Shown: positions 1 to 64,000, counted from the first letter of the stretch. The stretch is 64,000 nt of DNA from Acidobacteriota bacterium (GCA_039683095.1 JBDKSB010000001.1:388567-452566); one strand, 5' to 3'. The notes: generated by a model from the letters alone, not told the origin. Translations and numbers: made by a program.

Positions 1-1
1 C

Positions 2-1006
2 CGGCTTCCCCTGATGGCGGGCGCGGGGCTGGCCGCCGTCGCGGGACTGCTGCCCATCGCCGCCCCGGCCAGGATCGCCTTGCTGGAGATCGCGGCCTTC
101 GCCGCCCTCTATATCGTCTGGAAGACGAGCCGGTCGGCCCCGGCCGGGAAGGCCTATCTTGCGGCCGTCGTCATCTCCGCCGCGGCGACGATCGCCGGGA
201 ACCTGCTCAAGGCGAACGGCCCGGTCTCCGTCGTCATGGCCCTGACAATGACGGGGGTCGCCGTCAAGCTGGCGCTCGTCCCCCTGTATGTCTGGCTTCC
301 GCTCGTCGCCGAGTCCGTCCCCGCCGTCGTCGTCGGCTTCGTGACGGCCGTCGTGGACATCGCCGCGTTCGGCGAGCTCCTGGCCTTGAGGCAAAGCGCG
401 CCCTGGCTTTTCGCGCCGCCCTGGCCCTGGCTGGCCCTGGCCCTGGTCTCGGCCCTGGCCGGGGCCGTCCTGATGCTGGGTCAGAAAGACCTCAAGCGCC
501 TGCTGGCCTTCTCGACGATCGAGGACATGGGCTACCTCGTTCTCGGGGTGACGGCGGGAGGCGCGCTCGGGTTGACCGGGGCCGCCGCCGGGGCGGCCGT
601 CCACGCCCTGGCCAAGGCCCTCCTTTTCGCCAGCCTGACGAAGCTCGAAACGGACGGCGCGCCTCTCGGCCTCCCCGCCGGGGGGATGGCCTCGCGCTAT
701 CCGGCGGCCGGCGCGGGCTTTCTCTTCGGGGCCCTGGCCATGCTCGGCATCCCCCCGACCGCAGGCTATCCGGCCCGATGGAGGCTGTATGAATGCGCCG
801 GCCGGACCGGGCGGTACGCCCTGGCTGTCCTGCTCGCCGCCACGGCCCTGGCCGTGCTGGCTTACAGCCGGGCGATCGCCGAATACTGGTGGGGCCCGGG
901 AGACCAGGGCCGGAAGCGGGAGCCGGCCGCGCTGACGGCCGCCTTCGCCGGCCTGGCGGCGCTGCTGCTCGTGTTCGGGCTCCTGCCACGGCTCCTGACA
1001 GGGTGA
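2..1006 (+). CDS. NuoL/M/N-like proton/ion antiporter subunit of a group 4 hydrogenase (5' partial)
   Basis: This is a polytopic membrane protein of the complex I/Mrp antiporter family, the part of energy-converting hydrogenases that couples ferredoxin oxidation to H+ or Na+ translocation. The reading frame is open to the left edge, and the visible part of about 330 residues is shorter than the usual 450-600, so the true start lies upstream. Almost the whole chain is hydrophobic helices. The block ending in ALAKALLF (about 600-640) carries the lysine on a broken helix that is characteristic of these channels, and GQKDLKRLLAFSTIEDMGY is a typical family signature. It lies 29 bp before the small subunit gene on the same strand. 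The family assignment is firm, but whether it is closest to NuoL, NuoM or NuoN cannot be decided from this fragment. Confidence 0.85.
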   Translation, partial: RLPLMAGAGLAAVAGLLPIAAPARIALLEIAAFAALYIVWKTSRSAPAGKAYLAAVVISAAATIAGNLLKANGPVSVVMALTMTGVAVKLALVPLYVWLPLVAESVPAVVVGFVTAVVDIAAFGELLALRQSAPWLFAPPWPWLALALVSALAGAVLMLGQKDLKRLLAFSTIEDMGYLVLGVTAGGALGLTGAAAGAAVHALAKALLFASLTKLETDGAPLGLPAGGMASRYPAAGAGFLFGALAMLGIPPTAGYPARWRLYECAGRTGRYALAVLLAATALAVLAYSRAIAEYWWGPGDQGRKREPAALTAAFAGLAALLLVFGLLPRLLTG

Positions 1007-1035
1007 GGGCCGAGGGGAGAAGGAACGGTGGAGCT

Positions 1036-1527
1036 ATGAGCGTCATCGACAAGCTGGTCGCGAGATCGCGGCGGCGGTCGCCCTGGCTCTTCCGGCTGAA
1101 CGCGGGGGGATGCAACGGCTGCGACATCGAGTTCTCCGCCTGCCTCAGCCCGCGCTACGACGTGGAGCAGACCGGAGCCCTGCTCGTGGGCAGCGCCAGG
1201 CATGCCGACATCCTTTGCGTCACCGGGCCCGTCACCCGGGGCTCGCTGGCGGCGCTGGAGACCATCTTCGCCCAGATGGGGGACCCGAAGGCGGTCGTGG
1301 CCGTCGGGAACTGCCCGGCGACCTGCGACGTCTTCGCGGGCAGCCCCGTCATCGCCGGCCCCCTGGACGGCCTCGTCCCCGTGGACGTGTTCGTCCCCGG
1401 CTGTCCGCCGCGGCCGGGCGACATCATCGAAGGCATCGCCCGGGCCGTCGCGGCCCTGCCGGCGAAGGGAGCGCGGGGCGGGAAGAGGGACGCGAAAAGG
1501 AAGAGGGGAGCCGGGAAGAAGACATGA
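1036..1527 (+). CDS. [NiFe]-hydrogenase group 4 small subunit (NuoB-like)
   Basis: This 163-residue protein binds the proximal [4Fe-4S] cluster next to the NiFe site and passes electrons between the ferredoxin subunit and the large subunit. Cys26 and Cys29 (GGCNGCD), Cys93 (VGNC) and Cys123 (PGCPP) give the NuoB-type ligand set. There is no Tat signal and no second or third cluster domain, which fits a cytoplasm-facing, membrane-bound group 4 enzyme. The ATG at 1036 is preceded by GGTGGAG and begins the conserved region, whereas longer in-frame extensions are low-complexity and overlap the upstream gene. The tail after residue 140 is a Lys/Arg-rich extension. Its TGA overlaps the next ATG (ATGA), indicating translational coupling. 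Confidence 0.92.
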   Translation: MSVIDKLVARSRRRSPWLFRLNAGGCNGCDIEFSACLSPRYDVEQTGALLVGSARHADILCVTGPVTRGSLAALETIFAQMGDPKAVVAVGNCPATCDVFAGSPVIAGPLDGLVPVDVFVPGCPPRPGDIIEGIARAVAALPAKGARGGKRDAKRKRGAGKKT

Positions 1528-2447
1528 ACGCCGGAAGGGCCCTGGTCGGATTGCTGGTGTTCCCGGGGCTTCTGTACGCCCTGCCCGCCGCCTGGCTCAT
1601 GCTCTGGATCGAACGGAAAGCCCGGGCGAGGATGCAGGGCCGAATCGGCCCGCCGTTCTATCAGCCCTTCTTCGACTTCGTCAAGCTCATGGCCAAGAGG
1701 ACGGTCCCCCTGGCCCCCTTTGACGCGATCCTGGCGGCCGGCCTGCCGATCCTGGCCGGGTCCTCGCTCCTGGTCGCCCTCGGCCTGCTGCCCGTCCTGT
1801 CGGGCCCGGGCGGTTTCGCCGGGGACGTGATCCTGCTGGTCGCCCTGCTCGAGGTCCCGGGCCTGGCGGCGGTCCTGGCCGGTTTCGCCTCGCGCTCGAT
1901 CTTCGGCCAGCTGGGCGGCGCGCGCGAAGCCGTCCTGAGCGTCGTTTCGAGCGTGCCTTTTCTGGGCGCCGTCGTCGCCCTGGCCATCTCGGCCCGCAGC
2001 CTCCGTCTCGTCGAGGTCGCGTCCGGGCCCGCGGCGGCGGTCCGCTGGCCCGCCGTCATCGCCCTGGTCCTGTGCCTGCCCCTGAAGCTGAGGATCAATC
2101 CCTTTTCGCTGGTCAACGCCGAGCAGGAGATCTACGCGGGTCCGCTGACCGAATACGCCGGGCCGAAGCTCGCGCTCTGGGAGCTCGTTCACGGGATGGA
2201 GTGGGTCGCCTGGACGGGGCTCGCGGCCTGCTTCGGCCTGCCGCTGCGTTCGGGCCGTCCGGCCCGGGACATAGCGCTGATGATCGCCGGATCGTTCCTC
2301 CTGGTCGTCCTCCTGGCCGTCGCGGCCGCGGGGACGGCGCGTCTGAAGGTCCGGCAGGCCGGCCTGTTCTATTGGAGCTGGGGACTGGGGCTGACCCTGC
2401 TGGCCCTTGTCCTGGCCGTCATCCCGCGAGGGGGAGGCGGCGGATGA
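1524..2447 (+). CDS. [NiFe]-hydrogenase membrane subunit (NuoH/HycD/EchB-like)
   Basis: This 307-residue integral membrane subunit anchors the hydrogenase module and connects it to the antiporter-like subunit. Visible family features are the WIERKARARMQGRIGPP segment after the first helix, the cytoplasmic FDFVKLMAKR loop, and LVNAEQEIYAGPLTEYAG, the acidic loop conserved in NuoH homologues near the quinone/ferredoxin interface. About eight hydrophobic helices can be counted. The ATG overlaps the stop of the small subunit gene, and its own stop overlaps the start of the ferredoxin gene (ATGA at 2444). This tight coupling supports one multisubunit complex. Confidence 0.93.
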   Translation: MNAGRALVGLLVFPGLLYALPAAWLMLWIERKARARMQGRIGPPFYQPFFDFVKLMAKRTVPLAPFDAILAAGLPILAGSSLLVALGLLPVLSGPGGFAGDVILLVALLEVPGLAAVLAGFASRSIFGQLGGAREAVLSVVSSVPFLGAVVALAISARSLRLVEVASGPAAAVRWPAVIALVLCLPLKLRINPFSLVNAEQEIYAGPLTEYAGPKLALWELVHGMEWVAWTGLAACFGLPLRSGRPARDIALMIAGSFLLVVLLAVAAAGTARLKVRQAGLFYWSWGLGLTLLALVLAVIPRGGGGG

Positions 2448-2989
2448 GCATCCTGGGCGTCATTTCCCGGAACCTGGGAAGGCGGAGGATAACGATCCGG
2501 CTTCCGGGCGAAGCCCCCCATCCCGACGGGTTCCGCGGCGCGGTGGCCATCGACGAGGGCAAGTGCGTCTGCTGCGCCATGTGCCGTTATGCCTGCGTTT
2601 CCGAGGCCATCGCCGTCAACTACCTCGCGGACCGGTTCACCTGGGATTATCGGGCCGGCCGCTGCACCTTCTGCGGCAAGTGCGTCGAGGTCTGCCCCGC
2701 GGCGGCGTTGTCCCAGAAGCCCGACAGCCTGCCTCCCTACGAGCGGCCGGCCGAGCTCGACAGCAGCCATACGATCCTCTATCCGCCCTGCGCCGAATGC
2801 GGCCGGCCGGCCCTGCCCATCACCGATGCCGTCCTCCTCAAGGCCTTCAAGGAGATCGGCGAGGACGTCGTGTCGTGGAGCCGGCTCTGCCTGAGATGCC
2901 GCCGCCGGAGGTCTTCGAGGGGCGCGGCGGCCGGACTGAAGGCGGCCCTCGGCCGGGAGACGGAGAAGGCGGATAAGCCGCGACCCTAG
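2444..2989 (+). CDS. Two-[4Fe-4S] ferredoxin-type hydrogenase subunit with extra C-terminal CxxC pairs (NuoI/HycF-like)
   Basis: This 181-residue electron-transfer subunit carries two classical CxxCxxCxxxC(P) motifs, Cys41/44/47/51 and Cys74/77/80/84, each expected to bind a [4Fe-4S] cluster. A further cysteine (Cys43) lies inside the first motif. After the ferredoxin domain come two more CxxC pairs, Cys116/119 and Cys149/152, which could bind zinc or another iron centre. Some formate-hydrogenlyase-type ferredoxin subunits have a similar C-terminal extension. The tail is very Arg/Lys-rich. It is likely the entry point for electrons from soluble ferredoxin. It sits between NuoH- and NuoC-like genes, in the canonical order. 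Confidence 0.9.
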   Translation: MSILGVISRNLGRRRITIRLPGEAPHPDGFRGAVAIDEGKCVCCAMCRYACVSEAIAVNYLADRFTWDYRAGRCTFCGKCVEVCPAAALSQKPDSLPPYERPAELDSSHTILYPPCAECGRPALPITDAVLLKAFKEIGEDVVSWSRLCLRCRRRRSSRGAAAGLKAALGRETEKADKPRP

Positions 2990-2997
2990 GAGCCGAT

Positions 2998-3432
2998 ATG
3001 GACATGGACGCGATCCCCGCCGCCATCGGAGCGGCGGACGGGTGGAGGAGGAAGCCGGACGGCTGGTGGCTCGACGCCCCCGGGGCCGATCCTTTGGCGA
3101 TGGCCAGCGTCCTCTTCGAAGCCGGGGCCCGGCTCGTCACCATGACGGCCGCGGCCCGCCCGGGAGGGGAGTACCGGGTCGTCTATCATTGGGACCTGGA
3201 GGGACGGGTCCTGAACATCGCCGTCATGACGAAGGAGGCGGCCCTGCCCAGCATCGCCGCGGTCCTGCCGGCGGCCGATTGGATCGAACGGGAGATCCAC
3301 GACTATTTCGCCGTCCGATTCGCCGGGCGCGACCTGCCGCCGATCTTCCTCGCCCCCGGGGAAGCCGCCGGCGTCCTGCGCTGGGACCTCAAGTGGGAAG
3401 GCCCGGAGAAAGGAGGCCGTGATCGGGGATGA
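2998..3432 (+). CDS. NuoC-like 30-kDa hydrogenase subunit
   Basis: This 144-residue soluble subunit corresponds to the N-terminal part of HycE or to stand-alone EchD/NuoC, which scaffolds the large subunit. The family signature is WIEREIHDYFAVRFAGR near the C-terminus, matching the W-x-ERE-x-x-D-x-F pattern of complex I 30-kDa subunits. The ATG follows AGGAG with normal spacing. An ATG two codons later is an alternative start. The stop overlaps the start of the large subunit gene (ATGA at 3429). The protein is shorter than respiratory NuoC, as is usual in Ech/Mbh-type hydrogenases. Confidence 0.85.
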   Translation: MDMDAIPAAIGAADGWRRKPDGWWLDAPGADPLAMASVLFEAGARLVTMTAAARPGGEYRVVYHWDLEGRVLNIAVMTKEAALPSIAAVLPAADWIEREIHDYFAVRFAGRDLPPIFLAPGEAAGVLRWDLKWEGPEKGGRDRG

Positions 3433-4505
3433 GCTACACCGTTCCCCTCGGGCCCTATCATCCCGCCTTCGAGGAGCCATGCCGGATCGACGTGACCTGC
3501 GAGGGCGAGATCGTCAAGGACGCCGTGATCCGCCTCAAGTTCAACTTCCGCGGCGTCGAATGGCTGGCTGAACGGAGGAATTACCTCCAGGCCGTGGCCC
3601 TCATCGAGCGGGTCTGCGGCATCTGCTCGAACGTCCACGCGATGACCTTCTGCCGCGCCCTGGAGACCCTGGCCGGCCTGGAGGTCCCCGAGCGGGCCCG
3701 GGCCATCCGCGTCGTCGTCGCGGAGCTCGAGCGGGTGACGTCCCATCTTCTCTGGACGGGCCTGGCCGCGGAGATCATGGGGTTCCAGACGCTGTTCATG
3801 GCCTGCTTCGCCGTCCGCGAGAGGGCCATGGACCTGCTGGAGACGATCTCGGGGAACCGCGTGAACTACGGCATGAACCGCATCGGCGGCGTCACCCGGG
3901 ACATCGCCGATCCCGGGGCGGCCCTGGCCGAGGTCCGGAAGCTCAGGGAGGAGACGGCGGGGAGGATCGCTCCCGTCTTTCTGAACGACCGGACGGTCAG
4001 GGCCCGCTGCGCCGGGATCGGCATCCTGCCCGGGGACCAGGCCAGGGCCTGGGGCGCGGTCGGCCCGACGGCCCGGGCCTCGGGTGTCCCCCAGGACATC
4101 CGCAAGGCCGCCCCTTACGAGGCCTACGGCCGCTACGAGTTCCGCGTCCCCGTCCAGGCCGAGGGCGATGTGAACGCCCGGGTCGTCGTCCGCCTGCTCG
4201 AGCTCATGGAGACGTACGGCATCCTCGAACAGGCGCTTGCGACGATGCCCGGGGGCCCCCTGGCCGGTCCGGAGTTCGTCGAGATCCCGGCGGGCGAAGC
4301 GACGGCGCGGTCCGAAGCGCCGCGCGGGGAATGCTTCTATTATGTCGCGGCGGGCGGCACGGACGCCCCGCTGCGGGTGAAGATCCGGACCCCGAGCTTC
4401 GTCAACCTGCCGCTCGTCCGGATCATGGTGCTCGGGGCGAACCTGGCGGACGTCCCGCTCATCAACGCTTCGATCGACCCGTGCTATTCCTGCACCTGCC
4501 GCTGA
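3429..4505 (+). CDS. [NiFe]-hydrogenase group 4 large subunit (catalytic, NuoD-like), without a C-terminal maturation peptide
   Basis: This is the catalytic subunit for H2 evolution or uptake, 358 residues. The N-terminal ligand motif is RVCGICSNVH (Cys63, Cys66, His70). The C-terminal motif is DPCYSCTCR (Cys352, Cys355). All four nickel-binding cysteines are present, so this is a hydrogenase and not a complex I NuoD. The chain stops directly after the Arg that normally precedes the endopeptidase cleavage site, so there is no C-terminal extension to remove. Neighbouring subunits place it in the membrane-bound, energy-converting group 4. Subgroup assignment would need a phylogeny. No maturation genes (hyp) are visible in the window. 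Confidence 0.94.
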   Translation: MSYTVPLGPYHPAFEEPCRIDVTCEGEIVKDAVIRLKFNFRGVEWLAERRNYLQAVALIERVCGICSNVHAMTFCRALETLAGLEVPERARAIRVVVAELERVTSHLLWTGLAAEIMGFQTLFMACFAVRERAMDLLETISGNRVNYGMNRIGGVTRDIADPGAALAEVRKLREETAGRIAPVFLNDRTVRARCAGIGILPGDQARAWGAVGPTARASGVPQDIRKAAPYEAYGRYEFRVPVQAEGDVNARVVVRLLELMETYGILEQALATMPGGPLAGPEFVEIPAGEATARSEAPRGECFYYVAAGGTDAPLRVKIRTPSFVNLPLVRIMVLGANLADVPLINASIDPCYSCTCR

Positions 4506-4518
4506 GAGGGAGCCGCGA

Positions 4519-5256
4519 ATGATCACGCCGGAAGAGCTGGAGCGTTACGAACGCCAGATCAGGATCTTCGGCCGGGAGGGCCAGGAGCGGCTGAAGGCCG
4601 CCAGGGTTTTCGTCGCCGGGGCGGGCGGCCTCGGATCGGCCGTCTGCACCTACCTGGCGGCGGCCGGGATCGGGACGCTGAGGATCGTCGACGAGGGGTC
4701 GGTCGAGCGGAGCAACCTCAACCGGCAATTCCTGTTCGGCGACGCGGACATCGGGAAGGCGAAGGTCGAAGCCGCCGCCGCGCGCCTGGCCCAGGTCAAC
4801 CCCCTCGTCCGGATCGAAGCCAGGCGCGGCTCCATCGAGGCTGGGACCGTCCTCGGGCTCCTGGGCGACTGCGCCATCATCATCGACGCCATGGACAACT
4901 ATGCCGCCCGGTACGTCCTGAACGATGCCGCCTGGGCCAGGGGCATACCCTTCGTCCATGGGGCGATCGAGGGCTTCTACGGCCAGGTCACGACCTTCGT
5001 CCCGGGCCGGACGGCCTGCCTGAGGTGCCTCGTCCCGGTCCCGCCGCCGAGGCGGGCCGTTCCCGTCATCGGGACCTTCTGCGGCATCATCGGCGCGATC
5101 GAGGCCACCGAGGCCGTCAAGTTCTTCGTCGGCACGAGCCATCTGCTCGAGAACAAGCTCCTGATGCTGGACGGTCACCACGGCGTTGTCGAAGAGGTGG
5201 CCATCACCGGCGATCCGGCCTGCCGGGTCTGCGGGCGTCGAGGCCCGGGCCGATGA
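4519..5256 (+). CDS. MoeB/ThiF-family adenylyltransferase (E1-like)
   Basis: This 245-residue enzyme activates the C-terminal Gly-Gly of a ubiquitin-like sulfur carrier with ATP. The nucleotide-binding GAGGLGS is at residues 34-40, followed by the NLNRQFLF substrate/ATP loop. Two CxxC pairs (CLRC and CRVC near the C-terminus) form the structural zinc site. A cysteine in GTFCGIIGAIEA is at the position of the catalytic or crossover cysteine. Its stop overlaps the start of a MoaD/ThiS-like gene, its obvious protein partner. Directly downstream of a hydrogenase operon, it may serve molybdo-/tungstopterin or another sulfur-transfer need. The pathway is not fixed by the sequence. Confidence 0.88.
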   Translation: MITPEELERYERQIRIFGREGQERLKAARVFVAGAGGLGSAVCTYLAAAGIGTLRIVDEGSVERSNLNRQFLFGDADIGKAKVEAAAARLAQVNPLVRIEARRGSIEAGTVLGLLGDCAIIIDAMDNYAARYVLNDAAWARGIPFVHGAIEGFYGQVTTFVPGRTACLRCLVPVPPPRRAVPVIGTFCGIIGAIEATEAVKFFVGTSHLLENKLLMLDGHHGVVEEVAITGDPACRVCGRRGPGR

Positions 5257-5528
5257 GGCTCAAGGTCCGCTTCTTCGCGACCATGCGGGAGGTCTTCCAG
5301 GCCCGCGAGATGGACGTCGAGATCGGGGCGGGGGCCACGGTCGCCGGCCTCCTGGACAGCCTTTGCACATCGGCCAGGAAAAGGGACGAGCTGTTCGAAG
5401 GCCGGGAGCTCAAGCCCTTCATCATCATCCTGAAGAACGGCCGTCACATCCAGCACCTGAACGGGCTGGCCACGGGCCTGGAGGACGGGGATGTCGTCTC
5501 CATCTTTCCCGCGGTGGCCGGGGGATAG
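5253..5528 (+). CDS. MoaD/ThiS-like ubiquitin-fold sulfur carrier
   Basis: This 91-residue beta-grasp protein ends in Gly-Gly, the residue pair that is adenylated and thiocarboxylated by MoeB/ThiF enzymes. The opening MRLKVRFFATMREVF resembles MoaD (FFAxLRE) more than ThiS. Its ATG overlaps the TGA of the E1-like gene, a strong sign of stoichiometric co-expression. The likely role is sulfur donor for the dithiolene of molybdopterin or tungstopterin, with thiamine or cysteine biosynthesis as alternatives. No MoaE or molybdoenzyme gene is present in the window. Confidence 0.82.
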   Translation: MRLKVRFFATMREVFQAREMDVEIGAGATVAGLLDSLCTSARKRDELFEGRELKPFIIILKNGRHIQHLNGLATGLEDGDVVSIFPAVAGG

Positions 5529-5543
5529 CGGCCGGGCGGGACA

Positions 5544-6368
5544 TTGAACACGATCTTCGTCGTTTCCGACGGAACGGGCCGCACGGCCGAGCGGGCCCTG
5601 AGCGCCGCGCTCGTCCAGTTCCCGGGCGCGCAGGTCGACATCGTCGTCCGGCCCAATGTCCGGACCGCCCGGAAGGCCCGCCGCGTCGTGACCGAGGCGG
5701 CCAGGGCCGGCGGGTTCATCGTCCACACGATCGTCACGGACGCTGTCCGGGAGGCCGTGGTCAACGCCGGCCGCGCCGGCAACGTGGAGACGATCGATCT
5801 CATGGGGCCGCTGATCGCCCGCCTGACCGCGACGCTGGCCGAGTCCCCGTCGGAGAAGCCGGGCCTGTTCAGCCAGCTGAACAAGTCCTATTTCCGGCGC
5901 ATCGAGTCCGTGGACTTCGCCTTCCGTCACGACGACGGCCAGCGCATCGAGGACCTGCGCAAGGCCGAGCTCATCCTCCTCGGCGTCTCCCGGACGTTCA
6001 AGACCCCGCTCAGCGTCTATCTCGCCTTCAAAGGCTGGTTCGTGGCCAATGTCCCGTTCGTGATGCACCAGGAGCCGCCGGCCGTTCTGGCCAGGATCGC
6101 GGCGAACAAGGTCTTCTGCCTGGACACCAACGCCCGGCAGCTGGCCGAGCTTCGCCGGGTCAGGGACGAATACCTGAAGGGCGCGGCCAATGCCTACGCC
6201 GATCCGGAGCTCGTGCGCATCGAATTGATGCAGGCCCGCCAGTTCTACGCCCGGCATCCCGGCTGGGCGGTCGTCAACGTCACCAGCAAGCCGATCGAGG
6301 AGATCGCCGCCGAGATCCTGGCCATCCGCGGCCGGGCCGGGAAGGCCGGCCCGCACAACCAGCTCTAG
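5544..6368 (+). CDS. ppsR: PEP synthase / pyruvate phosphate dikinase regulatory protein (DUF299)
   Basis: This is a bifunctional ADP-dependent kinase and Pi-dependent pyrophosphorylase that switches PEP synthase or PPDK off and on by phosphorylating an active-site threonine. It has 274 residues, the usual length. The N-terminus FVVSDGTGRTAE and the nucleotide-binding loop LGVSRTFKTPLSVYLA are diagnostic. The only start that fits the family N-terminus is TTG at 5544, 15 bp after the preceding stop, with a weak GGGCGGG upstream. Co-orientation with the hydrogenase genes may be incidental or may link pyruvate/PEP flux to reducing balance. The target kinase gene is not in the window. Confidence 0.9.
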   Translation: MNTIFVVSDGTGRTAERALSAALVQFPGAQVDIVVRPNVRTARKARRVVTEAARAGGFIVHTIVTDAVREAVVNAGRAGNVETIDLMGPLIARLTATLAESPSEKPGLFSQLNKSYFRRIESVDFAFRHDDGQRIEDLRKAELILLGVSRTFKTPLSVYLAFKGWFVANVPFVMHQEPPAVLARIAANKVFCLDTNARQLAELRRVRDEYLKGAANAYADPELVRIELMQARQFYARHPGWAVVNVTSKPIEEIAAEILAIRGRAGKAGPHNQL

Positions 6369-6375
6369 CCCCGGC

Positions 6376-7563
6376 TTAGCCCTCTCCGGCCCCCGTTCCG
6401 GCGGCGCCGGCGGGAAGCGGCTCCTCCGTCGCCAGCCACCTCGAGGCGACGGCCAGATAGACGAGGATCGGCAGGTACTGCGGCTCCGGCGTCGGCGCGG
6501 CCAGCAGGAAGACGAAGCAGGCCGTCAGCATGGCTGAGACGAGGCGCAGCCGCGGAGCGGCCAGGACGGCCGCGACGACCGCGGCCGCGGCGGCGAAGGG
6601 ATAGATCCCCTGGAGGCCGAGCGCGTTCAGCGGTCCCGACAGGACATTGGGGTAGAAGGTGGTCAGGGCGGCCCGCTCGTCGAGGTTGACGTTGAAGAGG
6701 ATGGTGTTCCGGACGACGGCCATGATGCCGAACGGCGCCATGACGGCGGCCGCGGCCGCCGCCGCGATGGCCCCGCCGGCGGCGATGGGCCCGAGCGAGG
6801 CGGGCCGCTTCCGGTCGAACCGGTGCCAGTAGTACGCGGCCATGATGGGCATGATCAGGAACTTGGTCATCAGGCCGATCCCGAATACCACGGCGATCAG
6901 GACCGGCCGGACCTTGGCCGGCCTGGCGCGCTGACGGGCCATGAGCCAGATCAGGATCGCCGTGACGAGGAAGGTCATGGAAGGGTTGGTCTTGATCTCC
7001 CCGGCGAGGAAGATCGGAAAGAAGGCCGCCAGGCTCGCGGCCGGCACGCCCGGAAAGGCCGCCAGCAGGATCAGGCAGCAGGCGGCGTTGAGCGCCAGCA
7101 TGATGCCGGTCAGGATGCCGCTGTCCCAGCGGCCGATGATCCGGTAAGCCAGGTAATAGGGGCCGATCTCGGCCGGCGGATAATTGAAGTTCCCGTAGGC
7201 GGGGAGGCCGCGCTCATCCCGGTGGAAGATCGTTCCGCAGGTGTACGGATTGCGGCCGCCGTCGAGGGCCTCGAAGACGGAGCGGTAGACGTCGACGATC
7301 TCGGCCCGGGGATCGATGCCCGCGACCTCGCGGACGCCCCAGCCGAGGCCGACGAGGAAGATCGCGGCCAGAACCACCTTGCGGCAGAGGAAACGGCGGG
7401 GGATCATGCAGAGCCCCCAGATCAGGATCAGGGCCAGCGACAGCTCGACGGCCAGGCCGTAACGATGGCCGTGCGGGACCGGCTTCAGGACCAACATGGC
7501 GATCGAAACCGCCAGGCAGAGCAGGAGGGCCGCCGGGACGAGGCCTTTCCTCGTGGCCTTCAC
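6376..7563 (-). CDS. Polytopic membrane glycosyltransferase, GT87/DUF2029-like
   Basis: This 395-residue protein has about ten hydrophobic helices. After the second helix lies an extracytoplasmic loop containing DGGRNPYTCGTIFH and NFNYPPAEIGPYYL, the arrangement of polyprenyl-phosphate-sugar-dependent mannosyl/arabinosyl transferases of the GT-C fold. The start is GTG at 7561-7563, 12 bp downstream of a dolichol-phosphate-mannose-synthase-like gene on the same strand. That enzyme could make the lipid-linked sugar donor this one uses. The acceptor is unknown. A less specific GT-C membrane protein is the main alternative. Confidence 0.7.
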   Translation of the reverse strand: MKATRKGLVPAALLLCLAVSIAMLVLKPVPHGHRYGLAVELSLALILIWGLCMIPRRFLCRKVVLAAIFLVGLGWGVREVAGIDPRAEIVDVYRSVFEALDGGRNPYTCGTIFHRDERGLPAYGNFNYPPAEIGPYYLAYRIIGRWDSGILTGIMLALNAACCLILLAAFPGVPAASLAAFFPIFLAGEIKTNPSMTFLVTAILIWLMARQRARPAKVRPVLIAVVFGIGLMTKFLIMPIMAAYYWHRFDRKRPASLGPIAAGGAIAAAAAAAVMAPFGIMAVVRNTILFNVNLDERAALTTFYPNVLSGPLNALGLQGIYPFAAAAAVVAAVLAAPRLRLVSAMLTACFVFLLAAPTPEPQYLPILVYLAVASRWLATEEPLPAGAAGTGAGEG

Positions 7564-7575
7564 GGGAACGGTCCT

Positions 7576-8304
7576 TCAGGCCGGCCGGAGCCGGCGGTGA
7601 TGCCTGAGCCAGACGCTGGCGATGCCGGCGGCGGCCTGGACCTTGACCTTCAGGCTCATTTTAGACCGGCCGGCCCGGCGTTCGGAGAAACAGATGGGGA
7701 CCTCGCCGATGGCCAGGCCCAGGCGCTCGCAGACATAGGTCATCTCGACCTGGAACAGATAGCCGTGGGAACGGATGCTCCCGAGATCGACGGCCTCGAG
7801 GGTCGATCGCTTCCAGGCCTTGAAACCGGCGGTGGCGTCGAGGGTCCTGAGCCCCAGGAGCGTCCGGGCATAGGCGTTGGCCGACCGGCTCAGCCTGGAT
7901 CGGCCGGCGCTCCAATGGTCGTCCACGCGGCCGCCGGCGATGTAGCGGGAGCCGACCGCAACGTCGCAGTCGGCGAGCTTCGCCAGGAGGCGCGGCACGT
8001 CCGACGGGGAATGGGAGAAATCGGCGTCCATCTGCACGACGGCGTCGGCACCGTCGGCGAGGGCCTGGCGGAAGCCGTCGATATAGGCCAGGCCCAGGCC
8101 GCGCCCGCCCTGGCGGTGGAGGACCGACAGGCGGCCCGGTGATGCGGCAGCCAGCTTGTCCGCCAGGTCGCCCGTGCCGTCGGGCGAGCCGTCGTCGACG
8201 ACGAGAAGACGCAGGCGCGGGACCGGCAGCGCGAGGAGGGCCGAGGTCAGGGCGGACAGGTTGCGGGCCTCATTGTATGTGGGGACTACGATGATCGTAT
8301 TCAT
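7576..8304 (-). CDS. Polyprenyl-phosphate (dolichol-phosphate-like) mannosyltransferase, GT2
   Basis: This 242-residue soluble GT2 enzyme is predicted to transfer a sugar from an NDP-sugar to polyprenyl phosphate at the inner membrane face. It begins with IVVPTYNEARNL, has the VVDDGSPDGT nucleotide-binding motif, and DADFSHSP as the metal-binding DxD-type motif, all typical of DPM1-type enzymes. It lacks the C-terminal membrane anchor of some relatives. An ATG at 8304 follows a G-rich ribosome-binding site, with TATAAT on the minus strand at 8325-8330. It forms an operon with the GT-C-like gene downstream, suggesting a two-step extracytoplasmic glycosylation unit. Confidence 0.88.
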   Translation of the reverse strand: MNTIIVVPTYNEARNLSALTSALLALPVPRLRLLVVDDGSPDGTGDLADKLAAASPGRLSVLHRQGGRGLGLAYIDGFRQALADGADAVVQMDADFSHSPSDVPRLLAKLADCDVAVGSRYIAGGRVDDHWSAGRSRLSRSANAYARTLLGLRTLDATAGFKAWKRSTLEAVDLGSIRSHGYLFQVEMTYVCERLGLAIGEVPICFSERRAGRSKMSLKVKVQAAAGIASVWLRHHRRLRPA

Positions 8305-8467
8305 TGATGCCGCTCCCCCCGGGAATTATACAGGATTGTCCGGTCCGGGGCCATTCGCTTCGATCCCGGATGGCCGCCCGGCCGGGAGAGGCGCGGCGGC
8401 TCCCCCGGCCGTCATTGACAATAGGCCTCCCGAGGGCTATTCATCTAATACGAGGGGAAGGTGGTCC

Positions 8468-9808
8468 ATGCTTGATCCGCACGGGGGGCGGCGACGTCCG
8501 GCCGAGCCGGCCAGCGTCCGGAAAGAGATCCACCGGCCGCAGAGCTTGGTGAAGACGGAGGGGGGCGAGATCCGGGACCTCAGCAAGGAAGCGGAGGCGG
8601 AGATCGCCCGGTTCAAGCAGTACGAGCAGTCGCTGCTCGAGGCCGCCGGGATCTGGTTCGAGGCCTACGACGGGAACGGCCGGCTGGTCGTCTGGAACTC
8701 GGCGGCCGAGGACATCTCGGGCTATGCGCGGGAGGAGGTCCTGGGGAGCCGCAGGAACCTGGACCTGCTCTATCCGGTTCCATCGCGCCGGAGGGCGATC
8801 GCGGACCTGATCTTCGGGAAGAGGACCGGGCGGGCGCCGGTCCGCTTCGAATCGGAGATCGCGGCCAAGGGCGGAGAGACCAAGGTCTTCAGCTGGTACG
8901 CCAGCCGCCTCTGCGGCGACTGGGGACAGCCGCTCGGCACGATCGTACTGGGCCTGGATATCAGCGAGCGGAGGCGGGCGGAAGCCCGCGCCAAGAAGAC
9001 CCGGGAGATCGTCCAGGCGCTGTTCGACGCGATGGCCGAACTGATCTTCATCACGGATACGAAGGGCTTCATCCTGGCGAGCAACGCCGTCGCGGCCAGG
9101 CGCTTGAGGGCTCAGCGATTGGCGGGCCGGCGGATCTTCGATGCCCTGCCGGGCCACCCGCGTATCGGGGTGCTCCAGGCCCATTTCCGGAAAGCCCTGC
9201 GCACCGGCCGGCCCGTCCGCTTCGAGGACAGCTATCTCGGGCTGCGATTCGAGACCACGATCTACCCGATCAGGCCGGCCGACCGGGGGATCGAGCAGGT
9301 CGCGGTCTGCGCCGTCGACGTGACGGCGGAGAAGATCGCCGAGGCCAGGCTGAGCCAGCAGAAGGCCTTGCTCGAGGAGAAGAACGTCGCGCTACGCGAG
9401 ATGATCCGCCAGGTCGAAGGGGAGAAATCGCGGATCGAAGAGCGGGTCGTCAAGAACGTCCACCGGCTCCTGCTGCCCCTGGTCGCCAAGCTGAAGGCCA
9501 AGGGCAGCAGGATCGACCGGACCTACGTAGGCCTGCTCGAAAAGGCCCTCCGGGAGCTGGCCGACGTGCGCAGCGAAATCCTCGGGGCGAGCGACCTGAG
9601 GCTGACCCAGAAGGAGATCGAGGTCGCGAACATGATCGAGAGCGGGCTGACGTCCAAGGAGATCGGACGGCTCCTCGACATCTCCCCCAGGACCGTCGAG
9701 ATCCATCGGGGCAACCTCCGCCGGAAGCTTGGCCTGTCCGGCCGGCGGCAGAGCCTACCGGCGGCCCTGCGCCGGCTGCTGAAGAGCCCGCGGGCTAAAT
9801 ACGTATAA
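8468..9808 (+). CDS. PAS-PAS-coiled coil-LuxR transcriptional regulator
   Basis: This 446-residue sensory regulator has two PAS domains (about residues 50-175 and 185-300; the first ends in LGLDISERRRAEA, the second in VDVTAEKIAEARL), then a long coiled coil. The C-terminal LuxR/FixJ-type helix-turn-helix contains LTQKEIEVANMI and SGLTSKEIGRLLDISPRTVEIHRGNLRRKLG. No histidine-kinase or receiver domain is visible, so signal and DNA binding lie in one chain. The ATG at 8468 is preceded by GGGAAGGTGG, and longer upstream reading is not conserved-looking. The ligand is unknown. The stop codon lies inside a perfect hairpin (9797-9821). Confidence 0.85.
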   Translation: MLDPHGGRRRPAEPASVRKEIHRPQSLVKTEGGEIRDLSKEAEAEIARFKQYEQSLLEAAGIWFEAYDGNGRLVVWNSAAEDISGYAREEVLGSRRNLDLLYPVPSRRRAIADLIFGKRTGRAPVRFESEIAAKGGETKVFSWYASRLCGDWGQPLGTIVLGLDISERRRAEARAKKTREIVQALFDAMAELIFITDTKGFILASNAVAARRLRAQRLAGRRIFDALPGHPRIGVLQAHFRKALRTGRPVRFEDSYLGLRFETTIYPIRPADRGIEQVAVCAVDVTAEKIAEARLSQQKALLEEKNVALREMIRQVEGEKSRIEERVVKNVHRLLLPLVAKLKAKGSRIDRTYVGLLEKALRELADVRSEILGASDLRLTQKEIEVANMIESGLTSKEIGRLLDISPRTVEIHRGNLRRKLGLSGRRQSLPAALRRLLKSPRAKYV

Positions 9809-9821
9809 AGGCTACGTATTT
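9797..9821 (+). terminator. Perfect 9-bp AT-rich hairpin over the stop codon
   Basis: AAATACGTA (9797-9805) and TACGTATTT (9813-9821) are exact reverse complements separated by a 7-nt loop that contains the TAA stop. The stem is AT-rich and has no clear U-tract, so it may end transcription weakly, stabilise the 3' end, or act as a protein-binding inverted repeat. Its role is inferred from position only. Confidence 0.45.
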
Positions 9822-9840
9822 CCTAGGCGTTCAATAGGGG

Positions 9841-9869
9841 TTGAGAAAACCGGCGGAGACGTCTACACT
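9841..9869 (+). promoter_or_regulatory. Predicted sigma-70 promoter of the XRE operon
   Basis: The -35 is TTGAGA (9841-9846) and the -10 is TACACT (9864-9869), with a 17-bp spacer. Transcription would start near 9876, giving a leader of about 107 nt that holds the inverted repeat described at 9908-9969. Confidence 0.5.
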
Positions 9870-9907
9870 CCGCGATGTTCGTTATAAGGCGGACTTTCAG
9901 TCTTAAG

Positions 9908-9969
9908 TGTATTAATAGCCCGTCGCGGGCCCGTTCCGCTTGCTTTTTCGGAGAGGCCTGATTAATACA
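9908..9969. promoter_or_regulatory. Paired inverted-repeat arms flanking a hairpin; candidate XRE operator or leader structure
   Basis: TGTATTAAT (9908-9916) and ATTAATACA (9961-9969) are exact reverse complements, and each contains the palindrome ATTAAT, with centres 50 bp apart. Between them GCCCG-TCG-CGGGC (9918-9930) can fold. The pair lies between the predicted transcription start and the XRE gene. It could be two operator half-sites bound by the XRE protein or a stem in the mRNA leader. Confidence 0.4.
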
Positions 9970-9982
9970 ACGTGGAGTGACC

Positions 9983-10324
9983 ATGGCCGAAGACAAAACG
10001 ATCACCAGCGAAGCCTATCTCAAGGTGATCAGCCAGAACGTCCGGCGCCTGCGGGGCGCGATGAGCCAGGCGGAGTTCGCCCAAAAGGCGGGGATCTCGA
10101 GCTCGACCGTGCATCGGATCGAGAGCCGCAAGAACTTCAACGTCGACAGCCTGCTCAAGATCGCCGTCGCCTGCGGGCTCTATCCCTACGAGATCTGCAT
10201 GAGCGAAGGCGACCGGCGGCGCATCCAAACCGACCCCGGCGTCCTGATGGGGTCTTTGAGAGAAAGCCTCAAGAAGGAGATCCTCGCGGAATTGAAAAGG
10301 GATTCACCTTCCGGGGCCAGATGA
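9983..10324 (+). CDS. XRE-family helix-turn-helix regulator
   Basis: This 113-residue protein is a Cro/C1-type DNA-binding domain with a short tail. The HTH runs through LRGAMSQAEFAQKAGISSSTVHRIES, followed by a helix NVDSLLKIAVACGLYPYEIC. The ATG at 9983 is favoured over GTG at 9977 because GTGGAGTG lies at ribosome-binding distance. Its stop overlaps the ATG of the next gene. As first gene of a three-gene overlapping operon preceded by palindromic sites, it probably autoregulates the operon. The C-terminal 40 residues are charged helix with no recognisable ligand domain. Confidence 0.85.
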   Translation: MAEDKTITSEAYLKVISQNVRRLRGAMSQAEFAQKAGISSSTVHRIESRKNFNVDSLLKIAVACGLYPYEICMSEGDRRRIQTDPGVLMGSLRESLKKEILAELKRDSPSGAR

Positions 10325-10824
10325 GCATCCCCGATTTCCTGGCCGCGGCCGCGGACCTTCATCTGTCCCTTTCGGCGTTGTGCGACACCCTGGCGGGATT
10401 GTCCCGAGACATGCCGGCGGCCGGGCCGCTCCGGGCTTTGTCGCGGGAGAAGGCCCGTCAGGCCAACGCTCTTCGCCGGGCCAACCGGGACCGCGGCACG
10501 CTGGCCTCCTTGATCACGGGGGTCCAGGTCGATGGCGACGCGGTCCGGCGCGGGATCGAGGGGGCCGAGACGCTCCGTCGAACGCTCCTCGGCGGCCGGG
10601 CCTCGCTCGCGGCCGGGCTCCGGGGGCTGTCCGCCCTTGAACGCGATCTGGCGGCGATCCTGGCGGCGGCGCCGGACTTCGCCGATATCTCCTTGAACAG
10701 GGCCATCCTCAACGTCCGGAAGAAGGGGCAAGCCCATATTGCGCTTCTGCAGGGGCTCGTCGACGGGCCGGGAGAAGGCGGCCCCGGAGCTGAGGCGCCG
10801 GGAGGACCGAATGAAGGATCTTGA
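10321..10824 (+). CDS. Hypothetical alpha-helical protein of the XRE operon
   Basis: This 167-residue protein is not recognised. It is almost entirely predicted helix, rich in Ala, Leu and Arg, with heptad-like spacing (LSREKARQANALRRANRDRG and later ALERDLAAILAAA), and ends in a Gly/Pro-rich tail. It has no signal peptide or clear membrane segment. Its ATG overlaps the stop of the XRE gene, and the next gene starts inside its 3' end, so the three products are probably made together. The codon bias matches its neighbours, so it looks like a real gene. Confidence 0.6.
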   Translation: MSIPDFLAAAADLHLSLSALCDTLAGLSRDMPAAGPLRALSREKARQANALRRANRDRGTLASLITGVQVDGDAVRRGIEGAETLRRTLLGGRASLAAGLRGLSALERDLAAILAAAPDFADISLNRAILNVRKKGQAHIALLQGLVDGPGEGGPGAEAPGGPNEGS

Positions 10825-11203
10825 GACGGAATACTGGCTCCATCATCAGATCTCCGAGTTCAAGGCCCGGGCCTGGAGGCAGGCGCTCGAACAGCTGAAG
10901 TTCTATCTGGACCTCCTGAGCATCCGGATCGTCGAACGCTCCGGCCCGGAGAGCGTCTGGATAGAGCTGTTCAAGCAGGCGCGGCCGTATTTCTCGCTCG
11001 AATTCCGGTTCGAAGTCTCCCGTCCCGGCGACGACGGCCGCTCCCCGCACGTCAGGCCGCGGGTCGCGTTTCACATGCAGAACATGGAAATGATCTCTCT
11101 CGAGAAGAGGTTCCCCGCCCTGGATCGGGAGCTGGCCCTGATCGAGAGCCGTGATATCTACGACGTCGTCGAAAGCCTCGTGCGGTTCTATCGCGAGGCC
11201 TGA
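10811..11203 (+). CDS. Hypothetical protein, third gene of the XRE operon
   Basis: This 130-residue soluble protein has a mixed alpha/beta look and no recognised family. It starts with ETEYWLHHQISEFKARAWRQ (helical), has a charged middle (FSLEFRFEVSRPGDDGR) and ends in helices (RDIYDVVESLVRFYREA). The ATG at 10811 overlaps the 3' end of the preceding gene by 14 bp in a different frame. Nothing suggests enzymatic residues. With the XRE gene and the helical protein it forms an orphan three-gene unit whose job is unknown. Confidence 0.6.
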   Translation: MKDLETEYWLHHQISEFKARAWRQALEQLKFYLDLLSIRIVERSGPESVWIELFKQARPYFSLEFRFEVSRPGDDGRSPHVRPRVAFHMQNMEMISLEKRFPALDRELALIESRDIYDVVESLVRFYREA

Positions 11204-11214
11204 CCGTCCTGTCG

Positions 11215-11243
11215 TTGACTCCCTTTCGCCGGGCCACTATACT
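11215..11243 (+). promoter_or_regulatory. Promoter giving a leaderless mRNA for the lysyl-PG synthase gene
   Basis: TTGACT (11215-11220), a 17-bp spacer and TATACT (11238-11243) make a strong sigma-70 pair. Only six bases separate the -10 from the ATG at 11250, so the expected start nucleotide is the A of the start codon. No Shine-Dalgarno sequence can fit. Confidence 0.7.
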
Positions 11244-11249
11244 CGTGAT

Positions 11250-12941
11250 ATGAAGGCCGGGAGGGGGCTTCCGGATCTCTCCGGGCGCGGGACCCGCCGG
11301 CTCCTGGTCAGGATCGCCGGGCTCGTCACCCTGGGGAGCGGCGTTGTCAACATAGTCTCGGCGGCCGGAAAGAGCCTCCCGGCGCGCGTGGCCGTCCTGA
11401 AGGACGTCTTCCCCCTCGAGTTCCTGCACGTCGCCCGCTTCCTCTCCCTGCTCATCGGCATCTCCCTGGCCGTCTCGTCGCTGAACATCTTCAAGAGAAA
11501 GAAGCGGGCCTATATCCTGGTGATGGTCCTCTCGGCGCTGTCCATCATCTTCCACCTGACCAAGGGCCTGGATTACGAGGAGGCGATCGGCTCCCTCGCT
11601 CTCATGGCGATCCTCTTTCTGGCCCGGAGGAATTTCACGGTCAAGAGCGTCGTCCCGGACGTCCGGTCGACGGCGGCCCGGCTGGGGACCGCCCTGGCCG
11701 CGACCCTCCTCTACGGGACGGCCGGCTTCTGGCTCCTGGACAAGCGCGATTTCGGCGTCGACTTCAACGTCGCGGACGGCATCCGCCAAACCCTCGCCGC
11801 TCTTGTCTTCAACAAGGACCCGTCCCTGGTCCCGCGGACGCGCTTCGCGGCCTGGTTCCTGGATTCGCTCGATCTCATCGCCGTCGCGGCCGTCCTCTAT
11901 GCCCTGTATTCCCTGTTCCGGCCCGTTTATTACCGGTTGAGGACCCTGCCCCAAGAGCGGAGCCGGGCGGCCGGGATCCTCGAGGCCCACGGCAAGTCCT
12001 CCCTCGATCCCTTCAAGCTGGCGGCCGACAAATCGTATTTCTTCTCCGCCTCCGGCCGGTCCTTCCTGGCCTACCGGATGGCCGGGACATTCGCCGTCGT
12101 CCTGGCCGATCCCGCCGGTCCCGACGACGAGATCGGGGAGATTATCCGCGCGTTCAGGGACCTTTGCGGGGAGAACGACTGGCGGCTGGCCTTCTACCAG
12201 GTCCTGCCGGACTTCCTGCCCCTCTACCGGGCCGCGGGCTTCAAGAAGATGAAGGTCGGCGACGACGCGATCGTCGAGCTGGCCGAGTTCAACCTGGAGG
12301 GCAAGCGGATGAAGCACATCCGCCACGCCGTGAACCAGCTCGACAAGACCGGGATCAGCGCGGTCCGCTACGATCCCCCCGTCGCCGACGGGGTCCTGGC
12401 GGGGATCCGGGAGGTCTCGGACGACTGGCTGGGCATCCCCGGACGGCGGGAACGCGGCTTCACGGTCGGCGTCTTCTCCGAGGAGGACATCCGCCGGACG
12501 CCCGTCTTCGCCGCGGTCCAACCGGACGGGCGCATCCTGGCCTTCATGAACATCATCCGCTCCTACGCCCCCGGCGAGACGACCATCGACCTGATGCGGC
12601 ACCGCCGCGACGCCCCGGCCGGCGTCATGGACTTCCTGTTCGTCCGTCTCTTCGAGGCGCAGAAGGCCCGGGGCTTCACCCGGTTCAGCCTCGGCCTGGC
12701 CCCCATGTCGGGCTTCCGCGAAGGCGAGGACGCCGGGGCGGAGGAGCGGGCCGTCCAGTACTTCCTGCAGCGTTCGAATTTCCTGTTCAGCTACAGCGGC
12801 CTCCTGGAATACAAGGCCAAGTTCGCGACCCGGTGGGAGCCCCGCTACGCGATCTACCGCAACGTCCTCGAGCTGCCCCGCTTCGCGGTCGCGCTGATCG
12901 GGGTCTCGGGGCTGAAGGACGAGGGGGCCGGCGGTGATTAG
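11250..12941 (+). CDS. Phosphatidylglycerol lysyltransferase-like membrane protein (MprF synthase half, DUF2156)
   Basis: This 563-residue protein has about six membrane helices in the first 240 residues, then a large cytoplasmic domain (about 250-550) of the tandem GNAT-like DUF2156 type that transfers an aminoacyl group from tRNA to phosphatidylglycerol. Matching features include SRAAGILEAHGKSSLDPFKLAADKSYFF (start of the synthase domain), the ARHxxN-like segment in MKHIRHAVNQLDKTG, and FSLGLAPMSGF. It corresponds to the C-terminal half of MprF/LpiA, with the flippase half encoded by the next gene. The amino acid used (Lys, Ala or other) cannot be read from sequence. The -10 element directly before the ATG predicts leaderless translation. 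Confidence 0.82.
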   Translation: MKAGRGLPDLSGRGTRRLLVRIAGLVTLGSGVVNIVSAAGKSLPARVAVLKDVFPLEFLHVARFLSLLIGISLAVSSLNIFKRKKRAYILVMVLSALSIIFHLTKGLDYEEAIGSLALMAILFLARRNFTVKSVVPDVRSTAARLGTALAATLLYGTAGFWLLDKRDFGVDFNVADGIRQTLAALVFNKDPSLVPRTRFAAWFLDSLDLIAVAAVLYALYSLFRPVYYRLRTLPQERSRAAGILEAHGKSSLDPFKLAADKSYFFSASGRSFLAYRMAGTFAVVLADPAGPDDEIGEIIRAFRDLCGENDWRLAFYQVLPDFLPLYRAAGFKKMKVGDDAIVELAEFNLEGKRMKHIRHAVNQLDKTGISAVRYDPPVADGVLAGIREVSDDWLGIPGRRERGFTVGVFSEEDIRRTPVFAAVQPDGRILAFMNIIRSYAPGETTIDLMRHRRDAPAGVMDFLFVRLFEAQKARGFTRFSLGLAPMSGFREGEDAGAEERAVQYFLQRSNFLFSYSGLLEYKAKFATRWEPRYAIYRNVLELPRFAVALIGVSGLKDEGAGGD

Positions 12942-13941
12942 CGCGAGAGTCTCCCGGGTCCTGCGCCAGGCGGCCGCCTACATCATCGCCGCGGCCTGCC
13001 TGGTCTGGGTCTTCCACGACGTCGACGCGTCCAGATTCCTGGCCAGCGTCACGGGGCTCGACTGGGGCTGGGTCGCCCTGGCCGTCGTCCTCGATACCGT
13101 GAGCTACGTCTGCCAGGGGATCCGCTGGCGGCTCCTGCTCGGGCCGCTAGGCCGGATCTCCTCCCTGCGGGCCACCGAGGCGGTCTATTCCGGCCTGTTC
13201 GTCAACGAGGTCCTGCCGTTCCATCTGGGGGAGGTCGCCCGGGCCTACCCGGTCTCGCGCTGGCTGAGCGCGCCGTTCGTCGCCGTCATACCCTCGATGG
13301 CCCTGGAGCGGCTCTTCGACGGCATCTGGCTGGCGGCCGGGATCGGGATCACGGCCGTCTTCGTCCCGCTCCCCCGCGATCTCGTCCGGGCCGGCGACAT
13401 CTTCGGCCTGGCCATCCTGGCCCTGACCGCGCTCTTCCTCTTCCTGCTGTTCCGGAAAGCGCGCCAGGCTCGGGCCGGCGCACCGGACCGGGCCCGGCGC
13501 CCGGGGCCGGTCCGGTGGATCGCCGGGAACGTCCGGGCGATCGAGACCGGGCTCCGTTCGATCGGCCTCTCTCGGTCCTCGATCGCGGCCTTCTTCCTGT
13601 CCTTCCTCCTCGTGGCGCTTCAGGCCCTGTCCTTCTGGCTGATCATGGCGGCGGCCGGCTTCGGCCTGTCGTTCCTGATGGGCACGGCCGTCTTCCTCAT
13701 CGTCCGGTTCGGGACCGTCCTGCCCGGCGCCCCCGGCAACCTTGGCCTCTACCAGGTGTTCTGCGTGCTCGGATTGGGCCTGTTCGGGGTGGACAAATCG
13801 GCCGCCGCGGGCTTTTCGGTCGTGGTCTTCGTCCTGCTTTCCGTCCCTCTGTGGGTGCTCGGGTTCTTGGCCCTGGGCCGCACGGGGATGACCTTCGCCG
13901 CGATCAGGTCCAAGATGGGCGAAGAGGAGGGGTCCGCATGA
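12934..13941 (+). CDS. LPG_synthase_TM-family flippase (MprF flippase half, UPF0104)
   Basis: This 335-residue integral membrane protein has about eight helices and belongs to the family that forms the N-terminal flippase of MprF, which moves aminoacylated phosphatidylglycerol to the outer leaflet. Typical blocks are GLFVNEVLPFHLGEVARAY, PSMALERLFDG and the glycine-rich PGAPGNLGLYQ. The start is GTG at 12934, overlapping the synthase gene by 8 bp. The stop overlaps the next ATG. Synthase and flippase are therefore separate polypeptides here, in an order opposite to the fused protein. A dedicated flippase for another phospholipid is the alternative. Confidence 0.85.
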   Translation: MISARVSRVLRQAAAYIIAAACLVWVFHDVDASRFLASVTGLDWGWVALAVVLDTVSYVCQGIRWRLLLGPLGRISSLRATEAVYSGLFVNEVLPFHLGEVARAYPVSRWLSAPFVAVIPSMALERLFDGIWLAAGIGITAVFVPLPRDLVRAGDIFGLAILALTALFLFLLFRKARQARAGAPDRARRPGPVRWIAGNVRAIETGLRSIGLSRSSIAAFFLSFLLVALQALSFWLIMAAAGFGLSFLMGTAVFLIVRFGTVLPGAPGNLGLYQVFCVLGLGLFGVDKSAAAGFSVVVFVLLSVPLWVLGFLALGRTGMTFAAIRSKMGEEEGSA

Positions 13942-14690
13942 GCCGGAACCGATTCGCGGCCGCCGTTCTCCTGGCCGGCTGGATCATCATGCCCGGGCCT
14001 GTCGCGGCCGCCGGATCGAGCGGCCCGGCCGGACAGGCCCTGACAGCTCCCGCGGCCCAGCGCCTCGACGACCTGCCGCTCGTCGAGGTGCCGGCCCAGG
14101 GCGGCGGGCGCGGCCTCCTGGCGGTCATGCTCACGGGGGACGGCGGCTGGGCGGTCGCCGACAAGGGTCTGGCGAAGGATCTGGCGGCAGCCGGCATCCC
14201 GGTCGTCGGCTTCAACTCGCTCAAGTACTTCTGGAAGCAGCGGACGCCCGAGGAAGCCGCGGCGGACCTGCAGCGCGTCCTCGAGCGCTACCTGCCGGCC
14301 TGGGGCAAGAAACAGGCCATCCTGATCGGCTATTCCCTCGGCGCGGACGTCCTGCCCTTCATGATGAACAGGATGTCCGAGGACGTCCAGGCCGAGGTCC
14401 GAATGGTCGTCCTCATGAGCGCGAGCCGGAGCGCCGAGTTCGAGTTCCACGTCCTCGACTGGCTGGGCCGGTCGGGAGGGAAGCGGTCCCTGCCGACCAT
14501 CCCCGAGATCGGGCGGATCAGGCCCGGCGTCGCGGTTCTCTGCGTCCACGGCGAGAAAGACAGCGGTGCGATCTGCGGCGAGCTCGATCCGGGCCGGGTC
14601 CGGTCGGCGGCCATCCCCGGCGGCCACCGCGTCGGCGGCGGCTACGGGCCGGTCGCAGCGGCCATCCTGGCCGCGCTCGACGAGCGCTGA
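13938..14690 (+). CDS. AcvB/VirJ-like periplasmic serine hydrolase (probable aminoacyl-PG hydrolase)
   Basis: This 250-residue alpha/beta-hydrolase has an N-terminal signal peptide (hydrophobic to about residue 25). The family signatures LTGDGGWAVADKGLAKDLA and GFNSLKYFWKQRTPEEAA are typical of AcvB/VirJ. The nucleophile is Ser133 in GYSLGAD, with candidate Asp in VHGEKDSG and His in PGGHRVGG. In Agrobacterium AcvB hydrolyses lysyl-phosphatidylglycerol and is encoded with the lysyl-PG synthase LpiA. The same pairing here, with overlapping genes, supports a synthesis-flipping-degradation unit acting on aminoacyl-PG at the outer face of the inner membrane. Confidence 0.83.
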   Translation: MSRNRFAAAVLLAGWIIMPGPVAAAGSSGPAGQALTAPAAQRLDDLPLVEVPAQGGGRGLLAVMLTGDGGWAVADKGLAKDLAAAGIPVVGFNSLKYFWKQRTPEEAAADLQRVLERYLPAWGKKQAILIGYSLGADVLPFMMNRMSEDVQAEVRMVVLMSASRSAEFEFHVLDWLGRSGGKRSLPTIPEIGRIRPGVAVLCVHGEKDSGAICGELDPGRVRSAAIPGGHRVGGGYGPVAAAILAALDER

Positions 14691-14697
14691 GCGGCGG

Positions 14698-16689
14698 CTA
14701 GCGGGCCCGGGCCCTGGCCGCGTACTCCCGCGACCTGGCCTCGTCGCCGACCCGCCGGTAGAGCTCGGCCAGAAGGCCCCAGCCGAGCGCCCGGCCCTCC
14801 GGGTCGAGATCGAGGTCGAGAGCCTTGAGGGTCAGGCCGATGGCCTCGTCATAGCGCTCGCCGCGGACGAGGTCGATCCGGGCCGCGTAGAGGTAGGGCA
14901 GGGCGAACTTCGGATCGACCTCCAGGCACTTGGCGAGAGCCTGCCTGGCCTTCTCGAGCTCCCCGACCGTCTGATACACCCGGGCCAGGTTGTAGAAGGC
15001 CTTGATGTGCCCCGGCGTCGTCTCGGTCTCGCGGATATATTCGGCCTCCGCCTCGGCCGGCCGGCCCTGCTTCTCGGCGATCCAGCCGAGCTTGTAGTGG
15101 GCGTTCATCAGCGCCGGGTTGAGGTCGAGGGCCCGGCGCAGGCTTTCCCCGGCCCGGACGAGGTCGTTCCTGGCGATGTAGCAGGCCCCGAGGATGTCGT
15201 AGGCGGCGGAAGTCCCTTCGGGGTCCCGGGCGACGATCTCCCCGACGGCCCGGATCGCGCCGTCGGCGTCGCCGCCGGCCTCCATCTCCCTGGCCCGGGC
15301 CAGATCGTTGTAGACGCCGATCCTGTCCTTCGGGTCGGGCAGGGTCTTGCCCCTGAGCCCGGCCGGGTCGGCGAACGATCCGACGTAGCCGAGGGCGGCC
15401 AGCTTTTCCCGCGTCTCGGCGTCGACGCCGGCCGCGGCGGCGTCGATCGCGCCGCGGCTCGAGTCGCGGATGAGCGCCTCGGCCGCGGCCCGCAGCTCCG
15501 CCGCTTCGCCCGGCCGCGCGCCGGCCAAGTTCGTCCTCTCGCCCGGGTCGGCGTCGAGATCGTAGAGCTCGGGAACCGGCGCCAGGATGATCTTGCGTCG
15601 GCCGTCCAGGACCGTCCGCAGCTCCGACCAGCCGTAGTGGAAGCGGGGATAATAGGTCTCGCTGTAGACGGGCCGGGGCCGCGGCGCGGCCCGGCCGAGG
15701 AGCGCCGGCAAAAGGCTCGAGCCCTGCACTTCGGCCGGGACGCGGAGGCCGGCCAGCCCGGCGACCGTAGGCAGGACGTCGACCAGCCCGACCGCGCCGG
15801 GAACGATCCTGCCCCGGAACTCCGGGAAGGGCGCGGCGACGATGAGCGGGACGCGGATGGCCGCGTCGTAGACGAAGAAGCCGTGCGTCCGCTCCCCGTG
15901 TTCGCCCAGGCTCTCGCCGTGGTCGCCGGCGATCACGACGAGCGATCTCCCCAGCAGCCCGTTCGCCTCGAGCGTGCGCCAGAGCCGCCCGAGCTGGGCA
16001 TCGACGAAGGCGATCGCGCCGAAATACAGCCGGCCGGCGTATTCGCGGTCATACGGCGGCGGGGGCTGGTAAGGCGCGTGCGGGTCGTAGATGTGGATCC
16101 AGGCGAAGAACTTCTTGCCCTTGCGAGACTCGATCCAGGGCAGGGCGGCGTCCAGGACCTCGTTGGCGGGACGCCGGACCGTGTCGAACGAGGCGGCCGC
16201 GAACCTGCTCAGCGCGAAATCGTCGAAGTAGGTCCCGAAGCCCTGGTTCAGGCCCCACTTCGAATCGAGCACCCAGGCTCCGAGAAAGGCCCCTGTCTCG
16301 TAGCCCTTCTCCCGGAAGAGCTCGGCCATCGTCGCCAGCTTCTGCGGCACGAGGAAGCTGCCGTTGTCGCGGACGCCGTGATAGAGCGGCAGCGTGCCGG
16401 TCATGAGCGTGACGTGGGAGGGGAGGGTCAGGGGCGTCTGGGCGTAGCATCGCTCGAACCGGGCGCCGCGGGCGGCGAACCGGTCGAGAACCGGGGTCCG
16501 GACATCCCGGCCCCCGTAGCAGGACAGGGTGTCGGCCCGGGTCGTGTCGAGGGTCACGAGGATGACGTTGAGATCGCGGGACGTTCCGGCGGGATCGAAG
16601 GCCGGCGGCCGGCGGAGGAGCAGGAGGGCGGCCCCGGCCGCGGCGATGACGCCGGCCGCGGCGACGATCGAACGAGCGTGGCCCTTCAT
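14698..16689 (-). CDS. Sulfatase-like (alkaline-phosphatase superfamily) protein with C-terminal TPR repeats
   Basis: This 663-residue protein has a hydrophobic N-terminal anchor or signal at residues 8-25, the sulfatase-fold domain to about 400, then four or more TPR units (for example AYDILGACYIARNDLVRAGE and AFYNLARVYQTVGELEKARQ). Metal sites are visible: VTLDTTRAD near the N-terminus and AGDHGESLGEHGE. At the nucleophile position of the C/S-x-P-S-R motif stands Thr88 (TLPSH), so it is not a formylglycine sulfatase. The superfamily's phosphoethanolamine and phosphoglycerol transferases use Thr, so a lipid or glycan phospho-transfer or phosphodiesterase role is plausible. It converges on the aminoacyl-PG operon. 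Confidence 0.8.
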   Translation of the reverse strand: MKGHARSIVAAAGVIAAAGAALLLLRRPPAFDPAGTSRDLNVILVTLDTTRADTLSCYGGRDVRTPVLDRFAARGARFERCYAQTPLTLPSHVTLMTGTLPLYHGVRDNGSFLVPQKLATMAELFREKGYETGAFLGAWVLDSKWGLNQGFGTYFDDFALSRFAAASFDTVRRPANEVLDAALPWIESRKGKKFFAWIHIYDPHAPYQPPPPYDREYAGRLYFGAIAFVDAQLGRLWRTLEANGLLGRSLVVIAGDHGESLGEHGERTHGFFVYDAAIRVPLIVAAPFPEFRGRIVPGAVGLVDVLPTVAGLAGLRVPAEVQGSSLLPALLGRAAPRPRPVYSETYYPRFHYGWSELRTVLDGRRKIILAPVPELYDLDADPGERTNLAGARPGEAAELRAAAEALIRDSSRGAIDAAAAGVDAETREKLAALGYVGSFADPAGLRGKTLPDPKDRIGVYNDLARAREMEAGGDADGAIRAVGEIVARDPEGTSAAYDILGACYIARNDLVRAGESLRRALDLNPALMNAHYKLGWIAEKQGRPAEAEAEYIRETETTPGHIKAFYNLARVYQTVGELEKARQALAKCLEVDPKFALPYLYAARIDLVRGERYDEAIGLTLKALDLDLDPEGRALGWGLLAELYRRVGDEARSREYAARARAR

Positions 16690-16746
16690 TTTCCCGGGGA
16701 GATTCTACCATAAAATCACGGCTGGACGGCGTCCCGGGCGCCGCGC

Positions 16747-16752
16747 TATACT
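16747..16752 (+). promoter_or_regulatory. Predicted -10 element of the enolase-superfamily gene
   Basis: TATACT lies 44 bp before the ATG. A weak -35-like TGGACG is at 16723-16728, 18 bp upstream. GGAGG then sits just before the start codon. Only the -10 is convincing. Confidence 0.35.
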
Positions 16753-16795
16753 CGGACGGTCCGCGATCATGAAGTCAGGTCCTACGGAGGTGCCC

Positions 16796-17944
16796 ATGCC
16801 CGAGACCGGATCGCCCGTCGCCGCCCTGGAGCGCCTGCCCGTTCCGAAGATCGATCACGCGGACCTGGTCACCGTCAAGCTGCCGTTCGTGGCCCCGTTC
16901 GGGACGAGCGTCTACACCTGGACGGCCAAGGAGGCGATGCTCCTGCGCCTCGAGGCGGACGGCTTCACCGCCTGGAGCGAATGCGTCTCCGATCCCGACC
17001 CGTACTACTTCTACGAGACGAACGGGACGGCCCGCCACATCATCCGGGATTTCCTCCTGCCGCTCGTCGAGCCGGGCCTGACGCTCGGCCAGCTTCAAGC
17101 AAAGTTCGGCCATGTCCGGGGCCACGGCATGGCCAAGGCCACGATCGAGAACGGGCTGCTCATCCTGATCGCCCTGCGGCAGGGGCTGCCGCTTCACGCC
17201 CTCCTGGGCCGGCCGGCCGCCAGGATCATGTCGGGCCTGAGCATCGGTCTCAAGGAAACGCCAGGCCAGCTCCTGGAGGCCGTCGAGCGGGCCGCGGCCA
17301 GGGGCTACCACCGGATCAAGATGAAGATCAGGAAGGGCCAGGACGTCGACTGGGTCCGGGCCGTGCGCCGGCGCTTCCCCGCGATCCGGCTGATGGCCGA
17401 CGCCAACGGCGACTACACGCTGGCCGACACGGACCTGCTGCGGCGGCTCGACGAGTTCGGCCTGATGATGATCGAGCAGCCCCTGTCCTACAGCGATATC
17501 TACGAGCACTCGCTCCTGCAGAAGGAGCTGAAGACGGCCGTCTGCCTCGACGAGTCCATCCACTCCCTGGCCGACGCGGCCGCGGCCCTGGCCCTCGGCG
17601 CCTGCCGCGTCATCAACATCAAGCAGGGCCGGGTCGGCGGCCTGATGGAGTCGATGAGGATCGCGAGCTACTGCGCCGAGCGCGGCGTCCCGGTCTGGTC
17701 CGGCGGCATGGACGAGACGGGCGTCGGCCGGGCCGTCAACATCCACCTTCAGACGGCCGAGGGCTTCACCCTGCCGGGCGACACCTCGGAGACGAGCAAC
17801 TACTTCGAACGCGACATCGCCGAGCCGCCGGTCGTCCTCGAGGCTGACGGGTTCATCGCCATCCCGCCCGGGCCGGGCCTGGGCGTCCGGGTCGTCCCCG
17901 AGCGCGTCCTCGAGCGGGCCGTCCGCTGGGAGCGGCTGCGCTGA
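16796..17944 (+). CDS. Enolase-superfamily enzyme of the OSBS/N-succinylamino acid racemase type
   Basis: This 382-residue muconate-lactonizing-subgroup enzyme has the catalytic lysine pair RIKMKIRKG, metal ligands in MADANGDY, MIEQPLS and CLDESIHS, and a second lysine in INIKQGRVGG. The capping motif WSGGMDETGVGRA resembles the GGM-x-ETG-x-GRA block of o-succinylbenzoate synthases and N-acylamino acid racemases. The ATG at 16796 follows a strong GGAGG; earlier in-frame codons are not conserved-looking. No menaquinone genes are nearby, so racemisation of N-acylated amino acids is at least as likely as menaquinone synthesis. It converges with the inositol-phosphate synthase gene at 3 bp distance. 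Confidence 0.82.
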   Translation: MPETGSPVAALERLPVPKIDHADLVTVKLPFVAPFGTSVYTWTAKEAMLLRLEADGFTAWSECVSDPDPYYFYETNGTARHIIRDFLLPLVEPGLTLGQLQAKFGHVRGHGMAKATIENGLLILIALRQGLPLHALLGRPAARIMSGLSIGLKETPGQLLEAVERAAARGYHRIKMKIRKGQDVDWVRAVRRRFPAIRLMADANGDYTLADTDLLRRLDEFGLMMIEQPLSYSDIYEHSLLQKELKTAVCLDESIHSLADAAAALALGACRVINIKQGRVGGLMESMRIASYCAERGVPVWSGGMDETGVGRAVNIHLQTAEGFTLPGDTSETSNYFERDIAEPPVVLEADGFIAIPPGPGLGVRVVPERVLERAVRWERLR

Positions 17945-17947
17945 ACC

Positions 17948-19294
17948 CTACTTCCCGCCGTTCTTCTCGAGGTCGTAGTAGTAATCGAGCCCGGTGTGGT
18001 GGATGAGGTCCTCGCGCATGAGGTAGCGCAGGGTGTTCATCAGCTTGTCCCGCTGGACGAAGAGATCGTTCTCGGGATAGAGGCCTTCCGGGACGATCGG
18101 GCTCTTGAAGTAGAAGGACAGCCACTCCTGGATGCCGTACATCCCGGCCCGCGAGGCCAGGTCGGTGAACAGGATGAGGTCGAGGACGACGGGCGCGGCC
18201 AGGATGGAATCGCGGCAGAGGAAGTTGACCTTGATCTGCATCGGGTAGTCCATCCAGCCGAAGATGTCGATGTTGTCCCACGACTCCTTGTTGTCGCCGC
18301 GCGGCGGATAGTAGTTGATCCGGATCTTGTGGTAGAGGTCGCCGTAGAGCTCGGGGTAGAGGTCCGGCCGGATGATGGTGTCGAGGACGCCGAGCTTGGA
18401 GATCTCCTTGGAGCGGAACGACTCGGGATCGTCCAGGACCTCGCCGTCACGGTTGCCGAGGATGTTGGTCGAGAACCAGCCCGAGATGCCCAGACCCCGG
18501 GCCGCGAAGCCGGGCGCCAGGATGGTCTTCATCAGGGTCTGGCCCGTCTTGAAGTCCTTGCCGCAGATGGGCACGCGGTTCTCGGCGGCCAGCTCGAGGA
18601 GGGCCGGGCAGTCCGTGGTGACGTGGGGGGCGCCGTTGATGTAGGGGATCTTCATCTTCAGCGCGGCGTAGGCGTAGATCTGGCTGGGGCTGATGTCGGG
18701 GGAGCTGGCCTCGAGCCCGGCCTCGAAGGCCTTGACCGAGGCGTGGCAGGCCTGGGGCTCCCGGTAGGCCTCGGTCGAGGCCGTCCAGCACATGACCAGG
18801 CGGTCGGCCTTGCGGCTGGTCCGGAAATCGTCGATGTCCTTCATCAGCATCTCGGCCAGGGCCCGCTTCGACGCGGCTTTCTTGACGTGCTTGCCGTCCA
18901 GGTTGCGGACGTATCTCCGGTCGAACACGGCGGGCATCGGCCGGATGGCCTCGAGCTCGTCCCGGACCGCCTCGATATGCTCGGGCTTGAGGACCTTGGC
19001 CTTGCGGGCGGCCTCGTAGGCGGTATCGGGGAAGCAGTCCCAGCCGCCGAAGACCATGTCGGCCGGGGCGGCCAGGGGGATGAAGTCCTTGACCGGCACG
19101 ACCCGTTTCTCGGTCCGCTTGCCCAGGCGGATCTTGCCCATCTGGGTCAGCGAGCCGATGGGCCGGGCCAGGCCCCGGCGGTGGGAGAACAGTCCGGTCA
19201 TCAGCGTCGAGGACACGGCCCCGATGCCGGGAATCAGCACGCCGAGTGTGCCGCGGGCCGGAACGATATCCGAGCCTCTCAAGATCTCTGACAT
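17948..19294 (-). CDS. ino1: myo-Inositol-1-phosphate synthase
   Basis: This 448-residue enzyme converts glucose-6-phosphate to inositol-1-phosphate using NAD+. The Rossmann start LIPGIGAVSSTLMTG matches the glycine-rich NAD loop. Later family blocks are visible: PYINGAPHVTTDCPALLELA, ICGKDFKTGQT, ISGWFSTNILGNRDG and the lysine-rich DYPMQIKVNFLCRDSILAAP. The ATG at 19294 lies 18 bp after a CDP-alcohol phosphotransferase gene on the same strand and has GGAG upstream, so the two are probably one transcript started at 20008. Its product is the common substrate for the cytidylyltransferase and phosphotransferase encoded alongside. Confidence 0.92.
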   Translation of the reverse strand: MSEILRGSDIVPARGTLGVLIPGIGAVSSTLMTGLFSHRRGLARPIGSLTQMGKIRLGKRTEKRVVPVKDFIPLAAPADMVFGGWDCFPDTAYEAARKAKVLKPEHIEAVRDELEAIRPMPAVFDRRYVRNLDGKHVKKAASKRALAEMLMKDIDDFRTSRKADRLVMCWTASTEAYREPQACHASVKAFEAGLEASSPDISPSQIYAYAALKMKIPYINGAPHVTTDCPALLELAAENRVPICGKDFKTGQTLMKTILAPGFAARGLGISGWFSTNILGNRDGEVLDDPESFRSKEISKLGVLDTIIRPDLYPELYGDLYHKIRINYYPPRGDNKESWDNIDIFGWMDYPMQIKVNFLCRDSILAAPVVLDLILFTDLASRAGMYGIQEWLSFYFKSPIVPEGLYPENDLFVQRDKLMNTLRYLMREDLIHHTGLDYYYDLEKNGGK

Positions 19295-19312
19295 TTCGAG
19301 CTCCTTTCGCGG

Positions 19313-20008
19313 TCAGGCCGCGGGCGGAGGGGTCTCCTCCGGACGCTTGAAGATCCAGAAACGGATGAAGCGATATATCATGTTGGGGACGGGAACGCAG
19401 ATCAGGATGGTGATGACCAGGTCCAGACGGTTGATGAGCGAAAAGACCAGTATGCCGAGGTAGACGAGGCCGCGGAAGTCGCCGCTGGCGCCCGACCCGG
19501 ACCTGAGCCCCCGGAATTCCCGCTCGAGATAATATTGAAGGACCTGGAGCATGTAGGCGGCCAGCCCGAACAGGCTGACGATGAAGAAGCCGAGCCGGCC
19601 GGATTGCAGGTAGTAGCCCGTGGCCATGGCCCCCATGACGCAGAAATCGGTCAGGCGGTCGAGATAGAGGTCGAGATAGGCGCCGAAGCGCGTGCACATG
19701 TTGCGCGAGCGGGCCAGCATGCCGTCGGCGCCGTCGAGCAGGGTGCTGGCGTAGATGGCCAGGCCGGCGATGACGAAGCTGCGGCGGGTCCCTCCCAGGA
19801 AGAAGCCGGCCCCGGCCAGTCCCAGGATGAAGGCGGCCACCGTCAGTTGGTTGGGCCGGAGCTTCAGCCGCACGGCGGCCCGGACGATCAGGGAAGCTAT
19901 GGGCCGGTTGATTAGCCGGTCGAGCTGGACGATCTTGGGGAAACGGGCGAGCAGGGGAGTCTTCAGCGAACCCTCGAAGTCGAAATCCTCGTTCACGGTA
20001 TCGGGCAT
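19313..20008 (-). CDS. CDP-alcohol phosphotransferase (DIPP- or phosphatidylinositol-phosphate-synthase-like)
   Basis: This 231-residue membrane enzyme carries a complete CDP-OH-P motif, Asp92-x2-Asp95-Gly-x2-Ala99-Arg100-x8-Gly109-x3-Asp113-x3-Asp117. The N-terminal stretch RPIASLIVRAAVRLKLRPNQLT resembles the DIPP synthase half of IPCT-DIPPS enzymes, which joins CDP-inositol and inositol-1-phosphate, and also other CDP-alcohol phosphotransferases. About six helices can be seen. It shares a divergent promoter region with the cytidylyltransferase-flippase gene and precedes inositol-1-P synthase. The product could be di-inositol phosphate (an osmolyte) or an inositol phospholipid. Sequence alone does not decide. 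Confidence 0.82.
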   Translation of the reverse strand: MPDTVNEDFDFEGSLKTPLLARFPKIVQLDRLINRPIASLIVRAAVRLKLRPNQLTVAAFILGLAGAGFFLGGTRRSFVIAGLAIYASTLLDGADGMLARSRNMCTRFGAYLDLYLDRLTDFCVMGAMATGYYLQSGRLGFFIVSLFGLAAYMLQVLQYYLEREFRGLRSGSGASGDFRGLVYLGILVFSLINRLDLVITILICVPVPNMIYRFIRFWIFKRPEETPPPAA

Positions 20009-20014
20009 TGAAAA

Positions 20015-20043
20015 ATTATAACACCCGCCCCGGGGAATATCAA
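20015..20043 (-). promoter_or_regulatory. Promoter giving a leaderless mRNA for the CDP-alcohol phosphotransferase-ino1 operon
   Basis: On the minus strand, TTGATA (20043-20038), a 17-bp spacer and a perfect TATAAT (20020-20015) precede the ATG at 20008 by six bases. The start nucleotide should be the A of the ATG. Confidence 0.75.
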
Positions 20044-20057
20044 ACGGGCCGAGGGCC

Positions 20058-20086
20058 TTGCCGGCTCGGCGGGCCTGTCCTATAAT
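20058..20086 (+). promoter_or_regulatory. Promoter of the cytidylyltransferase-flippase gene
   Basis: TTGCCG (20058-20063), a 17-bp spacer and a perfect TATAAT (20081-20086). Transcription should start near 20093, about 32 nt before the ATG. It is divergent from the leaderless promoter at 20015-20043, so a regulator bound between them could control both. Confidence 0.65.
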
Positions 20087-20124
20087 GGACGCTCGATCCG
20101 GCCCGCAGCGGCCTGTATCGATCC

Positions 20125-21933
20125 ATGAAAAACAAGAATATCAGTCATTTAGGGGCAGAAGCCGCTGGCCGGAAGGCGGACGCCGGGACGGCCGCGAGCT
20201 GCGTCATCATCGCCGCCGGCCGCGGCAGCCGGCTGGCCGGCCGGGCGCCGAGCAAGCCGCTGCTCGAGATCGCCGGAAAGGCCCTCATCGACCGGGCTAT
20301 CGAGGCCGCCCGGACCGCGGGGATCAGCCGGTTCGTCGTCGTCACCGGCTACGCCGGCGACGACGTCGAGCGCCATCTCCGGGCCCGGGCGGAGGCGGAA
20401 GGCCTCTCGATCGCCACCGTCCGCAATGACGAGTGGGAAAAGGAGAACGGGCTCTCGGTCCTCAAGGCCAGGCCCCTGGCCGGGGACCGGTTCCTGCTGG
20501 TCATGGCCGACCACCTTTTCGACCCGGCCCTGCTCGAGGGGCTGCGGCGCCGGCCGATCGCCGGGGACGAGGTCATCCTGGCGGTGGACGCCCGGACCGG
20601 GGCGAATCCCTATGTCGACCTGGCGGACGTCACCCGGGTCCGGGTCGTCGACGGGCGCATCGCCGCCATCGGCAAGAACATCCCCGAGTACGACGTCTTC
20701 GATACGGGCGCCTTTCTCTGCACCCCGGCCCTGTTCGAGGCGCTCGAGACGAGCCAGGCCCGGGGCGATTATTCCCTGTCCGGCGGCATCCGCGTTCTGG
20801 CCGAGCGTGGCAAGGCCCTGGCCTGGGACACGGGCGGGCTCTTCTGGCTCGATGTCGATGACGAACCTGCCCTGGCCAAGGCCGAGCAGGCCATTGCCGC
20901 GGGGCTCGCCGGCCCGGCGGCCCGCCGCCCGGCCGGGTGGCTCCGGAAGCGGCTTCGCCCGCTGCTCAGCGGGGCCGGGCTGTTGCTGCTCGTCTTCCTG
21001 GTGATGAAGATCGGGGCCGGCGCGATCCTCCGGCAGATGACCCGCTTCGGGCCCTGGTTCCTGTTCATCACTGGCCTCGCTTTCCTGTGGATCTTCCTCC
21101 AGGCCTGCGCCTGGTCCATCATCCAGGCTTCCCATTTCCGGCGGGTCCCGCTCCTGCAGCTCTTCCGGACCAAGATCATCAGCGACTCCCTGAACACGCT
21201 GCTGCCTTCGGCCAACATCGGCGGCGACGCCGCGCGGGCCTTCCTGATCAAGTCGCACGCCCCGCTGAAGGAAGGCATCCCGGGCGTGCTGGTCGACAAG
21301 ACGGTCGAAGCCTTCGCCGCGGCCCTCTTCCTGGCCACCGGGTTCCTCCTCGGCCTGACCGTGGTGCGGCTGCCGGCATGGATGGAGATCGTGGCCGCGA
21401 TCTGCCTGGCCGGCACGGTGGCCGGCATCGCCCTGTTCATCGTCCTCCAGCTGAAGGGCGCGCTCTGGACCATCGACCGGGTGGCCCGGATCTTCCCCAG
21501 CGTCCGGCGGCTGGCGGCGGGCCGCGAGCACCATATCCGCGATCTTGACGAGAACATCGGCACTGTCTACAAGCACCTGGACTTCCGGACCGTGGCGGCG
21601 ACGGCGCTCCATTACATCGCCCGGGCCCTGGGGGCGGTCGAGGTTTACACGATCATGAAGGTCCTGGGCGCCCCGCTATCGGCCGTCCAGGCCCTGTTCG
21701 CCTCGGCCGGCGTGACCATCATCAACACGGCCTTCTTCATCGTTCCCGGCCAGTTCGGGGTGCAGGAAAGCGCCCATATCCTGGTCGTCCGGATCCTGGG
21801 CTTCCCGGCGGCGCTGGGCCTGAGCCTCGGCGTCATCCGCCGCATCCGCAAGCTGGCCACGTCCGCCGTGGGGCTCGTCCTCTACGCGACGCACCCGAAG
21901 CCGCCGGCGCCCCCGAACGGCCGGCCGGGCTGA
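20125..21933 (+). CDS. Fusion of a CTP:inositol-1-phosphate cytidylyltransferase-like domain and an LPG_synthase_TM flippase-like domain
   Basis: This 602-residue two-domain protein has a nucleotidyltransferase domain at about residues 24-265: VIIAAGRGSRLAG with Lys44 in APSKPL, then RNDEWEKENGLSVLKA, FLLVMADHLFDP, AIGKNIPEYDVFDTGAFLC and WLDVDDEP. These blocks match the IPCT part of archaeal and thermophile IPCT-DIPPS enzymes that make CDP-inositol. From about residue 270 on there are some eight membrane helices of the same family as the MprF flippase (SLNTLLPSANIGGDAARAFL and FIVPGQFGVQES). It is divergent from the CDP-alcohol phosphotransferase and ino1 genes. The fusion suggests that the inositol product is a lipid moved across the membrane. 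No clear ribosome-binding site precedes the ATG. Confidence 0.82.
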   Translation: MKNKNISHLGAEAAGRKADAGTAASCVIIAAGRGSRLAGRAPSKPLLEIAGKALIDRAIEAARTAGISRFVVVTGYAGDDVERHLRARAEAEGLSIATVRNDEWEKENGLSVLKARPLAGDRFLLVMADHLFDPALLEGLRRRPIAGDEVILAVDARTGANPYVDLADVTRVRVVDGRIAAIGKNIPEYDVFDTGAFLCTPALFEALETSQARGDYSLSGGIRVLAERGKALAWDTGGLFWLDVDDEPALAKAEQAIAAGLAGPAARRPAGWLRKRLRPLLSGAGLLLLVFLVMKIGAGAILRQMTRFGPWFLFITGLAFLWIFLQACAWSIIQASHFRRVPLLQLFRTKIISDSLNTLLPSANIGGDAARAFLIKSHAPLKEGIPGVLVDKTVEAFAAALFLATGFLLGLTVVRLPAWMEIVAAICLAGTVAGIALFIVLQLKGALWTIDRVARIFPSVRRLAAGREHHIRDLDENIGTVYKHLDFRTVAATALHYIARALGAVEVYTIMKVLGAPLSAVQALFASAGVTIINTAFFIVPGQFGVQESAHILVVRILGFPAALGLSLGVIRRIRKLATSAVGLVLYATHPKPPAPPNGRPG

Positions 21934-21967
21934 CCTTCGGCCGCCGGCCCCGGGCCGCCCTCAGGCG

Positions 21968-21996
21968 TTGACAGGGCCGCCGGCCCGAAATATCAT
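21968..21996 (+). promoter_or_regulatory. Promoter of the C45-like hydrolase gene
   Basis: TTGACA (21968-21973), a 17-bp spacer and TATCAT (21991-21996). GGGAGGAG follows as ribosome-binding site before the ATG at 22020. Confidence 0.65.
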
Positions 21997-22019
21997 CGGC
22001 GGGAGGAGATCCCGAAACC

Positions 22020-23270
22020 ATGACCAATACCCGTTCCCTCGCCTTGAAAGCCGGGCTGATCGCGGCTGCGATAGCGCTGCTGGCCCCGTCCTCCGCGCCC
22101 TGCACGCTGGCCCTCGTCTCCGGCCGGGCCACGGCCAACGGCCGCCCGCTGATGTGGAAGAACCGCGACACGTCTGCCACGAACAACAAGCTGGCCTTCT
22201 TCAAGGGGCCGAAGTACGGCTTCATCGCCGTCGTCAACGCCGAGGACGCCGCTCCGGCGGCCGAGGTCTGGGGCGGCCAGAACGCCGCGGGCTTCGCCAT
22301 CATGAACTCCCAGGCCGACGACCTCGGCGACGCCGCGAAGAAGGTCGACGGCGGGGGGAACGGCGCTTTCATGAAGCTGGCCCTGGGCGAGTGCGCCACG
22401 ATCGGCGACTTCGAATCCCTGCTCGTCCGGGAGAAGGGGAAGTGGAACGTGGCCGCGAACTTCGGGGTCATCGACGCCGAGGGCGGCGCCTGCTTCTTCG
22501 AAACGGGGCGGGATTCGTTCGTCAAGTTCGACGCCCGCGACCCCAGGGTCGCCCCCTTCGGGACCATCGTCCGGACGAACTTCGCCTTCACCGCACCCGA
22601 TCTGATGCGGGGCGGCGGCTTCGACCGCTTCGAGCGCATAGGCCATCTCGTCGAGGCGGCCCGGGCCCAGGGTCGCCTCGACGCCCGCTTCATCCTGCGC
22701 CAGGCCGCGCGCGACCTCGTCCACGAAAAGCTCCATTCGAACCCCCTGTCCCGGCCGCTGCCGGACGACCCGGCCGCGCCGCTCTATGTCCACACCAACG
22801 ACACCATCAACCGCAACACCAGCGTTTCGGCCATGGTCTTCGAGGGCGCCCCGTCGCGCGACCGGGCCGACCTGGCGACCATGTGGGTGCTCCTCGGCCA
22901 GCCCGTGACCGGCGTCGCGGTGCCCGTCTGGCCGGCCTCGGGCGGCGTCCCGTCCGTGACGGCCGGCCCGGGGACGGCGCCCCTGAACGACGCCGCCCTG
23001 GCCATCGCCGCCTACCTCTACCCCGACCGGCGCGGCCGGATGTTCCAGTATCTTGACGTCACCCGGCTGCGGACCTACGGTGGCGACGGCGTCCTGCCCA
23101 AGCTCTTCCGGATCGAGGACCGGGCCCTGGAGCGGACGGCCGCGAAATGGGCCGAATGGGCGGCCAAGAAGCCGGCGCCCGCGGCCATGGCGGAATTCCA
23201 GGAAGCGCTGGCCTCCGAAGCGTACGAGTCGATGAAAAAGGAATTCGCCGATATCGTCCCGCGGCGGTAA
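22020..23270 (+). CDS. Exported Ntn-hydrolase, C45/penicillin-V-acylase-like
   Basis: This 416-residue protein has an N-terminal signal peptide (hydrophobic residues 11-26). The signal ends at ...SAPCTLALVSGRATANG, so cleavage could expose Cys28 as the N-terminal nucleophile. The following LMWKNRDTS matches the arginine/aspartate block of Ntn amidohydrolases (C45/C59, acyl-CoA:6-APA acyltransferase-like). Further family-like blocks are AGFAIMNSQ and FGVIDAEGGACFFET. Likely activity is hydrolysis of an amide or peptide in the periplasm. The substrate is unknown. It leads a set of exported peptidase genes on the same strand. Confidence 0.72.
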   Translation: MTNTRSLALKAGLIAAAIALLAPSSAPCTLALVSGRATANGRPLMWKNRDTSATNNKLAFFKGPKYGFIAVVNAEDAAPAAEVWGGQNAAGFAIMNSQADDLGDAAKKVDGGGNGAFMKLALGECATIGDFESLLVREKGKWNVAANFGVIDAEGGACFFETGRDSFVKFDARDPRVAPFGTIVRTNFAFTAPDLMRGGGFDRFERIGHLVEAARAQGRLDARFILRQAARDLVHEKLHSNPLSRPLPDDPAAPLYVHTNDTINRNTSVSAMVFEGAPSRDRADLATMWVLLGQPVTGVAVPVWPASGGVPSVTAGPGTAPLNDAALAIAAYLYPDRRGRMFQYLDVTRLRTYGGDGVLPKLFRIEDRALERTAAKWAEWAAKKPAPAAMAEFQEALASEAYESMKKEFADIVPRR

Positions 23271-23315
23271 TAGGCCGCCGGCGGCCCGGCGAGCCCGGGG
23301 CCGCGGGGGCTTTCC

Positions 23316-23345
23316 TTGACAGGCTTTCCCCGGCGAGACTATCAT
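23316..23345 (+). promoter_or_regulatory. Promoter of the M28-cyclophilin-like gene
   Basis: TTGACA (23316-23321), an 18-bp spacer and TATCAT (23340-23345), followed by GGAGGAGG before the ATG at 23373. Confidence 0.65.
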
Positions 23346-23372
23346 TCCGCTCTTATCAATGGAGGAGGCCAC

Positions 23373-25487
23373 ATGAACAGACGCGCCATTCGATCGGCCC
23401 TCGCCGCCGCCCTGCTGATCCTGGTCGCGGCCTCGATCGCCGCGGCCGGCCCGGTGAAAGCCAAGCCCGCCGTCGATCCCGTCGTCCAGAAGATCATCGA
23501 GCTCGGCACGACCGACAACCGGGTCATGCTCTGGAACGACTACGCCAGCAACCGCTTCGGCGGCCGCGAGACGGGCACGAACGCCTACAACGACGCGGCC
23601 GAATGGGCGGTCTGGCAATTCCGCCAGTGGGGCCTCCAGGCCGAGCTCGAGCCGGCCGGCGAGGTGCCGGTCGGCTTCAATCGCGGTCCCTGGTTCGGCA
23701 AGATGATCGCGCCCGTCGAGAAAGGCCTCTATTTCGGGACCCCCAGCTTCACGGCGGGGACCAGGGGCGTCGAGCGCGGACCGGTCGTCATCCTGAAGGC
23801 CGATCCGTTCTCGATACCCGGGCGGAACGCCAAGCCCGAGGACGTCGAGAAGAAGCGGGCGGCCGTCGAGGCCGGCATCGCCGAGGTCCGGGCCAACGCG
23901 GCCGCGTTCAAGGGCGCCTGGGTCCTCATCCCGGGAGAGAACAGCGGCTTCGCCCGCGACGGCCGCAAGGGCACGCCCGAATACGCCGACTCCCAGCTCA
24001 TCCCGAAGCTCACGTCCGCTCTCGTCGAGGCGGGGGCCCGCGGCACCATCCAGTCGTCGAAGACCGACCCGTTCCGGATGCTCGACGGCCATGTCGACTC
24101 CTGGGACAAGCTGCCGGTCCTGCCCGACATCAAGCTGGCCGAGGGCCAGTACAACGAGATCAAGGGCCTGGTCGAGAAGGGCGGGAAGGTCGAGCTCCAG
24201 TTCGACATCCGGAACTGGTTCAAGATGGGCCCGGTCAAGTTCCACAACGTCGTCGCGACCCTGCGGGGCTCCGAATCCCCCGACGAATGCGTCGTTCTGG
24301 GCGGGCATTTCGATTGCTTCAGCTCCGCGACCGGGGCCGTCGACGACGGCTCGGGCTTCGCCCCGGCCATGGAGGCCGTCCGGCTGATCGCCGCGGCTGG
24401 CGGGCGGCCCAAGCGCTCGATCGCCGTCATCCTCTTCGCCGCCGAGGAGCAGGGCCTGGTCGGCTCCCAGGCCTGGCTGAAGAGCCATCCCGGCGTTGCC
24501 TCCAAGATCATGATGATGATCAACCGGGACGGCAGCCCCAGCGCCATCACCGGGGCTTCCGTGCCCGAGACCTGGTTCGCCGACTTCCAGAAGATCAGCG
24601 CGCCTCTCGCCGGGCTCGATCCGAGGTGGCCCTTCAAGCTCGAGCGCGGCGTGCCGCGCGCCCACGCCACCAGCCCGGGCGGGACGGACTCCTCCGCGTT
24701 CGAGATGGAGAGCGTCCCGACGCTCCGCTTCCTGACGCAGTCGGACTACAATTACAACCACGCCTGGCACACCCTGGACGACCTGTACGGCGAGCTGGTG
24801 CCGTACACGGACCAGCAGCGTCACTCCGCGCTGGTCACCGCCGTCGTGGCCTACGGCGCGGCCAACCTGGACCGGCCGCTGCCGGCGGCGGGCGTCTATC
24901 TGGCCGACGGCCTGTACGCCGATATCGCCATCGGCGCGGCGGAAGCGCCCGTCCACATCATGGTCAGCCTCGATTTCGCCAGCGCCCCGCTCCAGACGGC
25001 CGGCTTCGTCCGCGTCGTCGAAAGCAAGGGCGGAGCCCAGCGCGGTCCTGGCGGCGGATTCGGGCCTGGGCCCGGGCCGGGCCCGCGGCCCGGCGGCCCC
25101 ATGGGCCCCGGCCAGCGTCCGGAGATGCCGCCGATCGGCAAGGTCGATGTCCGCGACGGCGTCATCGCCGGGATCATCGACTCCGACCCCCAAAAGCCGG
25201 CGGCGGTCCCGGCGCCGCCCCTGACGCCGAACGCCTCGATCAGGAACGACGCGGCGGGCGTGCTCGACGTCACCGGCCCGAACGCGTTCTGCCTGACGCT
25301 GAGGAAGAAGGCCGGCCTGGACCGGACGGCCACGGCCATCGGCCGGACGGTCGCCGGGCTCGATCTTCTCAAGACCGTGAAGAAGGGCGACGCTATACGG
25401 AGCATCCGCATCGTCCGGGTCGGTCCGGCCGCCCGCGATTTCAAGACGGACGACGAGGCGTTCAAGAAACTCCTCGAATCCCATTGA
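23373..25487 (+). CDS. Exported M28 zinc aminopeptidase fused to a degenerate cyclophilin-like domain
   Basis: This 704-residue protein has a signal peptide in the first 25 residues. The M28 domain holds the di-zinc ligands: GGHFDCF (His near residue 312), GAVDDGSG, AAEEQGL, INRDGS and NYNHAWHTLDD. From about residue 510 the chain resembles a cyclophilin peptidyl-prolyl isomerase: ASAPLQTAGFVRVVE matches its N-terminal strand and helix, and AIGRTVAGLDLLKTVKKGDA matches its C-terminal FGRVxxG block. Between these lies a Gly/Pro-rich linker (about 566-590) in place of the catalytic arginine region, so isomerase activity is doubtful. The start follows GGAGGAGG. It is followed 17 bp later by another M28 gene. 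Confidence 0.82.
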   Translation: MNRRAIRSALAAALLILVAASIAAAGPVKAKPAVDPVVQKIIELGTTDNRVMLWNDYASNRFGGRETGTNAYNDAAEWAVWQFRQWGLQAELEPAGEVPVGFNRGPWFGKMIAPVEKGLYFGTPSFTAGTRGVERGPVVILKADPFSIPGRNAKPEDVEKKRAAVEAGIAEVRANAAAFKGAWVLIPGENSGFARDGRKGTPEYADSQLIPKLTSALVEAGARGTIQSSKTDPFRMLDGHVDSWDKLPVLPDIKLAEGQYNEIKGLVEKGGKVELQFDIRNWFKMGPVKFHNVVATLRGSESPDECVVLGGHFDCFSSATGAVDDGSGFAPAMEAVRLIAAAGGRPKRSIAVILFAAEEQGLVGSQAWLKSHPGVASKIMMMINRDGSPSAITGASVPETWFADFQKISAPLAGLDPRWPFKLERGVPRAHATSPGGTDSSAFEMESVPTLRFLTQSDYNYNHAWHTLDDLYGELVPYTDQQRHSALVTAVVAYGAANLDRPLPAAGVYLADGLYADIAIGAAEAPVHIMVSLDFASAPLQTAGFVRVVESKGGAQRGPGGGFGPGPGPGPRPGGPMGPGQRPEMPPIGKVDVRDGVIAGIIDSDPQKPAAVPAPPLTPNASIRNDAAGVLDVTGPNAFCLTLRKKAGLDRTATAIGRTVAGLDLLKTVKKGDAIRSIRIVRVGPAARDFKTDDEAFKKLLESH

Positions 25488-25504
25488 GAAAGGAAACTCG
25501 ACCC

Positions 25505-27151
25505 ATGAATCGGTTCCGGTTCGGCTATCCCGTCGTCCTTGCTTTATTACTGGTTTCGCTGGCCGCCCATGGCCAGGTCCGTCCTGCCGACGCCGGGGAT
25601 CCGGCCACGCTCAACCGCATCTGGCTCGAGGGGACCAACAACTCCCGGATCATGGAAGATATGAGCTGGCTCACGGACGTCTTCGGCCCGCGGATCCCCG
25701 GTTCGCCGGCCTACGACAAGGCCGCCGCCTGGGCGGTCCAGAGGTTCAAGGACATGGGCCTCGGCAACGCGGCCATCGAGCCGGCCGGGGAGCTCGGCCT
25801 GGGCTGGTCGTACGAGTACGTCTCGGCCCACATGACCGCCCCTTCCTACATGCCGATCGTGGCCTACCCACGCCCTTGGACAGGGAGCACCAATGGGAAG
25901 ATCACGGGGAGCCCGATCCTCGCGCCCATTTTGTCCAAAGCCGACATGGAGAAATACCAGGGCAAGCTCAGGGGGGCGATCGTCCTGCTCAAGGATCCGC
26001 GGCCGGTCCATCCCAATTTCAGCGCCCCGGCCTCGCGGCTGGACGACAAGGGCCTCAAGGAGCTCGAGGAAACGCCTATACCCGTCAAGCCGGCCAAGCC
26101 GGGCGTGCCCGAAGCCGATGGCCTGAAATGGGAAGAGCTCGAGGAGTTCTTCAAGGCCGAGCAGGTCGGCTGTCTGGTCGAACCTTCGAGCGGCAGCCGG
26201 GCCGATTTCGGCACCGTCAAGGTCGATGCTTACGGCGGCAACGGCAAGGACTACCTGCTGCGCGGCCAGAGCCCCCGGATCATCGTCGAGACGGAACAAT
26301 ACAACCGGATCTGCCGCATCCTGGACCTCAAGGTCCCGGTGACGCTCGAGATCGAGGTCCGGACATCGATCCAGGACAAGGACACGCAGGGATATAACGT
26401 CACGGCCGAAATCCCCGGCACGGACAAGAAGGACGAGCTGGTCATGCTTGGCGGCCACCTCGACTCCTGGACGGGCGGGACGGGGGCCGTGGACGATGCT
26501 TCCGGCTGCGCCGTGGCCATGGAAGCGATGCGCATCCTCAAGGCCCTGGGGGTCAAACCCCGCCGGACCATCCGGGCGGCCTTCTGGACAGGGGAGGAGG
26601 AAGGCTTTTACGGCTCGCGCGGCTATGTCGCCCGCCACTTCGGGGACACCGATAAACAGAGCCTTGGCAAGATGAACTTCGACGAGCTCGAAAAGAACTG
26701 GCGTAATCCTCTCGGCGATTCAACCAAGCTCCTTGCCAAGCCCGATTACGCCAAGATCTCGGGCTACTTCAACTACGACAATGGCTCGGGCCGGATCCGA
26801 GGCGTCTACCTCCAGGAGAATTTTGCCGTCCGGCCGATCTTCGAGGAATGGATGAAGCCGCTCAAGGACCTAGGCGTGACGGCCATCGCCCTGCAGAACA
26901 CCGAGGGCACGGACCACCTGCCGTTCGACTATATCGGCATCCCCGGCTTCCAGTTCATCCAGGACCCGCTCGACTACTTTCCCGGCCTCCATCACACGAA
27001 CCAGGACGTCTACGACCATGCCGTCGCCGAGGACCTTATCCAGTCGGCCGTGGTCATGGCCTACTTCGTCTACCAGACGGCCATGCGGGACGAGATGCTG
27101 CCTCGCAAGCCCCTCCCGATCCCGGTGGAGATGACGGGAAGAACCAGATAG
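25505..27151 (+). CDS. Exported M28 zinc carboxy/aminopeptidase
   Basis: This 548-residue peptidase has a signal peptide ending near SLAAHGQ. A PA-type insert precedes the catalytic part. Metal ligands are visible in LGGHLDSWTGGTGAVDDASG, TGEEEGFYGS and the final HHTNQDVYDH. Between the Glu pair and the last His the family's usual Asp block is replaced by a longer region (MNFDELEKNW... with YDNGSGR) as in plasma glutamate carboxypeptidase-like members. The ATG at 25505 follows AAAGGA. It is coupled to the upstream M28-cyclophilin gene, suggesting complementary roles in extracytoplasmic peptide breakdown. Confidence 0.88.
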   Translation: MNRFRFGYPVVLALLLVSLAAHGQVRPADAGDPATLNRIWLEGTNNSRIMEDMSWLTDVFGPRIPGSPAYDKAAAWAVQRFKDMGLGNAAIEPAGELGLGWSYEYVSAHMTAPSYMPIVAYPRPWTGSTNGKITGSPILAPILSKADMEKYQGKLRGAIVLLKDPRPVHPNFSAPASRLDDKGLKELEETPIPVKPAKPGVPEADGLKWEELEEFFKAEQVGCLVEPSSGSRADFGTVKVDAYGGNGKDYLLRGQSPRIIVETEQYNRICRILDLKVPVTLEIEVRTSIQDKDTQGYNVTAEIPGTDKKDELVMLGGHLDSWTGGTGAVDDASGCAVAMEAMRILKALGVKPRRTIRAAFWTGEEEGFYGSRGYVARHFGDTDKQSLGKMNFDELEKNWRNPLGDSTKLLAKPDYAKISGYFNYDNGSGRIRGVYLQENFAVRPIFEEWMKPLKDLGVTAIALQNTEGTDHLPFDYIGIPGFQFIQDPLDYFPGLHHTNQDVYDHAVAEDLIQSAVVMAYFVYQTAMRDEMLPRKPLPIPVEMTGRTR

Positions 27152-27156
27152 CTCGC

Positions 27157-28047
27157 ATGGACAAGCCGCCTCTCGAGGTCATGCGGGCCCGCTATTCGTG
27201 CCGGGCCTATCTTCCAAAGCCCCTGGATGACTGGACCCAGGCCGGGCTCCGGGCGCGGCTGGAGGGCCTGCGGGCCGGCCCTTTCGGCGGCCGGGTCCGC
27301 TTCCTCCTGGCCGCTGCCGCGGCCGGCGACGAGCGGGAGATCAAGGGGCTGGGCACCTACGGCAATATCCGCAACCCCCAGGCCTTCATCATCGGCGCCG
27401 TCGGGTCGGGAACCGGGGACCTGGAGGATTTCGGCTATCTCATGGAGAAGGCGGTCCTGGCGGCCGTCGATCTGGGGCTGGCCACGTGCTGGCTCGGCGG
27501 CGGCTTCCGGCAGAGCCGCTTCGCCGCGAAGATCGGGGTGGCCGGGAACGAGACGGTTCCGGCGGTCGTGTCGGTCGGGTATCCAGCGGACGCCAGCCAT
27601 CCGGGAGGGCTGCAGGGCTTCTTTTCCGGGCGGACGTCCCGGTTGGCGCCCGACAAGCTTTTCTTCTCGCCGGATTTCGGCCGGCCCCTCGGACCCGGCG
27701 AAGGCGGCCCGCTCGGCCCGGCGCTCGAGGCCGTGCGCTGGGGCCCGTCGGCTTCGAACAAGCAGCCCTGGCGCATCGTCCGCGCCGGCCGGCTGTGGCA
27801 CTTCTATCTCCAGAGGACCAAGGGCTACGGCAACGGGCTGCTGAACAGGATCATGGGAACGGCCGACCTGCAGCGGGTCGACCTGGGGATCGCGATGAGC
27901 CACTTCGAGCTGGCCGCCCGCGAGCTGGGCGCGGTCGGGACATGGCTTTCCGCCGATCCCGGCCTGGCGCTGCCCGACGATCTGACCGGCTACACGGCGA
28001 CGTGGCGCGAAGCCGTCCCGGCCGGCCCGGAAAGCGAGGGGCGATGA
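27157..28047 (+). CDS. Putative nitroreductase-family flavoprotein (TM1586-like)
   Basis: This 296-residue protein has the opening VMRARYSCRAYLPKPL, matching the RRSxRxF start of nitroreductases that binds FMN phosphate. Two related halves can be seen: LEDFGYLMEKAVLAAVDLGLATCWLGGGF in the first, and GPSASNKQPWRIVRAG with QRVDLGIAMSHFELAARELG in the second. That is the layout of TM1586-type proteins. It has no signal peptide, so it is cytoplasmic. It follows the M28 gene by 5 bp and overlaps the next gene (ATGA). The physiological substrate is unknown, and flavin-dependent reduction is inferred from the family only. Confidence 0.75.
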   Translation: MDKPPLEVMRARYSCRAYLPKPLDDWTQAGLRARLEGLRAGPFGGRVRFLLAAAAAGDEREIKGLGTYGNIRNPQAFIIGAVGSGTGDLEDFGYLMEKAVLAAVDLGLATCWLGGGFRQSRFAAKIGVAGNETVPAVVSVGYPADASHPGGLQGFFSGRTSRLAPDKLFFSPDFGRPLGPGEGGPLGPALEAVRWGPSASNKQPWRIVRAGRLWHFYLQRTKGYGNGLLNRIMGTADLQRVDLGIAMSHFELAARELGAVGTWLSADPGLALPDDLTGYTATWREAVPAGPESEGR

Positions 28048-29135
28048 AGATCCGCCCGGGACGCGTCCGGATGCCGCGGGCCCTGGTCGCGGCGGGGATC
28101 CTGTCGGTGACGGCCATGGCCTGCGCCAAGCCGCCCGCGCCGGGCCCCCGCGCGGATCAAGCGGTTTCCTGGGTCGTCCAGGCGAGCGGCGCCGCGGCGA
28201 ACCTGCGCGGCGTTTCGGCCGTGGACGACCGGACGGCCTGGGCCAGCGGTTCGAACGGCACGGTCCTCCGGACGCTCGACGGAGGGGCGACTTGGGCCCT
28301 CATCCCGGTCCCGGGCGCGGAGAAGACGGATTTCCGCGACATCGAGGCCTTCGGGCCCGACGAGGCGGTCGTCATGGGCGTCGACCGCCCGGCCCGGATA
28401 TACAGGACGACGGACGGGGGCGGGACCTGGGCCTTGGCTTATTTCGACGACACGCCCGGGATCTTCCTGGACGGCCTGGCCTTCTTTGACGAGAGGAACG
28501 GCCTGGCCGTCGGCGATCCGATGGACGGGCGCTTTTTCATCATCACGACGGCGGACGGCGGGGCCGCCTGGACGCCCCTGCCGGCGGATTCGCGGCCGGC
28601 CGCCCGCGAGGGAGAAGCCGCCTTCGCCGCTTCAGGGACGAGCCTGGCTGTTTGGGGCCGGGACCGGATCTGGCTCGGCACCGGAGGGTCCGCCGCCCGC
28701 GTCTGGCGGTCGGAGGACGCGGGGCTCCATTGGGAAGCCGTCCCCTCGGGCCTTCTCGAAGGCGGCGCGTCGGCCGGAAGCTTTTCCGTCGCTTTCCTCG
28801 ACGGCCGGTCGGGCATCGCCGTCGGCGGCGATTATCGGGCCGAGACCGCGGCCTCCGGGAACGCGGCGACCTCCGCCGACGGCGGCCGGACATGGGTCCC
28901 GCTCTGGGAGGGGCGGCCCGGCGGCTTCCGCGAAGCCGCGGCCTTCGTCCCCGGCGCGAGGCCGCCCGTCGCGGTCGCGGTCGGGCCTTCCGGCTCGGAT
29001 CTCTCGCGCGACCTGGGGCGGACGTGGACGCCGATCGACGGCCCCGCGGGGTTCCACTCCCTCTCCTTCGCCAAGAAAGGGCGGGCCGGCTGGGCGGTCG
29101 GCCGGAACGGCCTGATCGCCAAGCTGAGATCCTGA
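28044..29135 (+). CDS. Exported beta-propeller protein with BNR/Asp-box repeats (Ycf48/HCF136-like)
   Basis: This 363-residue protein has an N-terminal signal sequence ending at AMACAK; the cysteine could be lipidated, but the lipobox is poor. Repeated Asp-box motifs (TLDGGATWAL, TTDGGGTWAL, TADGGAAWTP, SEDAGLHWEA, SADGGRTWVP, SRDLGRTWTP) mark six or seven propeller blades. Such proteins act as assembly factors, sialidase-like enzymes or ligand-binding domains. No sialidase catalytic residues are evident, so a binding or assembly role is favoured. Its ATG overlaps the stop of the nitroreductase gene, the last step of a chain of tightly spaced genes. Confidence 0.78.
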   Translation: MKIRPGRVRMPRALVAAGILSVTAMACAKPPAPGPRADQAVSWVVQASGAAANLRGVSAVDDRTAWASGSNGTVLRTLDGGATWALIPVPGAEKTDFRDIEAFGPDEAVVMGVDRPARIYRTTDGGGTWALAYFDDTPGIFLDGLAFFDERNGLAVGDPMDGRFFIITTADGGAAWTPLPADSRPAAREGEAAFAASGTSLAVWGRDRIWLGTGGSAARVWRSEDAGLHWEAVPSGLLEGGASAGSFSVAFLDGRSGIAVGGDYRAETAASGNAATSADGGRTWVPLWEGRPGGFREAAAFVPGARPPVAVAVGPSGSDLSRDLGRTWTPIDGPAGFHSLSFAKKGRAGWAVGRNGLIAKLRS

Positions 29136-29154
29136 CCGGCGGCGGCCGCGGGGC

Positions 29155-29628
29155 TCAGCGGTTGAGGACGTAGATCGCGGCGTTCAAGACCGCGGCGAAG
29201 CCGACCCACAGGAAGTAGGGCACGAGGAGATAGCCGGCGGCCCTAGAGATCCTATGAAAGCGCGGGATCAGGCCCAGGATCACGACGAGCAGCGCCACGA
29301 TGATGATGAAGGCCCCCAGGATGCGGCGGGCGCCGAAGAACATGACCGACCAGAGGACGTTGAGGCCGAGCTGGGCGGCGAAGGCGAAGAGCGCCTGTCT
29401 GACCTCGGGCCGCTCGGTTCCCCTGACGTAGACGAGCCACGCGGCGATCCCCATCAGGGCATAGAGCGCGATCCAGACCGGCCCGAAGATCCAGTTGGGT
29501 GGATTGAACGACGGCTTGGCCAGCCCGGCGTACCAGCCGGGGATGGCCGGCCTCGTGAACAGCGAGCCGGCGACTCCCGCCAGCTCGCAGATGACGACGA
29601 ACACTGCGATCCCGACGATCCTTCTCAT
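29155..29628 (-). CDS. tspO: TspO/MBR family membrane protein
   Basis: This 157-residue protein has five membrane helices, matching the family length. Signatures are LAKPSFNPPNWIFGPVWIALYALMG in the first loop and helix, and LGLNVLWSVMFFGARR. TspO proteins bind porphyrins and related ligands and are linked to stress and tetrapyrrole traffic. The start chosen is the ATG at 29628 with GGAGGG upstream; a longer reading frame adds a non-conserved 47-residue extension. It is divergent from an ABC exporter operon, and a 10-bp inverted repeat lies between the two promoters. Confidence 0.9.
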   Translation of the reverse strand: MRRIVGIAVFVVICELAGVAGSLFTRPAIPGWYAGLAKPSFNPPNWIFGPVWIALYALMGIAAWLVYVRGTERPEVRQALFAFAAQLGLNVLWSVMFFGARRILGAFIIIVALLVVILGLIPRFHRISRAAGYLLVPYFLWVGFAAVLNAAIYVLNR

Positions 29629-29697
29629 CCGGCCCTCCTGCCAGGGGACAAGAACTGAGGCCGCGCGGCTTCGAGCCGTCGGACCCGCCCTCAAGTG

Positions 29698-29727
29698 AAT
29701 GTATCCCAAGGCGGAAAAGGCTGTCAA
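29698..29727 (-). promoter_or_regulatory. Promoter of tspO
   Basis: On the minus strand: TTGACA (29727-29722), an 18-bp spacer and TACATT (29703-29698). The leader is about 60 nt. Confidence 0.6.
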
Positions 29728-29728
29728 C

Positions 29729-29754
29729 GGCCGGCCCGCCAAGCCGGGCCGGCC
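29729..29754. promoter_or_regulatory. Perfect 10-bp inverted repeat between divergent promoters; candidate operator
   Basis: GGCCGGCCCG (29729-29738) and CGGGCCGGCC (29745-29754) are exact reverse complements with a 6-bp centre. The repeat abuts the tspO -35 and precedes the extended -10 of the ABC operon. It has no U-tract, so an operator is more likely than a terminator. Confidence 0.4.
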
Positions 29755-29760
29755 CAAAAA

Positions 29761-29769
29761 TGGTATCAT
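29761..29769 (+). promoter_or_regulatory. Extended -10 promoter of the ABC exporter operon
   Basis: TGG directly followed by TATCAT fits an extended -10 element. There is no good -35. AAAGGAG (29778-29784) follows as ribosome-binding site. Confidence 0.4.
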
Positions 29770-29791
29770 AGGCTTTTAAAGGAGCATCGCC

Positions 29792-30790
29792 CTGGACGCC
29801 ATCCGCGCCGAAGATCTGGTGAAAACGTTTGACGGCTTCACTGCCGTGGACCACGTCTCTTTCACTGTCGCGGACGGCGAGCTTTTCGGCCTTCTAGGCC
29901 CCAACGGCGCGGGAAAGACGACGACCATCAATATGCTCTCGACCCTGCTCCGGCCGACCGCCGGCGCCGCCCTGGTGGCCGGCTTTGACGTGGCCCGCGA
30001 CCGCGACGCCGTGCGCCGGGCGATCGGCGTCGTCTTTCAGGAGCCGGCCCTGGACGGCCGCCTGACCGGGCGGGAGAACCTGGAATTCCACGCGATGATG
30101 TACGGCCTGGGCAAGGCCGAGCGGAAGCGCCGGATCGATGACGTCCTGGCGCTGGTAGAGCTCACCGACCGGGCCGCGACCCTCGTCGACAAGTACTCGG
30201 GCGGCATGAAGCGGCGCCTCGAGATCGCCCGGGGCCTGACCCATCGGCCCAAGGTCCTGTTCCTGGACGAGCCGACCCTGGGCCTCGACGCCCAGACGCG
30301 GCGCCACATCTGGGATTATGTCCGCAAGCTCAATAAAGAGGCGGGCGTGACCATCATCCTGACCACCCATTACATGGAGGAGGCCGACTTCCTCTGCGAC
30401 CGGGTGGCCATCATGGACCACGGCCGGTTCGTCGCCCTCGACGCGCCGGCCCGGCTCAAGGATATCCTGGGCGGCGACGTCGTCTCGCTCGAGATCGAGG
30501 GGGACGCGGCCCCCTTCCTCGAGGCCCTGGCCCGCGAGCCCTGGATCACGCGGACCCGGGTCCACGATCACGTCCTGTCCCTGACCATGGACAAGGGCGA
30601 GCGGCGCATCCCGGAGCTTGTCATGATGGCCCGGGAGCACGGGGTCGCGGTCGCCTGCGTCAGCCTCCGCAAGCCCAGCCTGGAGGACGTCTTCCTGCAT
30701 TTCGCCGGCCGGACGATCCGCGAGCGCGAGGCCGATCAGGGCGAGCGCCTGCGGGCGGCGATGAGACGGCACGGCCCGGTGCGCCGATGA
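29792..30790 (+). CDS. ABC-type exporter ATPase (DrrA-like), probable CTG start
   Basis: This 332-residue ATPase of an ABC-2-type exporter has Walker A GPNGAGKTTT, the signature YSGGMKRRLEIA, Walker B VLFLDEPTLGLD and the switch His in LTTHYMEEAD. The DrrA-like C-terminal region follows. The first beta-strand, read as DAIRAEDLVKTFDGFTAV, begins at a CTG at 29792, seven bases after AAAGGAG. An in-frame TAA at 29777 excludes any earlier start, and the first ATG/GTG/TTG-type codon (GTG 29819) would remove the first strand and lacks a ribosome-binding site. The stop overlaps the permease start. The substrate is not predictable; lipids or drugs are typical for the family. Confidence 0.85.
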   Translation: MDAIRAEDLVKTFDGFTAVDHVSFTVADGELFGLLGPNGAGKTTTINMLSTLLRPTAGAALVAGFDVARDRDAVRRAIGVVFQEPALDGRLTGRENLEFHAMMYGLGKAERKRRIDDVLALVELTDRAATLVDKYSGGMKRRLEIARGLTHRPKVLFLDEPTLGLDAQTRRHIWDYVRKLNKEAGVTIILTTHYMEEADFLCDRVAIMDHGRFVALDAPARLKDILGGDVVSLEIEGDAAPFLEALAREPWITRTRVHDHVLSLTMDKGERRIPELVMMAREHGVAVACVSLRKPSLEDVFLHFAGRTIREREADQGERLRAAMRRHGPVRR

Positions 30791-31554
30791 AGATCCAGCG
30801 GACCGCGATCTACGTCCTGTGGCGGCGGGAGATGATCCGCTTCGGCCGGGCCAAGTCCCGGGTCGTCGGCTCCCTGGCCATGCCCGTCTTCTTCCTGGCC
30901 TTCCTCGGCCTCGGCTTCCGGCGCATGCCGGTGCCCGGCATGGGCGGCGGCTCGGGCTATATCGGCTTCCTGGCCCCGGGCATCATCGGCATGACCCTGC
31001 TCTTCTCCTCGTCCATGCAGGGCATGTCGGTCCTCTGGGACCGGGAATTCGGCTTTCTCAAGGAGATCATGGTCGCCCCGGTCAGCCGGCTGTCGCTCGT
31101 CCTCGGCCGCATCGCCGGGGGCGCGACGACCTCGATGCTGCAGGGGATCCTCATCTTCGGGGCCTCGCTCCTCCTGGGCTTTCGCTTCCGCGGCCCGGCG
31201 GCCTTCCTCTTCGGCCTTGTCTTCATGCTGCTCATCGCCTTCACCTTCATCGGCCTGGGGCTCGTGTTCGCCTCGCGGATGAAGGACATGCAGGGCTTCG
31301 GCATCATCATGAACTTCGTCATCTTCCCGTTCTTCTTCCTCTCCGGCGCGCTCACCCCGCTCGAGAACTTTCCCTGGATCATCCGGGCCCTGTCCTACGC
31401 CGATCCCCTGACCTACGGGGTGGACGGCCTGCGCGGGGTCCTGATCGGCGCGTCGTCGCTGCCCGTCCTTGTCGATCTGGCCGCCATGGCCGGATTCGCC
31501 GTGGTCATGCTCTTCCTGGGCGCCTATTCCTTCGAGACCAGCGAAGGGGTCTAG
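30787..31554 (+). CDS. ABC-2 type exporter permease
   Basis: This 255-residue membrane protein has six hydrophobic helices and an N-terminal amphipathic segment (YVLWRREMIRFGRAK). It belongs to the ABC2_membrane family that pairs with DrrA-like ATPases. Family blocks include LWDREFGFLKEIMVAPVSR and the LSGALTPLENFPWIIRALSYADPLTYGVDGLR segment before the last helix. The ATG overlaps the ATPase stop, so the two are translated together and form the transporter as a 2+2 complex. Confidence 0.9.
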   Translation: MKIQRTAIYVLWRREMIRFGRAKSRVVGSLAMPVFFLAFLGLGFRRMPVPGMGGGSGYIGFLAPGIIGMTLLFSSSMQGMSVLWDREFGFLKEIMVAPVSRLSLVLGRIAGGATTSMLQGILIFGASLLLGFRFRGPAAFLFGLVFMLLIAFTFIGLGLVFASRMKDMQGFGIIMNFVIFPFFFLSGALTPLENFPWIIRALSYADPLTYGVDGLRGVLIGASSLPVLVDLAAMAGFAVVMLFLGAYSFETSEGV

Positions 31555-31567
31555 CGGCGCCGGCGCC

Positions 31568-31596
31568 TTGACCGCGTCTCCCGACCCGGCTATCAT
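31568..31596 (+). promoter_or_regulatory. Promoter of the DUF3795-like gene
   Basis: TTGACC (31568-31573), a 17-bp spacer and TATCAT (31591-31596). GGGAGGAC lies before the ATG at 31636. Confidence 0.6.
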
Positions 31597-31635
31597 GGGC
31601 GCTACGGAAATACGCCGGCAGGGAGGACGACATCG

Positions 31636-31989
31636 ATGGGCAAGATCCTGTCCTATTGCGGGCTCGATTGCGGGGAATGCGAGGCTTACATCGCGACCCA
31701 AAAGAACGATCGGGCCGGCCTCGAGGCCGTGGCCAAGGATTGGTCCCGCCGCTACGGCGGCCAGAACCTGGGCGCCGAGGCCTGCGTTTGCGACGGCTGC
31801 TCGACCGGCAAGAGGATCAGCACGGCCCACGCCGCGACTTGCGGCATCCGCCTCTGCGCCTCGAAGCGCGGCGTCGTCACCTGCGCCCACTGCTCCGCCT
31901 ACGGCTGCGAAACGCTGCAGCAGTTCTTCGCCTTTGCCCCCGTGCTCAAGGACAAGCTCGAGGCGATCCGCAAAACGCTCGGCAAGTAG
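31636..31989 (+). CDS. Small cysteine-rich protein, DUF3795-like
   Basis: This 117-residue cytoplasmic protein opens with LSYCGLDCGECEAYIAT and continues with VCDGCSTGKRIS, CGIRLCASKRG and CAHCSAYGC. The eleven or so cysteines, spaced CxxCxxC and CxxC, match the DUF3795 family and probably bind zinc or an iron-sulfur cluster. The function is unknown. It is a single gene with its own promoter and a GC-rich hairpin just after its stop. Confidence 0.75.
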   Translation: MGKILSYCGLDCGECEAYIATQKNDRAGLEAVAKDWSRRYGGQNLGAEACVCDGCSTGKRISTAHAATCGIRLCASKRGVVTCAHCSAYGCETLQQFFAFAPVLKDKLEAIRKTLGK

Positions 31990-31994
31990 CCGCT

Positions 31995-32018
31995 CCGCCG
32001 CCCCCGGCCGGGCGGCGG
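31995..32018 (+). terminator. GC-rich hairpin after the DUF3795-like gene
   Basis: CCGCCGCCC (31995-32003) pairs exactly with GGGCGGCGG (32010-32018) across a 6-nt loop. It starts 6 bp after the stop codon and ends before the next promoter. No U-tract follows. Confidence 0.45.
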
Positions 32019-32028
32019 GCGCCGGGAA

Positions 32029-32058
32029 TTGACCCGGGCGAGCCGGCGGCGATATGAT
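32029..32058 (+). promoter_or_regulatory. Promoter of the serine hydrolase gene
   Basis: TTGACC (32029-32034), an 18-bp spacer and TATGAT (32053-32058). AGGAGG sits before the ATG at 32088. Confidence 0.6.
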
Positions 32059-32087
32059 GGCGGCGCCCGTGCCATAGGAGGTTTCCG

Positions 32088-33713
32088 ATGCCCGCATCCC
32101 GCCGCCTCTCCCGAGCCGCCGTCGCGTCCGTCTTCGCCGTCCTGACCCTGGGATCAGCCGGACCTGCCGCCCGGAAGGCCCCGGCCGCGCCGCAGGCTAA
32201 AAAGGCCGTCGCCGCCGTGCCGCCCGGCCTCGACGCCGCGGTAGCCCGGATCATGAAGGCCTTCGAGGTCCCCGGCCTGGCCCTGGCCGTCGTCAAGGAC
32301 GGGAAGGTCGCCCTGGCCAAGGGCTACGGCGTCCGGAAGCTGGGCGATCCCGCGCCGGTCGATGCCGGGACGCTTTTCGGCATCGCCTCGAACACCAAGG
32401 TCTTCACCGCGACGGCGCTCGGCCTGCTGGTCGAAGAGGGCCGGATCGCCTGGGATGCGCCCGTCGTCGACTATCTCCCCTGGTTCATGATGTACGATCC
32501 GTACGTGACGCGGGAGATCACGGTCCGGGACCTGCTCGTCCACCGCAGCGGCCTGGGCCTCGGGGCGGGCGACCTGCTCTGGTGGCCGGCCTCGACGTAT
32601 GACCGGCCGGAGATCGCCCGGCGGCTGCGGTACATCAAGCCGGCCGCGTCGTTCCGGAGCGCTTATGCCTACGACAACGTGCTCTATACCGTCGCCGGCG
32701 AGGTCATCAAGGCGGTGAGCGGCCAGAGCTGGGAAGATTTTGTGGCCTCGCGCATCCTGAAAAAGGCCGGCCTGAGCGCGAGCAACGTGCGCCATTCGGC
32801 CGCGGCAGAGGGCGGGAACGTCGCCGCGCCGCACGCCCGGGTCGAGGGCGCCGTCCGGCCGATCGCGCCGTTCACGAGCGACAATACGAACCCGGCCGGC
32901 GGCATCAACTCCAGCGCCGCGGACATGGCCAAGTGGCTGCTCGTGCGGCTCAACCGGGGCAGGCTGGCCGACGGGACGGCGCTCTATTCGGAGCGGACCG
33001 CCCGGCAGATCGAGACCCCGGTGACCATCATTCCGAACCCCGCCCCGCCCGCCGAGCTGGCTCCCCTGAGGTCCAACTTCTCTGCCTACGCGCTGGGGGT
33101 CGGGGTCCGCGAATACCGCGGCCAGCGCGTCCTGACCCACACGGGCGGGCTGCCGGGCTATGTCTCGATGGTGACGCTCCTGCCGGAGCGGAACCTGGGG
33201 ATCGCCGTCCTGACCAACGCCGAATCGACCGAGGCCTTCTCGGCCCTGACCTGGCTCGTCGTCGATCACGACCTCGGCGCGCCGGCGACCGACTGGACGG
33301 CCGCCTACCTCAGGCTCAAGACCAGGGAGGACGTGGAGACCGCCGCGGCTCTCGGCAGGTCGTCTTTGGCCCGCGACGCGTCGTCCCGGCCGTCGCTGCC
33401 TCCGGCGAAATACGCGGGGACCTACACGGACGCCTGGTACGGCGACGTCGTCCTCGCGGAGCAGAACGGGCGCCTGGTCCTGCGCTTCACCCGGACGCCG
33501 GCGCTTGTCGGCGACCTGGAGCACTGGCAGCACGACACCTTCGTCGTCCGCTGGCGCGACCGGGAGCTGCGGGCCGACGCTTACATCACCTTCGCCCTCA
33601 ACCCGGACGGGTCGGTCGAGCGGGCCAGGATGGAGGCGGTGTCGCCGGAGACGGATTTCAGCTACGATTTCCAGGACCTGGAGCTGAGGCCGTCAAGGAA
33701 GGAGATGCGCTGA
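32088..33713 (+). CDS. Exported beta-lactamase-family serine hydrolase (class C/EstB-like)
   Basis: This 541-residue protein has an N-terminal signal sequence. The penicillin-binding fold carries S-x-x-K as SNTK (near residue 101), the Y-x-N element YDN, and the third motif as HTGG in THTGGLPGY. A C-terminal beta-rich domain (about 430-535, starting LPPAKYAGTYTDAWYGDV) matches the DUF3471-type lipocalin-like extension of many such hydrolases. Roles in the family include D-aminopeptidase, esterase and peptidoglycan-peptide hydrolysis. True beta-lactamase activity is not implied. It is a single gene with its own promoter and ends at a bidirectional hairpin. Confidence 0.87.
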   Translation: MPASRRLSRAAVASVFAVLTLGSAGPAARKAPAAPQAKKAVAAVPPGLDAAVARIMKAFEVPGLALAVVKDGKVALAKGYGVRKLGDPAPVDAGTLFGIASNTKVFTATALGLLVEEGRIAWDAPVVDYLPWFMMYDPYVTREITVRDLLVHRSGLGLGAGDLLWWPASTYDRPEIARRLRYIKPAASFRSAYAYDNVLYTVAGEVIKAVSGQSWEDFVASRILKKAGLSASNVRHSAAAEGGNVAAPHARVEGAVRPIAPFTSDNTNPAGGINSSAADMAKWLLVRLNRGRLADGTALYSERTARQIETPVTIIPNPAPPAELAPLRSNFSAYALGVGVREYRGQRVLTHTGGLPGYVSMVTLLPERNLGIAVLTNAESTEAFSALTWLVVDHDLGAPATDWTAAYLRLKTREDVETAAALGRSSLARDASSRPSLPPAKYAGTYTDAWYGDVVLAEQNGRLVLRFTRTPALVGDLEHWQHDTFVVRWRDRELRADAYITFALNPDGSVERARMEAVSPETDFSYDFQDLELRPSRKEMR

Positions 33714-33737
33714 GCCGCCGGCCCGAAGGCCGGCGGC
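33714..33737. terminator. Bidirectional hairpin between convergent genes
   Basis: GCCGCCGGCC (33714-33723) and GGCCGGCGGC (33728-33737) form a perfect 10-bp stem with a CGAA loop, directly after one stop codon and 19 bp before the convergent one. It has no U-tract in either direction. Confidence 0.55.
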
Positions 33738-33756
33738 CCCGCGCTCAGGATCGGGA

Positions 33757-34416
33757 TCAGAAGCCGATGCCGACGAGGACGGAGAAACCCTTGTTCTTGA
33801 GGGAGGAGACTTCCGGATTCTCGGGTTCGTCGTAGATGTTGCTCAGGCCGAGGTGATAACGGCCCTCGAGCGACAGAATGACCTTGGGGAGCTTGATGTC
33901 GACGCCCGCGCCGAAGACGCCGGCAAGCTCGGTCTTCTTGTAGGAGTCGGTGGTGTCGTAATAATAGTTCATGTCGGGTTCGTCGCTGGTGAGATAGTCG
34001 ATATCATAGCCCGAACGGCCCTTGAGCAGGTACGAGAAGGAAGGACCGGCATACAGGAAGGGCTTGGCCGGCCCGCTGAGGAAGCTGTACTTGACCAGGA
34101 CAGGCACCTCGACGTAATCGACCAGCATCAGGCTGGTGACTTTGATCTCCTCGTTCGTCTCTTGGTCGTAGGACAGGCCGCGGCGCGAGTACAGGACCTC
34201 GGGCTGGATCGAGACGGGCCCGAGCTTGAAGTTCACGAAGATCCCGCCGGTGAGACCGGTGTTGTTCTTGAACTCCGGCATGTCGGTGTACGTCGTCTTG
34301 ATCGTCATGCTGGTGAAGTTCAGGCCGCCCTTGAGGCCGATGGTCGCGGCTCCGGCCTGCGGGGCGAGGCAGACCGCCGTGAGAGCGATGAGCAGGATTG
34401 CGGGCAACTTTTTCAA
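33757..34416 (-). CDS. Outer-membrane beta-barrel protein (porin-like family)
   Basis: This 219-residue protein has a classical signal peptide, read as MKKLPAILLIALTAVCLAPQAGA from a TTG start at 34416 with GGAGG five bases upstream. The longer reading frame lacks this fit. The mature part alternates polar and hydrophobic residues in about eight strands (for example GLKGGLNFTSMTIK, VSIQPEVLYSRRGLSY, VEVPVLVKYSF, KPFLYAGPSFSYLL) and ends in the aromatic residue of VLVGIGF, as BAM substrates do. It is a small OmpX/OmpA-like or PorT-like barrel of unknown cargo. It marks the cell as didermic. Confidence 0.88.
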   Translation of the reverse strand: MKKLPAILLIALTAVCLAPQAGAATIGLKGGLNFTSMTIKTTYTDMPEFKNNTGLTGGIFVNFKLGPVSIQPEVLYSRRGLSYDQETNEEIKVTSLMLVDYVEVPVLVKYSFLSGPAKPFLYAGPSFSYLLKGRSGYDIDYLTSDEPDMNYYYDTTDSYKKTELAGVFGAGVDIKLPKVILSLEGRYHLGLSNIYDEPENPEVSSLKNKGFSVLVGIGF

Positions 34417-34456
34417 CTTTTCCTCCAGATGAAATTTATTTTGGGAACGAAGCGCC

Positions 34457-34484
34457 ATTTTAAGCGGCCCGGCCCGGGCGACAA
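34457..34484 (-). promoter_or_regulatory. Promoter of the outer-membrane protein gene
   Basis: On the minus strand: TTGTCG (34484-34479), a 16-bp spacer and TAAAAT (34462-34457), with transcription starting about 34 nt before the TTG codon. Confidence 0.5.
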
Positions 34485-34561
34485 TCGTCGCGGGAGGTGA
34501 TACGCGGGGTGATTTGCCCGGCTCGCCGGGATGAGGCCGACCGGGGGAGCGCACGGCATCC

Positions 34562-34591
34562 TTGACTCGCCGGCCTGACCGCCGATATCAT
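34562..34591 (+). promoter_or_regulatory. Promoter of the TIM-barrel/SUMF1 gene
   Basis: TTGACT (34562-34567), an 18-bp spacer and TATCAT (34586-34591). GAAGGAGG precedes the ATG at 34626. Confidence 0.6.
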
Positions 34592-34625
34592 CGCGACGGG
34601 AGAAAGATCCCGAAGGAGGCCGAGG

Positions 34626-37439
34626 ATGAGCCCGAAGCGCCGGAAGCCGCGGCGGTCGTTCCCGATATCGCTTGTTTTCGCCCTGGCCGTCCTGACGGCA
34701 GCGGCCCGGCCGGCCGAGCGGGCCGGGGGGGCCGGGCTCAGGTCCGTCCGGCTGTCGGGTCCGGCGGGCGCGGAGACGAGGATCTCCGGATTGTCGCTGG
34801 CGGACGGCCTCAAGATCGACCTGGAGTCGCCGCAGCCGCTTTTTTCGCTTCTGGTCGACGGCAAGCTCGCGACCGCGCCGGCCCTGCCGGCCGGGCTGTC
34901 TTTCGCCGTGAGCCCCGAGGCCGGCTTCGCGCCGGGGGCGAAGCTGGCGCTCGTCTTCCGCAACGAGGGAACGGCCCGGATCACCCTCGAGAACCTCGTC
35001 CCGCTCGGCCAGGGCGCCGACCGGGTCTATATCACGGCCGGCCTGCCGAACCGGCCGCCTCATGCGCTGGACCGGAGCCAGCTCTTCCGGCCCGGCCTGG
35101 CCCCGGTCGGCGTCCTCCTTCCCGATAACGCCTGGCATCTGGGCTTCTGCTCGGTCGCGGCCGGGTCCGGGCTGACGCTGACCGCCGCCGCCCGCCGGAT
35201 CAAGACCGACAAGGCCGAGCGCACCCGCTGGGCCTCGACCCTCGAGCCGGGCGGCTCGGTCGAATATGCCCTCTATTTCGAGGCCCATGACGGTGACTGG
35301 CGCCGCGGCCTCGAGATCATGTTCCGCGAGCGCTTCCTCTACGACCTCGCGCAATTCGATAACGCGCTGTTCGAGCGGCCCGACTTGGCCTGGGTCCGGC
35401 GGGCCTACCTCATGGTCCTCCGGTTCGCCTGGGACAAGGCCTATTACGACGGCGGGCCGGGCGGCCAAGCCTTCGACCGGTCTCTCACGGCCTGGGACAA
35501 GCTGCTCGGGCCGGTCGACATCTTCACCATCTGGCCGACCTGGCCCCGCCTGGGCCTCGACGGCCGCAACCAATGGGACATGTACCGCGACCTGCCCGGC
35601 GGCCTGACCGAGTTGCGACGCCAGGCGGACCTCGCCCACAAGCTCGGCAAGAAGTATTTCATCTCCTACAATCCCTGGGACGAGAGCACCCGGCCCGAGG
35701 ACCACATCGCCGGCATGGAGGAGATGCTCCGGGCGCTCGACGCCGACGGCGTCGTCCTGGACACGCGCGGCGAGTCCAGCCGCGAGTTCCAGGCGGCGGC
35801 CGACCGGGTCAAGCCCGGGATCATCATGTACAGCGAGGGCATGGCCGTGCCCCGGGACATGCCCGGCATCGTCTCCGGCCGCGTGCATGACGCCCTCTAC
35901 ATGCCGCCGCCCCTCAACCTGAACAAATTCATGAAGCCGGACTTCGCCATCTTCCGCGTCCTCCAGCTGGCCGAGGGCCCGCTCCACCGGGAGTCGGCCG
36001 TGGCCTTCTTCAACGGCTGCGGCTCGGAGATCAACACCATGAGGCCGGGTCGGCCCGGCTGGATCGAGGAGGAGCTCCGCTATCTCGGACGGACGACGAA
36101 GATCCTGCGCGAGAATTCGTCGGCCTTCCTCGACCAGTCCTGGGCGCCGCTCGTCCCGACGCTCGCGGACGGGCTGTGGGCCAACCGCTGGCGCGACGGG
36201 GCCAAGACGGTCTGGACGGTCTTCAGCCTGAGGCCGGAGGGCTTCAATGGCCCGCTCGTTGAGATCGACATCCCGAAGGGCGCCCACCTCGTCAGCCTCT
36301 GGAACCATGAGGAGCTCCAACCGGCCCTCAGCGGCGGCAAGACCTATGCGCCGGTCGACGCCGCCGCGTTCGACGCCGCCCGGCTGGGGACGCGCCTCGA
36401 AGGGAACGTCGACTGCGTCGCCGTCCTGCCCGGGCTCCTGCGCGTCGAGGCCGACGGCGAGCTCCTGACCTTCGAGGCGCCGGCCGCTCCCGCCGGCGGC
36501 CGCATCGATATCTCGGCCGGGGATCCCTCCTGCGCCGAAGCGCCGGCCTCGTTCGGGACCGGGCGGAGGACGATCGCCCTCCACGACCACTTCGGCTTCC
36601 GCGAGGACAAGTTCGTCGTCCAGCTCTTCGACGCCCGGGGCGAGCTCCTGGACGAGCGCGTCGTCTGCCTGCCGCTGGCCTTGCCCCGGCTCGTCACCAG
36701 GATCGAAAGGACCGCCACGGCCGCGTCCGCTCCCAAGGGCATGGTCGAGATCCCGGCGGGCCGGTTCGTCTTCAAGGCCGTGAGCGACCCGGACGACGCC
36801 AACCCGATCATCCCGTATCCCGGCCCGGCGGCGCCGCGGACCCTCGAGATGCGCCGGTTCTACATGGACCGCACGCCGGTCACCAACGCGGCCTTCGCCG
36901 AGTTCCTGGCCGCGACCGGCTACGCTCCCGCCGACCGGTCGAACTTCCTGAAGCACTGGGCCGGCGGGAAGCCTCCCGCCGGGCTGGCCGGCCACCCGGT
37001 CGTCTGGGTCTCGCTCGATGACGCCAGGGCATATGCCAAATGGGCGGGCAAGCGCCTGCCCACGGAGGCCGAATGGCAGTACTCCGCCCAGGGCCCGGAC
37101 GGCCGGACCTACCCCTGGGGCCGGGCCATGGAGCCCGGCCGCTGCAACGACAAGCTCGGCCGGACGACCGCGGTCACGGCTTTCCCCGCAGGCGCCAGCC
37201 CCTTCGGCGTCCTGGACCTGGTCGGCAACGTCTGGCAGATCATGAGCGACGTTTACGACGACGGCGTCTATCGCTTCGGCATCATCCGCGGCGGCAGCTT
37301 CTACGCGCCGGGCAAGAGCGTCTGGTACGTCAAGAGCGGGCCGCTCCCGGTCGACCGGACCCAGATGCTGCTGCTCATCGCTCCCGGCCTCGACCGCGCG
37401 GCCACGGTCGGCTTCCGCTGCGTCAAGGACGCCGACTGA
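34626..37439 (+). CDS. Exported glycoside-hydrolase-like TIM-barrel protein fused to a formylglycine-generating-enzyme-like (SUMF1) domain
   Basis: This 937-residue protein has an Arg/Lys-rich N-terminus followed by a signal helix (residues 12-28). The middle (about 200-500) looks like a glycosidase barrel: WDKAYYDGGPGGQAFDRS, FISYNPWDESTRPEDH, DADGVVLDTRGESS and IMYSEGMAVPRD place acidic residues at strand ends. The C-terminal 230 residues form an FGE-sulfatase fold (MVEIPAGRFVF, RTPVTNAAFAEFL, RLPTEAEWQYSAQG, LVGNVWQIMSD, IIRGGSFYAP). The two cysteines of true formylglycine-generating enzymes are absent, so this domain is not an oxidase and may bind sugar or protein. The substrate is unknown. 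It is a single gene. Confidence 0.75.
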   Translation: MSPKRRKPRRSFPISLVFALAVLTAAARPAERAGGAGLRSVRLSGPAGAETRISGLSLADGLKIDLESPQPLFSLLVDGKLATAPALPAGLSFAVSPEAGFAPGAKLALVFRNEGTARITLENLVPLGQGADRVYITAGLPNRPPHALDRSQLFRPGLAPVGVLLPDNAWHLGFCSVAAGSGLTLTAAARRIKTDKAERTRWASTLEPGGSVEYALYFEAHDGDWRRGLEIMFRERFLYDLAQFDNALFERPDLAWVRRAYLMVLRFAWDKAYYDGGPGGQAFDRSLTAWDKLLGPVDIFTIWPTWPRLGLDGRNQWDMYRDLPGGLTELRRQADLAHKLGKKYFISYNPWDESTRPEDHIAGMEEMLRALDADGVVLDTRGESSREFQAAADRVKPGIIMYSEGMAVPRDMPGIVSGRVHDALYMPPPLNLNKFMKPDFAIFRVLQLAEGPLHRESAVAFFNGCGSEINTMRPGRPGWIEEELRYLGRTTKILRENSSAFLDQSWAPLVPTLADGLWANRWRDGAKTVWTVFSLRPEGFNGPLVEIDIPKGAHLVSLWNHEELQPALSGGKTYAPVDAAAFDAARLGTRLEGNVDCVAVLPGLLRVEADGELLTFEAPAAPAGGRIDISAGDPSCAEAPASFGTGRRTIALHDHFGFREDKFVVQLFDARGELLDERVVCLPLALPRLVTRIERTATAASAPKGMVEIPAGRFVFKAVSDPDDANPIIPYPGPAAPRTLEMRRFYMDRTPVTNAAFAEFLAATGYAPADRSNFLKHWAGGKPPAGLAGHPVVWVSLDDARAYAKWAGKRLPTEAEWQYSAQGPDGRTYPWGRAMEPGRCNDKLGRTTAVTAFPAGASPFGVLDLVGNVWQIMSDVYDDGVYRFGIIRGGSFYAPGKSVWYVKSGPLPVDRTQMLLLIAPGLDRAATVGFRCVKDAD

Positions 37440-40400
37440 GCCCGCGGCCGCCGTGAGCGAGGAGGGCGTCTCCGGTGAATGACACCGGGCAGGCCATGAC
37501 CGTCTCCGGCGGGCCCTGGACGACAAGCGCTCCGCCGCGGTCGCCGCCCTCCGGCCCGAGATCGACGACGTATCCGGCCCGCGAGATCAGATCGAGGTCG
37601 TGCTCCACGGCCACGATGGTGTGCCCGGCCTTGAGGAGCCGGCCGAAGAGGCCGAGCAGCCGGTCGATGTCCGAGGGATGGAGGCCCGACGTCGGCTCGT
37701 CGAAGAGGTAGAGGACCCGGCCCGGCGGCGGATCCATCAATTCCGCAGCCAGCTTGAGCCGCTGCCGTTCGCCGCCGGAGAGCGTGTCGAGCGGCTGGCC
37801 CAGGCGCAGGTAATCGAGGCCGATCTCGGCCAGGAGCGCCAGACCGGCGGCCGCCCTCGGCAGCCCGGCGAAGGCCCGCGCGCCCTCGGCCGCGGTCAGG
37901 TCGAGGACATCGGCGATCGTCCGGCCGCAGGCGCGGACCGCGAGGACGTCCGGGTTGTAGCGCGCGCCGCCGCAGGCCTCGCAGGGCGACGAGACGTCCG
38001 CGAGGTAGTCGAGGCTGACGGTGGTCCGGCCGGTCCCGCCGCAGCTCTCGCAGCGGCCCTCGGGCGTCAGGAACGAGAAATGGGCCTTTTTGAAGCCCCT
38101 GGCCCGGGCCTCGTCCGAGGCCGCGAAGAGGCCGCGGACAGCGTCGAAAAGCCCGAGATAGGTCAGGGGGATGCTCGATGCGCTCTCGGCCGGGGCCTCG
38201 ATCCCGGCCGAGACGACCTTGGCGAAGCGATCCAGCCCGCGGAGCGCGCCGCAGGCGACGGGCCGCCCGGCCTGGGCCGAAGCGAGGAGGACGTCGAAGA
38301 CGAGGCTGGTCTTGCCGCTCCCGGAGACGCCGGTCACGGCCGTCAGGACGCCCGAGGGGATGGCCACGTCGAGCCCGCGGAGGTTGTTGGCCCGGGCCCC
38401 GGCGATCTCGATCCCGGGTCCGGGCGAGCCGGGGAGAGGGCCGGGGCGCGCGGCCCGGCCGGCCAGGTACGGGCCGGTCACCGAGCCGGCCGTCCGCTCG
38501 ATCCCGGCGGGCGGGCCCTCGGCGACGATCCGTCCGCCGGCGCCGCCCGCGCCCGGGCCGAGGTCGAGGACGTAGTCGGCCGCCCGGACGACATCGAGAT
38601 CGTGCTCGACGGCCACCACCGTGTTGCCCTCGGCCGTGAGACCGCGGATGAGCTCGACGAGACGGCCGGTATCGCGGGGATGGAGGCCGAGCGTCGGCTC
38701 GTCGAGGACGAAGGTGACGCCGGTCAGCTTGACCCCGAGGAGCCCGGCCAGGCGGAGCCGCTGGGCTTCTCCTCCCGAGAGCGTGGCCGAGGCCCGGTCA
38801 AGGCTCAGGTAGCCCAGGCCGACGTCCCGGACGAGGCCGAGGCGGCGCACGATCTCGCCGCGGACGGCCTCCGTCACGGCCGCCGTCCGAGCGTCGGCCG
38901 GCGGAGCGCCGCTGCCCTCGAAGAAGGCCAGGCTCCGGTCCACGCTCAGCGCCTCGAGGCCGGCGATATTGAGGCCGCGGTAAGTTACGACCAGAGAGCC
39001 GGCCTTGAGCCGCCGGCCGCCGCAAACGGGGCAGGGGTCGTCCCTCATCAGGACCCGCATCGCCTCGCCCCGATGGTCGGCGTGCTTGCGTTCGTATTCC
39101 TCGGCGACGAGGGCGGCGAAGCCCTTCCACGGCCCCCGGAACTTGAAGTCCCCGGCCAGGCGCCCCCGCCTGTAGGACCAGACTATGTCGTAGACGCGGT
39201 CGCCCGTTCCGCGGAGGGCCAGGTCCCGCCCGGCCGCCGTCAGGTCCCGCCAGGGCTTGGAGAGGTCCAGGCCGGCGGCGTCGCCGGCCGCCTTCAGCGC
39301 GGCCGCGAACTGGCCGTGGGGGTCGCCGTAGAAGCGCCCGGTTTTTGTCCCGTCCATCGCCCCAGCCAGCAGGGACTTGGCCGGGTCGGTGATCAGCCGC
39401 TCCGGATCGGTCACGGTCACCGTGCCCAGGCCCTTGCAGCCGGGGCAGGCGCCCTGCTCGTGGTTGAAGGAGAACATCGAGGCCGTGAGCGGCCGGCCCC
39501 GCAGCTCCGGCGGCGCGGAGCCGGCCCGGGAATAGAGCAGGCGGTAGTAGTCGTGGATCTCGGTCATCGTGCCGACCGTAGACCGCGGGTTCGGCGCGGC
39601 GGCCGACCGGGCCACGGCGACCGGCGGGGTCAGGCCCCGGGCGGCGGCCAGGTCGGCCCGGCCGCCCTTGTCGATGAGGGCCCGGACGTAGGCGGAGAAG
39701 CTCTCGATATATCTCTGCCGCGACGCGGCGAACAGGGTGTCGAAGACGAGCGACGACTTCCCGCCGCCCGAAGGGCCGCAGACGGCCGTGAACTTGCGGA
39801 AGGGGATGCGGGCATCGACGTTCTTGAGATTGTGCGTCGTGACGCCCTCGAGGACAATGGGCCCTTCGGCCTCGGCCTGGACCGCTTCCGGCGCCCGGAC
39901 CGGTCCGGCCGCCGCGTGCTCGCCCCGCAGGGCCCGGCCGGTCAGCGAATCGGCGCAGGCCGCGATCTCGTCGGGCCGGCCGCAGGCGACGAGCCGGCCG
40001 CCGTCCTCGCCGCTCCCCGGGCCGAGGTCGATCACCCGGTCGGCGGCCCGGATGACGTCGGCATGGTGCTCGATGGCGACGATGGTCCGGCCCAGGTCGA
40101 CGAGCCCCTGTAACGCCGCGAGGAGGTTCTCGATATCGGCCCGGTGGAGCCCCGTCGTCGGCTCGTCGAGGATATAGAGGACCGGGCCGGCCGTTCCCTT
40201 GCGCATCTCGGAGGCCAGCTTGACGCGCTGGGCCTCGCCGCCAGACAGCGTCGTCGAGCTCTGTCCGAGCTTGAGATAGCCCAGGCCCAGCCGTTTCAGG
40301 ACTTCCAGGTCGGCCGCCAGGCGCGGCACGCCGGCGTAGAACTCCGCCGCTTCGTCGACGCTCATCTCCAGGACGTCGTGGATCGACCGGCCCCGGTCCC

Positions 40401-42333
40401 GGACGGCCAGCGTCTCCTCGTTGAAGCGGCGGCCCTCGCAATCGGGGCAGACGACGTCGACGTCGCCGAGGAAATGCATGCCGATCTGGAGCAACCCGGC
40501 GCCCTGGCATGTCTCGCAGCGGCCGCCGGCTACGTTGAAGGAGAACCGCCCCTTGCCGAAGCCCTTCTCTTTCGCCTCGGGAAGCGCCGCGAAGAGATCG
40601 CGGATCCGGTCGGAGATGCCGGTGTAGGTCGCCGGGTTGGACCGCGGCGTGCGGCCGATGGGCGATTGATCGACCTCGACGACCCGGCCTGCGGCGCCCT
40701 CGACGGCCAGGCCGTCCGCGTCCGGCCCGGGGCCGAGCCGCCCGGCCCGAAGGCGCTCGGCCAGGATGTGCCGGACCAGGGTCGATTTGCCCGCGCCCGA
40801 GACGCCCGTGACGACGTTCAAAGCGCCGAGGCGGAACTCGACGTCGATCGACTTGAGGTTGTGAAGGCGGGCGCCGCGGACGAGCAGGCGCCCTGTTCCG
40901 GCCCGGCCCCGCGAGCCGACCGCGGGGAGCCGCTCGCCCGTCAGGAAATCCCGCGTCGGGCTGGCCCCCCGGGGCAGCGCCTCGAGGCCGGCCTCCGGGC
41001 CCTGATAGAGGACGCGGCCGCCCGCCTGGCCCGGGCCCGGCCCGAGGTCGATCAGGTGGTCGGCGGCCCGCATGATGTCCTCGTCGTGCTCGACGACGAG
41101 GACGGTGTTGCCGTGGTCGCGCAGCTCGCCGAGGAGGCCGAGCAGGCGGTCCGTGTCGGCCGGGTGCAGCCCGGCCGTCGGCTCGTCGAGAACATAAAGG
41201 ATGCCGCGCAGCCGGCTCCCGGCCTGCGAGGCCAGCCGGATGCGCTGGATCTCCCCGCCGGCCAGGGTGTCTGCGGCCCGGTCGAGACGGAGATAGCCGA
41301 GCCCGAGGCGCTCGAGCAGCTCGGCCTTTTCGAGGACGGATGCCCGGACCGCCTCGCCGGCGGCCCGGTCCGGCGGATCGAAGGCCAGGCGGCGGAACTC
41401 CCCGGCCAGGCCGCTGACGCTCATCCCGCCGAAGCCGGCGATGCCGCGGCCGGCCACGGTCACCCGGAGGGACTCGGGCCGGAGCCGGAGCCCGCCGCAG
41501 GCGCGGCAGGGCAGGGTCCGGGCGAAGCGGAGGATGTTGTCGTTCCTCTTCGTTTCGAGGATGGCCTGCATCACCGGCAGGATGCCCTTGTAATAGCCTT
41601 CCTCGCGCGGCTTGGCCACGATGCCCTTCCAGCGCAGCCGCGATTCGAGCGGGTGCTTGCCGTAGCGGATGAGGATGCGGTCGCTGCCGTTGAGGACGAC
41701 GTCGCGCTGGGCCTCGGTCAGGTCGCACCAGGGGATGTCGACGGAGAAGCCATGGGCCCGGCAGACCTCGTCCAGGACCTCCATGGTCACCTGGGAGTAG
41801 ATGATGTAGCCGTTCGGCGTGGTCAGGGCCAGGGCGCCCTGCCGCAGCGTCCTGGACGAGTCGGCGACCAGGAGCTCGGGGTCGATGCGGTCCTCGACCC
41901 CCAATCCCCGGCATTCCGGGCAGGCTCCTTCGGGGGTGTTGAAGGAGAACATCCGCCGCGACAGGCGCAAGCCGTCGGGCGACCGGCCGAGCCGGGCGAA
42001 GAGCAGCCGGAGATCGTCGTGGAGCTCCGTCAGCGTCCCGACCGTCGAACGGGGCCCCGCGGCCGATGTCCGCTGGCCGACGGCCACGGCGGGGGACAGG
42101 CCGGTTATATGGGCGACCTCCGGCCGCCGGAGCTTGCCCATGAACTGGCGGGCGTAGGACGAGAAGGTCTCGAGGTAGCGCCGCTGGGCTTCCCGGTAAA
42201 CGACGTCGAAGACGAGCGAGGATTTCCCCGAGCCCGACACGCCGGTGACGACGGTCAACCGGCCGTGGGGGATGTCGACGTCGACGTTCCGGAGGTTGTT
42301 CTCCGCGGCGTGACGGATGGCCAGGACGTCCAT
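37423..42333 (-). CDS. Tandem UvrA-like protein with four ABC ATPase cassettes (UvrA2/class II type)
   Basis: This 1636-residue protein is two UvrA-like units joined head to tail. Each has two ATPase cassettes, giving four Walker A loops (GVSGSGKSS, GVSGAGKST, GPSGGGKSS, GVSGSGKTS) and four signatures of LxGGExQR type. CxxC zinc pairs are visible (CPECRGLG, CRACGG, CETCQG, CPDCEG, CPGCKG, CPVCGG, CESCGG, CEACGG). In each unit the RSTVGT block runs straight to FSFN-x-x-x-GACP, so the UvrB-binding insert of canonical UvrA is missing. It therefore resembles the UvrA2 group, linked to DNA damage tolerance or drug resistance, rather than nucleotide excision with UvrB. A promoter close to the ATG suggests near-leaderless translation. 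Confidence 0.88.
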   Translation of the reverse strand: MDVLAIRHAAENNLRNVDVDIPHGRLTVVTGVSGSGKSSLVFDVVYREAQRRYLETFSSYARQFMGKLRRPEVAHITGLSPAVAVGQRTSAAGPRSTVGTLTELHDDLRLLFARLGRSPDGLRLSRRMFSFNTPEGACPECRGLGVEDRIDPELLVADSSRTLRQGALALTTPNGYIIYSQVTMEVLDEVCRAHGFSVDIPWCDLTEAQRDVVLNGSDRILIRYGKHPLESRLRWKGIVAKPREEGYYKGILPVMQAILETKRNDNILRFARTLPCRACGGLRLRPESLRVTVAGRGIAGFGGMSVSGLAGEFRRLAFDPPDRAAGEAVRASVLEKAELLERLGLGYLRLDRAADTLAGGEIQRIRLASQAGSRLRGILYVLDEPTAGLHPADTDRLLGLLGELRDHGNTVLVVEHDEDIMRAADHLIDLGPGPGQAGGRVLYQGPEAGLEALPRGASPTRDFLTGERLPAVGSRGRAGTGRLLVRGARLHNLKSIDVEFRLGALNVVTGVSGAGKSTLVRHILAERLRAGRLGPGPDADGLAVEGAAGRVVEVDQSPIGRTPRSNPATYTGISDRIRDLFAALPEAKEKGFGKGRFSFNVAGGRCETCQGAGLLQIGMHFLGDVDVVCPDCEGRRFNEETLAVRDRGRSIHDVLEMSVDEAAEFYAGVPRLAADLEVLKRLGLGYLKLGQSSTTLSGGEAQRVKLASEMRKGTAGPVLYILDEPTTGLHRADIENLLAALQGLVDLGRTIVAIEHHADVIRAADRVIDLGPGSGEDGGRLVACGRPDEIAACADSLTGRALRGEHAAAGPVRAPEAVQAEAEGPIVLEGVTTHNLKNVDARIPFRKFTAVCGPSGGGKSSLVFDTLFAASRQRYIESFSAYVRALIDKGGRADLAAARGLTPPVAVARSAAAPNPRSTVGTMTEIHDYYRLLYSRAGSAPPELRGRPLTASMFSFNHEQGACPGCKGLGTVTVTDPERLITDPAKSLLAGAMDGTKTGRFYGDPHGQFAAALKAAGDAAGLDLSKPWRDLTAAGRDLALRGTGDRVYDIVWSYRRGRLAGDFKFRGPWKGFAALVAEEYERKHADHRGEAMRVLMRDDPCPVCGGRRLKAGSLVVTYRGLNIAGLEALSVDRSLAFFEGSGAPPADARTAAVTEAVRGEIVRRLGLVRDVGLGYLSLDRASATLSGGEAQRLRLAGLLGVKLTGVTFVLDEPTLGLHPRDTGRLVELIRGLTAEGNTVVAVEHDLDVVRAADYVLDLGPGAGGAGGRIVAEGPPAGIERTAGSVTGPYLAGRAARPGPLPGSPGPGIEIAGARANNLRGLDVAIPSGVLTAVTGVSGSGKTSLVFDVLLASAQAGRPVACGALRGLDRFAKVVSAGIEAPAESASSIPLTYLGLFDAVRGLFAASDEARARGFKKAHFSFLTPEGRCESCGGTGRTTVSLDYLADVSSPCEACGGARYNPDVLAVRACGRTIADVLDLTAAEGARAFAGLPRAAAGLALLAEIGLDYLRLGQPLDTLSGGERQRLKLAAELMDPPPGRVLYLFDEPTSGLHPSDIDRLLGLFGRLLKAGHTIVAVEHDLDLISRAGYVVDLGPEGGDRGGALVVQGPPETVMACPVSFTGDALLAHGGRGLSRRP

Positions 42334-42341
42334 GGGGGCCT

Positions 42342-42370
42342 ATTATCCCCGCCGGCGCGGGCCCGGTCAA
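42342..42370 (-). promoter_or_regulatory. Promoter of the tandem UvrA-like gene, near-leaderless
   Basis: On the minus strand: TTGACC (42370-42365), a 17-bp spacer and GATAAT (42347-42342), eight bases from the ATG at 42333. There is no Shine-Dalgarno sequence. Confidence 0.6.
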
Positions 42371-42380
42371 ACGGCCGGCC

Positions 42381-43229
42381 CTATTTCAGATAGACCCGGC
42401 CACCCGCGAAATGGGCCTTGAAGTAGGCGCCGCCGAGGGAGTCGCGGCGGACCTGCTTCCCCCTGCCCGGGGCGTGGATGAAGACCCCGTCGCCGATGTA
42501 GATCCCGACGTGGGTCAGGCCGCCGCCGGCCGAAGCCGAGAAGAAGACGAGGTCGCCCTTTTCCAGCCGGTCCCCGGCGACCGGCGCCCCGGCCCGGAAC
42601 TGGTCGCGGACGGACCGGGGCATGGCCAGGCCGTTCAGCTGATAGACCGCCAGGACCAGGCCGCTGCAGTCGAAGCCGGAGCGGGTCGTCGTCCCGCCCC
42701 AGGCGTAATCCACCCCGATGAAGCTCTCGGCCGTGGCCCCCAGCCGGTCCCGGATGTCCGCGCCGGGAGGAAGGGGCCTTCCGGCGGCCGGCCCCGAAGG
42801 ACCGGGCCGGAACACGGCGTAGTCGGCCGGTCCGACGATGAAATAGCCGCGGATGCGCCCATCCGCCTCGAGCTTCCTAGCCTCGGCCAGGGCGGCGTCC
42901 CGAGTGGGAAAGTTCCCGAAGCGGACCTTGAAAAGCCCGGAGGCCGTTGGGAAATAGAAGGCGTCCAACCCGGCGGCGGCCAGGCTCGCAGCCAGGGCGC
43001 GGGCGTTGTCCAGGAGGGCGAAGGCGCCTACCTGAACGGTGTAGCCCATGCGGGCCAGGCCGGCCTCGGGCGCTTCGGGCCGGACCGCGGGCTCGGGGGC
43101 TGCGGGGGACGGGACGGTCTGGGCGGGCGGCGCGGCCGGGACGGTCCGGGCGCCCGTCCGGCAACCGGCCAGCAGGGCCGAAGTGAGCCCGAAAACGATG
43201 ATGGCGGCCTTCTTGCGGAACGGATCCAT
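42381..43229 (-). CDS. Lipoprotein with SPOR and NlpC/P60 domains (peptidoglycan endopeptidase)
   Basis: This 282-residue protein has a lipoprotein signal with lipobox LLAGC near residue 23, then a Pro/Ala-rich linker. A SPOR domain follows (YTVQVGAFALLDNARALAASL to about 135), which binds denuded peptidoglycan at division sites. The NlpC/P60 domain has catalytic Cys in FDCSGLV (near residue 188), His in LTHVGIYIG and the third polar residue in FIHAPGRGK. The expected role is cleavage of stem peptides in the periplasm. TAGGAT on the minus strand five bases before the ATG hints at another short-leader gene, but no -35 is evident. Confidence 0.9.
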   Translation of the reverse strand: MDPFRKKAAIIVFGLTSALLAGCRTGARTVPAAPPAQTVPSPAAPEPAVRPEAPEAGLARMGYTVQVGAFALLDNARALAASLAAAGLDAFYFPTASGLFKVRFGNFPTRDAALAEARKLEADGRIRGYFIVGPADYAVFRPGPSGPAAGRPLPPGADIRDRLGATAESFIGVDYAWGGTTTRSGFDCSGLVLAVYQLNGLAMPRSVRDQFRAGAPVAGDRLEKGDLVFFSASAGGGLTHVGIYIGDGVFIHAPGRGKQVRRDSLGGAYFKAHFAGGRVYLK

Positions 43230-43323
43230 GGCCTATCCTACCTGAGTTTGGTCGGTCGAGGGGCCGGAAATCGGAACCGCGCCGGGTCCGGGGGCCCTTT
43301 CGGCCGCCGCCCCGACCTGTCCC

Positions 43324-43352
43324 TTGACGGACCGACCGCCCGGAACTAACAT
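43324..43352 (+). promoter_or_regulatory. Promoter of the 6-bladed propeller gene
   Basis: TTGACG (43324-43329), a 17-bp spacer and TAACAT (43347-43352). GAAGGGAGG precedes the ATG at 43382. Confidence 0.5.
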
Positions 43353-43381
43353 GATCGCGGCGCGGAAGGGAGGTCGACCCG

Positions 43382-44524
43382 ATGATCCTTCAATCTCGCG
43401 GTTCCGGCAGGCGCTGGCTTGTTGCCTTTTCCCTGGGCTCGCTGCTGAGCGGCTCGGCGGCTTCGCAATCGTTCCAGGTCGAGCGGAAGGACGGGCTGAC
43501 CTTGGTCAGGAACGGGGCCGAGCCGGCCTCGGTCCCGGGAGCGCCCAAGAGGGTGCGCCTGGTCCACGAGTTGACAATCGGCGGCGAGAACGACCCCGAC
43601 GAGATGATGATCTTCGCGATCCGGACCGTCCAAGTCGGCGATGGAGGCGAGATCTTCGTTCTCGACGATAAGATCCACCAAGTCAAGGTCTACGGGCCCG
43701 ACGGCCGTTACCTCAGGACCATCGGCAAGACGGGCCAGGGCCCCGGCGAGCTTCGGTCTCCGACGCAGATGAAGATGCTCGCGGACGGCAACCTGTGCCT
43801 TTTCGATGTCGGCAACAGCAGGGTTTCCGTCTACTCGCCCGGGGGGGCGTGCCTGAAGGAGATCCCCCTCGCGGGCTGGCGGCCCGTGCGCTACCTCCCG
43901 GACTCGCGGGGCTTCGGCTATGGCGATCTCCTCGATTTCCAGGGCGGGGTCAAGGACGTCCTCCTGAAGTTCGATCCCAAGCTCAACAGGATCGCCACGA
44001 TCGCGACCCTCGTCATGGTGGACCATCCAAGCGAGAAGATGATCCCGGTGGAAATGTTCCGCCTGGTCTATCAGGTCGACCGGCAGGACCGCATTGTCTG
44101 GGCCTCGACCGGCGCCTACGAGCTCAACGTCGTCGGCGCCGACGGCACGCCGGTCCGGAAGATCCTCCGCGAATACGAAAAGAGGCCTTTCAGCCGGGCC
44201 GAAAGGGACCAGCGCATCAAGGAGTCCTTCGCCGGGCAGGCCCCTCCGCCCGACGTCGAGCCGGTCTTCTCTCCGCATAAGCCCGTCCTCTATTATTTCC
44301 TTTTCGACGACGAGGGCCGCACTTATGTCAGGACTTTTGAAAAGGACGATCGGGGAAGCTTCTTCTACGACGTCTTCGACGGGGAAGGCCGGTTCTTTGC
44401 CCGGCTCGCTCTCCCGGAATCCGAGCTGCTCTGGGTGGTCAAGAAGGGGAAAGCCTATACCTACATCGAGGAGAACGAGGCCGGCATCCCCCAGGTCAGG
44501 CGCTATGCCCTGGCCTGGGAGTAG
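43382..44524 (+). CDS. Exported 6-bladed beta-propeller (NHL-like) protein
   Basis: This 380-residue protein has a signal sequence (FSLGSLLSGSAASQ). Blade repeats are visible: GEIFVLDDKIHQVKVYGPDGRYLRTIGKTGQGPGELRSP is a canonical NHL/6-bladed blade, followed by GNLCLFDVGNSRVSVYSPGG and weaker copies to the C-terminus (EGRFFARLALPESELLWVV). The family is common and greatly expanded in Acidobacteriota- and Bacteroidota-like genomes, where members bind ligands or partner proteins at the cell surface. No catalytic residues can be named. It is a single gene convergent with the S9 peptidase gene, 80 bp apart. Confidence 0.82.
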   Translation: MILQSRGSGRRWLVAFSLGSLLSGSAASQSFQVERKDGLTLVRNGAEPASVPGAPKRVRLVHELTIGGENDPDEMMIFAIRTVQVGDGGEIFVLDDKIHQVKVYGPDGRYLRTIGKTGQGPGELRSPTQMKMLADGNLCLFDVGNSRVSVYSPGGACLKEIPLAGWRPVRYLPDSRGFGYGDLLDFQGGVKDVLLKFDPKLNRIATIATLVMVDHPSEKMIPVEMFRLVYQVDRQDRIVWASTGAYELNVVGADGTPVRKILREYEKRPFSRAERDQRIKESFAGQAPPPDVEPVFSPHKPVLYYFLFDDEGRTYVRTFEKDDRGSFFYDVFDGEGRFFARLALPESELLWVVKKGKAYTYIEENEAGIPQVRRYALAWE

Positions 44525-44604
44525 CCGGCCCGGGTTCCCTATCCGATCCTTTTCAGGATCTCGAGCTTCGGAGGAAATCCCTCCCGCTGGCGCCGAGCGT
44601 CCGG

Positions 44605-46650
44605 CTACTTGAGCCACCTGTCGAGCCAGCCGAGGACCGTGTCGTGCCAGAGGATCGAATTAGCCGGCTTGAGCACCCAGTGGTTCTCGTCGGGGAAGTA
44701 GAGGAGCCGGCTCGGGACGCCGCGCCGCTGCAGGACGTTGAACGTTCCGATACCCTGCGCGTCGACGATCCGGAAGTCCTGCCCGCCGTGGACGACGAGC
44801 ATGGGCGTCTTCCAGTTCTTGATGAAGTTGGCCGGGTTGTGTTTCTCGTAGCTCTGGGGGTTGTCCCAGGGCGTGCCCAGGTGGTCCCACTCGGGGAACC
44901 AAAGCTCCTCGGTCTCGAAGTAGGCCGCCCGCTCATCGAGGTTGCCGTCGTGGGCGACCAGGCATTTGAACCGGTCGGGCCAGTTGCCGGCGATCCAGTT
45001 GATCATATAGGCGCCGTACGAGGCGCCGAGCGCGCCGACCCGGGCGCCGTCCATCCAGGGGTACTTCGCGAGGGCGGCGGCCAGGCCCTTCTTCAGGTCC
45101 TCGAGCGGCTTGCCGCCCCAGTCGCCGCGGATGGCGTCGCAGAAGGCTTGCCCGTAGCCGGTCGAGCCGTGGAAGTCGACCATGACCACGGCGTAGCCGG
45201 CCCCGGCGTAGGCCTGGGGGTTCCAGCGGTAGTGGAAGTCGTTGCCGAACGAGCCCTGCGGCCCGCCGTGGATCAGGAAGGCGACCGGGTACTTCTTGGC
45301 CGGGTCGAAATCGGCCGGCTTGACGACGTAGCCGTAGACCGTCTCGTTGTTCCAGCCCCTGAAGCTGAACTGCTCGGGCTCGCCCATCCGGACGGCCGCG
45401 AGCTTAGCCGCGTTGATCGACGTGATCGCCTTCTCGCCGGCGCCGGGGGCGATGACATATATCTCGGTCGGCGACTTCAGGTCGTTGCGCTCGAAAACTA
45501 CGCCCGGGCCCGCGGCCGCGAAGCCGGCCACGGTGCCCAGGCCTGCCAGGGCCTCGGCCTTGCCGCTGGCGGCATCGATGGCGAACAGGGAGGTCTGGCC
45601 CTTGTTGGGGGCCGTGGCCAGGAGTTTCGTCCCGTCCGCGGACCAGCCGAGGGACGCCGCCGAGAAGTCCCAGCTTTCGGTCAGGACGCGCGCCTGGCCG
45701 TCGGGCCAGGGCCGGAGCACGATGCGGTAGCGGTCGGCCTCGTAGCCGGGACGGGACATGGCCAGGTAGGCCAGGGTCTTTCCGTCCGGCGAGAAGGCGG
45801 GCATGGTGTCCATGGCCCGGTTGGCCTCGGTCAGGAGCCGCGGCGCGGCCGAGCCGTCGGCCGGCACATAATAGAGGTCGGAGTCCGTGGACCAGGCCTC
45901 TTCGCGGCCGACGTCCTTGGCCGCGAAGACGAGGCCCTTGCCGTCGGGCGTGAAGGCGATCTCCTCCGGCCCGCCGAACGGCTTGTTGGGCGTGTCGGCG
46001 TCCATGTCCGGCATGAGGTCTTTCGCTTCGCCGCCGCCGTGCATCGGCACGACGAAGAGGTGGGAGCGGCGGCCGTCGCTCCAGGTGTCCCAATGGCGGA
46101 CGAAGAGCTTCTCGTAGATCCGGCCCGTGGCCTGCCGCTTGCCGATCTCCTCGAGCTTCGCCGCGGTCGCTTCGGGGGTCATCCCGGGGAAGACCTCCAT
46201 GGTGAAGGCCAGAACGCCCTTGGCCACGACCAGGTTGCCGACATCGAGCGGCAGGCGGGTGACCTGCTCGGCTTCGCCGCCGTCGACCTTGATCCGCCAG
46301 ACCTGCGACGAGCCGGATCGGGTCGACAGGAAGAAGACCCACTGGCCGCAGGGGGTCCAGCGGCCGTTGAAATCCGCGGCCGGGTGGCTCGTCAGGCGGC
46401 GCAGGCCCTTTCCGTCCGTCCCGACAAGCCAGATGTCCGTCCGGCCGCGGTTGGCCGCGAGATCGGTCTCGCGCACGTTGAAGGCGACCCATTTACCGTC
46501 CGGCGAGACCTGGGAGTCCGAGATCCGGTCCATGGCCAGCATGTCGTGGACGGTCAGAGGATGGGCCTTTGCCGGCGCCTGGGCCGGCGCCAGGGAGGCC
46601 AAGCCGAGAAGGAGGACCGACGAAAGAAGGACGATCGGGACGCGACGCAT
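44605..46650 (-). CDS. Exported S9 family prolyl oligopeptidase-like (dipeptidyl peptidase) enzyme
   Basis: This 681-residue protein has a signal peptide (VLLLGLASLAPAQA). An N-terminal propeller has TolB-like repeats (SQVSPDGKWVAFNV, AFTPDGKGLVFAA, PAFSPDGKTLAYLA). The catalytic alpha/beta-hydrolase domain has Ser in GASYGAYM (near residue 541), Asp in VVHGGQDFRI and His in DENHWVLKP. The FLIHGGPQGSFGN oxyanion block is typical of S9C/DPP5-like enzymes. It probably removes dipeptides or acylated residues from peptides in the periplasm, complementing the M28 enzymes encoded upstream. It starts at an ATG preceded by GAGGTGA. Confidence 0.92.
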   Translation of the reverse strand: MRRVPIVLLSSVLLLGLASLAPAQAPAKAHPLTVHDMLAMDRISDSQVSPDGKWVAFNVRETDLAANRGRTDIWLVGTDGKGLRRLTSHPAADFNGRWTPCGQWVFFLSTRSGSSQVWRIKVDGGEAEQVTRLPLDVGNLVVAKGVLAFTMEVFPGMTPEATAAKLEEIGKRQATGRIYEKLFVRHWDTWSDGRRSHLFVVPMHGGGEAKDLMPDMDADTPNKPFGGPEEIAFTPDGKGLVFAAKDVGREEAWSTDSDLYYVPADGSAAPRLLTEANRAMDTMPAFSPDGKTLAYLAMSRPGYEADRYRIVLRPWPDGQARVLTESWDFSAASLGWSADGTKLLATAPNKGQTSLFAIDAASGKAEALAGLGTVAGFAAAGPGVVFERNDLKSPTEIYVIAPGAGEKAITSINAAKLAAVRMGEPEQFSFRGWNNETVYGYVVKPADFDPAKKYPVAFLIHGGPQGSFGNDFHYRWNPQAYAGAGYAVVMVDFHGSTGYGQAFCDAIRGDWGGKPLEDLKKGLAAALAKYPWMDGARVGALGASYGAYMINWIAGNWPDRFKCLVAHDGNLDERAAYFETEELWFPEWDHLGTPWDNPQSYEKHNPANFIKNWKTPMLVVHGGQDFRIVDAQGIGTFNVLQRRGVPSRLLYFPDENHWVLKPANSILWHDTVLGWLDRWLK

Positions 46651-46706
46651 GGGTCACCTCGTTAGCGCGATGGAAGCTCGGGCCCTCTGGCGGGGGCCCA
46701 GCTCAT

Positions 46707-46736
46707 GCTATAGCACACCGCTCCCGAGGCCGTCAA
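46707..46736 (-). promoter_or_regulatory. Promoter of the S9 peptidase gene
   Basis: On the minus strand: TTGACG (46736-46731), an 18-bp spacer and TATAGC (46712-46707), with a leader of roughly 50 nt. Confidence 0.55.
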
Positions 46737-46766
46737 ACGCCGGCGCCGCCCGGGCCCGGCCGGGGG

Positions 46767-46990
46767 CTACTCGATCCGGACGATCCGGACCGGGCCGAGG
46801 AGCCCCGACGGCAGGAGCGGAGGTCGGCGGCGCCTGGGACGTCGCCTTCCAACCGGGGGGTTCGATCAGCCCGGTCTTGGCATGCCAGAGATCGGGCGTC
46901 CGCCCGGCGATCCGGAAGCTCGCTTCCACCGTCTCCGGCCGGCCGCTGTCAACGGTCGTCGACCCGCCCCGGGCGATCCGAGATGGGAGG
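46767..46990 (-). pseudogene. C-terminal remnant of a large glycoside hydrolase (GH106/GH2-like)
   Basis: Reading the minus strand from about 46990 gives GGSTTVDSGRPETVEASF, then RIAGRTPDLWHAKTGLIE, the F-x-G-x-x-P-x-L-W-x-x-x-TG block found near the C-terminus of alpha-L-rhamnosidase-like enzymes. The frame then degenerates after PPGW. In the next frame PLLPSGLLGPVRIVRIE and a TAG stop at 46769-46767 follow, the usual end of such proteins. The stretch between the two blocks is missing and no start or catalytic domain remains. The family is inferred from these motifs only. Confidence 0.6.
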
Positions 46991-47028
46991 ACCGGTCCTC
47001 AACCTTTCCTGATATCCGGCCGTAGTTA

Positions 47029-47037
47029 TGGTAAAAT
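47029..47037 (+). promoter_or_regulatory. Extended -10 promoter of the three-gene ABC-2 operon
   Basis: TGG followed by TAAAAT. Transcription from about 47044 would leave a short leader holding only AAGGGG before the ATG at 47061. Confidence 0.4.
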
Positions 47038-47060
47038 CCCGCGCAAGGGGTATGCCGAAC

Positions 47061-47990
47061 ATGCTCGAGATCAAGAACCTGACCAAGTCCTACGGGGACG
47101 TCCTGGCCCTCGACCGCTTCTCGCTGGACCTGAAGAAAGGCGAGGTCCTGGGCCTGCTCGGGCCCAACGGCGCGGGCAAGACGACGCTCATCGCCATCCT
47201 CTCGGGAACGCTCGGCGACTTCACCGGGACCGTCAACTTCGAGGGCCGGGACCTCTTCGCCGACCGCGAGCTGAAGAACCGCCTGGGGATCGTGCCCCAG
47301 GACATGGCCTTCTACGACGAGCTCAGCGCCATGGACAACATGCTCTTCTGGGGCGGGCTCTACGACACGCCGCGGGCCGACCTGAAGAAGCGGGCGGCCG
47401 AGCTCCTGGGGCTGGTCGAGCTCTCCGCCCGGGCCAGGGAGCCGGTCAAGACCTACTCCGGCGGCATGAAGCGCCGCCTCAACACGGCCATCGGCCTGCT
47501 CCACAAGCCCGACCTGCTCCTCCTCGACGAGCCGACCGTCGGCATCGACGTCCAGGCCAAGGTCAGCATCCTCGACATCATCCGCGACGCCGGCGCGGCC
47601 GGCACCGCGGTCATCTTCACCACCCATCAGCTGGCCGAGGTCGAGACGACCTGTTCCCGCATCGCCATCATGGACCACGGCCGCATCCTGGCCCAGGGCA
47701 CGCTCGAGGAGCTCGTCCGCATCGTCGGCGAGCGCGACATCGTCGAGATCACCGGCGAGTTCGCCGCGGCGGCGTTCTCCGAGGCCGTCCAGGACCTGGC
47801 CGGCGAGCGGGTCGAGCTCCTGTCCGCCGCCGACGGCCTGGCCTCGCTGGCCGTCCGGGACACGGCCGAGATCCCGAGGATCATGGACCGGCTGTTCCAG
47901 CGCCGGCTGGCCGTCACCGACATGAAGATCAAGTCGCCCAGCCTGGAGACGGTCTTCCTGAAGCTGACCGGCCGGAGCCTGAGGGACTAG
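47061..47990 (+). CDS. ABC-2 exporter ATPase
   Basis: This 309-residue ATPase has Walker A GPNGAGKTTL, the signature YSGGMKRRLNTAIG, Walker B LLLDEPTVGID and His in FTTHQLAEVE. The CcmA/NatA-like C-terminal domain follows. ATG 47061 (MLEIKNLTKSYGD) is chosen over 47052 because AAGGGG lies 10 bases before it and only one base before the other. Two membrane subunits are encoded directly downstream. The cargo is unknown; sodium, drugs or lipids are typical of the family. Confidence 0.9.
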   Translation: MLEIKNLTKSYGDVLALDRFSLDLKKGEVLGLLGPNGAGKTTLIAILSGTLGDFTGTVNFEGRDLFADRELKNRLGIVPQDMAFYDELSAMDNMLFWGGLYDTPRADLKKRAAELLGLVELSARAREPVKTYSGGMKRRLNTAIGLLHKPDLLLLDEPTVGIDVQAKVSILDIIRDAGAAGTAVIFTTHQLAEVETTCSRIAIMDHGRILAQGTLEELVRIVGERDIVEITGEFAAAAFSEAVQDLAGERVELLSAADGLASLAVRDTAEIPRIMDRLFQRRLAVTDMKIKSPSLETVFLKLTGRSLRD

Positions 47991-47998
47991 GACCGGGC

Positions 47999-49243
47999 AT
48001 GAGAAGGCTGCTCCTGGTCCTGGCCGCCGACGTGCGGCGGCACCTCAAGTCGCCCGTGGCCATACTCGTCTTCATGGCCATCCCCATGGTCATGACCGCT
48101 CTCATCGGCATCATCTTCGCTCCCCGGACCGAGGAGAGCACGCTGCCGCCCATCCCGGTCGTCCTCGTCGACCACGACAAGAGCATCGCCTCGAGGATCA
48201 TCCTGGGGGCCTTCGACGCCGACGAGATGAAGAAGATGTTCCAGGTGACTGTGGCCGACGAGGCCGAGGGCCGGAAGCGGATGGAGAAGGGCAGGGCCTC
48301 GGCCATGGTCATCATCCCCGAGAAGTTCACCGTCGACCTTCTCGACGCCGGGACGGCGACCCTGACCGTGGTCAAGAACCCGGCCGAGCAGTTCCTGCCC
48401 GACGTGGTCGAGGAGTTCATGAACACGATGGCCGTCATGCTCTCGGGCGCCGTCCAGGCCTTCGCCCCGGAGGCCCGCGGCATCCGGGCCATGATCGACG
48501 CCCCGGTCGAGGCCGTCCCCTGGGACAGGCTCGGGCCGGTGCTCGGCCAGGCCCAAAAGAAGGTCATCGCCGCCCGGAAATACCTCGATCCGCTGCTCGT
48601 CGGGATCAAGGCCGAGAAGACCAAGGCCGCCGGGGCCAAGACGCAGATCACCCGGCGGGACCTGTTCTCGATCATGCTGCCGGGCATGGCCATCATGTTC
48701 CTGCTGTTCATCGTCCAGACGCTGATGCGGGACATCGTCTCCGAGCGCGAGGACGGCAAGCTCCGGCGCATGATGACGACCCCGCTCCGGCCGCTCGAAC
48801 TCGTCGGGGCCCGCCTCTTCGGCGGCTGGGTCATGGGCCTGGCCGTGCTCCTGGTCATGGTCGCCCTCGGCACCCTGATCTTCCGGGCCTATTGGGGGAA
48901 TTTCGCCTGGTTCCTGATGCTCGGTGCCGCGGCGTCATTCTGGACGGCCGCCTTCTTCGGCTTCTTCAGCGCCATGGTCCGGAACCGCAACCAGGCCGGC
49001 GTGCTCGGCGCGCCGATCATCCTGGCCTTCAGCCTGTTCGGCGGCTCGATGATGAACCCCGAGGCCATGCCCAAGGCTTTCAAGGCCATCGGCGTCATGA
49101 CGCCCAACCGCTGGTTCATCGACGGCGCGGCCCAGGTCCGGGCCGGGGATTTCCCGCTGTTGCCGCTCGCCGTCCTGGTCGGGAGCGGGATCGTCCTGAC
49201 AGCCCTGGCCGTCCCGGCCCTGCGCCGCAAGACATCGGTGTGA
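47999..49243 (+). CDS. ABC-2 exporter permease with large extracytoplasmic domain, subunit 1
   Basis: This 414-residue protein has an N-terminal helix (SPVAILVFMAIPMVMTALIGIIF), then about 190 residues of extracytoplasmic domain (VVLVDHDKSIASRIILGAF onwards), then five helices. This is the YhhJ/YbhR/NatB-like layout. The ERE-D-G-K-LRRMMTTPL loop is the coupling segment found in ABC-2 permeases. It starts 8 bp after the ATPase stop and is followed 2 bp later by a second permease, so the transporter is probably a heterodimer in the membrane. Confidence 0.87.
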   Translation: MRRLLLVLAADVRRHLKSPVAILVFMAIPMVMTALIGIIFAPRTEESTLPPIPVVLVDHDKSIASRIILGAFDADEMKKMFQVTVADEAEGRKRMEKGRASAMVIIPEKFTVDLLDAGTATLTVVKNPAEQFLPDVVEEFMNTMAVMLSGAVQAFAPEARGIRAMIDAPVEAVPWDRLGPVLGQAQKKVIAARKYLDPLLVGIKAEKTKAAGAKTQITRRDLFSIMLPGMAIMFLLFIVQTLMRDIVSEREDGKLRRMMTTPLRPLELVGARLFGGWVMGLAVLLVMVALGTLIFRAYWGNFAWFLMLGAAASFWTAAFFGFFSAMVRNRNQAGVLGAPIILAFSLFGGSMMNPEAMPKAFKAIGVMTPNRWFIDGAAQVRAGDFPLLPLAVLVGSGIVLTALAVPALRRKTSV

Positions 49244-49245
49244 CC

Positions 49246-50379
49246 ATGAAGAAGCTCCGCCGCATCCTCCACGTCGCCTGGAACGACCTGCGGATCATGG
49301 CCGGCGACAAGGTGTTCTTCTTCTGGTCGCTCGTCTTCCCGATGCTGTTCATCGTCCTCTTCGGCCTGGTCTTCAAGGCCTCCGACAGCGCGCCCGCCGT
49401 CGCCGAGCTGACCGTCGTCAACCTCGATGAGGGCCGGTGGGGCGCCTATTTCCTGGACAAGATCAAGTCCCCGGCGATCGACCTGAAGATCGTCCGGAGC
49501 GAGCCGGCCGAGTACAACCGGCTGATCATCCTGCCGGCCGATTTCTCGGCCAGGATCGAGTCCCGGCTGGCCCAGAAGCTGGCCTTCAAGAAGCGCGAGG
49601 ACGCCTCGACCAAGGCGGCCGCCCGGGTCGAGACGCGGCTCTACCAGGCCATCGCCCGGATGCTCAGCGAGCTCGTCCTCTACGGCGGCGGGGACCTTTC
49701 GAAGTTCCTCGATAACCATGCCGAGTTCCGCGACATCGTCCTGGTCAGGACGAGGTTCCCGGAGAAGACGGTGACCGTCGTCCCCAGCGGCTTCGACCAC
49801 TCCATCCCCGGCACGACCATCCAGTTCATCATGATGATGGTCATCATCTACGGCGGCATCACGGTCATGGAGGACCGCAAGAAGGGGACCCTGGCCCGGA
49901 TGCTCTTCTCGCCGCTCTCGAAGGGCGAGGTCTTTCAGGCCAAGCTGCTGGGCCGGTGGGGCATGGGTCTGCTGCAGGCGCTCATCCTCATCGTCGTCGG
50001 CCGGATCTTCTTCAAGCTCAACCTGGGGGACTTCCCCCTGTCCCTGCTCGTCATCGCCGCCTTCGCCCTGGCCATGGCCGCGCTCAGCGTCTTCATCGGA
50101 TCGCTCTGCACGAAAGAGGACATGATCATCGGCCTGGCCGTGCTCCTGGCCAACATCTTCGCCGCCCTCGGCGGCTGCTGGTGGCCGAACGAGATCGTGC
50201 CTCCCGGCGTCCGCCGCGTCGCCATGATCTCGCCCGCCTATTGGGCCATGGACGCCCTGCACAAGCTGAGGTTCTTCCAGGGGGGCTTCGGGGACATCCT
50301 GCCGCACCTGGGCGTTCTGCTGGCGCTGGCGGCCGTACTGAGCGCCGTCGCCGCCCGGGCCTTCCGGGTCAGGGAGTAG
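49246..50379 (+). CDS. ABC-2 exporter permease with large extracytoplasmic domain, subunit 2
   Basis: This 377-residue protein has the same layout as its neighbour: an N-terminal helix (FFFWSLVFPMLFIVLFGLVF), an extracytoplasmic domain (about 45-200) and a five-helix C-terminal part. Family elements include VMEDRKKGTLARMLFSPLSKGEVFQAKLLGRW and the late CWWPNEIVPPGVRRVAMISPAYWAMDAL loop. It is the last gene of the ABC operon and converges with the histidine kinase gene, overlapping its 3' end by about 10 bp. The convergent two-component genes might regulate it, but no regulator site can be shown. Confidence 0.87.
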   Translation: MKKLRRILHVAWNDLRIMAGDKVFFFWSLVFPMLFIVLFGLVFKASDSAPAVAELTVVNLDEGRWGAYFLDKIKSPAIDLKIVRSEPAEYNRLIILPADFSARIESRLAQKLAFKKREDASTKAAARVETRLYQAIARMLSELVLYGGGDLSKFLDNHAEFRDIVLVRTRFPEKTVTVVPSGFDHSIPGTTIQFIMMMVIIYGGITVMEDRKKGTLARMLFSPLSKGEVFQAKLLGRWGMGLLQALILIVVGRIFFKLNLGDFPLSLLVIAAFALAMAALSVFIGSLCTKEDMIIGLAVLLANIFAALGGCWWPNEIVPPGVRRVAMISPAYWAMDALHKLRFFQGGFGDILPHLGVLLALAAVLSAVAARAFRVRE

Positions 50380-51775
50380 GCAGCTCGGTCGTCGGCGGCT
50401 TCTGGGGCGGGCCGGCCAGCGGCAGCCGGATGCGGAAGATCGTGCCCTGGCCGACCCGGCTCTCGACCTCGATCGACCCGCCGTGCATCCGGGCGATGGA
50501 CGTGGCGATCGCCAGTCCGAGCCCGGTCCCGCCTTCGCCGTCGGTGCGGACCTTGTCCACCCGGTAGAACCGGTCGAAGATGAACGGCAGCTGGTCCTCC
50601 GGGATTCCGACGCCCGTGTCCCCGATGGCAATGACGGCCTGTTCGTCCTCGCGCGCGGCGGCGACGGTGACCTGGCCGCCCGCCGGGGTGTAGCGGATGG
50701 CGTTGTCCAGGATGTTCATGAACAGCTGCCGGAGCTTGATCCGGTCGCCCCGCACCGTCAGGCCGTCCAGCGGGCCGAGGCCGAGGCGCAGGCCCTTCTC
50801 CTGGGCCAGGGCCTCGAGGTCCTGGCCGAGCTCGGCGAGGAGGCCGGCCACGTCGACGTCCTGAACGTTTATCGGTTCCGAGCCGGCGTCGCTGCGGGCC
50901 AGGACGAGCAGCTTGCCGACGATCTCGGACATATAGTCCACTTCCTGGGAGACGAGCTCGAGCGACCTCCGGTATTCCTCCGGATCCCTCGTCTTCTCCA
51001 GCGCCAGCGAGGACTCGGCCTGGAGGACGGCCAGGGGCGTCCGCAGCTCGTGCGAGGCGTCGGCCACGAACTGACGCTGCTTGACGAAGGCCTGTTCGAG
51101 TCGGGCGATCATGCCGTTCAGGGTCTTGGCCAGGCGGCCCAGCTCGTCGTCGCTCGCGACGTCGATGCGGCGGCTCAGGTCGCTCTCGCCGATGCCTTTG
51201 GCGATGTCGGTGATGCGCTCGACCGGCTTGAGGGTCCGGCCGGCCAGGAACCAGCCGCCCACGCCGGCCAGGAGCACGGCCAGTATGGAGGAGTTCAGCA
51301 TGACCATGCGGTAGGCGGCCAGCACGCTCAGGATGTCGTTCGTCACCCGGCCGACGACGAGGGCGACCCGGGTCTGGGAGTCGACGTTGAGCGGCGTCGC
51401 GTACATCCGGACGTTGGGCCCGTTCTCGGTCTCGGCCGAAACGAAGGACGGGGTCCCGAACAGCGCCTGCTTGACGGCGACCTGGATGTCCGAGATGTTG
51501 AGGTTGGCCGGGCCGAGCTGCTGCTGAAGCTTGCCGTCGGCGTCGTAGATCAGGACCAGCTCGTCGAGCTTCCGGTCGAAGACGATCCTGTCGCCCTCGA
51601 ACCGGATGGTCCCCTTGAGCTCCAGGACCCGGGCCTTCAGCGATTCGTCCAGGTTGCGGTAGAGGTTCCTCGAGAGCATGTAATAGGCGACCGTGCCGAA
51701 GACCACGAGCAGCAGGGCGAAGGCCAGCAGGTACCAGACGGTCAGGCGGAACTTGATGCTCTTGTGGGCGATCAT
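50369..51775 (-). CDS. OmpR-class sensor histidine kinase
   Basis: This 468-residue membrane kinase has a first helix ([21 protein letters not shown]), an extracytoplasmic sensor of about 120 residues, a second helix ([18 protein letters not shown]), and a HAMP domain. The H-box [14 protein letters not shown] carries the phosphorylated His near residue 240. N-box [17 protein letters not shown] and G-boxes [12 protein letters not shown] and GGTGLGLAI follow. The sequence type is that of CusS/TctE-like kinases. Its ATG overlaps the TGA of the response regulator gene, so the pair is co-translated. The signal is unknown; metal or envelope stress is usual for relatives. Confidence 0.93.
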
Positions 51776-52443
51776 GGCATGCGCAGGCGGTAGCCGGCCC
51801 CCCGGACGGTCTGGATCAGGCTCGGCTGGCCCTCCCGGTCGATCTTCTTGCGGAGGCGCCGGACGTAGACGTCGATGATGTTCGAGAGGCCGTCGAACTC
51901 GTAGTCCCAGACGCTCTCGCCGAGCATGGTCCGCGTGACCACGGCGTTGGGGCGGCGCATGAAGTACTCGAGGATGGCGAATTCCTTGGCGGTCAGGTCG
52001 AGGCAGGCGCCGTCGTGCCAGACCTCCCGGCTCTGGGGTTCGAGGGTCAGGTCCCCGACCTGGACCTTCTGGGCCTTGGGCAGGACCTCGCGCCGGAGCA
52101 GGGCCCGCAGCCGGGCCAGGAGCTCGGAGAAGGCGAAGGGCTTGACCAGGTAATCGTCGGCGCCGGTGTCGAGCCCGGCGACCTTGTCCTCGACGCTGTC
52201 CTTGGCGGTGAGCATGAGGATCGGCGTGTGGACGTTCTTGGCCCGGAGGTCGCGGCAGACGGCCAGGCCATCCTTCTTGGGCAGCATGATGTCGAGGACG
52301 ATCAGGTCGAAAGGCGTGGTCTCGGCCATGAACTCGGCTTCTTCGCCGTCGTAGGCATTGTCGACGGCATAACCTTCCTCGAGGAGGCCCCTCTTGATGA
52401 TCCCCGCCAAGCGCCTCGAATCTTCGACCACCAGGACTCGCAT
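51772..52443 (-). CDS. OmpR/PhoB-type response regulator
   Basis: This 223-residue regulator has a receiver domain with the acidic pocket VVEDS, phospho-acceptor Asp near residue 51 in [13 protein letters not shown], and Lys in [11 protein letters not shown]. The winged-helix output domain contains [15 protein letters not shown] and [13 protein letters not shown] with the final [11 protein letters not shown]. The ATG at 52443 is preferred over a GTG three codons upstream because GCAGGAG lies eight bases before it. It is encoded with the sensor kinase and transcribed away from an AT-rich intergenic patch. Confidence 0.94.
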
Positions 52444-52489
52444 GCTCTTCACTCCTGCCGCTGCTTAGAGACGCTCCCAGCATACTCCT

Positions 52490-52570
52490 TTCATGATGAA
52501 TATATTATGAAAAACATATGAATTCTTCAATATCAATTTTAATCTAAAATTAATGTTTTATTAATTGGCG
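52490..52570. promoter_or_regulatory. AT-rich divergent intergenic patch
   Basis: About 80 bp of strongly AT-rich DNA in a GC-rich setting, with small palindromes (CATATG, GAATTC, TCATGA) and repeated ATTAAT/TTAATT words. It separates the two-component genes (minus) from the ECF-LuxR gene (plus). It could hold both promoters with UP-element-like sequence or bind a nucleoid protein. No clear -35/-10 pair can be picked. Confidence 0.4.
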
Positions 52571-52659
52571 ATTCATCTCTTGCTGGTACCCTGGACGTCC
52601 GGGGCACTGATACCGGCTCCCCCGGCCGGCGCCCCGCAATAACCATTCGGAGGAGCGGC

Positions 52660-53271
52660 ATGAGCGACGTCCTGGAGAAACACAATTCCCTGATGGAGAG
52701 GATCATCCGGGATTACGGCGCCATGATAACCTTGACGGTCAACAAGGCCCTCGGCGGCGCGCCCCGCGTCGAGGACATCGTGGCCGAGGTCCATTTCGCC
52801 GTCTTCACAACCCTGCGGAAGCTCGGCGAGGGCTGGGCGCCGCCGCGGTCGTTCGTCTCGACCATCGTCAAGAACAAGGTCAACGATTTTGTCTGGCAGC
52901 ACTACTGGGACAGCGACGACATCGACACGCTGAAGAAGCGCCAGGCCGAACAGATCTGCCAGAAGGAAGAGGTCATGGCCCAGATCCACACGCTGACCCA
53001 GTCGGAATTCAAGGTCTTCCGCCTGCTCGGGCTCGGGCTGACCAACCAGGAGATCGCCGAGACCCTCTTCATCTCGCCCCTGACGGTCCGGACCCACGTC
53101 AAGAGGATCCACGCCAAGTGCGACATCAAGGGCCGGGCCAAGCTGGCCCTGGCCGCCTATCAGACCTGCTACCACGAAGCGCCGGAAGGCCGGGGCCTCG
53201 ACGCGGCGTCGGCCTGCGCCGATCCCGGCAGCTTCGTGCGCCCGAGCCTGACCGCCCACCAGGCCAACTGA
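52660..53271 (+). CDS. ECF-sigma-like regulator with LuxR-type region 4
   Basis: This 203-residue protein has an N-terminal half resembling sigma-70 region 2: IIRDYGAMITLTVNKALG, RVEDIVAEVHFAVFTTLRKL and FVSTIVKNKVNDFVW have the DxxxExF and KNKxxDF pattern of ECF factors. The C-terminal half (about 115-180) is a LuxR/GerE helix-turn-helix: LTQSEFKVFRLLGLGLTNQEIAETLFISPLTVRTHVKRIHAKCDI. The ATG follows GGAGGAG. It may be an ECF-derived activator rather than a true sigma factor. No anti-sigma gene is adjacent. A 30-residue unstructured tail ends the protein. Confidence 0.75.
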   Translation: MSDVLEKHNSLMERIIRDYGAMITLTVNKALGGAPRVEDIVAEVHFAVFTTLRKLGEGWAPPRSFVSTIVKNKVNDFVWQHYWDSDDIDTLKKRQAEQICQKEEVMAQIHTLTQSEFKVFRLLGLGLTNQEIAETLFISPLTVRTHVKRIHAKCDIKGRAKLALAAYQTCYHEAPEGRGLDAASACADPGSFVRPSLTAHQAN

Positions 53272-53347
53272 GCGAACAGGGATCCCCGGTTCCCTCTGCG
53301 GGCTAGGAAGCCAAAGGGTTCAGTGTGCCGACTGAATTGCGAATCCC

Positions 53348-53364
53348 CGACCTGCGGACTTGAA
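53348..53364. repeat. Left imperfect copy of the 17-bp tRNA-derived repeat bounding the AT-rich island
   Basis: CGACCTGCGGACTTGAA matches CGACCTGCGGATTCGAA at 55595-55611 in 15 of 17 positions and in the same orientation. It lies where sequence composition changes from GC-rich to AT-rich. It is a possible attachment-site core. Confidence 0.45.
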
Positions 53365-53416
53365 CTCCGTTGCTGATCATTGTTGTATTGCGCCCAATTA
53401 TTGTCCCTACAATAAG

Positions 53417-54037
53417 TCAGCGATGATGACGGAATGGCGAACCGGGATGGCGATTCGGTCTTCGGTCATATTGAAGGCAACCCTTAGTCGATTCCTGTTT
53501 TTTGATTGATTGATATCCGTTCGTCGCCACATTCCCGGTCCCTGACAAGAGAACGTAGGCTACAGCCAGAAGTGCCAACGTGGGAATACCTAGTAAGACA
53601 ATTGACAACGGAACGCGTATGAGCTTCCAGATTGGGGGGCCGACGTCAGTTTTAGGCGACGTCCTGCTAGTACCGAAGCTCCAACAAGAAGTTTCATAAG
53701 CATCGCCAACGGCACCTATTCTTTCATACTCGCTTCTCAACACTTTGAGGCTAAAAATCCCAAGAATTAGTCCCAAAAGAGGGAATGCGAGCGAAAACCA
53801 ATTTAACATCGAAATGATGCTATTCTTTATGACTGGTAATGTACTGATGATCGCGGTTACAGAACTAACTAGGTAGAAGGCATTCCAAAAGTGAACGTGA
53901 CGATATTTCCATTGTTCCCAGAGGAGTTTAGCCTCATCAATCGGCATCGGTTTTAGGTAGGGCGCCGAAGCTGAATCCGAAAGGGGCGTATCCTGGGGAT
54001 TCTTGCGCTTAGAATTGAAAATATCGCCGATACCCAT
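53417..54037 (-). CDS. Unknown three-helix membrane protein in the AT-rich island
   Basis: This 206-residue protein is not recognised. It has a charged cytoplasmic N-terminus and a motif W-K-Y-R-H-x-x-F-W-N-A-F just before the first helix (YLVSSVTAIISTLPVI). A second helix is WFSLAFPLLGLILGIFSL and a third is VPLSIVLLGIPTLALLAVAYVL, with a soluble basic tail. The ATG is preceded by GGGAGGGG. Base and codon use are visibly more AT-rich than in surrounding genes, indicating transfer. Similar small membrane proteins occur as accessory or island genes. No function can be assigned. Confidence 0.65.
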   Translation of the reverse strand: MGIGDIFNSKRKNPQDTPLSDSASAPYLKPMPIDEAKLLWEQWKYRHVHFWNAFYLVSSVTAIISTLPVIKNSIISMLNWFSLAFPLLGLILGIFSLKVLRSEYERIGAVGDAYETSCWSFGTSRTSPKTDVGPPIWKLIRVPLSIVLLGIPTLALLAVAYVLLSGTGNVATNGYQSIKKQESTKGCLQYDRRPNRHPGSPFRHHR

Positions 54038-54141
54038 CGGCCCCTCCCTAAAAATTCTTATAAAGCCAATTGAGAGCTAGTGTCAACTCATTGTTCTCGC
54101 CAATTACATTAGTGACACCGTGGATTGAGGATGAAGTCTAG

Positions 54142-55194
54142 GTCAAGCCCGATGACCCCCTCGATGTTTTCCTGTGGAGAGATGGAAAACCTCGCCTCGC
54201 GGAAAAGAGCAACGTAATGGAATTACTGAGAGAAATCAACAAAAGAGAAATTAATAAATTGCTATCTCCAAAGATAAAGCGAATAGAGACCCGTCGCATC
54301 CAAATGAGGAAACTTAGGGATGACCTTGAGGGAATGTATATTACTTATAAGTACGATAAAAGCCCATTAACGGTGGGGGAAATCGTCGATTGGGATGTAA
54401 TAAATGATGATTTTATTCGAGACGCTGCCCGGGACATCGTAAAACACAAAAAAGAATTTGAGGAGATAAACAAGAATTTTTTAAACGGTATTCATAAAGG
54501 GAATACTGTTTTTATTGCAAATGATTATCGTCCCAGAACCGAAGAATATGTGCTGAGATATTCCGCTCCCAGACTGACCTTCAAAGAACAATTCTTCAAT
54601 TTGCTTCCTATAATTCCGGGAGCCGGCGAAAAGATCATTCTGGTTAACGGAGGCGGTTCGTTCTTATCGGAACTTGAAGAACGAATATATTATCCTACCA
54701 TGGTATATGAGAACCTATCTCGGGACTTTGTTTTTCTTAAGATCCGCCCCGAATATGCAGAATGTTATAGCCTAAAATACTTAATAGCCTACTTCAAATC
54801 TGTAGCATTACTTTGGTATAGCTATAGTATTTATGATTCGGTTAATCTCTACAAAGCTAATATTCTAACCAAATTGCCCGCCCCGCCAGAATGCGACAAG
54901 AAGACTGAAGTAGAGAAGTTAGTATCCGAGATCCTTGATTTAGAGGGGAAGCACTTAAGAGATGAAGAAGAATTGAAGTTCGTTATAAGCAAACAGGGCC
55001 ATGATATTGATAAGACAACAAAAAGGTTAACCGAAAAGATAGGTTATCACAATGATCTGGTTGGCGAAAAACAGCTAGCACTGGATGATATATTCTTCCA
55101 ATTGTTTAATATTGACAAAGAGGAGATTAGCTTGATGTGCAGGGTTTTAAAGGGTAAACACATATTTACTAACGAAAAGCTAACCGGCCCGTAA
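54142..55194 (+). pseudogene. C-terminal fragment of an N6-adenine DNA methyltransferase / type IIG-like enzyme (specificity domain)
   Basis: The open frame from 54142 to 55194 codes for about 350 residues. The first usable ATG (54217, 325 residues) is internal, because coding-like sequence (VKPDDPLDVFLWRDGKPRLA) runs upstream to an in-frame TAG at 54139-54141. The middle and end resemble the TaqI-type target-recognition and C-terminal region of adenine methyltransferases: YLIAYFKSVALLWYS, NILTKLPAPP, EVEKLVSEILDLEGK and a final LALDDIFFQLFNIDKEEI. The catalytic NPPY domain is absent. It is AT-rich and therefore probably acquired. Either a decayed restriction-modification gene or a stand-alone specificity protein started at 54217 is possible. 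Confidence 0.6.
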
Positions 55195-55570
55195 TGGCTC
55201 CTATCCTTGAAGGGCAGCATTATTTCCGAGCCAAATTGGGGCAGAGGATTAGCGGCACTGCGAAGCAACCCCGGATAGTACCGAGCTGAAAACGATAGGC
55301 AGTTTTTTTGTGACGTAAGCACTAAATTGGAAGAGGAAATCCCCTAAGGTCATAGCTAAGTTTGTAGTTTTTTTTTGCCCCAACTGAATAGCGCAAGGCC
55401 TCCCTTCCCAAGGTGAACCTCGACTGTCTATGATGTTTCCCATTGTGCAGTGGTTGTGCTGTAGAGCGGTTAAAATTGGCATAAAAGAGTAGAAAAGCGC
55501 GACTGCGCGAGGGCCTGTGCAGAATGTGAAAAACCGCAATCTTCTCGGGAAATATGGGGAAAAAGGAGAG
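55195..55570. other. Non-coding AT-rich island end
   Basis: No gene is supported in these 376 bases. Two long T-runs on the plus strand (about 55301-55308 and 55366-55375) could help end transcription from the methyltransferase fragment, but no good stem precedes them. The composition is that of the island, not the host. Confidence 0.5.
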
Positions 55571-55611
55571 CGCGCCTGGCCCGATTCGAACGGGCGACCT
55601 GCGGATTCGAA
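55571..55611 (-). repeat. 3' half of a tRNA-Arg(UCG)-like gene; probable attachment-site remnant
   Basis: On the minus strand the sequence reads as anticodon loop CTTCGAA (anticodon TCG), stem half TCCGC, variable AGGTC, T-arm GCCCG-TTCGAAT-CGGGC and then acceptor-like CAGGCGCG. The 5' half is absent: the sequence immediately joins the 3' end of the MetF-like gene. Elements that integrate at tRNA 3' ends leave such partial copies. Confidence 0.65.
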
Positions 55612-55623
55612 GGGCCCGGCGGC

Positions 55624-56397
55624 CTAGGCCCAGAGGCCCTGCAGCAGGGGGTATTGCGTCTTGAAGCCCAGGATGGCCAGGTACAGGCCGTAGTCGGGAT
55701 AGTTCCGCCGCAGCTCGCGCAGGTTCTCCATCGGATCGTAGGGCGTACCCTCGGGGATCTCGTGGCCGACGCATTCCGACAGGAGATGGAGTTTTTTGGA
55801 CATCCAGGCGTCAAGGATGACCGGCAGGCGGAAGGTAACGAGGCCGTCGAGCCGGGCGTCGCGGCCGAGGATGGGCTGGGTGATGATGAAAGACGCGCCG
55901 GCGCCGGCCTTGCGCTTCATCTTTTCGATCTCGGCGTCCTGCGGCTCGTAGGGATTGAAGGCCACGCCGCAGGTGAAGCGGCCCGGGTACTCGCGGTCGA
56001 TGTAGCGCAGGAGCTCGACCGAGGTCACGGTCCGGCAGTCGATCCCGATCTCGTCCGGCTCGAGCCGGTGGAGCCGCTGGCTGCCGTCGCCGGAGACGAC
56101 CAGGAGCTGCCGTCCGCCCGCCGCGGCGAACGACTGGAGGATGGCGTCGAGCTCGGCCCGGGGGTGGAACGTGTTGAGATGGACCATGAGCTGCTCCGGG
56201 CGGACGGGCAGGCCGAGGAGCTCGATCGTTTCCATCGACCCGTAGCTCAGCAACCCCATGGGGTTGTCGGTGATGCAGACGGACCAGCCGGCCTCGATGA
56301 CCTTGCGGTACTTGTCCTCAAAAACCTGGAGGTCCTTCTCGACGTCCTCGGAGGAGCGCTTGGGGGTCTGGAGCTCGACGTGGAAGATCTTATCCAT
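55624..56397 (-). CDS. Methylenetetrahydrofolate reductase-like protein (MetF family)
   Basis: This 257-residue TIM-barrel flavoprotein-like protein is expected to reduce methylene-THF to methyl-THF or act in a closely related C1 step. Family features are the N-terminal HVELQTPKR strand, LLVVSGDGSQ (the GD block that follows a barrel strand), CGVAFNPYEPQDAEIEKMKRK matching the AxxPExH region, and SFIITQPILGRDARL matching the TQ-x-x-FD motif. It is divergent and lacks the His of PExH. It overlaps the upstream methyltransferase gene by 8 bp. The two probably form the methyl branch of the Wood-Ljungdahl pathway or a related C1 route. Confidence 0.78.
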   Translation of the reverse strand: MDKIFHVELQTPKRSSEDVEKDLQVFEDKYRKVIEAGWSVCITDNPMGLLSYGSMETIELLGLPVRPEQLMVHLNTFHPRAELDAILQSFAAAGGRQLLVVSGDGSQRLHRLEPDEIGIDCRTVTSVELLRYIDREYPGRFTCGVAFNPYEPQDAEIEKMKRKAGAGASFIITQPILGRDARLDGLVTFRLPVILDAWMSKKLHLLSECVGHEIPEGTPYDPMENLRELRRNYPDYGLYLAILGFKTQYPLLQGLWA

Positions 56398-57265
56398 AGA
56401 ATTCCTTCAGCCGCACGAGGGTTTCGATGCCCTCGAGCTTGAGTATGTCCTCGAGGCAGCAGAGGGCCGGATGGCCGGCCGGCAGGATCTCGTACTTGCG
56501 GACGGTCGAGCCGATGATCATGTCCAGGCCGCGGGGCATGGCCAGGGTCAGGAAGGCGCTCTCGAGCGGCCCCTTGACCGGCGCGCCGGCCTTCGTCTTC
56601 GACGGCAGCATGACCGTGAAGTTGCTCAGCCCGACCGACATGTGGACGCCGGCGAAGAACGGATCGTCATGGATGAGGGCCAGGGACTCGAGGACGCGCT
56701 TGAGCTGGCCCTCGCAGTCGCCGCCGACCGGGGCGATGCCCGGGTCGATGACGGCCTGGTCGTTGGCGAAGCCGGGGATGCGCCGCCTGGCCTCCTCTAG
56801 GAGCGCCCGGGCCGTCCGCCGCGTGTCCTCGGCCGTGCGGTTGGCGCTGGCGCAGCTCGCCCCGGGCTCGAACCGCTCCGAGGACATGAGGATGGGCATG
56901 AACGGCCGCGCCGCCCAGAGATCGAACATCGCCAGGCGCAGGGGGGAGATCGAGTTCAGGATGGGCGGCCGACCGCCGGCCCGGCCCGGGTCGTAGGCCC
57001 GCAGCCCGGCCTCGGCGATGGCCGGGTCGGGCGTGTCGATCGAAAGCGGCCTGGCCGTGACCGATTGGATCCGGCCGACGAGGTCGGCCATGAACTCCGG
57101 CGGCCGCGAGCCGACGTTGACGTCGATCCAGGCCGCGCCCTTCTCGTCCTGGCTCCGGGCCAGATCGAGCAGGCCGGGGATGTCGTTCCCGTCGAAGAGC
57201 GCCTTCGTCGAGGGCACGGAATCGTTGATGGACTCGCCGATGATCGTCAATCCCGGGATGGCCAT
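56390..57265 (-). CDS. Pterin-binding methyltransferase (AcsE/MetH-pterin-domain-like)
   Basis: This 291-residue TIM barrel of the DHPS/pterin-binding family transfers methyl groups between methyl-THF and a corrinoid protein. Signatures are GLTIIGESINDSVPST at the start, GAAWIDVNVGSRP, PLSIDTPDP, ILNSISP, and the C-terminal VGLSNFTVMLPSK, where an Asn side chain contacts the pterin. The ATG at 57265 is preceded by GAGGAG in a leader of about 18 nt. The following MetF-like gene overlaps it. No corrinoid protein or CO dehydrogenase/acetyl-CoA synthase is in the window, so the acceptor remains open. Confidence 0.85.
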   Translation of the reverse strand: MAIPGLTIIGESINDSVPSTKALFDGNDIPGLLDLARSQDEKGAAWIDVNVGSRPPEFMADLVGRIQSVTARPLSIDTPDPAIAEAGLRAYDPGRAGGRPPILNSISPLRLAMFDLWAARPFMPILMSSERFEPGASCASANRTAEDTRRTARALLEEARRRIPGFANDQAVIDPGIAPVGGDCEGQLKRVLESLALIHDDPFFAGVHMSVGLSNFTVMLPSKTKAGAPVKGPLESAFLTLAMPRGLDMIIGSTVRKYEILPAGHPALCCLEDILKLEGIETLVRLKEFYG

Positions 57266-57289
57266 GGCGGTAAAACTCCTCTCGGGCGG

Positions 57290-57318
57290 AAGATATAGCC
57301 GCCCGCCGTTCTTGTCAA
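57290..57318 (-). promoter_or_regulatory. Promoter of the methyltransferase-metF-like operon
   Basis: On the minus strand: TTGACA (57318-57313), a 17-bp spacer and TATCTT (57295-57290). The leader of about 18 nt holds the ribosome-binding site. Confidence 0.6.
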
Positions 57319-57341
57319 TAATCCGGCCGTCCGGCCGGGCC

Positions 57342-60300
57342 CTAGAGGTCGAAAAGCGGGAACGTCTCGGCGAAGACGAGGCGCCGGACCCGCTTGAGCG
57401 GCGCCGCGGCCGTGATCGTCGTCGTCCGGGCGGGCCGTTCGACCTGGTCCGAAGCGAAGATCTCGTACTCCCGGACCGCCACGCGACAGGCCTTGAGCTT
57501 GAGGTCGGACGGCAGGCCGAGCTTTCCGGACCAGAGGAAATTGCCCGGCTCGGCGCCGGCCACCCGTTGGGCCTTCAGGATCGTCGCCGCCCCCGGCACT
57601 GGCGTCCAGCCGATCTCCTCCGGCAGGGCGAGGCTGCGCGTCTCGACCGAGACCTCGATCTCGCCCGGACCGCTCCCGGCCGCCGCCTGAACGTAGGACG
57701 GGCCGCCGACCGTCACGGCGATCTCCTTCAGGTTCGAGCGGTTGAAGGCGACCGAGACCGTGCGGTCGGGCGCGAGCTGGATGAAATCCGCCGTGACCAC
57801 CTTGGACAGGTGGGCGCCCGGCACCGAGATCGGCTGGAAGCGGGCCAGGGCCAGCCGGACGAACGGGAAATAGGCGTCGTGGGGATCGATGTCGATGTCG
57901 CAGAACCACAGGCCGCGCTCCTCGTCGAACTCGACCTTGTGGCCGGCCGCGCAGAAGCCGGCGACGCCCGGCAGATCGGGCAGGGCCAGGCCGCCGCGGA
58001 CCTCCTCGGCCAGCCCGAAGTCGCCCGGCAGGGGATACTCCGGCGTGGCGATGGCCCCCGCCCTCCACAAGGGATCTGTGCCCCAGAGCGTGACATAGGG
58101 CCTCATGCCCTCGGGTACGGCCGGCGCGGCCAGCCCGGCCGCCGCGGCGAGCGCCGGCCTGGTCGCGGTCTTCGGCCGGATCTGTGTCGCCCTGACGTTC
58201 TGCGTCCGGGCGTCCGCCGCGCGCGTCGGCTCGGCGGCGGCCCGGAGCGCCGGCTCGGCCGGCACGCCGGGCGTCGGGGGCAGGACAACGCCGAGGAGCT
58301 CGCCGTCGCCGCTCGAGAACCACGGCCGTTCGAGATAAACGCGCAGGCCGCCGCCCTTGCGGCGGCTGGTGAACTTGCCCGGCTCGCGCTTCCGTTCCCA
58401 GCCGAAAGTCGGCACGATATAGACGACGCCGGGGATCGCCGGCGGCGCGGCGTTGGGCACGTCGATCGTGACCGGCTCGCTTTTCCGGATCAGGAGCTCC
58501 GGGCTCCCGGCGATCTCTTCGGGCATCTGCTCCCGGAAGCGCGTCGTCTCGGTCAGCTCGTAGGTGACGCGGCGGTACTTCGTGTCGCCGAACTCGTGGC
58601 GGTGGCCGGTCCGGGCGGTCATGGCGAAGGAGGTCAGGCCGCGGCCGAGCGGCTGTTCCAGGACGTGGGCCGCGCCGTCGAGCGTCCGCCAGGTCTTTTC
58701 CCGGACGTTGTCGACCGGCTCCTTCCAGACGGCGGCCAGGTCGAACTTCTGGCTGCTCGAGCCGTGGACGTTGAGCTCGGCTTCGAACACGGCGTGGGTC
58801 TCGCCCAGTCCCCTGCGGACCCCGAAGGCCTTCGCGCCCGGCCGGCCGAGCGGCTGCTGGACGGCGTGGACCAGGGTCACGGTCCGGGAGGGCGTCATCA
58901 TCCAATGGGCGCCGTCGAGGGCGATCTTCCGGATCCGGGCCAGGTCGATCTTCGGCAGCTGGAAAACGGGCCCGAGCTCGACGGGCTTGATTTGCGGCTG
59001 CGCCGCCTGGGACTGGACCTTCGCCGCCTGGACGCGCGGGGCCTGGGCCCGGACGGCCTGGGGCGTTTCCGCCGCGGCGGCCGCCGGACGGACGGCCTCC
59101 CTCACGACGGCCGGCTTCAGCCCGGGCGGGGCGACGAGCAGCGGCGCCGTCGCCTGCGGCGCTTGGAGGATCTTCGGCGGCAGGACGAGCTCGGGCTTCT
59201 CGAGCCAGCGGTAGAGCCCGATGCCGGGGAGGACAGGCTGAGGGAACCAGCAGCTCAGCTGGAGCGTCACGACGTCGGACTTTTTCAAGGGCACGGTCAG
59301 AACGCGGGACGAGGCGTCCCACGCGGCCGGCTGGTCGCCCTCCTCGATCCGCAGGCGGAAGGGCCGCGTCGACGGCCAATCGCCGGAAAAGTCGATGCGC
59401 AGGGGCTTGCCGGCGGCGAAGCCGGGCAGGCCCCGGACGACGACGCCCTGGGCCCAGGGGTCGGGGAAGTAGGGCAGCTCGATCTCCTGGCCCGGCTCGA
59501 CCTCCCGGAGCTGGCCGGGGTCCTTGGCGCAGAGGAGGCCGTAGACATCCTTGCGCAGTCCTCCGGCCGCGGCGTCGAACATGCCGTGGGTCTCGGCCGC
59601 GAGCTGGGAGGTCTTGGGCGGCACGATGTGGCGCTCGGCCGATTCGCCGGTCGCCGCCGCGTCCTTCTCGATCCGGTCGTTGAAGCTGCGGATGACGACG
59701 GCATCGACGGACTCGCCGCGCTTGGCCGCCTCGCGCGGCACGACGACCGGCGGCGGGACGGGATCGAAGCGGGAATAGACGTACGGCTCCCTGGGCGGGG
59801 CGGGGATGGCCTTGGACGCGTCGGCCGACTCCGGCCCGACGCTGTTGCCGGCCAGGTCCACGGCCCGGGCCCGGAGCCGGTAGCTCTGCCCGAAGCGCAG
59901 CCGGGGCAGCGAGCCGGCCGGCGGCGTGAACCGCGCCTCCAGCCGGAAGGCGGTGGCGGCCCGGCTCTGGATGTCCGCCGTCTTGTCGTCCTCGTCGATC
60001 GTCCGGCCCGGCCGCGGCGCGACCAGGCTCCAGCCGTTCCAGGTGAAGATGGATTCGTGGGTGAAGAGGTCGTCGGACGATCCGTCCGCGGCCTGGGTCA
60101 CGCTCTCGGAGACGAAGCCCTCGTCCTCGAGGGTCACTTCCCGGCCGTTGCGGAGGAAGCCGTACGTCCCGACGCGGCGGCAGAGCGAGCGCCAGGTTCC
60201 GCCGGCCTGGTCCCAGACGTCGACGCGGTAGCCCTGGACGAGGTCCTCGCTGTACATCGTCAGCTCGCGCCGCTTTTCGAAGACCTGGTTGAGCTCGAGG

Positions 60301-61427
60301 GCCGCCCGGAAGGCCTCGGCGATGAAGACGGCGTTGCCCGTCCGGACGACCGAGAGCCCGCCCGAGCGAAGGGCTGCGAGCTCGCCCGCGTCGGAATCTT
60401 CCGCCTTGTCGGCCAGGTCGGCGGCCTTGAGCGCCGCGCCGTCCACGTCGAGCTCGACGATGTCGTAGCGCTCGTCGTCGGAGAGATCGAGGAAACCGTC
60501 GACGACGTCCGGCCTGGACTCCCGGGAGGCCGCCCGGAATACGCCCTTGGCGGGCTCGAGCGCGAACTTCGTCCAGGCGGCGCGGTCGTCCCGGCCCCGC
60601 GGCGCGACGCGGACCAGGCCGCTCGCCGGCAGCCGGCCGGCCGGCAGGTCGATCTCGAAGTCGATCGCCAGCCCCAGGAGCCTCATCAGGGCCGGGTAAT
60701 TGGCCAGGTGCGAAACGGCCTGGTGGAAGTCGAGCTCCGGCGGCTTGATGGGCACGCGCGGCACGACCGGCCGCTTGGTCTTGGGATCGACGACGGCCTT
60801 GTTGTGGGGCTGGTGATAGAGGCGCAGCAGATAGAAGTCCTGGGGCGGGGAGGGCTTGGCCGACACGGGCACGGCCCGGGCCTTCTGGCCTTCGGCCTTG
60901 GTCCGGACGCTCTGGGCCAGGCCCTGCGGCGTCCCCTGGGTCTGGACAGCCCCGGCGAACCGAAGGTTCGAGATCGGCTTCAGCCGGATCTGGGCCAGGC
61001 CCTCGTTCCGGAACACGGTCTCCATGGCCGGCGGGGCCTCGGGCGACTCGGCGGCCACGTTGATGTATTGCTGGGCGAGGAAGGACCGGACGTGCCGGAC
61101 CGGAAAGGCGAAGACCGGGCTCTTGGTCAGATCGGCGAAGCGATAGGGCAGGACCGGCGAATCCGGCTGGAAAATGGCCTGCCACAGCTCCGGGTCGGGG
61201 TCGGGGCTGGTCCGCCTGGCCGCGACCGGCGCGCCCTTCTCGAACTGGAGGTCGAAGGTCATCCCCTTGACCGCCGCGGCCCAGTCGAGGATCTCGGGGA
61301 AGAGCCCGAGGTTCGGCGCGGGGCCGGCCGCCTCGGGCAGGCGGATCGACACCGCCGCCGAGAACTTCAGCTTGCCGTCCTGGATGCCGTTCGGCAGGAA
61401 GGCCCAGAGGATCTCCGGTTTGGCCAT
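57342..61427 (-). CDS. Very large protein of unknown function (1361 aa)
   Basis: This protein is not recognised. It has no signal peptide (it starts MAKPEILWAFLPNGIQDGKL) and no membrane helix is visible. The composition is beta-rich and evenly charged, so it looks like a folded multi-domain protein. Around residues 780-820 there is an Ala/Gln/Pro-rich linker (QAPRVQAAKVQSQAAQPQIK) that splits it into two large halves. The C-terminal part has conserved-looking blocks: RGLWFCDIDIDPHDAYFPF, RLALARFQPISVPGAHLSKV and ADFIQLAPDRTVSVAF. Its ATG follows GGGAGAG, 24 bp after the stop of another giant gene, so both are co-transcribed. A surface, phage-tail-like or secreted complex is conceivable but not shown. 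Confidence 0.75.
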   Translation of the reverse strand: MAKPEILWAFLPNGIQDGKLKFSAAVSIRLPEAAGPAPNLGLFPEILDWAAAVKGMTFDLQFEKGAPVAARRTSPDPDPELWQAIFQPDSPVLPYRFADLTKSPVFAFPVRHVRSFLAQQYINVAAESPEAPPAMETVFRNEGLAQIRLKPISNLRFAGAVQTQGTPQGLAQSVRTKAEGQKARAVPVSAKPSPPQDFYLLRLYHQPHNKAVVDPKTKRPVVPRVPIKPPELDFHQAVSHLANYPALMRLLGLAIDFEIDLPAGRLPASGLVRVAPRGRDDRAAWTKFALEPAKGVFRAASRESRPDVVDGFLDLSDDERYDIVELDVDGAALKAADLADKAEDSDAGELAALRSGGLSVVRTGNAVFIAEAFRAALELNQVFEKRRELTMYSEDLVQGYRVDVWDQAGGTWRSLCRRVGTYGFLRNGREVTLEDEGFVSESVTQAADGSSDDLFTHESIFTWNGWSLVAPRPGRTIDEDDKTADIQSRAATAFRLEARFTPPAGSLPRLRFGQSYRLRARAVDLAGNSVGPESADASKAIPAPPREPYVYSRFDPVPPPVVVPREAAKRGESVDAVVIRSFNDRIEKDAAATGESAERHIVPPKTSQLAAETHGMFDAAAGGLRKDVYGLLCAKDPGQLREVEPGQEIELPYFPDPWAQGVVVRGLPGFAAGKPLRIDFSGDWPSTRPFRLRIEEGDQPAAWDASSRVLTVPLKKSDVVTLQLSCWFPQPVLPGIGLYRWLEKPELVLPPKILQAPQATAPLLVAPPGLKPAVVREAVRPAAAAAETPQAVRAQAPRVQAAKVQSQAAQPQIKPVELGPVFQLPKIDLARIRKIALDGAHWMMTPSRTVTLVHAVQQPLGRPGAKAFGVRRGLGETHAVFEAELNVHGSSSQKFDLAAVWKEPVDNVREKTWRTLDGAAHVLEQPLGRGLTSFAMTARTGHRHEFGDTKYRRVTYELTETTRFREQMPEEIAGSPELLIRKSEPVTIDVPNAAPPAIPGVVYIVPTFGWERKREPGKFTSRRKGGGLRVYLERPWFSSGDGELLGVVLPPTPGVPAEPALRAAAEPTRAADARTQNVRATQIRPKTATRPALAAAAGLAAPAVPEGMRPYVTLWGTDPLWRAGAIATPEYPLPGDFGLAEEVRGGLALPDLPGVAGFCAAGHKVEFDEERGLWFCDIDIDPHDAYFPFVRLALARFQPISVPGAHLSKVVTADFIQLAPDRTVSVAFNRSNLKEIAVTVGGPSYVQAAAGSGPGEIEVSVETRSLALPEEIGWTPVPGAATILKAQRVAGAEPGNFLWSGKLGLPSDLKLKACRVAVREYEIFASDQVERPARTTTITAAAPLKRVRRLVFAETFPLFDL

Positions 61428-61451
61428 GGCGTCTCTCCCTCTCCGCGGCCC

Positions 61452-64000
61452 TTAGGCGAAGGCCTCGCAGTAATCGAGCCAGTGGCTCTCGTCCATCATA
61501 TCGGCGAACAGCGGCGCCGGCGAGTGGCCGAAGGACCGCTCGACCGAGAGCGTCACCTTGGTGCTGAAGAACAGGACCTTGACCTTGACCGTCAGCGAGG
61601 CCTGGCCCCAGACCCGGTTGGTGGCCTGCTCGTAGGTCAGGGACAGGTAGAACTCGGCCGAGATGCTGATGAGGCCGAGGACGTCCAGGCAGCCGACGCA
61701 GCGGACGTAGCCGCTGATGGTGACATTGTCGTTCTCGTACTTGAAGTAGATGCCGACCATGAGCGTCACGCCGCCGCTGGCGACGCCGAGGTTCATGGCG
61801 AACGAGCCGCCGAACTCGAGCGAGCCCTCGATGAGCTTGATGCCCTGGGGCTGGAGCTCGATGGCGAAGAAGCCGCCGCCGCCGAACAGCGACACGGTCA
61901 GCAGGAACGGGTTGGAGCGCTCGTTGAAGGCGAAGCGGAAGGTCAGCGGGTCGCCGGTGAAGGGCAGGGTCACGGCGGCCGTGAACTTCATGCTCTGCAG
62001 GCTGAACACGCCGAAGGCGACGGTCGGGATGTTGAAGGTGTAGCCTAGCTGCGCCCCGGTCGCCCCGATGTCGATGATGGGCCCGCCGAGCCCGCCGCCG
62101 TCCCCGCCCGAGCCGGGCAGCTGGATCGTGTCCAGGATCTCCTTGACGAATTCTAGCGGCCCGGCGAACTCGAGCTTGGCGATCTTGGGATCGAAGTCGG
62201 TCTTCTGGCCCTTCTTCGCGGTGAAGGCGAAGCGGTCGAACTTGATCCGGATCAGGCTGATGATGGGATTGACGAGATCGAGGGTGAAATCCTTCAGGAC
62301 GCCCTTGAGCTCGTAGTCGGGCTCCCGGCCGTCGAGGTAGACGACGTTCTTGACGTCGATCGTCAGGCTGGCCTTGGTCCCGTCGCGGCCGGCGACGAAG
62401 ATGGTGAAGTCCTGCAGGTCGGGCTTCCAGGTCATGTATGTGCGGACCGCGGACGGCAGGCCGGCGGCGTCCTGCTGGACCTCGTTCTTGATGGTCAGGG
62501 CGGCCTCGCCGCCGGACATGAAGTCGGCCACGGCCCGGACGATGTCCTTGAGCAGGATGCCGCCGAGCAGCTTGGCCTCGTCGTTGAAGAACTTGGCCGG
62601 GTCGAAGCGGCCGCCGATCGCGTCGCCGAGGGCGCTCTCGGCCGCGGCCAGGGGATCGCTCGCGCCCTCGGGCAGCAGGCCGCCGACCGGGCCCAGGGCC
62701 CGGGACAGCCCGACGATGGGGAAGCTCGGCGAGGCCACCCCGCCGGACTTGTCGCCCTGGCCGGCGAAGTCGAGGACGGGCGCCGCGGCGATGGCCGCGA
62801 AGACCTCGCCCTTGTTCGCCCCGCCCAGGCCGCTCTCGAGGTAGGCCTTGGGATAGCTGATGGCCGTGCCGCCCAGGCCGACCATGGCCTTCAGGGCCGG
62901 GATGGAGACGGCCGCTTCCTCCATGACCGGGAAGAAGAGCGGCTGGTCCTGGTCCCGCCACTCGGCCGGCGTGACGCGGCCGGCCGGCGTCCGGGCGGCG
63001 AAGGTGATGGACTCGACCTCAAGGTCCGTGTCGCCCTTCTTGTCGCTCGCGGCGAAGGCGACCGTCTGGCCGTGGAGGGCCGGCCGCCGGCGCCCGAGCT
63101 CGGACTTCCGGCTGTATGTCGGGGCGACCGACTGCATCTTGTCGGGGTCGAAGGCGTAGGTGGCGTCGACGAAGGCCATGGGCATGGCGAACTCGACGCG
63201 CTCGCCGGTCCAGTCCGCGGCCGCGCAGTGGAACAGGAAATCCCTGTTCTGGACGCGCGGCCAGAAGGCCGACTGGAGGGCGCCGGGCAGGATCTCGCTG
63301 GCGCCGGGGTCCTCGAGGGGCGGGGTCAGGAGCGTCGTGATGCGGACCTCCCGGAACGGGATCTCGCGCCCGCCGGAGGGCTGGAACGGCGCCGGGAAGG
63401 CCTTGTCCGGGTTGCGGACGACGATGTACATGCGCTGGAACAGATAGGCGATCTGCCGGCCGTCGGTGCCCTTGCGGAACTTCCGCTCGGTGACCTTGAT
63501 GAGCGAGGCGGCGTGGCCGAACGGCATGAGGAAGCCCTTGTAGACGACCTTGACGTATTGGTCGCGGCCGAGGGTCGCCTTGTGGCGCCACTCCTCGACG
63601 GACAGGGGCGTCGGCAGCCATTCGCCCGAGGAATCGAGCCAGCCGCCGAGGGAGGTCAGCATCAGCCGGTCGACCTCGACGGGCTTGGGCTCCCACGGTT
63701 TCGTGCCGAGCTTGAGCGCGAAGTTGCTGGTCAGGTGGACGATCTCGTGGCGGTCCTGGCGGTCGAGCGACATCCGGAAAGGCGCGTTGGAATGGCCCGG
63801 GCCGGGCGCGGGCGCGTCGACCCTGCAGTCGGGCGACCAGACGGCCCGGACGGCCATGAGCGGGGTCCCCGCGTCGGCGATCGTCCCGTCCGGGTTGGCC
63901 GCGGCCAGGCGCGTATGCCAGAGCTCGGTCCGGCCGCCGCGGGTCACCGGCTCGACCGCGTGGGCCCAGACGTTGAGGGCATGGGGCGAGAGGAAGAGCC
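61452..64000 (-). CDS. Very large protein of unknown function (5' partial, at least 848 aa)
   Basis: The frame is open to the right edge: coding-like sequence (FLSPHALNVWAHAVEP) continues before the GTG at 63947, so the true start lies outside. It contains RGGRTELWHTRLAAANPDG near the visible N-terminus. A C-terminal region of about 350 residues is strongly beta-patterned with alternating hydrophobics and a Gly-rich break (PGSGGDGGGLGG near 62100): AVTLPFTGDPLTFRFAFNE, FGVFSLQSMKF and EFYLSLTYEQATNRVWGQA. This could be a long beta-sheet or barrel-like domain. No enzyme motif is recognised. It lies 24 bp upstream of the 1361-residue unknown gene and probably works with it. Confidence 0.75.
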   Translation of the reverse strand, partial: LFLSPHALNVWAHAVEPVTRGGRTELWHTRLAAANPDGTIADAGTPLMAVRAVWSPDCRVDAPAPGPGHSNAPFRMSLDRQDRHEIVHLTSNFALKLGTKPWEPKPVEVDRLMLTSLGGWLDSSGEWLPTPLSVEEWRHKATLGRDQYVKVVYKGFLMPFGHAASLIKVTERKFRKGTDGRQIAYLFQRMYIVVRNPDKAFPAPFQPSGGREIPFREVRITTLLTPPLEDPGASEILPGALQSAFWPRVQNRDFLFHCAAADWTGERVEFAMPMAFVDATYAFDPDKMQSVAPTYSRKSELGRRRPALHGQTVAFAASDKKGDTDLEVESITFAARTPAGRVTPAEWRDQDQPLFFPVMEEAAVSIPALKAMVGLGGTAISYPKAYLESGLGGANKGEVFAAIAAAPVLDFAGQGDKSGGVASPSFPIVGLSRALGPVGGLLPEGASDPLAAAESALGDAIGGRFDPAKFFNDEAKLLGGILLKDIVRAVADFMSGGEAALTIKNEVQQDAAGLPSAVRTYMTWKPDLQDFTIFVAGRDGTKASLTIDVKNVVYLDGREPDYELKGVLKDFTLDLVNPIISLIRIKFDRFAFTAKKGQKTDFDPKIAKLEFAGPLEFVKEILDTIQLPGSGGDGGGLGGPIIDIGATGAQLGYTFNIPTVAFGVFSLQSMKFTAAVTLPFTGDPLTFRFAFNERSNPFLLTVSLFGGGGFFAIELQPQGIKLIEGSLEFGGSFAMNLGVASGGVTLMVGIYFKYENDNVTISGYVRCVGCLDVLGLISISAEFYLSLTYEQATNRVWGQASLTVKVKVLFFSTKVTLSVERSFGHSPAPLFADMMDESHWLDYCEAFA

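What the first reader, a model, noticed from the sequence alone, without database searches (positions are those of the whole stretch)
11250..14690. Split MprF: synthase, flippase and AcvB-type hydrolase in one overlapping operon
The usual bifunctional MprF is here two proteins, in the order synthase then flippase, followed by an exported AcvB-like serine hydrolase. AcvB of Agrobacterium is known to degrade lysyl-PG. Synthesis, flipping and removal would be encoded together, allowing rapid adjustment of membrane charge in a lineage where this has not commonly been described.
Basis: partly seen in the sequence, partly recalled or inferred. Interest (0 to 1): 0.6.

Follow-up and report, generated by a model that had tools for sequence, protein, structure and literature searches.

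The report
Three-gene aminoacyl-lipid operon with swapped flippase
This acidobacterium carries three overlapping genes that probably attach an amino acid to a membrane lipid, move the lipid across the membrane and later remove the amino acid; the parts are known, but here they are separate proteins and the mover is not the usual one.

Summary
Three co-directional, overlapping ORFs lie at 11250-14690: an MprF-type aminoacyl-PG synthase with six TM segments and the known essential residues (one Glu is Asp); a membrane protein of PF03706; and an exported VirJ/AcvB-type hydrolase with AcvB's catalytic residues and membrane loop. The interpretation needs one correction. The membrane protein is not the detached flippase half of MprF. 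Its predicted fold matches that domain (Z about 19), but it belongs to the stand-alone TIGR00374/UPF0104 branch and lacks MprF's Asp234, Glu280-Arg304 and YRxxY residues. Synthase and membrane protein form a conserved module: all 13 loci with the closest synthases carry an orthologue of the membrane protein downstream, and these synthases form one clade. Most also carry a VirJ-like hydrolase, usually a divergent type without AcvB's lysine pocket; the window has the canonical type. Fused MprF beside AcvB is common elsewhere in the phylum, so coupled synthesis and removal is not new there. I read the locus as a new variant of the LpiA/AcvB system: synthesis, translocation and hydrolysis of a (probably lysyl-) phosphatidylglycerol by separate proteins. 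No activity has been shown.

The parts
11250..12941 (+). aminoacyl-phosphatidylglycerol synthase, 563 aa: six TM segments plus C-terminal LPG_synthase_C domain (equivalent of MprF lacking its first eight TM segments)
12934..13941 (+). stand-alone flippase-like membrane protein (PF03706/TIGR00374), 335 aa, predicted MprF flippase fold, without MprF's signature residues
13938..14690 (+). exported single-domain VirJ/AcvB-type aminoacyl-PG hydrolase, 250 aa; Ser133, His230, Asp68, Asp137, Glu167, Trp175-Leu176
11215..11243 (+). sigma-70-like promoter TTGACT-17-TATACT ending 6 nt before the ATG at 11250; would give a leaderless or nearly leaderless transcript (inference)
   Evidence: 1 found; 0.1 expected in shuffles
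8292..16718 (.). 8.4-kb segment holding the operon that is absent from a sister species (G002), where the same flanks are 1.2 kb apart

Best explanation
The three genes form one transcription unit for the turnover of an aminoacylated phospholipid. The synthase takes an amino acid, most likely lysine, from aminoacyl-tRNA and puts it on phosphatidylglycerol in the inner leaflet. The separate membrane protein, a TIGR00374 relative of MprF's flippase domain recruited in place of it, lets the product reach the outer leaflet. The exported VirJ-type serine hydrolase cuts the ester there and gives back phosphatidylglycerol and the free amino acid. Shown here: gene structure, family membership, conservation of the residues essential in MprF synthase and AcvB, the fold match of the membrane protein (predicted model), and conserved linkage of synthase and membrane protein in Acidobacteriota. 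Inferred: all three activities, the amino acid, the lipid acceptor, cooperation between the proteins, and the benefit (membrane charge, acid or antimicrobial-peptide tolerance).
For: The synthase matches MprF structures from residue 17 to near its C-terminus and keeps the residues essential in S. aureus MprF (K547, K621, D731, R734, K806 and the important D546, E685; E624 is Asp). Six TM segments plus the C-domain suffice for Lys-PG synthesis, and the two halves of MprF work in trans (PMC2774229). The membrane protein's model matches MprF chains at Z 17.9-19.9 over about 300 residues, with the next fold at Z 5.2. Hydrolase: AcvB S336, H433, D271, D340 and the membrane loop W378-L379 are S133, H230, D68, D137, W175-L176; D370 is Glu. 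PMC13197417 ties an acidic residue at 370 to lysyl- rather than alanyl-PG, and VirJ, single-domain like this one, hydrolyses Lys-PG (PMC13135905). All 13 loci with the nearest synthases have the membrane gene downstream, and none of the 67 other loci does; the 15 synthases so linked form one clade, SH-aLRT 99; 11 of the 13 also have a VirJ-related hydrolase gene.
Against: The membrane protein lacks the lipid-binding Asp234, the Glu280-Arg304 pair and the YRxxY motif of MprF, although mutation of the salt bridge does not abolish transport by P. aeruginosa MprF (PMC11980842). Orthologues of it occur twice in G040 without an MprF-type synthase nearby, so it may act on other lipids. AcvB's Glu384, placed near the epsilon-amino group in docking, is Gly here. 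Neither the amino acid nor the acceptor can be read from the sequence; an MprF-like protein (LysX) makes lysyl-diacylglycerol (PMC10580965, abstract).
Confidence: 0.7

Rival explanations
1. The synthase and hydrolase form the aminoacyl-PG cycle, but the membrane protein moves another lipid (bulk phospholipid, polyprenyl or glycolipid) and the aminoacyl lipid crosses by another route.
For: It belongs to the stand-alone TIGR00374/UPF0104 branch; orthologues stand alone in G040 and, more distantly, in G331 and G237:C9; UPF0104 proteins are predicted to serve other lipids, such as GpgF and HexF; the genome has three other PF03706 proteins over the cut-off.
Against: Strict linkage to this synthase clade in 13 of 13 loci and 8-nt and 4-nt gene overlaps here; MprF flippase fold.
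Confidence: 0.2
2. The operon acts on a different aminoacyl lipid: another amino acid (alanine, arginine, ornithine) or another acceptor (cardiolipin, diacylglycerol), with a hydrolase matched to it.
For: In most related loci the hydrolase is a divergent type that keeps Ser, His and D271 but has Gly, Ala, Ser or Asn at D340 and usually a hydrophobic residue at D370, hence not AcvB's lysine pocket, next to the same kind of synthase; LysX makes lysyl-diacylglycerol (PMC10580965).
Against: The window's own hydrolase keeps the acidic pocket (D68, D137, E167), and the best-scoring single-domain structure for the synthase is a Lys-PG synthase (2.7e-58, against 2.7e-46 for an Ala-PG synthase), which is only weak evidence.
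Confidence: 0.2
3. A true split of one MprF gene into its two halves.
For: The synthase begins where MprF's second half begins; the membrane protein has the same fold as the first half; natural splits exist, for example Hydrococcus L098.
Against: No NF033480 match for the membrane protein; signature residues absent in it and in its relatives; fused MprFs of the same phylum keep them.
Confidence: 0.07

Closest known systems
LpiA/AcvB operon of Agrobacterium and Rhizobium
   Same: synthase and flippase function followed by an exported Lys-PG hydrolase in one operon; same catalytic residues
   Different: LpiA is one fused protein and AcvB has two domains; here synthase and flippase-like protein are separate, the latter from another branch, and the hydrolase has one domain
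VirJ of octopine Ti plasmids (Lys-PG hydrolase, PMC13135905)
   Same: single-domain, exported, about 250 aa, same family PF06057
   Different: VirJ is encoded on the Ti plasmid away from a synthase; here it is in the synthase operon
C. perfringens MprF1 (natural synthase without flippase domain, PMC11980842)
   Same: six-TM synthase without its own flippase domain
   Different: the other homologue there (MprF2) carries the flippase domain; here the candidate flippase is an adjacent TIGR00374 protein
HexSDF (C. difficile) and GpgSDF (P. aeruginosa)
   Same: lipid head-group enzymes with a stand-alone UPF0104 or MprF-like flippase in one operon
   Different: they make amino-sugar lipids; here the head group is an amino acid and a hydrolase removes it
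Cyanobacterial synthase-then-flippase fusions (L092, L095, L112) and the Hydrococcus split pair (L098)
   Same: same order, synthase before flippase
   Different: their flippase part keeps the PGGLGxFE and YRxxY motifs of MprF where checked, and no VirJ-type gene was seen near them

Membership tests
Bifunctional MprF (NF033480) | synthase and flippase domains in one protein, score at least 600 bits | tested here: not met
   synthase 439 bits over positions 318-836 only; membrane protein no match
MprF synthase part (PF09924 LPG_synthase_C with six TM) | PF09924 above cut-off, six TM segments, essential Lys/Asp/Arg/Glu residues | tested here: met
   259 bits against 27.5; 6 TM; K261, K335, D447, R450, K522, E401, D260 kept, E624 is D338
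MprF synthase part (PF09924 LPG_synthase_C with six TM) | transfer of an amino acid from tRNA to PG | not testable with these tools
   needs lipid analysis
MprF flippase domain | Glu280-Arg304 pair, YRxxY motif and Asp/Glu234 (RtMprF numbering) | tested here: not met
   PGNLGLYQ and no YRxxY; position of Asp234 not acidic by alignment
MprF flippase domain | fold of the MprF flippase domain | tested here: met
   AlphaFold2 model pLDDT 86.8; Z 17.9-19.9, rmsd 3.6-4.2, 291-303 residues against six MprF chains, next Z 5.2
TIGR00374 / UPF0104 flippase-like proteins | score above the curated cut-off of 43.2 bits | tested here: met
   66.8 bits
AcvB/VirJ family lysyl-PG hydrolase (PF06057) | VirJ domain above cut-off with catalytic Ser and His | tested here: met
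   191.6 bits against 22; S133 and H230
AcvB/VirJ family lysyl-PG hydrolase (PF06057) | head-group residues D271, D340, D370 and membrane loop W378-L379 | tested here: met
   D68, D137, E167 (conservative change), W175-L176
AcvB/VirJ family lysyl-PG hydrolase (PF06057) | Ser269, named as a key residue of AcvB | tested here: inconclusive
   Thr66 here, and Thr in two other canonical relatives
AcvB/VirJ family lysyl-PG hydrolase (PF06057) | hydrolysis of Lys-PG | not testable with these tools
   needs an enzyme assay
AcvB (two-domain) | N-terminal second alpha/beta domain | tested here: not met
   250 aa, one domain

The most novel reading that the evidence does not exclude
A group of Acidobacteriota has replaced MprF's flippase domain by a separate, dedicated TIGR00374 translocase that accepts aminoacyl lipids without the MprF gate residues, and has paired this synthase-translocase core with interchangeable hydrolases, one type with the lysine pocket and one without, so that different members make and recycle different aminoacyl lipids.
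Probability: 0.3. Interest if true: 0.6.

Novelty: new variant of a known kind. Interest (0 to 1): 0.42.

Why it matters
If true, it is a natural test of which parts of MprF are needed for lipid translocation: a protein with the fold but without the proposed gate residues would do the work. Synthase, translocator and hydrolase can be expressed and removed one by one without cutting domains apart. The two hydrolase types beside one kind of synthase make amino-acid specificity in the AcvB family testable, and turnover of membrane charge is extended to a little-studied phylum.

Tried and rejected
A phmmer search of the PDB with the membrane protein found nothing at E up to 1; the link to MprF came from Pfam and the predicted fold. 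The sulfatase next door was no use as a synteny anchor because the genus has many copies; the inositol-phosphate-synthase-like gene worked. Foreign origin of the segment by base composition: GC 0.683 against 0.68-0.70 in the flanks and similar third-position GC, so composition gives no sign of recent import; gain in this lineage and loss in the sister are not distinguished. The correlation of synthase and membrane-protein identities (Mantel r 0.89) shows shared inheritance, not shared function. Searches for VirJ and for the synthase in the 60 nearest genomes found only G012 (73% identical partial synthase at a contig end) and a lone synthase of another clade in G048. A divergent hydrolase (L070) had no clear relative among solved structures.

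Full report
Observation. The first pair overlaps by 8 nt and the second by 4 nt (ATGA), the latter with GAGGAGGGG just upstream. The only sigma-70-like site found in 10700-14800 is TTGACT-17-TATACT at 11215-11243 (10 of 12; 0.1 expected by shuffling); its second hexamer ends 6 nt before the first ATG, so the transcript may be leaderless (inference). The next gene, a sulfatase-TPR protein, runs the other way and ends at 14698. The sequence thus supports one three-gene transcription unit.

Synthase. The 563-aa product matches PF09924, NF033480 (MprF) from position 318 to 836, and solved MprF chains from residue 17 on. It has six predicted TM segments. In S. aureus, MprF without its first eight TM segments still makes Lys-PG fully, and the two halves work when expressed as separate proteins (PMC2774229). 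Residues whose exchange abolished or reduced Lys-PG synthesis there are present here: D260, K261, K335, E401, D447, R450, K522; E624 is D338, an acidic change shared by most of the clade. These positions were transferred through motif context and spacing and checked on an alignment with a Bacillus MprF. I expect the synthase to be active; its amino acid cannot be read from the sequence.

Membrane protein. It belongs to PF03706, but in NCBIfam it matches only TIGR00374 and not MprF. In MprF, Asp234, Glu280-Arg304 and YRxxY line the proposed lipid path (PMC8131360). Fused MprFs of Acidobacteriota have PGGLGxxE/D and, in nearly all, YRxxY; the window protein has PGNLGLYQ and no YRxxY, and its relatives lack them too. 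An AlphaFold2 model (pLDDT 86.8) matches six MprF chains at Z 17.9-19.9 over about 300 residues, while the best other fold has Z 5.2. So it has the MprF flippase fold without being the MprF flippase half. The salt bridge is not required for scrambling by P. aeruginosa MprF (PMC11980842), hence its absence does not exclude transport. Stand-alone UPF0104 or MprF-like proteins are predicted translocators in operons for other cationic lipids (GpgF, HexF).

Hydrolase. The 250-aa product is a single VirJ domain with an N-terminal hydrophobic export signal, E 9.1e-39 to AcvB. Against AcvB, Ser336, His433, Asp271, Asp340 and Trp378-Leu379 are kept; Asp370 is Glu, Ser269 is Thr, Glu384 is Gly (roles of the residues in PMC13197417, and for Ser269 PMC13135905). 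PMC13197417 notes that Asp370 is Thr or Ser in homologues from Ala-PG makers, so the acidic residue here favours lysine. The single-domain VirJ has been shown to hydrolyse Lys-PG (PMC13135905).

Conservation. A scan of named genomes with a synthase alignment returned 80 loci. The 13 with the nearest synthases (41-58% identity) are from Acidobacteriota or from MAGs without a phylum in their title, and all 13 carry an orthologue of the membrane protein downstream; none of the 67 others does by phmmer at 1e-3. In a tree of 81 synthases, the 15 linked to this protein form one side of a branch with SH-aLRT 99. Identities of synthase and membrane protein correlate. A VirJ-related gene is present in 11 of the 13 (one just under the Pfam cut-off, one apparently frame-broken; L069 ends soon after the membrane gene and L077 shows none). 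In most it lies between the other two genes and is of a divergent type: Ser, His and Asp271 kept, Asp340 replaced by Gly, Ala, Ser or Asn, Asp370 by a hydrophobic residue. L073 and the window have the canonical type after the membrane gene. This suggests that hydrolases have been exchanged within one synthase-flippase module. Against strict dependence, G040 has two orthologues of the membrane protein, no match to the window synthase and only a PF09924 hit elsewhere in the genome.

Setting. The genome lies in Acidobacteriota: G152, drawn from the same phylum, is the same record as L067 ('Acidobacteria bacterium') by gene content and contig length. In the nearest 60 genomes the trio occurs only here, with a 73% identical partial synthase in G012 of the same genus. 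In the sister species G002 the flanks of 8292-16718 are 1.2 kb apart: the operon is in a segment that differs between close relatives. Fused MprF beside AcvB/VirJ is frequent elsewhere in the phylum (13 of 19 regions examined), so coupling of synthesis and removal is ordinary; the separate, exchanged flippase is the unusual part.

Verdict. A new variant of the LpiA/AcvB type of system. Activities are inferred from families, residues and fold; none is shown for these proteins.

Noticed in passing
L213:5376-8345 (G252) and L214:6262-8466 (G369): A DedA (VTT) domain fused to an MprF-type synthase (735 aa), in G252 followed directly by a divergent VirJ-like hydrolase. DedA-MprF fusions are known (PMC11980842); the hydrolase beside one I have not seen described.
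   Followed up: partly
L092:5941-8580, L095:2398-5100, L112:1579-4218; also L107, L118 by length and position: Cyanobacterial proteins of about 880-900 aa with synthase first and flippase domain second, the reverse of MprF; the flippase part keeps MprF motifs where checked.
   Followed up: partly
L043, L044, L045, L046, L054, L073, L145 and others (two-domain AcvB homologues): The N-terminal domain of acidobacterial AcvB homologues keeps GDGGW, GYSSG and a C-terminal GHG motif and so looks catalytic, whereas Agrobacterium AcvB has SDANGW at the first motif; the role of that domain is unknown.
   Followed up: partly
window 8292-16718: Segment absent from sister species G002, holding a PAS/LuxR-like regulator ORF, an XRE-like ORF, the operon and a sulfatase-TPR gene.
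   Followed up: partly
window 14698-16689: Sulfatase-TPR protein of a family with many paralogues in this genus, up to eight strong matches in one genome.
   Followed up: no
window 52001-56000: GC content drops to 0.52 in a window otherwise near 0.69; possible island or different genes.
   Followed up: no
window 20968-21873: Another PF03706 protein, part of a long ORF, one of three others over the cut-off in this genome.
   Followed up: no
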